Assembly: GCA_902785295.1 (NCBI GenBank)
Contig: CACZYK010000009.1
Location: 1 to 38,398 of the forward strand
From: an uncultured Clostridium sp.
GTDB lineage: Bacteria; Bacillota; Clostridia; Clostridiales; Clostridiaceae
Direction of reading: 5' to 3'
Length of the DNA stretch: 38,398 nucleotides
The notes below the pieces were generated by a model. That model was not told the origin of the DNA. It searched no databases and saw only the letters and a program-made list of their open reading frames with translations. Within the stretch, counting starts at the first letter, position 1; every line of letters starts with the position of its first letter. A program made the position numbers and the translations under genes. Positions 1 to 38,398 of this stretch are shown here, in pieces.

Positions 1-23
1 AATAAATACAATGAAAATCATTA

Positions 24-52
24 TTGACAAAAAAATAATAAAAGAATATAAT
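24..52 (+). promoter_or_regulatory. Sigma-A promoter of the cad operon
   Basis: A perfect TTGACA at 24-29 is followed after 17 bases by a perfect TATAAT at 47-52. Transcription should start near 59-60, directly in front of the inverted repeat at 61-82, which fits a repressible promoter for the regulator and ATPase genes downstream. Confidence 0.85.
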
Positions 53-60
53 TAAATTAA

Positions 61-82
61 CAAATGAACAAATGCTCATATG
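61..82. promoter_or_regulatory. Candidate CadC/ArsR operator
   Basis: This is an imperfect palindrome centred between bases 71 and 72. C61-G82, A62-T81, ATGA 64-67 with TCAT 76-79, and C69-G74 pair, with mismatches only at 63/80 and 68/75. It sits at the predicted transcription start, where ArsR/SmtB-family repressors usually bind. That the neighbouring regulator binds here is inference. Confidence 0.6.
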
Positions 83-98
83 TATAGGAGGAACGAAA

Positions 99-461
99 AT
101 GAATGATGAAAATATAATAGAAAAATGTAATTGTAATGTTATTCATAGTGATGTAGTTGAAAGAGTAAAAAAAAGTCTTCCAAAAGAAGAAGTTCTTTAT
201 GATTTAGCAGAGTTTTTTAAAGTATTTGGGGATTCAACTAGAATAAAAATTATTTGTGCTCTTTTTGAATCAGAGATGTGTGTATGTGATTTATCAGCAT
301 TACTTAAAGTAAGTCAATCTGCTATTTCACATCAATTAAAAACACTAAAAGCTGCAAGGCTTGTTAAGTATAGAAGAGAAGGAAAAGTTATTTATTATTC
401 ATTAGATGATGAACATATTAAACATGTTTTTGATGAAGGATTAAAGCATGTTACAGAATAA
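99..461 (+). CDS. cadC: ArsR-family metal-sensing repressor, CadC type
   Basis: A 120-residue winged-helix repressor of the ArsR/SmtB family, expected to release its operator when Cd, Pb or Zn binds. The recognition helix region is around residues 65-85 (VSQSAISHQL). Both metal sites known from CadC are visible: thiolates C10 and C12 in the N-terminal extension plus C61 and C63 in the ECVCD-like segment (here EMCVCD), and the dimer-interface site D104, H106, H117, E120, spaced D-x-H-x10-H-x2-E exactly as in the family. The ATG at 99 is preferred over the in-frame ATG at 72 because a perfect AGGAGG lies at 86-91 and position 72 falls inside the operator. It is followed after 16 bases by the metal ATPase it presumably controls. 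The exact metal cannot be read from the sequence. Confidence 0.87.
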   Translation: MNDENIIEKCNCNVIHSDVVERVKKSLPKEEVLYDLAEFFKVFGDSTRIKIICALFESEMCVCDLSALLKVSQSAISHQLKTLKAARLVKYRREGKVIYYSLDDEHIKHVFDEGLKHVTE

Positions 462-477
462 GAAAGAAGGGGTATAG

Positions 478-2802
478 ATGAAAGAATATAAGTTATATCT
501 TAATGGACTAAATTGTGCTAATTGTGGTAATAAAATAGAGAAAAAAGTAGATTCTTTAAAAGAAGTTCAAGAAGCTGTTTTAAATTTTTCTGTAGGAACT
601 TTAACAATAGAATTAAAAAATGAAGATGATGAAGAGAAGGTTACAGAAGAAGTTAAAAAAATAGTAAAAGCATTAGAGCCAGATGTAGTTGTTGAAAAGT
701 ATACAGGACATAGAAAAAAGCATAATGAAAATCATGAACATAATCACCATGAGGCTGAAGAATGTCATTGCAAAGAATCCCACCATCATCATGGAAAAGA
801 GTGTCATTGTGGAGAAGATAATCATCATGAACACCATCATGGAGAAGGGTGTCATTGTAAAGAACATCAACATGATAATATGGAAAAATGTAATTGCAAA
901 AAGGAACACCATCATAATCATGCAAATAGTAGTCATAGTCATGACCATATGAAAAGTGATAAGGAAAATAATTTATTAGAAAAAGTTCCCTTTATTGTTG
1001 GATTAATAATATATGTGGTTGCTATAGCAATGGGAAGTAGTGATATTTATGGAATTATATTATTTGGAGTAGCTTATATTCTAATTGGTGTAGAGGTAGT
1101 TTTAAGTGCAATTAAAAATATAGTTCATGGAGAACTTTTTGATGAAAATTTTCTTATGACATTAGCAACTATAGGAGCTTTTGCCATAGGAGAATACAAA
1201 GAAGCAGTAGCAGTAATGGTATTTTATAAGATAGGTGAAATATTTCAAGATTATGCAGTTAATAAATCAAGAAAGTCAATATCATCTCTTATGAATATAA
1301 GGGCAGATTATGCTAATAAATTAGTTGACAATAAGGAAGAAAAAGTATCTCCAGAGGATGTTAATATAAATGATATTATTTTAATTAAACCTGGTGAAAG
1401 AGTTCCTTTAGATGGAGTTGTTTTAGAAGGAGAAAGTTCATTAGATACTTCAGCTTTAACAGGTGAATCAGTACCAAGGGATATTCATAAAGATGAAGAA
1501 ATATTATCAGGTGCAATAAATCTTAATGGAGTATTAAAGGTAAAAGTAACAAAAGAATATGGTGAATCTACAGTTTCAAGAATATTAGACCTTGTAGAGA
1601 ATGCAGGAAGTAAAAAAGCACCAACAGAGAAGTTTATAACAAAGTTTTCAAAGTATTATACACCAATTGTTGTAATTTTAGCTTTAATGTTGGCTATAAT
1701 ACCACCACTTGTTATTAGTGATGCAAATTTTTCAGATTGGCTTTATAGAGCATTAATATTTTTAGTTGTTTCTTGTCCTTGTGCATTAGTAATATCAGTT
1801 CCTTTAGGATTATTTGCAGGAATAGGTGCAGCATCTTCAAAAGGAATACTTGTAAAGGGTGGAAATTATCTAGAAGCAATAAAAGATACAGAAATAGTAG
1901 TGTTTGATAAAACAGGAACACTAACAAAGGGAGTATTTAATGTTGTAAAAATTAATGCAATAGGAATAAGCAAAGAGGAATTATTAGAAGTTGCAGCACT
2001 TGGAGAAAGCTTTTCAAATCATCCAATAGGACAGTCAATAGTAAAAGCATACTCTAAATCAATAGATAAAAATTTAATAAAAGATTATGAAGAGATATCT
2101 GGAAATGGAATTAAGGCAACAATTAAAGGGGAAAAAGTTTTACTAGGAAATTATAAGTTAATGAAACAATATGGTATAAGTTGTATTGTGAAAGATGAAG
2201 CTGGAACTATTGTAAATGTTGCTATAGATGGAAAATATAAAGGATATATATTAATTGCAGATGAAATAAAAGAAACTTCAAAGAATGCTATAAAACAATT
2301 AAAAAAATTAGGAATTAAGAAAACTGTAATGTTAACAGGAGATAATAAAAAAGTAGCAGATTCTGTGGGAGCAAGTGTTGGTGTGGATAATGTTTATTCA
2401 GAATTATTACCAGCAGGAAAAGTTGAGAAATTAGAGGAACTTTTAAAAGAAAAATCCCCTAAAGGAAAATTAGTCTTTGTGGGAGATGGAATAAATGATG
2501 CACCAGTTTTAGCAAGAGCAGATATTGGAGTTGCTATGGGAGGAATTGGTTCAGATGCTGCTATTGAAGTATCAGATATAGTTCTTATGAAAGATGATGT
2601 GTCTTCATTGTCAGATGCAATAAATATAGCAAAAAAGACTAATAAAATACTTTGGCAAAATATAATATTCTCATTAATTATAAAAGTAGGTGTTTTAGTC
2701 TTAGGAGCTTTAGGAATGGCTAATATATGGGAAGGCGTTTTTGCAGATGTAGGAGTAACATTACTTGCAGTATTAAATTCAATGAGAGCACTTAAAGCTT
2801 AA
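478..2802 (+). CDS. cadA: P1B-type Cd/Zn/Pb-exporting ATPase with His/Cys-rich N-terminal region
   Basis: A 774-residue membrane ATPase that pumps soft divalent metals out of the cell. In order it shows a heavy-metal-associated domain with metal site GLNCANC (C13, C16), a His-rich stretch at 78-157, membrane helices from about 168, the TGES actuator loop, the CPC transport motif (433-435), the phosphorylated D477 in DKTGTLT, the SNHP nucleotide-site motif and GDGINDAP at 669-676. The last helix carries ADVGVTLLAVLN; an Asp there is typical of Zn/Cd/Pb rather than Cu pumps. The His-rich stretch is unusual: 27 His in 80 residues and four Cys-x-Cys motifs at 96/98, 109/111, 125/127 and 138/140. 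Ribosome site AGAAGGGG lies at 465-472. It is co-transcribed with the CadC-like repressor and ends at a strong terminator. Confidence 0.93.
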   Translation: MKEYKLYLNGLNCANCGNKIEKKVDSLKEVQEAVLNFSVGTLTIELKNEDDEEKVTEEVKKIVKALEPDVVVEKYTGHRKKHNENHEHNHHEAEECHCKESHHHHGKECHCGEDNHHEHHHGEGCHCKEHQHDNMEKCNCKKEHHHNHANSSHSHDHMKSDKENNLLEKVPFIVGLIIYVVAIAMGSSDIYGIILFGVAYILIGVEVVLSAIKNIVHGELFDENFLMTLATIGAFAIGEYKEAVAVMVFYKIGEIFQDYAVNKSRKSISSLMNIRADYANKLVDNKEEKVSPEDVNINDIILIKPGERVPLDGVVLEGESSLDTSALTGESVPRDIHKDEEILSGAINLNGVLKVKVTKEYGESTVSRILDLVENAGSKKAPTEKFITKFSKYYTPIVVILALMLAIIPPLVISDANFSDWLYRALIFLVVSCPCALVISVPLGLFAGIGAASSKGILVKGGNYLEAIKDTEIVVFDKTGTLTKGVFNVVKINAIGISKEELLEVAALGESFSNHPIGQSIVKAYSKSIDKNLIKDYEEISGNGIKATIKGEKVLLGNYKLMKQYGISCIVKDEAGTIVNVAIDGKYKGYILIADEIKETSKNAIKQLKKLGIKKTVMLTGDNKKVADSVGASVGVDNVYSELLPAGKVEKLEELLKEKSPKGKLVFVGDGINDAPVLARADIGVAMGGIGSDAAIEVSDIVLMKDDVSSLSDAINIAKKTNKILWQNIIFSLIIKVGVLVLGALGMANIWEGVFADVGVTLLAVLNSMRALKA

Positions 2803-2815
2803 AATAATATAAAAA

Positions 2816-2862
2816 AGAATTGTCTTATATAAAATAGTTTAAGATAAGACAATTCTTTTTTT
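2816..2862. terminator. Bidirectional intrinsic terminator between convergent genes
   Basis: A perfect 13-bp stem pairs 2816-2828 with 2844-2856 and is followed by a run of T. The opposite side begins with a run of A (2811-2816), so it can also stop transcription of the minus-strand gene at 2894-3094. It lies 14 bases after the ATPase stop. Confidence 0.88.
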
Positions 2863-2893
2863 GCTCTAACAAAAATCATTCTTTTTATTGTAC

Positions 2894-3094
2894 TTATGAG
2901 TTAGGAATTTCTTCTAATGAAGAGATGCAAGTTGGTCTTATAAGGACATTAGTTTTTGGAATTCTAATTATTTCATCTCTTAAAACCTTTACTATTTCTC
3001 CATTAGATAATTTTTCATCAGTAAAAAGAACAGAATTTAAATCCGCATCGTGGATTTGGTATTCCTTACCACTATTCATTATAATCTTAATCAT
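2894..3094 (-). CDS. Small conserved-looking protein of unknown function
   Basis: A 66-residue protein read on the minus strand, starting MIKIIMNSGKEYQI. I chose this start rather than the upstream in-frame ATG at 3112 because AAGGGGGAT (minus strand, 3109-3101) sits at ideal spacing before 3094. It looks like a short beta-rich protein with alternating hydrophobic residues (IKIIM, IVKVL, IIRIP, VLIRP). No signal peptide, membrane helix or known motif is seen. It converges with the metal ATPase onto the shared terminator at 2816-2862. The plus-strand reading frame at the same place has no comparable ribosome site and I treat it as a shadow. Function unknown. Confidence 0.68.
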   Translation of the reverse strand: MIKIIMNSGKEYQIHDADLNSVLFTDEKLSNGEIVKVLRDEIIRIPKTNVLIRPTCISSLEEIPNS

Positions 3095-3122
3095 ATATAA
3101 ATCCCCCTTCATTAAAAAATAT

Positions 3123-3138
3123 TAATGTATACATTATA
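3123..3138 (-). promoter_or_regulatory. Candidate -10 region and palindromic operator of the small minus-strand gene
   Basis: On the minus strand TATAAT lies at 3138-3133, about 38 bases before the chosen ATG. The best -35 at 17 bases is only TGGAAA (3161-3156). A perfect 14-bp palindrome, TAATGTATACATTA, occupies 3123-3136 and overlaps the -10, so a dimeric repressor site is possible. Promoter assignment is tentative. Confidence 0.4.
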
Positions 3139-3179
3139 TACCCTAAGATACTATTTTTCCATATATTTTTGTTTTATAA

Positions 3180-3252
3180 AAAGTTTTAATTATTATTTTG
3201 CTTTTTCCGCCCTGCTAGCTCCAAGTCAACGCAAAATAATAATTAAAACTTT
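3180..3252. repeat. Perfect 22-bp inverted repeat with 29-base G+C-rich loop
   Basis: Bases 3180-3201 and 3231-3252 are exact reverse complements. The loop (3202-3230) is far richer in G+C than its surroundings and contains GCTAGC. The plus-strand 3' side lacks a T-run. The minus-strand side continues as CTTTTT, but no minus-strand gene ends here. It lies between the promoter region of the small minus-strand gene and rex. It may be a dispersed intergenic repeat or an RNA hairpin; no second copy is seen in this window. Confidence 0.75.
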
Positions 3253-3340
3253 CTAACAAAATGAAAGGTTATCAATAAAATTTCATATAAAATATAAGAT
3301 AAATTTATATAATTAAGAATAGATTATAATTAAACTTTTG

Positions 3341-3349
3341 TGGTAAAAT
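3341..3349 (+). promoter_or_regulatory. Extended -10 element ahead of rex
   Basis: TGG followed by TAAAAT (3344-3349) matches an extended -10. No good -35 is visible at the expected distance. The Rex ATG is 38 bases further on, giving a short leader with AAAGGGAG as ribosome site. No Rex-type palindrome was seen here, so autoregulation is not supported. Confidence 0.5.
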
Positions 3350-3387
3350 AATAAAATAGATTTTTATTAAAGAAAGGGAGATACAGT

Positions 3388-4020
3388 ATGGAAAAGAAAA
3401 AAAATATTTCTATGGCTGTTATAAAAAGATTACCTAAATATCATAGATATCTTAAAGAATTAATGAAAAATGATGTGGATAGAATATCTTCTAAAGAATT
3501 AGGAGAAAAAATAGGATTTACTGCATCACAAATTAGGCAAGATTTAAACTGCTTTGGAGATTTTGGACAACAAGGCTATGGATATAATGTAAGGGAGCTG
3601 TATAATCAAATAGTATCTATACTAGGTCTTGACCAAAATTATAAAACTATAATGGTTGGAGCAGGAAACATTGGGCAAGCCATTGCCAATTATGCAACAT
3701 TTGAAAGGCTTGGAATAGAGCTTATAGCAATATTTGATGTAAATCCTAAGATTATAGGAACAAAGATTAGGAAAATTGAAGTTAATGCAGAAAGTGATTT
3801 GAAAGAATATTTAAAAAATAATGATATAGCTATTGGAATTATTTGTGTTCCCAAAATGAATGCTCAAAGAGTATGTGATGAACTTGTATCAGGTGGAATT
3901 AAAGGTATATGGAATTTTGCTCCTGTTGATTTAATTGTTCCTGATGATGTAAAGGTGGAAAATGTACATTTAAGTGAAAGTTTATCAACACTTATTTATT
4001 TGTTACACACAAGAGAGTAA
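3388..4020 (+). CDS. rex: Redox-sensing transcriptional repressor Rex
   Basis: A 210-residue cytoplasmic repressor, the usual length for Rex. Residues 1-80 form a winged helix (SSKELGEKIGFTASQIRQDL). A Rossmann domain follows, with the NAD(H)-binding loop GAGNIGQAIANY beginning at G91, and a C-terminal swapped helix ends in LSTLIYLLHTRE. In this family NADH binding releases the protein from TTGTTAA-n4-TTAACAA-like sites. Such a site lies 96 bases downstream, on the promoter of the butyryl-CoA operon, so the likely job here is to let NADH-consuming butyrate genes be expressed when NADH is high. The start is supported by AAAGGGAG about 10 bases upstream. Confidence 0.95.
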   Translation: MEKKKNISMAVIKRLPKYHRYLKELMKNDVDRISSKELGEKIGFTASQIRQDLNCFGDFGQQGYGYNVRELYNQIVSILGLDQNYKTIMVGAGNIGQAIANYATFERLGIELIAIFDVNPKIIGTKIRKIEVNAESDLKEYLKNNDIAIGIICVPKMNAQRVCDELVSGGIKGIWNFAPVDLIVPDDVKVENVHLSESLSTLIYLLHTRE

Positions 4021-4079
4021 TTTTAATAAATCATGCTTTATATATTGCAAAAACTAAGATAAAGCATTATAATGATACA

Positions 4080-4108
4080 TGAAGCTAAAAGGCTTCAATT
4101 ATTTTTTT
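4080..4108 (+). terminator. Terminator after rex
   Basis: A 6-bp stem (TGAAGC 4080-4085 with GCTTCA 4092-4097) precedes a T-rich run at 4102-4108. The stem is short, but a longer nested stem (4051-4058 with 4110-4117) and a separate 9-bp hairpin (4033-4041 with 4059-4067) surround it, so the fold may be more complex. Confidence 0.6.
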
Positions 4109-4115
4109 GCTTAGT

Positions 4116-4133
4116 TTGTTATAATATTAACAA
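4116..4133 (+). promoter_or_regulatory. Rex operator overlapping an extended -10 promoter
   Basis: TTGTTATAATATTAACAA differs from the Rex consensus TTGTTAA-n4-TTAACAA at one position. It contains TGT plus TATAAT (4117-4125), an extended -10, so bound Rex would cover the promoter core directly. Transcription would start near 4132, leaving a leader of about 130 bases before crt. Confidence 0.83.
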
Positions 4134-4265
4134 AATTAAGAATATATAAAAAATAAGTTAAAAAAACAAGAAAATAATTTACAATAATCTATATATTCAT
4201 TACTTTTGAATTTTAATAGATTTTTGCATAAAAAATAAGTATAAAAATTAGGAGGACAAAGGAAC

Positions 4266-5051
4266 ATGGAATTAAAGAACGTACTTCTTGAAAAAGAAGG
4301 TCACTTAGCTATTGTTACAATCAATAGACCAAAGGCTTTAAACGCTTTAAATTCAGAAACTTTAAAAGACCTTGACACAGTTATTGAAGACTTAGAAAAT
4401 GACAACAACATTTATGCAGTTATCTTAACAGGAGCAGGTGAAAAATCATTTGTTGCTGGAGCTGATATAGCAGAAATGAAGGACTTAAATCAAGAAGAAG
4501 GACAAGCTTTTGGTGCTCTTGGAAACAAGGTATTTAGAAGACTTGAAGACTTAAACAAGCCAGTTATAGCTGCTATACAAGGATTTGCACTTGGTGGTGG
4601 ATGTGAAATCTCTATGGCATGTGACATAAGAATAGCATCTGAAAAAGCTGTATTTGGTCAACCAGAAGTTGGTCTAGGAATTACACCAGGATTTGGTGGA
4701 ACTCAAAGATTAGCTAGAATAGTTGGTTTAGGTAAGGCTAAAGAAATAATATATACTGCTCAAAACATAAAAGCTGATGAAGCATATAGAATAGGATTAG
4801 TTAACAAGGTAGTACCTTTAGAATCTTTAATGGATGAAGCTAAAGCTATGGCTAATAAGATTATGGCTAATGCTCCAATTGCAGTAAGACTATGTAAAGA
4901 TGCAATTAATAGAGGTATGCAAGTTGATATAGATAAAGCAGTTGCTATAGAAGCAGAAGACTTCGGTAAGTGCTTTGCAAGTGCTGACCAAAAAGAAGGA
5001 ATGTCTGCTTTCTTAGAAAGAAGAAAAGAAAAGAACTTCCAAAACAAATAA
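4266..5051 (+). CDS. crt: Crotonase (3-hydroxybutyryl-CoA dehydratase)
   Basis: Converts (S)-3-hydroxybutyryl-CoA to crotonyl-CoA in the butyrate pathway. The 261 residues show a complete enoyl-CoA hydratase fold: the oxyanion-hole segment AGADIAEM (65-71), ALGGGCE with catalytic E114, and GQPEVGLG with the second catalytic E134. GGAGG at 4251-4255 lies 10 bases before the ATG. It is first in a Rex-controlled operon, with bcd following after 38 bases. Confidence 0.95.
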   Translation: MELKNVLLEKEGHLAIVTINRPKALNALNSETLKDLDTVIEDLENDNNIYAVILTGAGEKSFVAGADIAEMKDLNQEEGQAFGALGNKVFRRLEDLNKPVIAAIQGFALGGGCEISMACDIRIASEKAVFGQPEVGLGITPGFGGTQRLARIVGLGKAKEIIYTAQNIKADEAYRIGLVNKVVPLESLMDEAKAMANKIMANAPIAVRLCKDAINRGMQVDIDKAVAIEAEDFGKCFASADQKEGMSAFLERRKEKNFQNK

Positions 5052-5089
5052 TTGTTTTTAGATGATATATTTTAAGGAGGGTTAATTAA

Positions 5090-6235
5090 ATGAATTTTGA
5101 ATTAACTAGAGAACAAGAATTAGTACAACAAATGGTTAGAGAATTCGCAGTTAATGAAGTAAAGCCAATAGCTGCAGAAATCGATGAAACTGAAGAATTT
5201 CCAATGGAAAACGTGAAAAAAATGGCTAAGCTTGGAATGATGGGTATTCCATTTTCTAAGGAAGTAGGAGGAGCAGGCGGTGATGTTTTATCTTACATAA
5301 TCGCTGTTGAAGAATTATCAAAGGTATGTGCTACTACAGGAGTTATACTTTCTGCTCACACTTCACTTTGTGCTTCAGTAATAAATGAAAATGGTACTCC
5401 AGAACAAAAGGCTAAGTATTTACCAGACTTATGTTCAGGTAAGAAGATAGGTGCTTTTGGTTTAACTGAACCAGGTGCTGGTACTGATGCTGCTGGACAA
5501 CAAACAACTGCAGTATTAAGCGAAGATGGAAGCCATTATGTATTAAATGGTTCAAAGATATTCATAACAAATGGTGGAGTTGCTGAAACTTTCATAATAT
5601 TTGCTATGACAGATAAGAGCCAAGGAACAAGAGGAATATCTGCATTTATCGTAGAAAAAGATTTCCCAGGATTCTCAATAGGAAACTTAGAAAACAAGAT
5701 GGGTATAAGAGCATCTTCTACTACTGAATTAATAATGGAAGATTGTATAGTACCTGCTGAAAACTTAATTGGAAAACCAGGTAAGGGATTTGGTATAGCA
5801 ATGAAGACTCTTGATGGAGGAAGAATTGGTATAGCAGCTCAAGCTTTAGGTATTGCAGAAGGTGCATTTGAAGAATGTGTTGCATACATGAAGGAAAGAA
5901 AACAATTTAAGAGACCACTTGCAGCATTCCAAGGATTACAATGGTACATTGCTGAAATGGATGTTAAGATTCAAGCAGCTAAGCATTTAGTATACAAAGC
6001 AGCTATGAATAAGCAACTTGGAAAACCTTACACTATAGATGCTGCTAGAGCAAAATTATTTGCAGCAGAAACTGCTATGGAAGTAACAACTAAGGCAGTT
6101 CAAATCTTTGGTGGATATGGATACACTAAGGAATATCCAATGGAAAGAATGATGAGAGATGCTAAGATAACAGAAATTTATGAAGGTACTTCAGAAGTTC
6201 AAAAGATGGTTATCTCAGGAAACATTTTAAAATAG
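5090..6235 (+). CDS. bcd: Butyryl-CoA dehydrogenase
   Basis: An FAD-dependent acyl-CoA dehydrogenase that reduces crotonyl-CoA to butyryl-CoA. With EtfAB it can couple this to ferredoxin reduction by flavin-based electron bifurcation, as established for clostridia. The 381 residues have all three acyl-CoA dehydrogenase regions: an N-terminal helical part, the middle signature GAFGLTEPGAGTD with FITNGG, and the C-terminal domain with GGYGYTKEYP and catalytic E365 in YEGT. Ribosome site AAGGAGG is followed by the ATG. etfB begins 13 bases after the stop, consistent with tight co-expression with its electron carrier. Confidence 0.95.
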   Translation: MNFELTREQELVQQMVREFAVNEVKPIAAEIDETEEFPMENVKKMAKLGMMGIPFSKEVGGAGGDVLSYIIAVEELSKVCATTGVILSAHTSLCASVINENGTPEQKAKYLPDLCSGKKIGAFGLTEPGAGTDAAGQQTTAVLSEDGSHYVLNGSKIFITNGGVAETFIIFAMTDKSQGTRGISAFIVEKDFPGFSIGNLENKMGIRASSTTELIMEDCIVPAENLIGKPGKGFGIAMKTLDGGRIGIAAQALGIAEGAFEECVAYMKERKQFKRPLAAFQGLQWYIAEMDVKIQAAKHLVYKAAMNKQLGKPYTIDAARAKLFAAETAMEVTTKAVQIFGGYGYTKEYPMERMMRDAKITEIYEGTSEVQKMVISGNILK

Positions 6236-6248
6236 GAGGCACTAAATA

Positions 6249-7028
6249 ATGAATATAGTAGTTTGTTTAAAGCAAGTTCCAGATACTACAGCTGTTAAAA
6301 TAGATCCAAAGACTGGAACATTAATAAGAGATGGAGTTCCAGCTATAATAAACCCAGAAGATAAACATGCTTTAGAGGGAGCACTTCAATTAAGAGAAAA
6401 AGTTGGAGGAAAGGTTACAGTAGTAAGCATGGGTATCCCAACTGCAAAGGCAGCTTTAAGAGAAGCTTTATGTATGGGTGCAGATGAAGCTGTACTTTTA
6501 ACTGATAGAGTACTTGGAGGAGCTGATACTTTAGCTACTTCAAAGGCATTAGCAGGTCTTATAAAGAAATTTGATTATGATTTAATATTTGCAGGAAGAC
6601 AAGCTATCGATGGAGATACTGCACAAGTTGGACCAGAAATAGCTGAACATTTAGGAATTCCTCAAGTAACTTATGTTCAAAATGTTGAAGTTGATGGAGA
6701 TAAGTTAACTGTAAAGAGAGCTTTAGAAGATGGATATCAAGTAGTTGAAGTTAAGACACCATGTCTATTAACTGCAATTGAAGAATTAAATGAACCAAGA
6801 TACATGAACGTTGCTAACATATTTGCAACTAATGATGATCAAATAAAGATTATGACTGCAGCTGATATAGATGTAGACCCAAGTGAATTAGGATTAAAGG
6901 GTTCACCAACAAAGGTTAAGAAATCAATGACTAAAGAAGTTAAGGGTGCTGGAGAATTAGTTAAGGAAGATGCTAAAGCATCAGCAGCTTACGTTTTAGG
7001 AAAATTAAAGGAAAAACACTACATCTAA
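6249..7028 (+). CDS. etfB: Electron transfer flavoprotein beta subunit
   Basis: A 259-residue ETF beta subunit beginning MNIVVCLKQVPDT, the typical N-terminus. The family signature region around LEDGYQVVEVKTPCLLTA is present. It forms the EtfAB heterodimer that partners butyryl-CoA dehydrogenase. In bifurcating clostridial complexes this subunit holds the flavin that takes electrons from NADH. AGGAGG precedes the ATG and etfA follows with a 22-base gap. Confidence 0.95.
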   Translation: MNIVVCLKQVPDTTAVKIDPKTGTLIRDGVPAIINPEDKHALEGALQLREKVGGKVTVVSMGIPTAKAALREALCMGADEAVLLTDRVLGGADTLATSKALAGLIKKFDYDLIFAGRQAIDGDTAQVGPEIAEHLGIPQVTYVQNVEVDGDKLTVKRALEDGYQVVEVKTPCLLTAIEELNEPRYMNVANIFATNDDQIKIMTAADIDVDPSELGLKGSPTKVKKSMTKEVKGAGELVKEDAKASAAYVLGKLKEKHYI

Positions 7029-7050
7029 TATAATAGGAGGTTAATTGAAT

Positions 7051-8058
7051 ATGAACATAGCAGATTACAAGGGCGTTTGGGTCTTTGCTGAACAAAGAGA
7101 AGGCGAATTACAAAAAGTATCTCTAGAATTACTTGGAGAAGGTAGAAGAGTTGCTGATAAATTAGGAGTAAAGCTTACAGCTTTATTATTAGGAAACAAT
7201 GTTTCTAACTTAGCAGAAAAGTTAGCTGCACATGGTGCTGATGAAGTATTAGTTGCAGAAGACAAGAACTTAGAACATTACACAACTGATGCTTACACAA
7301 AGGTTATTTGTGATTTAGCAACAGAAAGAAAGCCAGGAATATTATTTGTAGGAGCTACTTTCATAGGAAGAGATTTAGGTCCTAGAATAGCAGCTAGATT
7401 ATCTACAGGATTAACTGCTGACTGTACTTCAATTGATGTTGAAGTTGAAAATGGAGACCTTTTAGCTACAAGACCAGCATTTGGTGGTAACTTAATGGCT
7501 ACAATAGCATGTCCAGAACACAGACCTCAAATGGCTACAGTAAGACCTGGAGTATTTGAAGCTGTAACTACAGATGCTAGCAACTGTAAGATAGAAAAAG
7601 TTAATGTTAATTTAGCAGATAGCGATGTTAGAACAAAGGTTATAGAAACTGTTAAGACTGCTAAGGATATAATTGATATATCAGAAGCTAAGATAATAGT
7701 AGCTGGTGGTAGAGGAGTAGGTTCTAAGGAAAACTTTGCAATGCTTCAAGAATTAGCTGACGTTTTAGGTGGAGTTGTTGCTGGTTCTAGAGCAGCAGTT
7801 GAAAAGGGATGGATAGAAAATGCTTACCAAGTAGGTCAAACTGGTAAGACTGTTAAGCCAACTATATATATAGCATGTGGTATTTCAGGAGCTATCCAAC
7901 ACGTAGCTGGTATGCAAGATTCAGAAGTTATAATAGCTATAAACAAGGACGAAACTGCTCCAATAATGAGCGTTGCTGATTATGGAATAGTTGGAGATGT
8001 TAAGAAGGTATTACCTGAATTAATAGCTCAAGCTAAGGCTATAAAAGAAGCTGAATAA
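7051..8058 (+). CDS. etfA: Electron transfer flavoprotein alpha subunit
   Basis: A 335-residue ETF alpha subunit. The C-terminal FAD-binding domain is clear: GGRGVGSKENF, then GWIENAYQVGQTGKTVKP, GISGAIQH and INKDETAPI. The ATG at 7051 is preferred to the in-frame TTG at 7045 because AGGAGG at 7035-7040 gives 10 bases to the ATG but only 4 to the TTG. It completes the EtfAB partner of butyryl-CoA dehydrogenase. A long hairpin separates it from hbd. Confidence 0.95.
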   Translation: MNIADYKGVWVFAEQREGELQKVSLELLGEGRRVADKLGVKLTALLLGNNVSNLAEKLAAHGADEVLVAEDKNLEHYTTDAYTKVICDLATERKPGILFVGATFIGRDLGPRIAARLSTGLTADCTSIDVEVENGDLLATRPAFGGNLMATIACPEHRPQMATVRPGVFEAVTTDASNCKIEKVNVNLADSDVRTKVIETVKTAKDIIDISEAKIIVAGGRGVGSKENFAMLQELADVLGGVVAGSRAAVEKGWIENAYQVGQTGKTVKPTIYIACGISGAIQHVAGMQDSEVIIAINKDETAPIMSVADYGIVGDVKKVLPELIAQAKAIKEAE

Positions 8059-8070
8059 TATAAAAAAACT

Positions 8071-8102
8071 TAACATGCATAAGATATAACTTATGCATGT
8101 TA
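8071..8102 (+). terminator. Intra-operon hairpin between etfA and hbd
   Basis: A perfect 13-bp stem (8071-8083 with 8090-8102) around a 6-base loop. What follows (ATTTAAATATTTCG) is not a solid T-run, so it may be a leaky terminator or an mRNA-end stabiliser. A TATAAT at 8122-8127 could provide a secondary start for hbd, but no convincing -35 is present. Confidence 0.5.
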
Positions 8103-8148
8103 TTTAAATATTTCGTTAAAATATAATTATTTTTTAGGAGGAATTGTA

Positions 8149-8997
8149 ATGAAAAAAGTATTTGTACTTGGTGCAGGAACAATGGGTGCTGGTATCGTTC
8201 AAGCATTCGCACAAAAAGGTTTTGAAGTTATTGTTAGAGATATAAAAGATGAATTTGTTGCAAGAGGTATTGCAGGAATCACTAAGGGACTTGAAAAGCA
8301 AGTTGCTAAGGGAAAGATGACTGAAGAAGATAAGGAAGCTATACTTTCTAGAATTTCAGGAACAACTGACATGAACTTAGCTGCTGATTGTGATTTAGTT
8401 GTAGAAGCTGCAGTAGAAAACATGATGATTAAGAAGGAAATATTTGCTGAATTAGATTCTATCTGTAAGCCAGAAACTATATTAGCATCAAACACATCTT
8501 CTTTATCAATAACAGAAGTTGCATCAGCTACAAAGAGAGCAGATAAGGTTATAGGAATGCACTTTTTTAACCCAGCTCCAGTTATGAAGCTAGTTGAAGT
8601 TATAAGAGGAGCTGAAACTTCTCAAGAAACTTTTGATGCTGTTAAGGAAATGTCTGAAGCTATTGGAAAGACTTCAGTAGAAGTTTCTGAAGCACCAGGA
8701 TTTGTTGTTAACAGAATATTAATTCCTATGATAAATGAAGCAGCTTGCATACTTCAAGAAGGTGTTGCAACAGTAGAAGATATAGATGCTGCTATGAAGC
8801 TTGGAGCTAACCACCCAATGGGACCTTTAGCTTTAGGAGATTTAGTAGGATTAGATATAGTTGTTGCTATAATGGATGTTTTATACAATGAAACTGGAGA
8901 TAGCAAGTACAGATGTTGTACATTATTAAGAAAGTATGTTAGAGCTGGATGGCTAGGAAGAAAGTCAGGAAAAGGATTCTACGACTATTCTAAATAA
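8149..8997 (+). CDS. hbd: 3-hydroxybutyryl-CoA dehydrogenase
   Basis: Reduces acetoacetyl-CoA to 3-hydroxybutyryl-CoA with NAD(P)H, the step before crotonase. The 282 residues contain the Rossmann loop GAGTMGAG (8-15), S117 in SNTSSLS, the catalytic H138 in GMHFFNPAP with E150, and N188 in FVVNR, the catalytic set of the family. TAGGAGG precedes the ATG. It is last in the crt-bcd-etfB-etfA-hbd group and ends at a strong terminator. Confidence 0.95.
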
Positions 8998-9014
8998 TAT
9001 TTCTTATTTTTGTT

Positions 9015-9044
9015 AAGAACTCGGTTTTTAGACCGAGTTCTTTT
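9015..9044 (+). terminator. Terminator of the butyryl-CoA operon
   Basis: An 11-bp G+C-containing stem pairs AAGAACTCGGT (9015-9025) with ACCGAGTTCTT (9032-9042), followed by TTTT. It lies 18 bases after the hbd stop. Confidence 0.88.
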
Positions 9045-9117
9045 GCTATAAATTATCATATTTTTATTAAGAAATGCTTTCAAATTTATGTAATTTAATC
9101 CAAAAATCAATAAAATC

Positions 9118-9167
9118 ATATAAAATCAATAATTTTAATTTGATTTTATATAAATTTATTGTAAAAT
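9118..9167 (+). promoter_or_regulatory. Promoter of nfnAB with a 12-bp inverted repeat
   Basis: TTGATT (9140-9145), 16 bases, then TAAAAT (9162-9167) is the best promoter before nfnA. A perfect 12-bp inverted repeat (9118-9129 with 9140-9151, 10-base spacer) covers the -35, so a dimeric regulator could act here. The arms are almost pure A+T, which weakens the case. The rest of 9045-9241 shows nothing further apart from the nfnA ribosome site (AGGGGG). Confidence 0.45.
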
Positions 9168-9241
9168 AGTAACTGAATGATAGAAGCTGTACATAAATTA
9201 AGTTAGCAATAAGCAGCATAAAAATACTTAGGGGGCAAGTT

Positions 9242-10132
9242 ATGTATAAGATTGTAAAAAAAAGACAATTAAATGAAAACATATATCTTATGGATATAGA
9301 AGCACCAAGAGTAGCTAAGTCAGCTAAGCCTGGTCAATTTATAATTGTTAAGATGGATGACATCGGAGAAAGAATTCCATTAACAATTTGCGATTATGAT
9401 GTTGAAAAAGGAACAGTTACAATTGTATTCCAAACAATAGGAGCATCAACTGAAAGAATGGCAAAATACGAAGAAGGAGATTACTTCAGAGATTTTGTTG
9501 GACCTCTTGGAAGACCATCAGAAATGGTTGATGAAGATTTAGAAGAATTAAAGAAAAAGAAAATATTATTTATAGCAGGAGGAGTTGGAACAGCTCCAGT
9601 TTATCCTCAAGTTAAATGGTTAAAGAATCAAGGAATAAGTGCAGATGTTATAGTTGGTGCAAGAAGCACTAATATTGCAATCCTTCAAGACGAAATGAAG
9701 GAAGTTGCTGGAGACTATTATTTAGCAACAGATGATGGTTCATCAGGTTATAAGGGATTAGTTACAGACAAACTAAAGGACTTAGTTGAAAAAGAAGGAA
9801 AACACTATGATTTAGTAATAGCTATAGGACCTATGATAATGATGAAATTTGTATGTCTTTTAACTAAAGAGTTAAATATAAAGACAATAGTAAGTATGAA
9901 TCCAATCATGGTAGATGGAACTGGTATGTGTGGTGCATGTAGAGTTACTGTAGGTGGTAAAGTTAAATTTGCATGTGTTGATGGACCAGAATTTGATGGA
10001 CATTTAATAGATTTTGACCAAGCTATGAGAAGACAAGCAATGTATAAAACAGAAGAAGGAAGAGCTAAGCTTAAAGCAGAAGAAGGAGATACACATCACG
10101 GTGGATGTGGACATTGTGGAGGTGACAAATAA
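9242..10132 (+). CDS. nfnA: NfnA: FAD/NAD-binding subunit of NADH-dependent ferredoxin:NADP+ oxidoreductase
   Basis: The small subunit of the electron-bifurcating transhydrogenase that couples NADH, NADPH and reduced ferredoxin. The 296 residues show an FAD domain (RIPLTICDYD near 45), an NAD-binding domain (FIAGGVGTAPVYPQVKWL) and a C-terminal [2Fe-2S] segment with C230, C233 and C245. The extreme C-terminus is an unusual HHGGCGHCGG tail. The alternative names, sulfide dehydrogenase or dihydroorotate dehydrogenase electron-transfer subunit, share this fold. The adjacent GltD-like gene and absence of pyrD make NfnA the best reading. nfnB starts one base after the stop, and its ribosome site is built from the last codons of this gene. 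Confidence 0.9.
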   Translation: MYKIVKKRQLNENIYLMDIEAPRVAKSAKPGQFIIVKMDDIGERIPLTICDYDVEKGTVTIVFQTIGASTERMAKYEEGDYFRDFVGPLGRPSEMVDEDLEELKKKKILFIAGGVGTAPVYPQVKWLKNQGISADVIVGARSTNIAILQDEMKEVAGDYYLATDDGSSGYKGLVTDKLKDLVEKEGKHYDLVIAIGPMIMMKFVCLLTKELNIKTIVSMNPIMVDGTGMCGACRVTVGGKVKFACVDGPEFDGHLIDFDQAMRRQAMYKTEEGRAKLKAEEGDTHHGGCGHCGGDK

Positions 10133-10133
10133 G

Positions 10134-11525
10134 ATGGAAGCAGATAGAATGAAAAGAGTTCCTGTAAGAGAACAAGAACCAAAGGTAAGAGCAACTAATT
10201 TTGAAGAAGTATGTTTAGGATACAATGAAGAAGAGGCAGTAAAGGAAGCTTCAAGATGTTTAAATTGTAAGAACCCAAGATGTATGGGTAAATGTCCTGT
10301 AAGTGTGCCAATTCCAAGATTTATAGAACAAGTTAAAAATAAAAACTTTGCAGAAGCAGCAAAGATTATAGCAGAAGCATCTGCACTTCCAGCTGTTTGT
10401 GGTAGAGTTTGTCCACAAGAAAAGCAATGTGAAGGACAATGTGTTTTAGGAATAAAGGGAGAAGCTATTGCAATTGGTAAGCTTGAAAGATTTGTAGCAG
10501 ATTGGTCAAGAGAACATAATGTAGATTTATCTCAAACTGCTCCTAAGAATGGTAAAAAGGTTGCAGTAATAGGAAGTGGTCCTGCTGGAATTGCATGTGC
10601 AGGAGATTTAGCAAAGCTTGGCTATGATGTAACAATATTTGAAGCATTACATGAAGCAGGTGGAGTATTAGTTTATGGTATTCCAGAATTTAGACTTCCA
10701 AAAGAAAAGGTTGTTAAGAGTGAAGTAGAAAACCTTAAGAAGCTTGGAGTAAAGATTGAAACAAATGTTATCATAGGAAGAACAGTTACAATAGATGAAT
10801 TATTTGATGAAGAAGGATTTGAGGCTGTATTTATAGGTTCAGGTGCAGGTCTTCCAAGATTTATGGGAATAAAGGGTGAAGATGCAAATGGAGTATTCTC
10901 AGCTAATGAATTCTTAACAAGAAATAACTTAATGAAAGCATTTAAAGAAGATTATGATACACCAATTAAAGCAGGAAAGAAGGTTGCTGTAGTTGGTGGA
11001 GGAAATGTTGCAATGGATGCAGCAAGAACTGCTTTAAGATTAGGTGCGGAAGTTCACATAGTTTACAGAAGAGGTGAAGAAGAACTTCCAGCAAGAGCAG
11101 AAGAAGTACATCACGCTAAAGAAGAAGGAGTAATCTTTGATGTATTAACAAACCCAACAGAAATCCTTGAAGATGAAAAAGGATGGGTTAAGGGAATGAA
11201 GTGTGTTAAGATGGAACTTGGAGAACCAGATGCTTCAGGAAGAAGAAGTCCTATTGCTATTGAAGGTTCTGAGTTTGTTATGGATGTTGACACAGTAATC
11301 ATGTCTCTTGGAACATCACCAAACCCATTAATATCTTCTACAACAAAGGGTCTTGAAGTTAACAAGAGAGGATGCATTGTTGCAACAGAAGAAACAGGAG
11401 CTTCTTCAAGAGAAGGAGTATTTGCAGGTGGAGATGCTGTAACAGGTGCTGCAACAGTTATACTTGCTATGGGTGCTGGTAAGAAAGCAGCTGCAGGAAT
11501 ACATGAATATATTCAAAATAAATAA
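10134..11525 (+). CDS. nfnB: NfnB: NADPH-binding subunit (GltD-like flavoprotein)
   Basis: The large subunit of NfnAB, 463 residues, homologous to the small subunit of glutamate synthase. The N-terminal region carries cysteines for two [4Fe-4S] clusters (C42, C45, C50, C54 and C89, C93, C99, C103). FAD binds at GSGPAG (147-152) and NADPH at GGGN (288-291). The ATG at 10134 is preferred to the in-frame GTG at 10101 because a perfect GGAGGTGA (10118-10125) sits 8 bases upstream. No glutamate synthase large subunit is nearby, and adjacency to nfnA decides the assignment. Confidence 0.9.
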   Translation: MEADRMKRVPVREQEPKVRATNFEEVCLGYNEEEAVKEASRCLNCKNPRCMGKCPVSVPIPRFIEQVKNKNFAEAAKIIAEASALPAVCGRVCPQEKQCEGQCVLGIKGEAIAIGKLERFVADWSREHNVDLSQTAPKNGKKVAVIGSGPAGIACAGDLAKLGYDVTIFEALHEAGGVLVYGIPEFRLPKEKVVKSEVENLKKLGVKIETNVIIGRTVTIDELFDEEGFEAVFIGSGAGLPRFMGIKGEDANGVFSANEFLTRNNLMKAFKEDYDTPIKAGKKVAVVGGGNVAMDAARTALRLGAEVHIVYRRGEEELPARAEEVHHAKEEGVIFDVLTNPTEILEDEKGWVKGMKCVKMELGEPDASGRRSPIAIEGSEFVMDVDTVIMSLGTSPNPLISSTTKGLEVNKRGCIVATEETGASSREGVFAGGDAVTGAATVILAMGAGKKAAAGIHEYIQNK

Positions 11526-11538
11526 TTTAAGTAAATTT

Positions 11539-11570
11539 TAAGGCGAATCTATTTAGGTTCGTCTTTTTTT
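11539..11570 (+). terminator. Terminator of nfnAB
   Basis: A stem of about 10-12 bp (AGGCGAATCT with AGGTTCGTCT, including two G-U pairs) closes a 4-base ATTT loop and is followed by a run of T at 11564-11570. Confidence 0.88.
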
Positions 11571-11624
11571 AATTGATAAACTGTGGATAACTTTTTAAGT
11601 TAATAAATAAATTAATTTCATTTA

Positions 11625-11633
11625 TGATATAAT
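11625..11633 (+). promoter_or_regulatory. Extended -10 promoter of the ogg gene
   Basis: TGA followed by a perfect TATAAT (11628-11633), 33 bases before the ATG. The -35 region is poor, as is common with extended -10 promoters. Confidence 0.6.
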
Positions 11634-11666
11634 AATAAAGAAATATTCTACAAAGTAGGTGAAGTA

Positions 11667-12566
11667 ATGGAAAATAAATTTAAAGTAAATTTTTCAAATA
11701 ATGAAGTTATAATAACAGATTTAAAGAATTTTAATATTAAACAAGTAGTTGAGTGCGGACAATGTTTTAGATGGAAAAAAGTTAAAGAAAATGACTATAT
11801 AGGATTAGCATTTAGAAAGGTTATAGAAGTCATTCAAGAAGATGATAAACTAAGGATATTAAATTCAAATGAAGAAGACTTTAATAACATATGGAAAAAA
11901 TATTTTGACTTAGAAAGAGATTATGATGAAGTTAAAAAAGAATTAGCAAAAGATGAAATTCTTAGTAAAAGTGTTGAATATGGATATGGAATAAGAATAT
12001 TAAATCAAGAACCTTTTGAACTTTTAATAAGCTTTATAATATCTGCAAGGAACAATATTCCATCAATAAAGAAAACTGTGAATAAAATAAGTGAAAAATG
12101 GGGAACACCTATTGAATACAAAGGAAATACATATTACACTTTCCCAACACCAACACAGTTAAAAGATGCTACCTTAGAAGAAATACAAGAAACAGGAGCT
12201 TCATTTAGAAGTAAATACATATTAGATACCATAGGTAAAGTTAATGCTTCCCAAAAAGGAGATGAATATGATTTAGAATATATTTCCTCATTAGATGCAG
12301 ATGAATGTCATAAAGCTCTTCAAAATTTTAAGGGAGTAGGAGCTAAAGTTGCAGATTGCATAATGTTATTTTCAATGGAAAAGACTTCAGCCTTTCCAGT
12401 TGATGTGTGGGTAAAGAGAGCAATGATGCATTTTTATAATGCAGAAGAAGGTTCTTTAAATAAAATAAGAATATTTGGAAGAGATAAATTTAAAGATTTT
12501 GCAGGTTTTGCACAACAATATCTTTTTTACTATGCTAGGGAAAATAAAATAAGTGTTGATAATTAA
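11667..12566 (+). CDS. ogg: 8-oxoguanine DNA glycosylase/AP lyase (OGG1 type)
   Basis: A 299-residue base-excision repair enzyme of the bacterial OGG1-like group known from clostridia. An N-terminal OGG domain (VECGQCFRWKK) is followed by the helix-hairpin-helix segment FKGVGAKVADC with catalytic lysine K227, and by FPVDVW with the activating D246, the same spacing as human OGG1 K249/D268. AlkA-type enzymes lack this lysine, so 8-oxoguanine is the better substrate call. It is monocistronic, between two terminators. Confidence 0.9.
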   Translation: MENKFKVNFSNNEVIITDLKNFNIKQVVECGQCFRWKKVKENDYIGLAFRKVIEVIQEDDKLRILNSNEEDFNNIWKKYFDLERDYDEVKKELAKDEILSKSVEYGYGIRILNQEPFELLISFIISARNNIPSIKKTVNKISEKWGTPIEYKGNTYYTFPTPTQLKDATLEEIQETGASFRSKYILDTIGKVNASQKGDEYDLEYISSLDADECHKALQNFKGVGAKVADCIMLFSMEKTSAFPVDVWVKRAMMHFYNAEEGSLNKIRIFGRDKFKDFAGFAQQYLFYYARENKISVDN

Positions 12567-12573
12567 TAAGTTT

Positions 12574-12606
12574 TAAGGCTGTGGATTTTTTTACAGCCTT
12601 ATTTTT
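12574..12606 (+). terminator. Terminator after ogg
   Basis: A 9-bp stem (12574-12582 with 12593-12601) followed by TTTTT at 12602-12606. The stretch from here to the groES promoter at 12828 is A-rich and shows no gene. Confidence 0.88.
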
Positions 12607-12827
12607 AAGTAAAAAATTTTTGAATAATAACTTAACAAAATGAATATTATTTATAATAGGGCATTAAGCAAGTGAAAATGCAATAAATAAGTCATTAATA
12701 AATAAAAATAAAAGATAAGTTGCAAAAAAAAAAATTAAATAAAAGAGAAAAAATAAGCATAGAAGAGATAATTTAGAAAAATGGAATAAAACGACTGATT
12801 TTACCTTTAAAATAGAAGTGTTAATAT

Positions 12828-12856
12828 TTGAATAAAGTGGAGTAAAAAGATATTAT
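12828..12856 (+). promoter_or_regulatory. groESL promoter
   Basis: TTGAAT (12828-12833), 17 bases, TATTAT (12851-12856). A TATAAT at 12854-12859 overlaps but would need a 20-base spacer. The start would fall inside the CIRCE element, as expected for HrcA repression. Confidence 0.75.
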
Positions 12857-12860
12857 AATA

Positions 12861-13231
<371 letters not shown>

Positions 13232-13238
13232 GAAATAG

Positions 13239-14870
<1,632 letters not shown>

Positions 14871-14880
14871 AATATTAATG

Positions 14881-14918
14881 AAGGAGAGGCTTAAAAGTTT
14901 TAAGTCTCTTCTTTTTTT
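14881..14918 (+). terminator. Terminator of groESL
   Basis: A long stem pairs 14881-14896 with 14898-14913 (a few G-U pairs), followed by TTTTTTT at 14912-14918. Confidence 0.88.
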
Positions 14919-14997
14919 GTCATTAGAAAGCCATCTTATTTTTCATAAAATGAAATTGTATACACAATAAAAACTGCTGATTTATAATTCAAATTTA

Positions 14998-15026
14998 TTG
15001 ACTTTAATAAATCTATACATTATAAT
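14998..15026 (+). promoter_or_regulatory. guaB promoter
   Basis: TTGACT (14998-15003), exactly 17 bases, TATAAT (15021-15026). Transcription would begin near 15033, just ahead of the riboswitch aptamer. Confidence 0.85.
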
Positions 15027-15049
15027 AAATTTAATTTAAGACAAATAAT

Positions 15050-15116
15050 AACTCGTATATCCTCTGAATAAGGCAGGGAGTATCTACCGGAAGCCGTAAA
15101 TTTCCGACTATGGGTG
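15050..15116 (+). ncRNA. Guanine-class purine riboswitch aptamer
   Basis: The three-way junction is readable. P1 pairs 15051-15057 with 15109-15115 (two G-U pairs). P2 encloses loop AATAAGG (L2), and P3 pairs CGGAA with TTCCG around GCCGTAAA (L3). The invariant TATCTACC and CCGACTATGG segments are present. The ligand-pairing base in GACTATG is C (15108), the guanine/hypoxanthine specificity; adenine types have U there. It controls guaB. Confidence 0.95.
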
Positions 15117-15188
15117 AATTAATATACTTAAATATTTTATATTATAAGCTTATTAACTTCACTAATGTAAAGTTAATGTGCTTTTTTT
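15113..15188 (+). terminator. Riboswitch expression platform: antiterminator and terminator
   Basis: The terminator pairs ATTAACTT (15152-15159) with AAGTTAAT (15170-15177), extended by AGC/GCT (15147-15149 with 15180-15182), then seven T at 15182-15188. The 3' strand of P1 and following bases (15113-15124) can instead pair with 15151-15163 (one bulged C at 15157), disrupting both P1 and the terminator. Guanine binding stabilises P1, frees 15151-15163 for the terminator and stops transcription: an OFF switch. Confidence 0.88.
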
Positions 15189-15273
15189 ATACTCAAAATT
15201 CAATAATCTATTGCAAAATAATTTGCAATATATAATACATAATGAATAAAATTTTTCAAAAGGAGATTGATAA

Positions 15274-16728
<1,455 letters not shown>

Positions 16729-16739
16729 AATTAATATAA

Positions 16740-16765
16740 TACTCCCAACTTTATAGCTGGGAGTA
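16740..16765 (+). terminator. Hairpin between guaB and guaA
   Basis: An 8-bp stem (16740-16747 with 16758-16765) with a 10-base loop. It is followed by AATTCATTTAATT, not a clear T-run, so it may be a weak terminator that lets part of the transcript read on into guaA. Confidence 0.55.
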
Positions 16766-16827
16766 ATTCATTTAATTAAAAAAGTATGATAATATAAAAG
16801 AGTAATATATTATTATTGGAGGAAAAC

Positions 16828-18369
16828 ATGAATAAAGAATTAATCCTTGTTTTAGATTTTGGCGGACAATACAATCAATTAATTGCTAGAAGAGTAAGAG
16901 AATGCAATGTATATTGTGAGGTTCATCCATATAATATGAGCCTTGAAAAAATAAAAGAAATGAATCCAAAGGGAATAATCTTTACAGGTGGACCAAATAG
17001 TGTATATGGTGAAGATTCACCTTTATGTGATAAAGCTATATTTGAACTAGGAGTACCTGTACTTGGAATATGCTATGGCTCACAACTTATGGCACATGTA
17101 CTTGGAGGAAAGGTTGCAACTGCACCTGTAAGCGAATACGGAAAAACAGAAGTTAATGTAGATGTAAAATCTAAGCTTTTCAAAGAAGTTTCACCTTCAA
17201 CAATTTGTTGGATGAGTCACACTGATTACATAGAAAAAGCACCAGAAGGATTTACAATAACAGCACATACTCCAGTTTGTCCAGTAGCAGCAATGGAATG
17301 TGAAGAAAAGAACTTATATGCTGTTCAATTCCACCCAGAAGTTATGCACACACAAGAAGGAATGAAGATGCTTTCAAACTTTGTTTATAATGTTTGTGGA
17401 TGCGTTGGAGATTGGAAGATGGATTCATTTGTTGAAACAACAATAAAACAAATTCGTGAAAAAGTAGGAAATGGTAAAGTATTATGTGCATTATCAGGTG
17501 GAGTTGATTCATCAGTAGCTGCAGTATTACTTTCAAAAGCTGTTGGAAAGCAACTAACATGTGTATTTGTTGACCATGGACTTCTTCGTAAAAATGAAGG
17601 AGATGAAGTAGAAGCAGTATTTGGACCAAATGGACCATACAAACTAAACTTCATTCGTGTAAATGCACAAGAAAGATTCTACGAAAAACTTAAAGGCGTA
17701 GAAGAACCAGAAAAGAAGAGAAAAATCATTGGTGAAGAATTTATAAGAGTATTTGAAGAAGAAGCAAAGAAAATAGGAGCTGTAGATTACCTTGTACAAG
17801 GTACAATTTACCCAGATGTAATTGAAAGTGGACTTGGAAAATCAGCAGTTATAAAATCACACCATAATGTTGGAGGACTTCCAGATTGTGTAGACTTCAA
17901 AGAAATAATAGAACCATTAAGACTATTATTTAAAGATGAAGTTAGAAAAGCAGGTCTTGAACTTGGAATACCAGAATACCTAGTATACAGACAGCCATTC
18001 CCAGGACCAGGACTTGGAATAAGAATAATTGGAGAAGTAACTGCAGAAAAAGTAAGAATAGTTCAAGATGCAGATGCAATATATCGTGAAGAAATAGCAA
18101 AAGCAGGACTAGATAAAAGCATAGGACAATACTTTGCAGCACTTACAAACATGAGATCAGTTGGAGTTATGGGAGACGAAAGAACATATGATTATGCAGT
18201 AGCACTTCGTGCAGTAACAACAAGCGATTTCATGACAGCAGAATCAGCAGAACTTCCATGGGAAGTACTTAGCAAAGTAACAACTAGAATAGTAAATGAA
18301 GTAAACGGAGTAAACCGTGTAATGTACGATTGCACAGGAAAACCACCAGCTACTATAGAATTTGAGTAA
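16828..18369 (+). CDS. guaA: GMP synthase (glutamine-hydrolysing)
   Basis: Aminates XMP to GMP. The 513 residues contain a class I glutaminase domain with C82 in GICYGSQ and H169/E171 in FHPEV, then the ATP pyrophosphatase domain with P-loop SGGVDSS (223-229) and the C-terminal dimerisation domain ending PATIEFE. The ATG at 16828 follows GGAGG at 16818-16822; the in-frame TTG at 16816 overlaps that site. The second half uses six CGT arginine codons (near 17455, 17587, 17658, 18083, 18209 and 18316) that I do not see in guaB or groEL. guaA is the last backbone gene before the accessory region. Confidence 0.97.
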
Positions 18370-18378
18370 TAAAAAAAC

Positions 18379-18413
18379 ACAGGAGCCCTTGATTTTCAAG
18401 GACTCCTGTTTTC
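18379..18413 (+). terminator. Terminator of guaA
   Basis: The stem pairs 18379-18391 with 18397-18409 with one C-A mismatch, followed by a T-rich tail (TGTTTTCTTT). The A-run before it could make it work in both directions. Confidence 0.85.
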
Positions 18414-18420
18414 TTTCATT

Positions 18421-18545
18421 GCTAAAATATCATTGTAACATTTATTTTTATAGATATTTTTTAGCTAGAATAGGAGTATTGCATTCACCTCTAGGTTGAA
18501 GTGTTAGGAGTAGATAAAATTATAATTTTTTCTAGCACTTTTTTT
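18421..18545 (+). other. Structured intergenic element ending in a terminator-like hairpin
   Basis: A first stem pairs 18421-18431 with 18453-18465 (two bulged T). A second closes a domain, GCTAGAA (18464-18470) with TTCTAGC (18530-18536), and is followed by seven T at 18539-18545. Inside the domain, CATTCACC and GGTTGAAGTG form a bulged hairpin around TCTA (18482-18503), and TAGGAGTA occurs twice (18471-18478, 18505-18512). The two main stems share 18464-18465 and so compete slightly. No known RNA class is recognised. The remaining 18546-18733 shows no convincing gene. Confidence 0.4.
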
Positions 18546-18649
18546 AATTTTGTAGTAATATATTCTTATGTAGATGATTATTGTTAAAAATACAGAATGA
18601 TGAGGATATAACAAATGATGAAATAGCAAAGCTATTCTTAAAAAAATTC

Positions 18650-18697
18650 TATAACAATAAAATATAATAGTGTAAGAGTGAAAATTAGGTTGTTATA
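18650..18697 (+). promoter_or_regulatory. Candidate -10 framed by an inverted repeat before the AlbA_2 gene
   Basis: TATAAT lies at 18663-18668 with no clear -35. TATAACAA (18650-18657) and TTGTTATA (18690-18697) are perfect 8-bp inverted arms on either side. Possible autoregulatory site; tentative. Confidence 0.3.
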
Positions 18698-18733
18698 TAT
18701 TTAGATACGAATAAATGGGAAAGAGGTGATTTT

Positions 18734-20380
18734 GTGAGAACTTTGCAGGAAGCGTTAAAGATAGGAGAATCAATTGACATAGAGTTTAAATCATGGATAA
18801 AAGTATCAAATATGAGAGAAAGAATTGCTTTAGCAGTTGATGAACTAATAGCCTTTGCAAATTGTAAGGGTGGAACAGTATATATGGGAGTTGAAGATAG
18901 TTGTGAAGTTACGGGTTGTACTGGCAAATATGATTTGCAAGCAATTAGAGAATCTATATATGATAAGACAAGACCGCCGATGTTCACCGAAATTGATGAG
19001 ATAGAATATGAGGGAAAGAAGGTAATTGCAATTACTGTTAAAGCTGATGGAAAGACATATGCGACGACAGATGGACGTTGTCTAAAGCGATTAGGTAAAA
19101 ATTCTAAACCATATTATCCAGATGAAATGAGCCATATTTATTCTGCTTCCCATACAAACGATTTTTCAGCAAAAATAATTGCAGAGAGTTCTGTTGATGA
19201 CATTAATCTTATGGTGGTTTATGCATTAAAGGAAAAATTGAGGATACGAGATGCAGAATCAACACTACCAGAGTTGGAAGATATGGCATTTTTGTGTGAT
19301 CTTGGTTTGATAATTGACTACAATGGAGAAATTAAGCTTACAATAGCAGGATTATTGTTTGTTGGAAAAGAATTATCTATTCAAAGATTACTGCCACAAG
19401 CTGAGGTTATATATTTGCATTACTCTGCAGAAAATTTTGAGGAATATGATGCCAGATTAGATATGAAGCAACCTATTATCACAGTATTAGATAGACTTAC
19501 TGAGAAAATGCAAAATTATAACAAGATTCAAAATGCACAGATAGGATTATTTCGATTAGAAATTGCAGATTTTTCAGAGAAAGTATTTCAGGAAGCGTTA
19601 TTAAATGCTTTATCACATAGAGACTATCAGCAAATGGGTGCTATATATGTAAAGCATTATCCAGATAAGATTGTTATAGAGAATCCAGGTGGATTTCAAG
19701 ATGGAATTACAGCAAATAATATTATTACACATCCTTCTTCGCCAAGAAATAAACTAATTGCAGAAACCTTGCAAAGACTGAAATATGTGCAGCGTACTGG
19801 TCAGGGAGTAGACATAATTTACAAAGAAATGGTGGCTATGGGAAAGCCATATCCGGTGTATAGAGTGTTTAATGATGCAGTTCAACTGACAATCGGAAGT
19901 ACAATAGAGGATATTGCTTTTGTTAAGTTTATTGTGAAAGAGCAAGATTCTCAGCAGATAATATTATCGTTACCTCAATTAATGATTCTAAGGTATATTA
20001 CAGAAAATAGAAAGATAAAACTGTCAGAGGCACAAAGTATAGCTCAAATTTCATATGAAGATGCTAGAAAATGTTGTTCTGATTTGATAAAATTGGGATT
20101 TATAGAGCTTATTGGTAAAGAGTATATGCTTACTGCTAGAGTTTATGAGGCAGTAAAAACACAGGTAGAATATACTCGAGATAAAGTAGTTCAATACATT
20201 AAAGCGAAAGATATGATTATGGAATATCTGAAATCTAATAATTCAATAACAAATGCTACAGTTAGAGAATTGTGTGGATTTACCAAGCAACAAGCAAGAG
20301 GGACTCTTGATAAGATGATACAAGAAAAAATAATTATTAAAACAGGTTCAGGAAGAGCAACAAAATATGTATTGAGTTAA
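18734..20380 (+). CDS. AlbA_2/HATPase_c_4 domain protein (RecG-like helicase-related regulator family)
   Basis: A 548-residue protein. The N-terminal AlbA_2 (Schlafen AlbA) domain shows IDIEFKSW and ELIAFANCKGGTVYMGVED (about 14-60). A central segment, FQEALLNALSHRDY with IVIENPGG and RTGQGVDIIYKEM (about 280-380), is the HATPase_c_4-like part. The C-terminal third looks like two winged helices (LPQLMILRYI; NSITNATVRELCGFTKQQARGTL). Members are often annotated as transcriptional regulators or ATP-dependent DNA helicases, and no helicase motifs are present. The start is a GTG with AGAGGTGA close upstream (18722-18729). It is a frequent guest of defence islands, and a role with the downstream Wadjet genes is only inferred, since 493 bases separate them. 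Confidence 0.8.
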   Translation: MRTLQEALKIGESIDIEFKSWIKVSNMRERIALAVDELIAFANCKGGTVYMGVEDSCEVTGCTGKYDLQAIRESIYDKTRPPMFTEIDEIEYEGKKVIAITVKADGKTYATTDGRCLKRLGKNSKPYYPDEMSHIYSASHTNDFSAKIIAESSVDDINLMVVYALKEKLRIRDAESTLPELEDMAFLCDLGLIIDYNGEIKLTIAGLLFVGKELSIQRLLPQAEVIYLHYSAENFEEYDARLDMKQPIITVLDRLTEKMQNYNKIQNAQIGLFRLEIADFSEKVFQEALLNALSHRDYQQMGAIYVKHYPDKIVIENPGGFQDGITANNIITHPSSPRNKLIAETLQRLKYVQRTGQGVDIIYKEMVAMGKPYPVYRVFNDAVQLTIGSTIEDIAFVKFIVKEQDSQQIILSLPQLMILRYITENRKIKLSEAQSIAQISYEDARKCCSDLIKLGFIELIGKEYMLTARVYEAVKTQVEYTRDKVVQYIKAKDMIMEYLKSNNSITNATVRELCGFTKQQARGTLDKMIQEKIIIKTGSGRATKYVLS

Positions 20381-20388
20381 ATCGAGTG

Positions 20389-20551
20389 AAAATCGAGTGG
20401 CACTCGAAAAAACACTCGATTTTGTAATAATTAAATCATGGAGATAAATGGTGTTAATGAAAGAAGTAGCCTATAAAAGATAATATCTATAACAGAATCA
20501 AGTGGAAAATTGAGTGGAAAATCGAGTTCCATTCAAAAAACACTCGATTTT
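20389..20551. repeat. Two copies of a hairpin-forming repeat downstream of the AlbA_2 gene
   Basis: Copy 1 pairs 20389-20399 with 20413-20423 (11 bp, AAAATCGAGTG). Copy 2 pairs 20518-20527 with 20542-20551 (10 bp). The copies share the arms and the CGA/CAAAAAA loop, 128 bases apart. Copy 1 begins just after the stop codon and ends in TTTTGTAATAATT, so it could act as a terminator. The rest of 20552-20873 has a 7-bp inverted repeat (20785-20791 with 20820-20826) and the jetA ribosome site, but no recognisable gene. Confidence 0.65.
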
Positions 20552-20873
20552 AAAATTTATTAATGTATATGATGCTTAATATTCTAAAATCAAATTTAAA
20601 AATATTTGGCTTTTTGTTGGTGCAAAAATCTTGGAAACTCTTGGCTTAAATACTTGCTATAACTTTGCAATCAATGAACTTACACCATCATTATTTATAG
20701 TTCTGTTAAGCTTGGTTCAAGTTTTTGTGAAGATATATGATATAGAAGTAATTGTAAAGCTTTAATAATAGACAGTATTTGGCACATCAATGAAGGAGTA
20801 TCCCCAAAATTAATGTTTTATTGATGAATACTATAGTTGGTGTAACAATTAAGAACAAGGAGAAGGTGAAAAA

Positions 20874-22274
20874 ATGGTAAGTGTATTTGATATAATTCCA
20901 AACAATTTTTTTAATCCTCTATCAAGTAACAGTAATTATAGGATTAATTCTGCTTTGCTTCAGTTTATATATAAACAATATGATAGTGAAATATCATATA
21001 GAATAAAAAGGAGTGTATTACGAGATGAATTAGCATATTTTATTTCAGAGAACTTCGAAGATTTAATGCTAGATAGTGATACAAATTCTAAAAGTTATCA
21101 GGAGATGGCAAGTGAATATATAAGGAGATTTGCAAGTAAAGATGTAGGGTGGCTTGAAGAAGAATTTGATGATTCAACTTTTGAAAAATATATAGTAATA
21201 ACAGAGCAAGGTGTTATGTTAGCAGAATTATTGATTCGATTAGAGCAACCTGAACGAGAAGAGTTATCAAGTTATATGTATAACATATATAATACATTAA
21301 TGAATGAAAAGCAATGGAATGGAGACCCTTACGTAGGTGCATTAAAAAATATATATAAAAATGCAAAAGCGTTATCAAAATCGCTAAAAAAAATGTCTAC
21401 ATATATTCGTAAAACAATTGAAAAGCTAATGAAAGAGGTTTCATATGAGAGTCTAACAGAAAATATCATTTCATATTGTGATGGTGATTTTATTAAGGAA
21501 TATGCTAGACTTACTAAACCACAAAATAATATTCACATATATCGTGATAAGATAATCACTATGCTAGAACAGATGCAAAATGACAAAGAAATGTATGATT
21601 TAATTATAATTGGATGTGTTAATGAAGAAGATATTGAGGAATGGGAGGCTAAAGAAAAAATAGAATTAATGTTTGATATAATAAAAAAATTTTTGAAAGA
21701 CGATTATTTGAGAATCATTGCTGATATTAAGCATAAATTGAATTTGTATATAACAATGGCATTAGGAAGATTGAGATATTTAAAAAATCATGAAGTTGAT
21801 ATGCGTGGAAATGTTGAAAGAACATTAAAATATATGTTGGATGTAATGAACGAATTAGAATTGCGAGAAGAGCTACCAGATGAAATGTCTGAACTTATTC
21901 GAATAAATCAAAATAAGTACATAGATATGCAATCAATAAAAATGCCACAAAGTAGAAGAAGAGTAAGGGTGAAGTCTGTTACAGAAATAGAAACTCTTAC
22001 AAAGGAAGATTTAGATAATTTGAAAAAAGTATATGAGAGAGAAGCTAAAAATCCTTATTCAAAAAAAATAACTAAGCAGTATTTAAAAACACTGATTGGA
22101 AACAAAAGTGAATTGAAAAGTAATGATATACCATTAAATACAAAAGAGGATTTGTTAATGATTCTGTCAGCAGTTGCATATGCAGAAGAAAATGGCTTTA
22201 AAGTTGAATTGGAAGATGGATATTTTGAGGTGGGAAATATGCTCTTGAGATCATTTAGAATATTGGAGGTGTAA
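20874..22274 (+). CDS. jetA: Wadjet anti-plasmid system protein JetA
   Basis: 466 residues, first gene of a four-gene Wadjet operon. JetA is the kleisin-like subunit that bridges the SMC-like JetC heads. The protein is rich in helices, begins VSVFDIIPNNFFNPLSSNSN as in DUF5716-type JetA, and has winged-helix-like ends. AAGGAG and AAGGTGA precede the ATG. jetB begins 1 base after the stop, so translation is coupled. The subtype is not certain. Gene order and a Clostridium host would suit the group tested from Clostridium sp. BNL1100 (type III), but profile comparison would be needed to decide. Confidence 0.88.
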   Translation: MVSVFDIIPNNFFNPLSSNSNYRINSALLQFIYKQYDSEISYRIKRSVLRDELAYFISENFEDLMLDSDTNSKSYQEMASEYIRRFASKDVGWLEEEFDDSTFEKYIVITEQGVMLAELLIRLEQPEREELSSYMYNIYNTLMNEKQWNGDPYVGALKNIYKNAKALSKSLKKMSTYIRKTIEKLMKEVSYESLTENIISYCDGDFIKEYARLTKPQNNIHIYRDKIITMLEQMQNDKEMYDLIIIGCVNEEDIEEWEAKEKIELMFDIIKKFLKDDYLRIIADIKHKLNLYITMALGRLRYLKNHEVDMRGNVERTLKYMLDVMNELELREELPDEMSELIRINQNKYIDMQSIKMPQSRRRVRVKSVTEIETLTKEDLDNLKKVYEREAKNPYSKKITKQYLKTLIGNKSELKSNDIPLNTKEDLLMILSAVAYAEENGFKVELEDGYFEVGNMLLRSFRILEV

Positions 22275-22275
22275 G

Positions 22276-22926
22276 ATGAATATTATAGATGCTTGGGATA
22301 ATTTCACATATTCAGAGAAGTTAATGTTTCAAAACTGTTGTAGAAAATTATTAAGAAGAACATTTCTAGTACGAGATAAGAAAGAGGATAAAAAACATTA
22401 TTTTTTTGTTGCTAATAAAATAGATATTTTTTTGGAATATTTCTCATTTATGGGGTTTGAAATTAAGTGTGATAAGGATAATGGAGTTATTATGCTTGAT
22501 AATTGTTCTTCTATAGAAGATAAGGAAAAGCTACAATCTAATAGGCATCGTTTTACCAAAGAAGAAACTATTGTATTATGTTGTTTGTGGCTTATTTATG
22601 TATCAAGAATAAAAGAAGGAACGTTATCACCAGTAGTAATAATAGGTGTTTCTGATTTAATATATGAATTAGAAAAATATGATGCAAGAGACATAGTTAA
22701 TAAAACAGCACTAGATAGTATTTTTAAAATATTTAGGAATTATAGTTTAATGGATGTTGATGGAAATATTGGAGATATAGATTGTAAACTTATATTGTAT
22801 CCATCTCTACAATTTGCTTTAGATACTAATGAGTTTGAAAGATTCGTAAAAGAAGTAGTAGAGGTTATATTTGGAAAAAATAGTTTGGGGGAGGATTCAG
22901 ATGAGCAAAGCGATGATATTGAATGA
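22276..22926 (+). CDS. jetB: Wadjet protein JetB (DUF4194-like, KITE subunit)
   Basis: 216 residues. JetB is the KITE/MukE-like subunit that binds JetA. The sequence shows tandem winged-helix character (FTKEETIVLCCLWLIYVSRI in the middle, IDCKLILYPSLQFAL toward the end) and an acidic tail (GEDSDEQSDDIE). GGAGGTGT precedes the ATG. Its last 26 bases overlap jetC, and the jetC ribosome site lies inside jetB. Identity rests mainly on position between jetA and jetC and general similarity. Confidence 0.85.
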   Translation: MNIIDAWDNFTYSEKLMFQNCCRKLLRRTFLVRDKKEDKKHYFFVANKIDIFLEYFSFMGFEIKCDKDNGVIMLDNCSSIEDKEKLQSNRHRFTKEETIVLCCLWLIYVSRIKEGTLSPVVIIGVSDLIYELEKYDARDIVNKTALDSIFKIFRNYSLMDVDGNIGDIDCKLILYPSLQFALDTNEFERFVKEVVEVIFGKNSLGEDSDEQSDDIE

Positions 22927-25900
22927 AAATAGTAGAAAAAGTGCAACCAAGCTTTTATTAGTAAACTGGTCTAGGTTTTCCAATGTAAGTATTTCTCTAA
23001 ATGGTTCAACACTATTTACTGGTGTTAATGGAAGTGGTAAATCCACCATATTAGATGCAATGACATATATGTTAACTGGGAATACTCAGTTTAATAAGGC
23101 TGCGTTAGACAAAGATAGAAATGTAATCTCATATGTTAGAGGAGATACAAAAAGTGAAGGGAAAAGTAGATTTATTCGTGAAGGTGAAGTAACATCTTAT
23201 ATTGCAATGGAATTTTGGTCTCCATTAGAAAAACAATATTTGGTTGTTGGCGTATGTATTGAATATGTGAATGAGACTAGTAATACAAAAAAGTGGTTTG
23301 TTTTCAAAGATACTAGAATTGATGATTGCAGGTTTTATACAGAAAAGGACAAAAAAGTAACAGTGTATCCACGTCAGGATTTAATAGTAAAAGGTAAGAA
23401 GGTATCATCAATTGAGTTTATGAATAGAGATAAAGGAACTGAACAGGTGTTACGAGCATTAGGTTTGCGTTGTGGAGTAGAAAAGTATAAAGCTAAACTT
23501 GTTAAAATGATGGCATTTAACCCAGAAAATAATATTGATAAATTTATTCAGGAATGTGTTCTAGATGAACATCCTATTCGCTCAATGAATGATATTAGAG
23601 AGCATCGAAAACATTATAATGATGCCAAAAATGTATATGAAGAATTAGCAAAAGGGAAACAACAATTAGAGATAGTTCAAAAAAAAATAACTGAATATGA
23701 GGCTGTAGAACGTAAATATGAAGTTAGGCGAATTCTTTTATTGTACCAAGATATGAAATGGCATCAAGAAAATCAAAAAAATTTAGAGCAAAAAATTGCT
23801 ATTGAAAATGCGAAATTACTTCAATTACAGAGTAATTTAAAAAATTTAATAGAAAAAAGAAAAAAAGCTTTAGATAGAAAAATTAATGCAGCAAAGAATG
23901 AACTATTATGTAATATAGAGGAAATCACAAAATCCTTAGAAAGTAGTATTTCTGCACTTGAAAAAGATATTGAAAAGTATAAGAATAGTTTAGAAGAGTT
24001 GAAACTATTAGAAAAAGGTATTCATGAGATTTTAAATTGGTTGGATTTAGGAAATAAATTAACAGAAAAAGATATTGCTATTATGGAAACTATTGCCTCA
24101 ACTACTTTTTATGTTGATGAAAAAGTAAGTGCATTTATAAAATTTAAAAATATAATAAATGTTAAAAAAGCAGAGTTTCAAAAAGATAACGTACATATAA
24201 ATGATAAAATCGATGAGATAGGAAAAGAATTGGAAGACATCCAAGAAAAGATATCCAAATTGGAATCAGACGTATTACCATTTGATAGAAAATATGAGGA
24301 AGCTAAGCAAAAAATAAAGGCTGAACTTGCAAAAATGAACATACAAACAGAGGTAAGATTGTTTGCAGAGCTAGTTCAACATGTTGATAAGGATTGGCAA
24401 TTGGCTATAGAAACTTTTTTAGGAAAAAAACGATTTGATATTGTTGTAGATGGTCAATATTGTGAAAAAGTAATGGAGATTGTACATAAAAATAAACTAA
24501 GAGATATTAAGGTTGTAATTACTGATAAATTACCTAATGTTGATATACAGGATATGTCGGCTGCAGCTATGCTTGATATTTCAAATGAATATGGCAGAAA
24601 ATATGCGAATTATTTACTTAATGGAATTCATTTGTGCAATGACATACAAGAGTTACATCAATATCCAAAAGGTGGATTGATGATGGATGGAACATTAGCA
24701 AAGAGTTTTACCATGAGTTATATGAACATGAAAAAAACTCAAATATATATGGGTAAGGATGCTATTAAACAACAGTTGAAAAGAGCAGAAGAAGATAAGG
24801 CTATATTGCAACAAGAAGAAAAAGAATTGATTGAAAAGTCTGCTATTCTTAATAAATATATATCTGATATTGAACATGTGAGTTGGGATGAAACAAGATA
24901 TATATTTAATGCACAGAAACTCATTGATGATAATACAACAGAAATGAAAAATAAAAAGGCGGAACTAGAAGAAATAAAAAACACTCCTGGCTTTACAGCA
25001 GCTTTACAGGAAAAAGAAAATGCTGACAAAGAATATAATGAGGTAGAAACACAATTTATTAAAGTAAATAATGACATCGGTTTATGTAAAAAAAACATTG
25101 AAAATAACAAAGAAAAGTATGATGTATCTGAACAAGAAATCAGTAATGCAAAAAATAAATATAATAATGCTATTTTACTAAGGTTAGAGCTAAGAAGAGA
25201 TGTGGAGGAATTATATTCTAAGCTTCGTGCTAAGAGTGATAGTGCACGTGTTATGTCATCTAAAAGTGTTGATAATGTCAGAGGAGAAAAAGATAATGTC
25301 ATAAGGGTTCTAGAAAATGAACAACGTAAATATTGGCATATAATAGGACAAAGCGATGAAAAATATGGAGTTGTATATATTTCTTTTTTCAGAGAACAAT
25401 ACAAAGATATTGCAAATGTAAAGATTGATGAGGCAAAACAAAAGTTAGAAGAACAACAACGTGTCTTGGAAAACGCATTCATGGTAGATTTTGTTGCGGA
25501 AATAAACGAAGCAATTAGGGTAGCTAGAGATGAAATTAACAACATTAATAAAGAACTTAAAGAGATTCCCTTTGGAAAAGATACATATCAATTTAAGATG
25601 AAAGAAAAGCCTGATAGAGCAATTTTTTTTAATCTATGTAAAAAGCTAGATAGTTATATGAATTCGATAGATATGTATAGAGTTGTAAATCAAAATGACG
25701 AGGAGATGGAGTATAATATAAGACAATTTATGAATACCATTCTAGAAGAGGAAAATGAGGAAGAGTATACAGATTATCGTAAGTACTTTAAGTATGATAT
25801 GGATATTTTATCAAGGCAGGATGGAGAAGAAACAACTGCTGAATTGTCCAAAAAGCAAGGCTCTGCAAGTAATGGTGAAAAGCAGACACCATATTTTATT

Positions 25901-26179
25901 ATTCTAGCAGCAAGTTTGTTACAATGCTATCCTAAAAATGTTTCTTGTGCAAGATTAGCATTTATTGATGAAGCATTTTCTGCTCTTTCTAGAGAAAGAA
26001 TAGAGCAAATGGTTAAGTATTTTGAAGACAATAAGTTTCAAGTTATTTATGCAGCACCTCCAGAAAAAATTGATAGTATAGGTTCTCATATTAATTCAAC
26101 AGTAAGTTTATGTATGAAAGGAAAGTATACATGGGCAGTTGAAGGGTTGGTGAAGTCTGATGAGTTTTCAACTGAATAA
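22901..26179 (+). CDS. jetC: Wadjet SMC-like ATPase JetC
   Basis: 1092 residues of SMC/MukB-like architecture. Walker A is GVNGSGKST (41-49) in an AAA_29-type head; a long charged coiled-coil region runs from about 240 to 880, with a hinge-like part near 480-570. The ABC signature SASNGEK is at 988-994 and Walker B LAFIDEAF has D1023/E1024. JetC is the motor that extrudes DNA loops on plasmids and feeds circular DNA to the nuclease. The ATG at 22901 is chosen over the in-frame upstream start at 22871 because GGGGGAGG lies at 22887-22894. It overlaps jetB by 26 bases and jetD by 20, which suggests translational coupling of the operon. Confidence 0.93.
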   Translation: MSKAMILNENSRKSATKLLLVNWSRFSNVSISLNGSTLFTGVNGSGKSTILDAMTYMLTGNTQFNKAALDKDRNVISYVRGDTKSEGKSRFIREGEVTSYIAMEFWSPLEKQYLVVGVCIEYVNETSNTKKWFVFKDTRIDDCRFYTEKDKKVTVYPRQDLIVKGKKVSSIEFMNRDKGTEQVLRALGLRCGVEKYKAKLVKMMAFNPENNIDKFIQECVLDEHPIRSMNDIREHRKHYNDAKNVYEELAKGKQQLEIVQKKITEYEAVERKYEVRRILLLYQDMKWHQENQKNLEQKIAIENAKLLQLQSNLKNLIEKRKKALDRKINAAKNELLCNIEEITKSLESSISALEKDIEKYKNSLEELKLLEKGIHEILNWLDLGNKLTEKDIAIMETIASTTFYVDEKVSAFIKFKNIINVKKAEFQKDNVHINDKIDEIGKELEDIQEKISKLESDVLPFDRKYEEAKQKIKAELAKMNIQTEVRLFAELVQHVDKDWQLAIETFLGKKRFDIVVDGQYCEKVMEIVHKNKLRDIKVVITDKLPNVDIQDMSAAAMLDISNEYGRKYANYLLNGIHLCNDIQELHQYPKGGLMMDGTLAKSFTMSYMNMKKTQIYMGKDAIKQQLKRAEEDKAILQQEEKELIEKSAILNKYISDIEHVSWDETRYIFNAQKLIDDNTTEMKNKKAELEEIKNTPGFTAALQEKENADKEYNEVETQFIKVNNDIGLCKKNIENNKEKYDVSEQEISNAKNKYNNAILLRLELRRDVEELYSKLRAKSDSARVMSSKSVDNVRGEKDNVIRVLENEQRKYWHIIGQSDEKYGVVYISFFREQYKDIANVKIDEAKQKLEEQQRVLENAFMVDFVAEINEAIRVARDEINNINKELKEIPFGKDTYQFKMKEKPDRAIFFNLCKKLDSYMNSIDMYRVVNQNDEEMEYNIRQFMNTILEEENEEEYTDYRKYFKYDMDILSRQDGEETTAELSKKQGSASNGEKQTPYFIILAASLLQCYPKNVSCARLAFIDEAFSALSRERIEQMVKYFEDNKFQVIYAAPPEKIDSIGSHINSTVSLCMKGKYTWAVEGLVKSDEFSTE

Positions 26180-27383
26180 AATACAGGAAGATGTACTAAA
26201 CATTTTATTGGATATATATGAAAAAAGTGTTACATATAAAGGTGAAAATGTTCGAAATCAAAGTTTTACTATAAAACCAGAAAAAGTTTTTCCAGAGTAT
26301 AATGGAGATTTTACAGATCAAGATGATGTGGATCAATTTAATAGAGATATACAATCATTAGTAGATGCTAATCTTATAATGGTAGATTATGTTAAAGGTA
26401 CTTCAGTAATTATAAAAATAAAACTTAATATTAATTTAATATCTGATGTATATAAAGTGTTGAAGAGAGAAGATGTGACTCAAAAACGTTACCATGAGAT
26501 TGAAATGTATTCTGAATATTTGGGTACACACTATATTATAGATGTGTTTTGCAAGGAACAGATTGAACGACTTAAGAATTATAAAGATGCTAAGTATACT
26601 GCTGATATTGCAATAAATATTTTGAAATTGTTAAAAGTTGTGTTGAACAATAAGCAAAATATTATGGAGCGAGAATTATCCATAGCGGTATTGGGAGATA
26701 CAAAACTGTTTGAAAAAAGTTATAGGTCGCGTATTTGCAAAATTATTGAAAAATATGGAGACTTAGATATAGATTTTTCTGCTCTTGATGAAAAGGAAAA
26801 AGAAAAAGTAATTTTGGGGGAATTTCAAGTTTTTTCAAATCCATCATATGTTTTTTTAAAAGGAAATGTTGAAATTCTCTATGATGATGGGAATATTCTT
26901 AATATAAATCCATATAATCCAATAGCTATTTCGTCGGAAGTAATAGGTAGGATTAAAAAGATAAAAGTAAACTCTAGCAAAATAGTTACTGTTGAAAATC
27001 TTACTTCGTATAACAGAATTAATGATGACAAATCTACTTTTATTTTTTTGAGTGGATATCATAATACTGATAAACAGAGATTTCTAAAAAAAATAGCAGA
27101 ATATAATAAAGAGGTAATATGGTATCATTTTGGAGATATTGATCCTGATGGATATTACATTTTAAGAAATCTAATAAATAAAACAGGAATTCCTTTTGTA
27201 CCGTTATATATGGGTATAGAGCAATTGGAGCGTTTTAAAAAATATTGCAAGCATCTTGAGAAAAATGATGTTATCAAGGCAAAAACATTGATTAATAATC
27301 ATTTTTATGATGAAGTTATGAACTATATGTTGGAAAATGACTGCAAATTAGAACAAGAAATTATAAGTTGGTTAAATAGGTGA
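26160..27383 (+). CDS. jetD: Wadjet Toprim nuclease JetD
   Basis: 407 residues. JetD is the topoisomerase VI-like nuclease that cleaves plasmid DNA held by JetABC. The N-terminal half is winged-helix and arm-like. The C-terminal DUF2220-type Toprim domain shows E279 in VENLTSYN and the metal-binding pair D326/D328 in FGDIDPDG, so the active site looks intact. The start overlaps the end of jetC by 20 bases, with GGTGA at 26149-26153 as ribosome site. No clear terminator follows on the plus strand. Confidence 0.9.
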   Translation: MSFQLNKIQEDVLNILLDIYEKSVTYKGENVRNQSFTIKPEKVFPEYNGDFTDQDDVDQFNRDIQSLVDANLIMVDYVKGTSVIIKIKLNINLISDVYKVLKREDVTQKRYHEIEMYSEYLGTHYIIDVFCKEQIERLKNYKDAKYTADIAINILKLLKVVLNNKQNIMERELSIAVLGDTKLFEKSYRSRICKIIEKYGDLDIDFSALDEKEKEKVILGEFQVFSNPSYVFLKGNVEILYDDGNILNINPYNPIAISSEVIGRIKKIKVNSSKIVTVENLTSYNRINDDKSTFIFLSGYHNTDKQRFLKKIAEYNKEVIWYHFGDIDPDGYYILRNLINKTGIPFVPLYMGIEQLERFKKYCKHLEKNDVIKAKTLINNHFYDEVMNYMLENDCKLEQEIISWLNR

Positions 27384-27476
27384 ATTCAGAACTCTTGTTA
27401 TATGGTTTGAGTGCATAATCTTAGGATGGATAGTGATATAAAATAATAGAGGAACCAACAAATACCGATTCCTCTA

Positions 27477-27555
27477 AAAAATATGCCCTTGAACCACGTA
27501 GGACCTCAAGGTACTTTCAATCATATTATATGCTGATTAATCACTTTTAATCAGT
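27477..27555 (-). ncRNA. Predicted small RNA with its own promoter, abiF-RNA-like position
   Basis: On the minus strand a perfect TTGACA (27590-27585), exactly 17 bases, then TACAAT (27567-27562) predicts a start near 27555. The transcript would open with a hairpin (27554-27547 with 27540-27533, 8 bp), run through an unpaired A/T-rich link and form a second hairpin (27511-27506 with 27492-27487, with a G-C-rich inner part), ending in TTTTTT (27482-27477). A third hairpin (27476-27469 with 27454-27447) could be a back-up terminator. It sits just past the 3' end of the Abi_2 remnant on the same strand, where the published abiF RNA motif is found. Membership in that family is inferred from position, not aligned. 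Confidence 0.55.
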
Positions 27556-27608
27556 AAAATTATTGTAAATAAAAGATAAGAGTTTGTCAAGTACTGAAAA
27601 GAGAGTTT

Positions 27609-27831
27609 TCAAAGAGTTTTTAAACATCTCCAGTTATTTGGTATTCCCATTATACCACGAATTTTTTTTATAGAGATAGTGGATAATTGACTATCTAACT
27701 TGTTAAATAAATTTTCTATTTGCTTATGATAATCCTGATAGCGTTTATTATATCTCCTTTGTTTCAGCAATTTCATTTATAGTAGTTTTAAGAACTGTAT
27801 TCAGATAGAAGGATATGGCATTGTCTTTCAT
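27609..27831 (-). pseudogene. Remnant of an Abi_2 (AbiD/AbiF) abortive-infection gene
   Basis: Minus-strand reading gives MKDNAISFYLNTVLKTTI and on to a stop (about 27831-27751). A +1 shift then continues as YQDYHKQIENLFNKL, through ISIKKIRG, to IMGIPNNWRCLKTL and a stop at 27611-27609. The ending resembles the C-terminus of Abi_2 proteins (hydrophobic, then MGxPxNW). The N-terminal two thirds are missing and at least one frameshift is present, so it is not functional. The flanking 27832-27960 shows no coding remnant I can defend. Confidence 0.5.
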
Positions 27832-27941
27832 GTATTGAGATGGCTACATTATATCATGTATGAAAAATTTTTTTATGTAATAGGTAGAAATGCTTTAGTT
27901 ACTTTTTGTGTTTAAACAAAATATTATGGAATAAAGAGGAA

Positions 27942-27970
27942 TTAAAGCAATTAGTGTAGAAAAATATAAT
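27942..27970 (+). promoter_or_regulatory. Weak candidate promoter of the helicase-RM operon
   Basis: TTAAAG (27942-27947), 17 bases, TATAAT (27965-27970), 31 bases before the ATG. The -35 is poor. A second TATAAT-like site lies at 27982-27987. Confidence 0.35.
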
Positions 27971-28000
27971 TTAAGGAAAAATATAATAAGAGGTATAAAA

Positions 28001-31000
28001 ATGAAGCAACCTAAGATGCTAGATAATAAGAGTAATAGAAGAGTTGGGGATGAATTAAAAAATGAAATAAAAGTTAATTCTAAATTATCTATAATTTCTG
28101 CTTACTTTTCTATATATGCTTATAAAGAATTAAAAAGTGAATTAAGTAAAATTGATAGTTTGAGATTTCTATTTACAGAACCAACCTTTGTTAATAATAA
28201 GGAAAAGGTTAAAGAGTATTATATTGATAATAAATCAGAAAAAAATATTACTGGTACTGAATTTGAAATAAAATTGAGGAATGAAATGAATCAGTCAAGA
28301 ATATCTAAGGAATGTGCTGAGTGGATAAAGAAAAAGGTTGAAATTAAATCTTTAAGAAAACCTAATCCAGCACAACAACGTCTTATATATATTGAAAATG
28401 AAGCTGCTGATGAAAATGTTTCAATTAATGGAAGTGTAGATTTTACAACAGATGGATTAGGATTTTCTTCGTCAAGCAGAATAGATATAAATATGTGTAT
28501 GTATGGTAAAGAATATACAAAGCAGTTTCTTGAAAGTTTTGATAAGGTATGGAATGATAATTCATTAGTAGAAGATGTTAAGGCTAAGATGTTAGAACAT
28601 ATGAAAAATATTTATAAAGAAAATACCCCACAATTCATATACTTTGTGACATTATATAATATTTTTAAGGACTATCTTGGAGAATTAACTGAAGAAAATA
28701 TTGTTAAAACTAAAATAGGATTTAAAGAAACTGTTATTTGGAATAAATTATATAAGTTTCAGAAGGATGGCGTAATTGGAGTTATTGATAAATTAGAGAA
28801 ACATAGAGGATGTATTTTAGCAGATTCAGTAGGGCTTGGCAAGACTTTTTCTGCTTTAGCAGTAATAAAATATTATGAATTAAGAAACTATAGAGTACTT
28901 GTGTTAACTCCTAAAAAATTAAGAGAAAACTGGACTATATATACCCAAAATGATAAACGAAATATTCTATTAAAGGATAGGTTTAACTATGATGTATTAA
29001 ATCATACTGATTTATCAAGAGAAAGTGGGTATTCAGGAGAAATTAATTTAGAAACATTAAATTGGAGCAACTATGACCTTGTGGTTATAGATGAATCACA
29101 TAATTTCAGAAACAATAATGCTAGAAATAATAAAGTAACAAGATATTCAAAGTTATTAAATGATGTTATAAAAAGTGGTGCTGAAACAAAAATATTAATG
29201 TTATCTGCTACTCCTGTAAATAATAGGATGAATGATTTGAAAAATCAAATTAATTTTATTACTGAATGTGAAGATGATGCCTTTCAAGAAGATGGTATTG
29301 ATAGCATAGAATTAACTTTAAGAAAAGCTCAATTAATTTTTAATAGATGGACTAATCTTGAAGAAGATGAGAGAACAATTGATAATTTTATAGAAATGAT
29401 GAATATGGATTATTTCAAGTTATTAGATGCTGTAACAATTGCAAGGTCAAGAAAGCATATTGAAAAATATTACAACATAAATGAAATTGGAAAATTTCCA
29501 AAAAGATTAAAGCCTATAAATGTGAAATCAGAAATAGATTCACTTAATAAATTTCCAAAATTACAATATGTAAATAAAATAATAAAAAATCTTAATCTTG
29601 CTACATATTCACCACTTAAATATGTTTTACCAGAAAAAAGAAAAGAGTATGATAAAAAATATGATATATCAGTAAAGGGTGGAAAATCAATATTTAAACA
29701 GGTAGATAGAGAACAAAGTCTTGTTAATTTAATGAGAGTAAACATACTAAAAAGAATGGAAAGTTCCATAAATTCTTTTGGAATTACTGTAGCAAAATTA
29801 CTTAAACAAATTGATTATGTGCTAGATAAAATAGATAAAAAACAATTTGATTATGATGCTAATTTAAATATTGGAGACATTGAAATAGATGACCCTATTT
29901 TAGAAGATTCTTTAGTGGGCAATAAAGTTAAGGTATTAATTCAAGATATGGACTTAATAAGATGGAAACAAGATTTATTAGATGACCAAAGAAAATTAGT
30001 AGAACTTCTTATAGATGCAAAAAAGGTAGTAAATGAAAGAGATGCTAAACTAATAAAACTTAAAGAAATAATTGCAAATAAGATTAATCATCCTATTAAT
30101 GATAACAATAAAAAGATAATTATATTTTCAGCTTTTGCAGATACAGCTGAATACCTATTTGAGAATATATCAGAATGGTTAATGAAAGAATTTAATATAA
30201 ATACTGCATTAGTTACAGGTAGTGGAGAAAATAAGTGTACATTAAAGAATATTAAGAGGAAAGATTTAAATTCAATACTTATAAATTTCTCACCAATATC
30301 AAAGGAAAGAAATATTTATGCAGATGATGAAAAAGAAGAAATTGATGTACTTATTGCAACAGATTGTATTTCTGAAGGACAAAACTTGCAAGATTGTGAT
30401 TATCTTATCAACTATGATATCCATTGGAACCCAGTTAGAATAATCCAGCGATTTGGTAGAATAGACAGAATAGGCTCCAAAAATGATGTTATACAACTTG
30501 TTAATTTTTGGCCCAACATGGAACTTGATGAATATATCAATTTAGAAGCAAGAGTAAATGGAAGAATGGTATTACTAGATGTTTCTGCAACTGGAGAAGA
30601 AAATTTAATAGAAGACAATGAAAAATCACAAATGCATGACTTGGAATATAGAAAAAAGCAATTAAAAAAATTGCAAGAGGAAGTTGTTGACCTAGAGGAT
30701 ATTTCAGGAGGAATATCTATTACAGATTTGACAATGAATGATTTTAAGATGGATTTAATGGAATATATGAAAATACATAGAGAAGAATTAGAAAAAGCTC
30801 CTTTAGGTATGTATGCTGTTGTTAAAAATACAGATAATGATATGAAGGATGTAATTAAGCCTGGTGTTATTTTTACATTAAGACAAGTTAGCAATGCAAC
30901 GTCAAAACCAGAAGAAAGTAATCCACTAAAAGAATATTATATGGCATATGTTTATGATGATGGAACTGTTAAATATAATTACATTCATGCTAAAAATGTA

Positions 31001-31261
31001 TTAGATATTTATAAGAAATTATGTTGTGATAAAAATGAAGTGTTAAATGATATTGTAGAGGTATTTAATAAAGAAACAAATAATGGTAAAGATATGAAGA
31101 AGTATTCTAAACTACTTGAAAGTGCAATAGATAATATAATTGGCAAAAAAGAAGAAAAAGGTATTGCCTCATTATTCAGTAAAGGTGGCACCATGATTCA
31201 AAAGAGTTTATTTAAAGGTATTGAGGATTTTGAACTTGTTTCATTTATTGTAATTAAGTAG
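28001..31261 (+). CDS. SNF2-type helicase with degenerate phospholipase-D-like N-terminus
   Basis: 1086 residues. The N-terminal 190 residues look like the PLD-like domain of helicase-related proteins (IISAYFSIYAYKELK; GSVDFTTDGLG at about 146-156), but the catalytic His-x-Lys is not found, so it is probably not a nuclease. A superfamily 2 SNF2 motor follows: Walker A DSVGLGKT (275-282), DESH (364-367), SATP (402-405), and motif VI QRFGRIDRIGS from 816. Ribosome site AAGAGGT. The next gene overlaps its end closely and the set continues into mod and res, so it is probably an accessory motor of that system. Confidence 0.87.
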   Translation: MKQPKMLDNKSNRRVGDELKNEIKVNSKLSIISAYFSIYAYKELKSELSKIDSLRFLFTEPTFVNNKEKVKEYYIDNKSEKNITGTEFEIKLRNEMNQSRISKECAEWIKKKVEIKSLRKPNPAQQRLIYIENEAADENVSINGSVDFTTDGLGFSSSSRIDINMCMYGKEYTKQFLESFDKVWNDNSLVEDVKAKMLEHMKNIYKENTPQFIYFVTLYNIFKDYLGELTEENIVKTKIGFKETVIWNKLYKFQKDGVIGVIDKLEKHRGCILADSVGLGKTFSALAVIKYYELRNYRVLVLTPKKLRENWTIYTQNDKRNILLKDRFNYDVLNHTDLSRESGYSGEINLETLNWSNYDLVVIDESHNFRNNNARNNKVTRYSKLLNDVIKSGAETKILMLSATPVNNRMNDLKNQINFITECEDDAFQEDGIDSIELTLRKAQLIFNRWTNLEEDERTIDNFIEMMNMDYFKLLDAVTIARSRKHIEKYYNINEIGKFPKRLKPINVKSEIDSLNKFPKLQYVNKIIKNLNLATYSPLKYVLPEKRKEYDKKYDISVKGGKSIFKQVDREQSLVNLMRVNILKRMESSINSFGITVAKLLKQIDYVLDKIDKKQFDYDANLNIGDIEIDDPILEDSLVGNKVKVLIQDMDLIRWKQDLLDDQRKLVELLIDAKKVVNERDAKLIKLKEIIANKINHPINDNNKKIIIFSAFADTAEYLFENISEWLMKEFNINTALVTGSGENKCTLKNIKRKDLNSILINFSPISKERNIYADDEKEEIDVLIATDCISEGQNLQDCDYLINYDIHWNPVRIIQRFGRIDRIGSKNDVIQLVNFWPNMELDEYINLEARVNGRMVLLDVSATGEENLIEDNEKSQMHDLEYRKKQLKKLQEEVVDLEDISGGISITDLTMNDFKMDLMEYMKIHREELEKAPLGMYAVVKNTDNDMKDVIKPGVIFTLRQVSNATSKPEESNPLKEYYMAYVYDDGTVKYNYIHAKNVLDIYKKLCCDKNEVLNDIVEVFNKETNNGKDMKKYSKLLESAIDNIIGKKEEKGIASLFSKGGTMIQKSLFKGIEDFELVSFIVIK

Positions 31262-31270
31262 GTGAATTAT

Positions 31271-32026
31271 ATGGAGAATAGGTTATATGAGTACATGAAT
31301 ATACCAGAGAACTGTAGAATTGATAAAACAGTATTTAAAAAATTATTTTATGAAAATGCAATAATGAGTAAAAATGATAAAGAAGTATTTAAAAATGATA
31401 TAGATAAAATAACTATTAAATATTCATTAAAAGAAGAATATTTGAATATACCAACATTTAATGATGATGAATTAAATTATGATGAAATAGAAATACTTGA
31501 AGTTAATTTAGTTAATGATAATAAATATCAAAGAATATGTGAAATTATACAAAAAACAATACCATATCCTATGATTATTGTATTAACTTATAATGAAAAA
31601 ATACTTATAAATGTAGCATATAAACGTGTAAATAAAAATGATGCAGAGAAAAATACAGTTGTTAAATATATTTATAGTGATTGGATTAGTTTTGATCATG
31701 TTAATAATAATGAACAACAATTTTTAAATTCTATAAATATATCTAAGCTATCTTACATTAATATGTACAAGCTATACTGTAGTTTTGTTCAAAAAATAGA
31801 TATATTAAATACTTCTGAAATTGCTGGAACATTTGATGAACTTGAAAATAGAGATATAGAGGAATTACAAGAAATTCAAAAGAAGATTTTGGATATAGAT
31901 AATGAATTAAGAAAGCTTAACAATTTGATAGATAAGGAAGAACAATTTAATAGAAAAGTAGAGCTAAATATTAAAATAAAAAAATGCCAAACAAAGAAAA
32001 TAGAATTGATAAATTCATTAAGATAG
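31271..32026 (+). CDS. DUF4391 domain protein
   Basis: 251 residues, matching in my reading the DUF4391 family that accompanies such helicase and type III restriction genes. The N-terminal half is alpha/beta (PYPMIIVLTYNEKILINVAYK). The C-terminal 60 residues are a charged coiled coil (ELQEIQKKILDIDNELRKL). No catalytic motif is seen. The ATG at 31271 is preferred to the in-frame GTG at 31262, because AGGTGA (31260-31265) overlaps that GTG and fits the ATG. The stop of the helicase gene forms part of this ribosome site, so the two are translationally coupled. Function unknown; it may be a bridging or specificity subunit. Confidence 0.7.
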   Translation: MENRLYEYMNIPENCRIDKTVFKKLFYENAIMSKNDKEVFKNDIDKITIKYSLKEEYLNIPTFNDDELNYDEIEILEVNLVNDNKYQRICEIIQKTIPYPMIIVLTYNEKILINVAYKRVNKNDAEKNTVVKYIYSDWISFDHVNNNEQQFLNSINISKLSYINMYKLYCSFVQKIDILNTSEIAGTFDELENRDIEELQEIQKKILDIDNELRKLNNLIDKEEQFNRKVELNIKIKKCQTKKIELINSLR

Positions 32027-32061
32027 ATTAATAATTTATAGCATTAGCATGGGGGACAAAA

Positions 32062-34020
32062 ATGAAAGAGACAATTAATGATGAATTAAAAATAAAGGAT
32101 ATAGATACTATTGAAAAAATAAATGGAGAAAGCTTAGATATAGTTAAGGAAAACGTTAAAAAGTTAAAAGAAATTTTCCCAGAAGTATTTTGTGAAGATA
32201 AGATTGATTTTAAAAGATTAAAAGAGGTGCTTGGAGAATATACTGATGATAGTGATGAAAGATATAGATTTGAATGGCATAAAAAATCAAAAGCAATAAA
32301 ATTGTCACAAACTCCATCTAAAGGTACATTAAGACCTTGCAAAGAAGAAAGCAAAAATTGGGAGACTACAGAAAATTTATACATAGAAGGAGATAACCTT
32401 GAAGTATTAAAACTTCTTCAAAAGAGCTATCAGGGAAAGATAAAGATGATATACATAGACCCTCCATATAATACTGGAAATGATTTTATATATCCAGATA
32501 ATTACAGGGATAATATAGAAAATTATTTAAAAATTACAGGACAAAAAGATGAAGAAGGAAATAAAATATCAACTAATTCTGAAACGGATGGAAGCTATCA
32601 CACTAAGTGGCTGAATATGATGTATCCTAGATTAAGATTATCTAAAAATTTATTACATAAAGATGGAATTATGTTTGTAAGTATAGATGATAATGAAGTA
32701 GAAAATTTAAAAAAGATTTGTGATGAGATATTTGGAGAAAGTAATTTTATTGCATATTTTACATGGATAAAAAAGAAAAAAGGAAGCCATTTGTCTAAGA
32801 CTGTAAGGAATATGACAGAATATATTTTATGTTATGCTAAAGAAATAAATAAAATAGAATTATTTGGTGAAGAAGCTTATTCAGATAAATGGCAACCATT
32901 AGTAAAAAGAACTAATGCTCATAAAATTTTAGTATTTCCATCAAATGAAGTTGAGACAAAATTAATTGATGGTGAATATGAAGCAGGGGTTTATGGAGAA
33001 GGAACATCATCATTAGAGTTTATGGAAAATTTTATTGTTCATAATAATAAAGTAAAAACCAAGATTAAGGTTAATGGACCATTTGTATGGACTCAAGGTA
33101 AGTTGAATGAAGAAATAGAAAAAGGAACTAAGATATCATTGTCATCAAAATTTGGGTTTAATGTATTTAGGTCTGATCAAGAAGAAAAGATAAAAAGACC
33201 AATAACAATTTTGGATTCAAAATTGAACATTGGAACTAATGAAGATGCCTATAAAGAAATTATTAGTATTTTTGGTAAGGAGGGAATTATGAGTTATCCT
33301 AAACCTATATCATTAATAAAATATTTAATTAGAACTATTAGTTATTATTATAAAGATATGATAGTATTAGATTTCTTTTCCGGTTCATCAACAACAGCAC
33401 ATGCAGTTATGCAATTAAATGCAGAAGATAAAGGAAATAGAAAATTTATTATGGTTCAATTGCCAGAAGAATGTGACGAAAATTCAGAAGCTTATAAAGC
33501 AGGATATAAAAATATATGTGAAATAGCCAAAGAGCGTATAAGAAGAGCTGGAGATAAAATTGTTGAGGAAAATAAAGATAAAGAAGGAATAGAAAATTTA
33601 GATATAGGCTTTAAAGTATTTAAGCTTGCTAAATCAAATATTAAACCTTGGAATCCTGATTATGATAATTTAGAAATGACTTTAGAAGACAGTATTAATA
33701 ATTTTGTTCCAGGAAGGACAGAAGAAGATATAGTATATGAAATAATGCTTAAGTATGGAATTGACTTAACATATCCTGTTGATGTTAAGGAGGTTTGTGG
33801 TAAAAAAATATTTAGTATTGGATTTGGGGCATTAATTGTTTGTTTAGATAGTGAAATTACTTTAGAATTAGTAAATGAAATTGTTAAATATAAAAATGAA
33901 TTAAATCCTAAAATTTGTAGAGTAGTATTTAGAGATAATGGTTTTAAGACTGATAGTGTAAAAACTAATGCTATAGAAATATTACATAGAAATAATATAA
34001 AAGAGATTATGAGTATATAG
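32062..34020 (+). CDS. mod: Type III restriction-modification methyltransferase (Mod)
   Basis: 652 residues, a normal Mod length. It is a beta-class N6-adenine methyltransferase: catalytic motif IV DPPYNTG starts at D133, and the AdoMet-binding motif I DFFSGSSTTAHA starts at D437. The roughly 300 residues between hold the target-recognition domain (around 200-400), so the recognised sequence cannot be read off. AGGGGGACA-like ribosome site before the ATG. No simple-sequence repeat that would suggest phase variation is inside the gene. res follows after 12 bases, forming the Mod-Res complex. Confidence 0.93.
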   Translation: MKETINDELKIKDIDTIEKINGESLDIVKENVKKLKEIFPEVFCEDKIDFKRLKEVLGEYTDDSDERYRFEWHKKSKAIKLSQTPSKGTLRPCKEESKNWETTENLYIEGDNLEVLKLLQKSYQGKIKMIYIDPPYNTGNDFIYPDNYRDNIENYLKITGQKDEEGNKISTNSETDGSYHTKWLNMMYPRLRLSKNLLHKDGIMFVSIDDNEVENLKKICDEIFGESNFIAYFTWIKKKKGSHLSKTVRNMTEYILCYAKEINKIELFGEEAYSDKWQPLVKRTNAHKILVFPSNEVETKLIDGEYEAGVYGEGTSSLEFMENFIVHNNKVKTKIKVNGPFVWTQGKLNEEIEKGTKISLSSKFGFNVFRSDQEEKIKRPITILDSKLNIGTNEDAYKEIISIFGKEGIMSYPKPISLIKYLIRTISYYYKDMIVLDFFSGSSTTAHAVMQLNAEDKGNRKFIMVQLPEECDENSEAYKAGYKNICEIAKERIRRAGDKIVEENKDKEGIENLDIGFKVFKLAKSNIKPWNPDYDNLEMTLEDSINNFVPGRTEEDIVYEIMLKYGIDLTYPVDVKEVCGKKIFSIGFGALIVCLDSEITLELVNEIVKYKNELNPKICRVVFRDNGFKTDSVKTNAIEILHRNNIKEIMSI

Positions 34021-34032
34021 GGGGAAGCTATT

Positions 34033-36981
34033 ATGGAATTAAAGTTTGATTCAGAACTTGATTATCAAAAAGAAGCTATAGCCTCTATAGTTGATATATT
34101 TAATGGACAAAGAGTTACACAGTCTAATTTTACAGTTTTATCTAACATTGATGAAGTAGGAACAGTAGGTAAGTTAGTTACTGAGCATGGAGTAGGTAAT
34201 AAATTAGAATTAGATGAAGAGGATATATTAAAAAATGTGAATAAAATTCAACTTGAAAATGGTTTGAAGCAGTCAACACTAAAAGAGCTGCAAAAAGATA
34301 ATTATTATTTTACAATAGAAATGGAAACTGGTACTGGAAAAACTTATGTTTATTTAAGAACTATTTTTGAATTAAATAAAAAATATGGTTTTACTAAGTT
34401 TGTAATTATGGTGCCATCAGTTGCAATTAAAGAAGGTGTAATGAAATCTATTGCAATAATGAAAGAGCATTTTAAGGAATTGTATGATAATGTTATTTTT
34501 GAGTCTTATGAATATAAATCTCAAAAGCTTGATGTATTTAGAGATTTTGCTACAAGTGACAATATAAGAATTATGATTATGACAATCCAATCAATAGAGA
34601 AGGATAATAATATTATTAACATTGAAAATGAAAAAACAAATGGATTAAAGCCAATTGAGTTTCTTCAAGAAACTAATCCAATAATAATAATTGATGAACC
34701 ACAAACTACAATAAGTACAGAGAAACGAAGAGATAGTGTCAATTCATTAAATCCATTATGCAAAATAGGTTATTCTGCTACACATGAATATAAAATTAAT
34801 CTTATGTATAGACTTAACGCTGTTGATGCTTATGAAAAGCAACTTGTAAAACAAATAGAAGTGGCAAGTTTAATAAGTAGGGATAGTCATAATGAAGCTT
34901 ATATAAAACTTATTAGTGTAAGTAATAAAAACAATAAAATAAGAGCAAAAATTCAATTTGATAAATGGGATTCAAAAAAAGGAGATATAGTTAGAACAAC
35001 TAAAGAATTTAAATTTGGAGATGATTTAAAAGAATTATCAGGAAATAGAGAAATATATAATGGTTATATAATAACTGAGATAAATGCAAAAGCAGGAAAT
35101 GAGTTTGTGGATTTTTCAGGGGCAGACATAATTAGATTAGGTGAAGTTCGTGGTGAAGTAAATGATGATATTGTAAAGAGAACACAAATCAGAAAGACTA
35201 TTGAAGAACACTTAAATAAGGAATTAGTATTAAAGCAACATGGCATTAAAGTATTAAGCTTATTTTTCATTGATAAGGTTGCAAATTATAGATATTATGA
35301 TGATAAGGGAAATCCTCATAAAGGTAAATATGCTATTTGGTTTGAAGAAGAATATAAAAATGCAATAAAAAAGCCTAAATATAATACCTTATTTAATGAT
35401 GTAGATATAGAATCAGAAGCAGAAGAAGTTCATGGAGGATATTTTGCTAAGGATAAGAAAGGAAAGTTTAAGGATACTAATGGAACAAGTGCAGCAGATG
35501 AAGATGAATACAATCTTATTATGAAGGATAAGGAAAAGTTACTTAGTTTTGATAGTAAGTTAAAATTTATTTTTTCACATTCCATGCTAAGAGAGGGATG
35601 GGATAATCCTAATGTATTTCAAATATGTACATTAAATGAAACAAAATCTACAATGAAGAAGAGACAGGAAATAGGTAGAGGTCTAAGACTTGCAGTAAAT
35701 CAAGATGGAGAGAGAATTCAAGGATTTAATGTAAATACTCTTACAATAATGGCTAACGAAAGTTATGATGATTTTGCTAGAACACTTCAACATGAATATG
35801 AAAAAGAAGAAGGTATTAAATTTGGAGTTGTAGAAAGTCATACCTTTGCAAATATAGTTGTTGAATCAGACGAAGAAACAGAATATTTAGGAGAGGAAAA
35901 ATCAAATGTAATATTTAATTGTCTTAAAGATAATAATTATATTGATGATAAAGGTAAGGTAACTGATAAGCTAAAAAAAGACTTAAAGGATAACTTGCTT
36001 AAAGTTCCAGATGAATTTATAGAACAAAAACCACAAATTATAGAAACTTTAAAGAAAATTTCAGGAAATTTAAATATAAAAAATGCAGAGGATAAAAAGC
36101 AAGTAAAATTAAACAAGGCAAGATATTTAAGTCCAGAATTTAAAGAACTATGGGATAAAATAAAATATAAAACAACGTATTCAGTAGATTTTGATTCTAA
36201 AGAACTTATAAAAGAATGTGCAGATGAAATACAAAGAACTTTAAGTGTAAATAAAGTGAAGCTATTATATACAAAAGCAGAATTAGATATTAGTAAAGCT
36301 GGTACTATTGCAGCAGAAATAAACAGAACAACTGAAGATGCTGGTGAATACAGATTTGATTTACCAGATATTATTACTTTTCTTCAAAATGAAACAAGAC
36401 TTACAAGAAAAACTATAGTATCAATATTATTAAATTGTGGCAGATTAGATTCTTTTAAAGTTAATCCTAGAGCTTTTATGGATGAAGTGTTAAAAATCAT
36501 AAAAAGAAAAATGAGATTAAAAATAGTAGATGGTATTAAATATCAAAAATTAGGTGATGATGAATATTATGCACAAGAACTATTTAATACTGAAGAGTTA
36601 TATGGATATCTATCAAAAAATATGATAGAAAGTAAAAAATCTGTTTATGAGTATATAGTTTATGATTCAGGAGTTGAAGCAGAATTTGCACAAAAATTTG
36701 AAAAAAATGAAGACGTAAAAATGTATGTGAAATTACCAGATTGGTTTAAAGTAGATACCCCACTTGGAAGCTATAATCCTGATTGGGCAGTTATGATAGA
36801 AAAGAATGGAGAAGAAAAACTTTATTTTGTTGTGGAAACCAAAGGAAACATTTTGGCAGAGGAACTAAGAGAAAGAGAATATAGAAAAATTCAATGTGGT
36901 CATAAACATTTTGAAGCACTAGATACTGGTGTTATATTTACTGAAACTGATAGTTTTGAAAAATTTAAGGAAAATATATAA
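34033..36981 (+). CDS. res: Type III restriction enzyme helicase-nuclease (Res)
   Basis: 982 residues. An SF2 helicase begins with Walker A METGTGKT (97-104); DEPQ (221-224) serves as motif II; SATHEYK and the motif VI-like RQEIGRGLRLAV follow. A C-terminal PD-(D/E)xK nuclease is seen as YNPDWAVM (P916, D917) and VVETKG (E935, K937). All catalytic residues are present. It acts with Mod on unmethylated, suitably oriented sites. It ends at 36981, and no clear terminator follows before the tandem repeats. Confidence 0.93.
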   Translation: MELKFDSELDYQKEAIASIVDIFNGQRVTQSNFTVLSNIDEVGTVGKLVTEHGVGNKLELDEEDILKNVNKIQLENGLKQSTLKELQKDNYYFTIEMETGTGKTYVYLRTIFELNKKYGFTKFVIMVPSVAIKEGVMKSIAIMKEHFKELYDNVIFESYEYKSQKLDVFRDFATSDNIRIMIMTIQSIEKDNNIINIENEKTNGLKPIEFLQETNPIIIIDEPQTTISTEKRRDSVNSLNPLCKIGYSATHEYKINLMYRLNAVDAYEKQLVKQIEVASLISRDSHNEAYIKLISVSNKNNKIRAKIQFDKWDSKKGDIVRTTKEFKFGDDLKELSGNREIYNGYIITEINAKAGNEFVDFSGADIIRLGEVRGEVNDDIVKRTQIRKTIEEHLNKELVLKQHGIKVLSLFFIDKVANYRYYDDKGNPHKGKYAIWFEEEYKNAIKKPKYNTLFNDVDIESEAEEVHGGYFAKDKKGKFKDTNGTSAADEDEYNLIMKDKEKLLSFDSKLKFIFSHSMLREGWDNPNVFQICTLNETKSTMKKRQEIGRGLRLAVNQDGERIQGFNVNTLTIMANESYDDFARTLQHEYEKEEGIKFGVVESHTFANIVVESDEETEYLGEEKSNVIFNCLKDNNYIDDKGKVTDKLKKDLKDNLLKVPDEFIEQKPQIIETLKKISGNLNIKNAEDKKQVKLNKARYLSPEFKELWDKIKYKTTYSVDFDSKELIKECADEIQRTLSVNKVKLLYTKAELDISKAGTIAAEINRTTEDAGEYRFDLPDIITFLQNETRLTRKTIVSILLNCGRLDSFKVNPRAFMDEVLKIIKRKMRLKIVDGIKYQKLGDDEYYAQELFNTEELYGYLSKNMIESKKSVYEYIVYDSGVEAEFAQKFEKNEDVKMYVKLPDWFKVDTPLGSYNPDWAVMIEKNGEEKLYFVVETKGNILAEELREREYRKIQCGHKHFEALDTGVIFTETDSFEKFKENI

Positions 36982-37020
36982 TTTAATTTGCACTTAAAAA
37001 TTTGAATTATTATAAAAAGC

Positions 37021-37080
37021 AAGCGAAGAAAACAAGCGATAAAAAACAAGTGAAGAAAATAAGCGAAGAAAATAAGCGAT
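37021..37080. repeat. 13-base imperfect tandem repeat downstream of res
   Basis: Units AAGCGAAGAAAAC (37021-37033), AAGCGATAAAAAAC (37034-37047), AAGTGAAGAAAAT (37048-37060) and AAGCGAAGAAAAT (37061-37073), plus a partial AAGCGAT. About 4.5 copies, intergenic. Copy number may vary between strains. The rest of 36982-37197 shows only the ribosome site of the next gene. Confidence 0.8.
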
Positions 37081-37197
37081 ATAGCATAAGTACTTAATTT
37101 AAGTGTTTCAATAATAAGAGCAATTTTAGCAGAAATGTGGAAGATGTATTACCATTATGAAGTAATAGTAATAGAACAATATTGGTTTGGAGGTGGA

Positions 37198-37644
37198 ATG
37201 GTGATAACAATATTTAAGGATAAAAAGGATATACCACAAGATATAGAATATGTAGAATTAAATGATATTTATTTTAATCAGAATACCTCTTCCATTCTTG
37301 ATGATAGAGCTAAGAAAATAATAGAAGTAATTGATGGCTCAAAGTTAATCAGCAAATACAAAATATGTTCGAGATTCGATGGCATTACATTAGACATAGA
37401 TAAGTTATCAGCTGGTTGCAAGACAGTATTGAATGTGCTTTATAACCCAGATAAAGTGTTCTGTTTAAAAGAATGTGGAAATAATGCTTTAGAGATATTA
37501 TATGGTTTAGAATCTGGAAAGGTATATAGTGATTATGCGTTAATTCCTTTTGATATGAAGGCTGTAAATGTGCAAACTGCATCTGGTACAAAGGTAATTA
37601 GTGACTATGAAGAGTTAAAGGAGTGGTGGAGCCATGAAGAGTAA
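37198..37644 (+). CDS. DUF4869-like protein
   Basis: 148 residues from the ATG at 37198. GGAGGTGG (37189-37196) precedes it, and the adjacent in-frame GTG at 37201 is an equally good start by spacing. The segment DKLSAGCKTVLNVLYNPDKV with ECGNNALEIL (about 69-101) resembles DUF4869 proteins, which have LSGGVK and CGDNCA in the same places. No catalytic motif, signal or membrane segment is seen. It overlaps the following P-loop gene by 11 bases, so the two form a coupled pair. Function unknown. Confidence 0.65.
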   Translation: MVITIFKDKKDIPQDIEYVELNDIYFNQNTSSILDDRAKKIIEVIDGSKLISKYKICSRFDGITLDIDKLSAGCKTVLNVLYNPDKVFCLKECGNNALEILYGLESGKVYSDYALIPFDMKAVNVQTASGTKVISDYEELKEWWSHEE

Positions 37645-38062
37645 GCCGAATGTTATGGATCATTTTTCTACTGTTCACACTTCATTTATTGTAGATTTTA
37701 AATTTACAAACAATATCACGATATTGACAGGAGATTCTGGAATAGGAAAAACAGCATCATTCTTATTTATAAAAGAGTGCATAGCTATTAATCCTGATAT
37801 TATCTGCTTAAATTATTTGGATTATCATAAAGATATAAATAATATTATAAAAACAGCAGAAGGTAAGCTTATCGTCATAGATAATGCAGATATTCTTTTG
37901 GATGATAATATAAGAAAATATATTGCATTAGATGATAAGAATCAATATTTAATTATTGGAAGGAATCCAAAGAATCTGTTTGCCACAAAGGAAAACCTGT
38001 TTGAGTTGGTAAGTGAAAAAGTTGGGGAGCAGACAAAACTAATGATTAAACCATATTTATAG
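37634..38062 (+). CDS. Small P-loop NTPase paired with the DUF4869-like protein
   Basis: 142 residues. Walker A is TGDSGIGKT (32-40) and a Walker B-like strand is LIVIDNAD (79-86). Only one core strand order is visible and no sensor or lid motifs follow, so it is a minimal nucleotide-binding domain rather than a full AAA+ protein. The start overlaps the upstream gene, with GGTGGAG as ribosome site. It may be a small GTPase- or kinase-like partner. I do not recognise a family and do not assign a function. Confidence 0.7.
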   Translation: MKSKPNVMDHFSTVHTSFIVDFKFTNNITILTGDSGIGKTASFLFIKECIAINPDIICLNYLDYHKDINNIIKTAEGKLIVIDNADILLDDNIRKYIALDDKNQYLIIGRNPKNLFATKENLFELVSEKVGEQTKLMIKPYL

Positions 38063-38171
38063 AAATATCAACAATAAAGACATTTATATATACTTGAAAA
38101 AATACATTTTGAATGTAAAATAATAGCAAAAGCTTTGAAGTATAGAAATTTATTATTTATGATGATAAAAC

Positions 38172-38222
38172 TAACCCATAAAAGCATAATATATTGTATT
38201 GCTTTAATGGGTTAATTTTTAT
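38172..38222 (+). terminator. Terminator of the DUF4869/P-loop pair
   Basis: TAACCCAT (38172-38179) pairs with ATGGGTTA (38207-38214) and continues after one mismatch as AAAGC with GCTTT, followed by ATTTTTATTTT. It lies 110 bases after the stop. Confidence 0.85.
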
Positions 38223-38225
38223 TTT

Positions 38226-38398
38226 ATGTATTATGATTTAGCAGAATTAAATATAAATGAAATGGTATCATATGAAGAATTCATAGAATAAAAGTTTTGG
38301 AGGTAACTAACAGTTACAAATAAATTATAAAAAGTTATAAATTGGTGTTGACTTTTATAATTTAGAAAATTGTTGACAGCCTCCCATATTCGTAAAGA
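38226..38398. other. Right-edge non-coding region with inverted repeats
   Basis: A short open frame MYYDLAELNINEMVSYEEF and on to a stop near 38291 looks like a gene-end fragment. Beyond it lie GTAACT-AAC-AGTTAC (38303-38317), an inverted repeat of about 13 bp (38322-38335 with 38351-38363) and two copies of TGTTGAC 24 bases apart. TTGACA at 38373-38378 could be the -35 of a gene outside the window. Confidence 0.35.

What the first reader, a model, noticed from the sequence alone, without database searches (positions are those of the whole stretch)
27440..27590. Preserved small RNA beside a dead Abi_2 gene
A consensus promoter on the minus strand feeds a compact two-hairpin RNA with a T-run, directly beyond the 3' end of a decayed Abi_2 reading frame. 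Abi_2 genes are known to carry a structured RNA (abiF motif) near their 3' ends, and AbiF proteins have been discussed as RNA-controlled toxins related to Cas13. Here the RNA appears intact after loss of the protein, so it could be an orphan antitoxin that neutralises AbiF from incoming elements.
Basis: partly seen in the sequence, partly recalled or inferred. Interest (0 to 1): 0.75.

Follow-up and report, generated by a model that had tools for sequence, protein, structure and literature searches.

The report
Orphan Abi_2 antitoxin-like RNA
Beside the stump of a dead defence-toxin gene, this bacterium keeps a small RNA gene of the kind that normally holds such toxins in check; the same kind of RNA also turns up alone in other bacteria and in phages, where it may work as a ready-made antidote.

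Summary
On the minus strand lie an 11/12 promoter, a hairpin, a terminator hairpin with a T-run, and just upstream a 55-codon stump matching the C-terminal end of Abi_2 proteins. The RNA is not the Rfam abiF motif (no match). It fits a different RNA family, not matched by Rfam 15 in my scans, that lies directly upstream of abi_2 in 85 of 90 fetched loci of the Abi_2 subfamily that the stump resembles. Two covariance models built without the window rank this place first in the window and in the 3.2-Mb genome, though with low scores (genome-wide E 0.1). The RNA is orphaned: no abi_2 follows it, and the stump lacks the HEPN part. Orphaning recurs: of 12 loci found by the RNA alone and kept, 6 have no abi_2 in the DNA held and 3 a broken one; of 27 viral stretches with the exact 24-base core, 15 lack abi_2, several lying among head or terminase genes. 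By analogy with RCd22 and PbAbiF, the RNA should bind and silence Abi_2; orphans may be antidotes. For the window copy this is unproven, and it may be decaying. Known kind, new variant; the phage orphans are the most interesting part.

The parts
27609..27776 (-). Abi_2 C-terminal stump, 55 codons plus stop; the part with the HEPN motif is absent
   Evidence: blastp to C-termini of L040 (1.8e-8) and L035 (5.7e-7) in a database of 47 proteins; HMM positions 260-308 of 311, 28.4 bits
27562..27590 (-). SigA-type promoter TTGACA-17-TACAAT
   Evidence: 11 of 12 matches; 42 of 58 intact relatives examined also have 11 or more upstream of the RNA
27533..27554 (-). A+T-rich leader hairpin; counterpart in relatives not tested
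   Evidence: fold
27524..27534 (-). leader box AGCATATAATA, shared with RNAs of the L082 type at about the same distance from the hairpin tip
   Evidence: alignment of model R2 to the window; A3
27511..27518 (-). 5' element GAAAGTAC, counterpart of GAACGTAC/GATCATAC before the stem in relatives
27487..27511 (-). core antitoxin-like hairpin CCTTGA-GGT-CC(TACGT)GG-T-TCAAGG
   Evidence: models R1 and R2, top place in window and genome
27440..27476 (-). terminator hairpin with T-run; probable RNA 3' end

Best explanation
The feature is a divergent, orphaned copy of a small antitoxin-type RNA that normally lies directly upstream of, and by analogy keeps in check, an Abi_2 (AbiD/F) HEPN toxin. SHOWN: stump of the matching Abi_2 subfamily; promoter, leader box, hairpin tip and terminator in family order; no abi_2 gene for it. 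INFERRED: the RNA is still transcribed from its own promoter, folds into the hairpin with the CC(UACGU)GG tip, and can bind an Abi_2 dimer and block its RNase site, so that the cell is protected when an Abi_2-bearing element arrives. I put membership of the RNA family at about 0.85, and continued function in trans at about 0.4; a decaying relic is as likely.
For: Best hit of R1 and R2 in the window (E 0.0013 each; next hits 14.1 and 15.9 bits) and in the whole genome, beside the only Abi_2 remnant recognised there (PF07751 search empty at E 1; that model would miss another C-terminal stump). Four runner-up places of R1 are plain terminators without the tip. Stem pairs covary: 24 double-change cells, 0 of 500 shuffles, without the window; the window itself shows the rare A-U for the usual G-C at pair 17-31. 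Promoter as in intact loci. The subfamily's proteins are Pfam Abi_2, and L082 matches PbAbiF 8vz6 at 1.3e-12, whose RNA blocks its RNase (PMC12737573, passages); [quoted passage not shown] Orphans recur.
Against: The window copy scores 21.3 bits with R1 where accepted copies score about 25-57. Genome-wide its E-value is 0.109, and in the two many-genome searches, with stricter filters, the window's own genome gave no match at E 0.1 or 0.001. Plain terminators reached 27.7-31.7 bits among 391 genomes. The outermost stem pair is lost, the U-run is displaced by about 5 nt, and the core hairpin is no more stable than shuffles. No transcript data. No near relative of this locus was found (98 genomes), so selection on this copy could not be measured.
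Confidence: 0.62

Rival explanations
1. Relic: the RNA is the leftover of a former RNA-abi_2 cassette (or tandem pair of cassettes), trimmed from one side near the Snf2/type III R-M module and from the other near the Wadjet operon; it has no present function and is decaying.
For: Low score, lost outer pair, displaced U-run; protein reduced to 55 codons; other genomes show abi_2 genes broken behind the RNA (G162, G310, and by eye G403; a frame split as in G310 may also be a sequencing error).
Against: Promoter still 11 of 12; six consecutive stem pairs and the tip are intact, one pair by a double change; phage orphans keep about 40 nt almost unchanged.
Confidence: 0.4
2. Chance: an ordinary intrinsic terminator and A+T-rich sequence that happen to resemble the models.
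For: Genome-wide E 0.109; terminators can reach 27.7-31.7 bits in large searches; core fold z -0.95.
Against: It is the top place for two models and sits next to the only recognised stump, of the right Abi_2 subfamily; the runner-up terminators lack the CC-GG tip; the leader box also matches in register.
Confidence: 0.1
3. Exapted terminator: orphan hairpins are kept only because hairpin plus U-run ends transcription of the gene before them.
For: Several chromosomal orphans follow a gene on the same strand (L195, L196, L198) or a tRNA (L189) and have no good promoter.
Against: Does not explain the 5' GAACGTA (7 of 11 distinct phage orphans) and the nearly unchanged tip in otherwise unrelated phages; in the window no live gene lies upstream to be terminated, the promoter is kept, and a separate terminator follows.
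Confidence: 0.15

Closest known systems
RCd22-AbiFCd of Clostridioides difficile (PMC12373285: abstract, outline, section 6, part 1 of 2 of section 13, and passages seen)
   Same: SigA promoter, short structured RNA with terminator, Abi_2 protein; there the RNA acts in cis and in trans
   Different: RCd22 carries two Rfam abiF motifs and lies upstream of a live gene; the window RNA has no abiF match, one core hairpin and no toxin gene
PbAbiF-AbiFr, PDB 8vz6 (seen through passages of PMC12737573; the original paper of Zilberzwige-Tal et al. was not fetched and not read)
   Same: the L082 Abi_2 protein is homologous to PbAbiF (E 1.3e-12)
Rfam RF03085 abiF RNA
   Same: RNA beside abi_2 genes; found upstream of abi_2 in L029
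   Different: no match in the window, nor in 14 Abi_2 loci of which 11 carry an R1 hit
Pseudo-ToxI of phage PhiTE (PMC3475682: abstract and outline)
   Same: a phage carries a stand-alone copy of a type III antitoxin RNA and uses it against the host's toxin
   Different: ToxIN is another toxin family; there the copies are repeats that expand in escape mutants

Membership tests
Rfam abiF RNA (RF03085) | match to the covariance model | tested here: not met
   no match, even at E 10
RNA family upstream of L082-type abi_2 (defined here, models R1/R2) | match to models built without the window | tested here: met
   top place in window and genome, but low bits (21.3, 28.4) and genome-wide E 0.109
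RNA family upstream of L082-type abi_2 (defined here, models R1/R2) | 7-bp stem, three unpaired bases, CC-(4-5 nt)-GG tip, one unpaired base, U-run | tested here: inconclusive
   6 of 7 outer pairs and the tip present; outermost pair A.G; U-run about 5 nt late
RNA family upstream of L082-type abi_2 (defined here, models R1/R2) | directly 5' of an abi_2 gene | tested here: not met
   no abi_2 follows; the stump lies 5' of the RNA; orphans elsewhere share this lack
Abi_2 (PF07751) toxin | HEPN RxxxxH domain | tested here: not met
   only 55 C-terminal codons recognised
Type III toxin-antitoxin RNA antitoxin | RNA binds and neutralises the toxin | not testable with these tools
   needs binding and rescue assays

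The most novel reading that the evidence does not exclude
Free-standing copies of an about 40-nt Abi_2 antitoxin RNA, carried by phages inside late-gene clusters and next to integrases and by bacterial chromosomes including the window, form a widespread RNA-only counter-measure against Abi_2/AbiF, the toxin group from which Cas13 is thought to descend.
Probability: 0.45. Interest if true: 0.82.

Novelty: new variant of a known kind. Interest (0 to 1): 0.62.

Why it matters
Abi_2/AbiF toxins with RNA antitoxins are regarded as the root of Cas13 (PMC12373285 and PMC12737573, passages). An antitoxin-type RNA family that Rfam 15 did not match in my scans, and above all its stand-alone copies in phages and chromosomes, would give a directly testable case of RNA antidotes escaping from their toxin and being used in the phage-host conflict; the one precedent I saw is PhiTE pseudo-ToxI. 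It also suggests that decayed Abi loci should be read for their RNA and not only for the lost protein.

Tried and rejected
Rfam at gathering score and at E 10: no abiF; the four weak matches at E 10 lie far below their gathering scores and look like chance. Pfam scan of three pieces of the remnant region: no Abi_2; only the 55-aa piece proved to be Abi_2, and the 31-aa and 28-aa pieces stay unassigned. DNA search of the region in 98 relatives: 36 genomes had a match, the window's own among them; the others were short (at most 69 nt) and taken as A+T-rich chance, not followed further; the same in phages and plasmids. tblastn of the 55-aa piece in plasmids and phages: best E 10 and 0.4. One pattern scan had 0 hits; another had 7, all without the rest of the hairpin, taken as chance. 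blastn of one family RNA (L083) in phages: 2 records at E 0.5, covering the leader and not the hairpin; in plasmids: none. So these two annotated collections add no support for the phage orphans, which rest on the IMG/VR viral contigs. Dropped before counting: G042 (23.5 bits, no tip, inside a gene) and six plain terminators judged by eye to lack the CC-GG tip, G201, G240, G269, G301, G306 and G371. The pair L214/L222 was not used for selection, because the 300 nt after the RNA are as identical as the RNA. Two controls of the pair count do not stand out: pair types (242 of 500 shuffles as high) and, less so, pairs with a double change (16 of 500).

Literature: nine searches of a library that lacks most subscription journals; no listed title was about orphan Abi_2 antitoxin RNAs in phages. 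The paper of Zilberzwige-Tal et al. on AbiF and Cas13 was not read and may describe this RNA family. A phage sk1 region protecting phage 712 from AbiF (Rince 2000) was seen only as a title in a reference list.

Full report
What is there. On the minus strand of the window, between the 3' end of a Wadjet operon (jetD ends at 27383, plus strand) and a Snf2 helicase gene (starts at 28001, plus strand), lie in order: a 55-codon open frame (27776-27609), a promoter TTGACA-17-TACAAT (27590-27562), and an RNA-like unit ending in a strong terminator hairpin with a T-run (27476-27440). The promoter matches 11 of 12 positions; 1 of 100 shuffles of the 100 nt before the RNA model's match does as well, while weaker promoter-like sites are no commoner than in shuffles.

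The dead gene. The 55 residues align to the very C-terminal end of intact Abi_2 proteins from relatives (32% over 53 residues to L040, E 1.8e-8, and to L035, 5.7e-7, in a database of 47 proteins). An HMM of 101 Abi_2 proteins hits it at positions 260-308 of 311 with 28.4 bits; of 1000 shuffles, 902 were reported, the best at 10.5 bits. The part with the HEPN motif is missing. A PF07751 search of the whole genome finds no Abi_2 at E 1; that model does not cover the C-terminus, so it misses this stump and would miss another like it.

The RNA is not the abiF motif. Rfam 15 gives no abiF match in the region at gathering score or at E 10, although the same library finds abiF upstream of an intact abi_2 in a same-genus genome (L029).

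It fits another family. From the L035/L082 protein (Clostridium chromiireducens) and an alignment of six Abi_2 proteins headed by it I collected 90 loci of its Abi_2 subfamily: the 80 genome loci (the best 80 of 211), and ten viral ones, L066 and L067 and L162-L169. L068, also, was left out; its abi_2 starts 6 nt from the end of the stretch. In 85 of the 90, model R1 finds a hairpin directly upstream of abi_2: a 7-bp stem, three unpaired bases, a CC-(4-5 nt)-GG tip, one unpaired base, then a U-run. The 90 include the 18 sequences from which R1 was built, and many of the rest are close relatives of one another. The five without are L093, L094 (a copy about 950 nt upstream), L123 (only 52 nt held upstream of the match), L157 (a weak hit, E 0.78) and L168. 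In 58 of the 85, picked by hand, I scored promoters: 42 reach 11 or more matches and 54 reach 10, against a shuffled mean of 8.1. Rfam gave no match in 14 Abi_2 loci, 11 of which carry an R1 hit, and only tRNAs in eight phage orphan loci. In the 18-sequence alignment without the window, 99.4% of cells pair, with 24 double-change cells against a shuffled mean of 7.3, none of 500 shuffles reaching it; the number of pair types does not stand out. The sequences had been picked by a script that asked for at least six pairs, so the percentage leans upward; the double changes do not follow from that. The proteins are Pfam Abi_2 (six of six tested), and L082 matches PbAbiF, PDB 8vz6, at 1.3e-12.

The window belongs to it, weakly but consistently. 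R1 places its best hit in the window at 27522-27478 (21.3 bits, E 0.0013; next 14.1 bits). R2, 69 positions with the leader, built from 17 sequences without the window, does the same (28.4 bits, E 0.0013; next 15.9), helped by the box AGCATATAATA, which matches in register. I chose the R2 sequences after seeing that likeness. Over the whole 3.2-Mb genome this place is again first for both models (E 0.109 each; R1 next 20.0 bits, 140 of 140 candidates scored; R2 no other hit, 150 of 3410 candidates scored), and the four runner-ups of R1 are plain terminators without the tip. The window replaces the usual G-C at pair 17-31 by A-U. Against it: accepted copies score about 25-57 bits with R1; the outermost pair is lost, the U-run is late, and the core hairpin alone is no more stable than shuffles (z -0.95). 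In the many-genome searches with stricter filters the window's own genome gave no hit. R1 also picks up plain terminators with 27.7-31.7 bits when hundreds of genomes are searched.

Position. Family RNAs lie 5' of abi_2; in 12 of 90 loci a second copy lies directly 3', but on the opposite strand, and in none directly 3' on the same strand. In the window the RNA is 3' of the stump on the same strand, and no abi_2 follows it. Either a second cassette was lost on the Wadjet side or the RNA came independently; I cannot decide.

Orphans recur. Searching by the RNA alone, 6 of 68 same-genus genomes (E up to 0.1) and 14 of 391 class genomes (E up to 0.001; only 16 candidates scored per genome) had hits. 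After dropping G042 and six plain terminators, and counting G043 once, 12 loci remain: 3 with an intact abi_2 (G099, G354, G448), 3 with a broken one (G162 with an internal stop, G310 split over two frames, G403 with an abi_2 start read by eye that soon stops and is not significant by HMM, E 0.34), and 6 with none recognised in the stretch held (G019, G043, G045, G048 and G245, 12 kb each; G337, 7.3 kb). Of these six, G019, G043, G045 and G048 had no PF07751 match at E 1e-5 in the whole genome; G245 and G337 have an Abi_2 on another contig.

Phages. An exact 24-base core pattern hits 27 viral stretches: 12 have abi_2 directly downstream (in L217 split over two frames, in L204 cut by the end of the stretch) and 15 have none recognised in the DNA held, 11 after merging near-identical flanks. 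A further pattern adds L235. Seven of the 11 carry exactly GAACGTA right before the core, though the pattern did not ask for it. Genes near the orphans are phage genes: terminase subunits (L202, L209, L212, L227), head proteins (L208, L216), portal (L218), integrases (L210, L214, L215, L225). Apart from the near-identical pair L214/L222 and two short matches elsewhere (L202/L209, L208/L216), the copies share, within 1 kb on either side, only a stretch of 24-75 nt at the RNA, mostly about 40 (blastn). In L202 and L209 the RNA is 97.5% identical over 40 nt, while the small terminase is 44% and the large terminase 21% identical; in L208 and L216 it is 94% over 48 nt, while the minor head protein is 61% and the major head protein 30% identical. 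That points to selection on, or mobility of, the RNA alone. Of the 18 orphans scored besides the window, 5 have a promoter of 10 or more matches (L197, L210, L218, L225, L235); the others would seem to depend on read-through. Searches of the annotated phage and plasmid collections with one family RNA found no copy.

How it most likely works. RCd22 binds AbiFCd and neutralises it in cis and in trans (PMC12373285; abstract and passages), and AbiFr blocks the RNase of PbAbiF (PMC12737573, passages). The RNAs here have the same genetic arrangement beside homologous proteins, so an antitoxin role is the natural inference; no step of it was tested. An orphan copy could protect its bearer from an Abi_2 in trans; phage PhiTE does this against ToxIN with pseudo-ToxI (PMC3475682, abstract). 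For the window copy I hold the antidote and the relic reading about equally likely.

Verdict. Observation confirmed; abiF label not met; orphan-antitoxin idea partly supported and widened. The window element by itself is modest; the recurrence of orphans, above all in phages, carries most of the interest.

Noticed in passing
window 20874-27383 (+): Complete type I Wadjet operon jetA-jetB-jetC-jetD (Pfam and PADLOC).
   Followed up: partly
window 28001-36981 (+): Snf2-type helicase (PADLOC C3a139), DUF4391 protein, type III methyltransferase and type III restriction enzyme in a row: a second defence module, whose arrival may have removed the N-terminal part of the abi_2 gene.
   Followed up: partly
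window 15033-15130 (+): Purine riboswitch, 69.9 bits, before the ORF at 15277.
   Followed up: no
window 37135-38062 (+): DUF4869 protein followed by a small ATPase-like ORF that weakly resembles LmuB and JetD2.
   Followed up: no
L121, L130, L133, L137-L140, L142, L144, L145, L147, L152: abi_2 flanked by two copies of the RNA, the 3' copy on the opposite strand (12 of 90 loci).
   Followed up: partly
L120 and L125, upstream of abi_2: Two tandem copies of the RNA before one abi_2, as in double-motif RCd22.
   Followed up: no
L038, L039, L041, L044, L045 upstream of abi_2: A different conserved RNA-like stretch (GTGATCG..GTTAC..GATAC.., with variations) before other Abi_2 proteins. R1 hits it only in L044 and weakly (18.2 bits, E 0.048), so it may be a distant relative; in L038, the one of them scanned, no Rfam match.
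   Followed up: partly
L042 upstream of abi_2: Two hairpins with CC..ACG..GGG tips in tandem, CCTTG..CAAGG and CCTAA..TTAGG, resembling the window hairpin but not found by R1 at E 0.1.
   Followed up: no
L031 and L032 (near-identical): abi_2 flanked on both sides by abiF-like RNAs that share AAGCCTAT..GCGTAACA, the 3' one followed by a terminator-like hairpin; not reported by Rfam at gathering score.
   Followed up: no
L189 5952-6064 and L212 6142-6262: Orphan RNA directly behind a tRNA gene (tRNA-Gly, tRNA-Ile), so it may be released from a tRNA transcript.
   Followed up: partly
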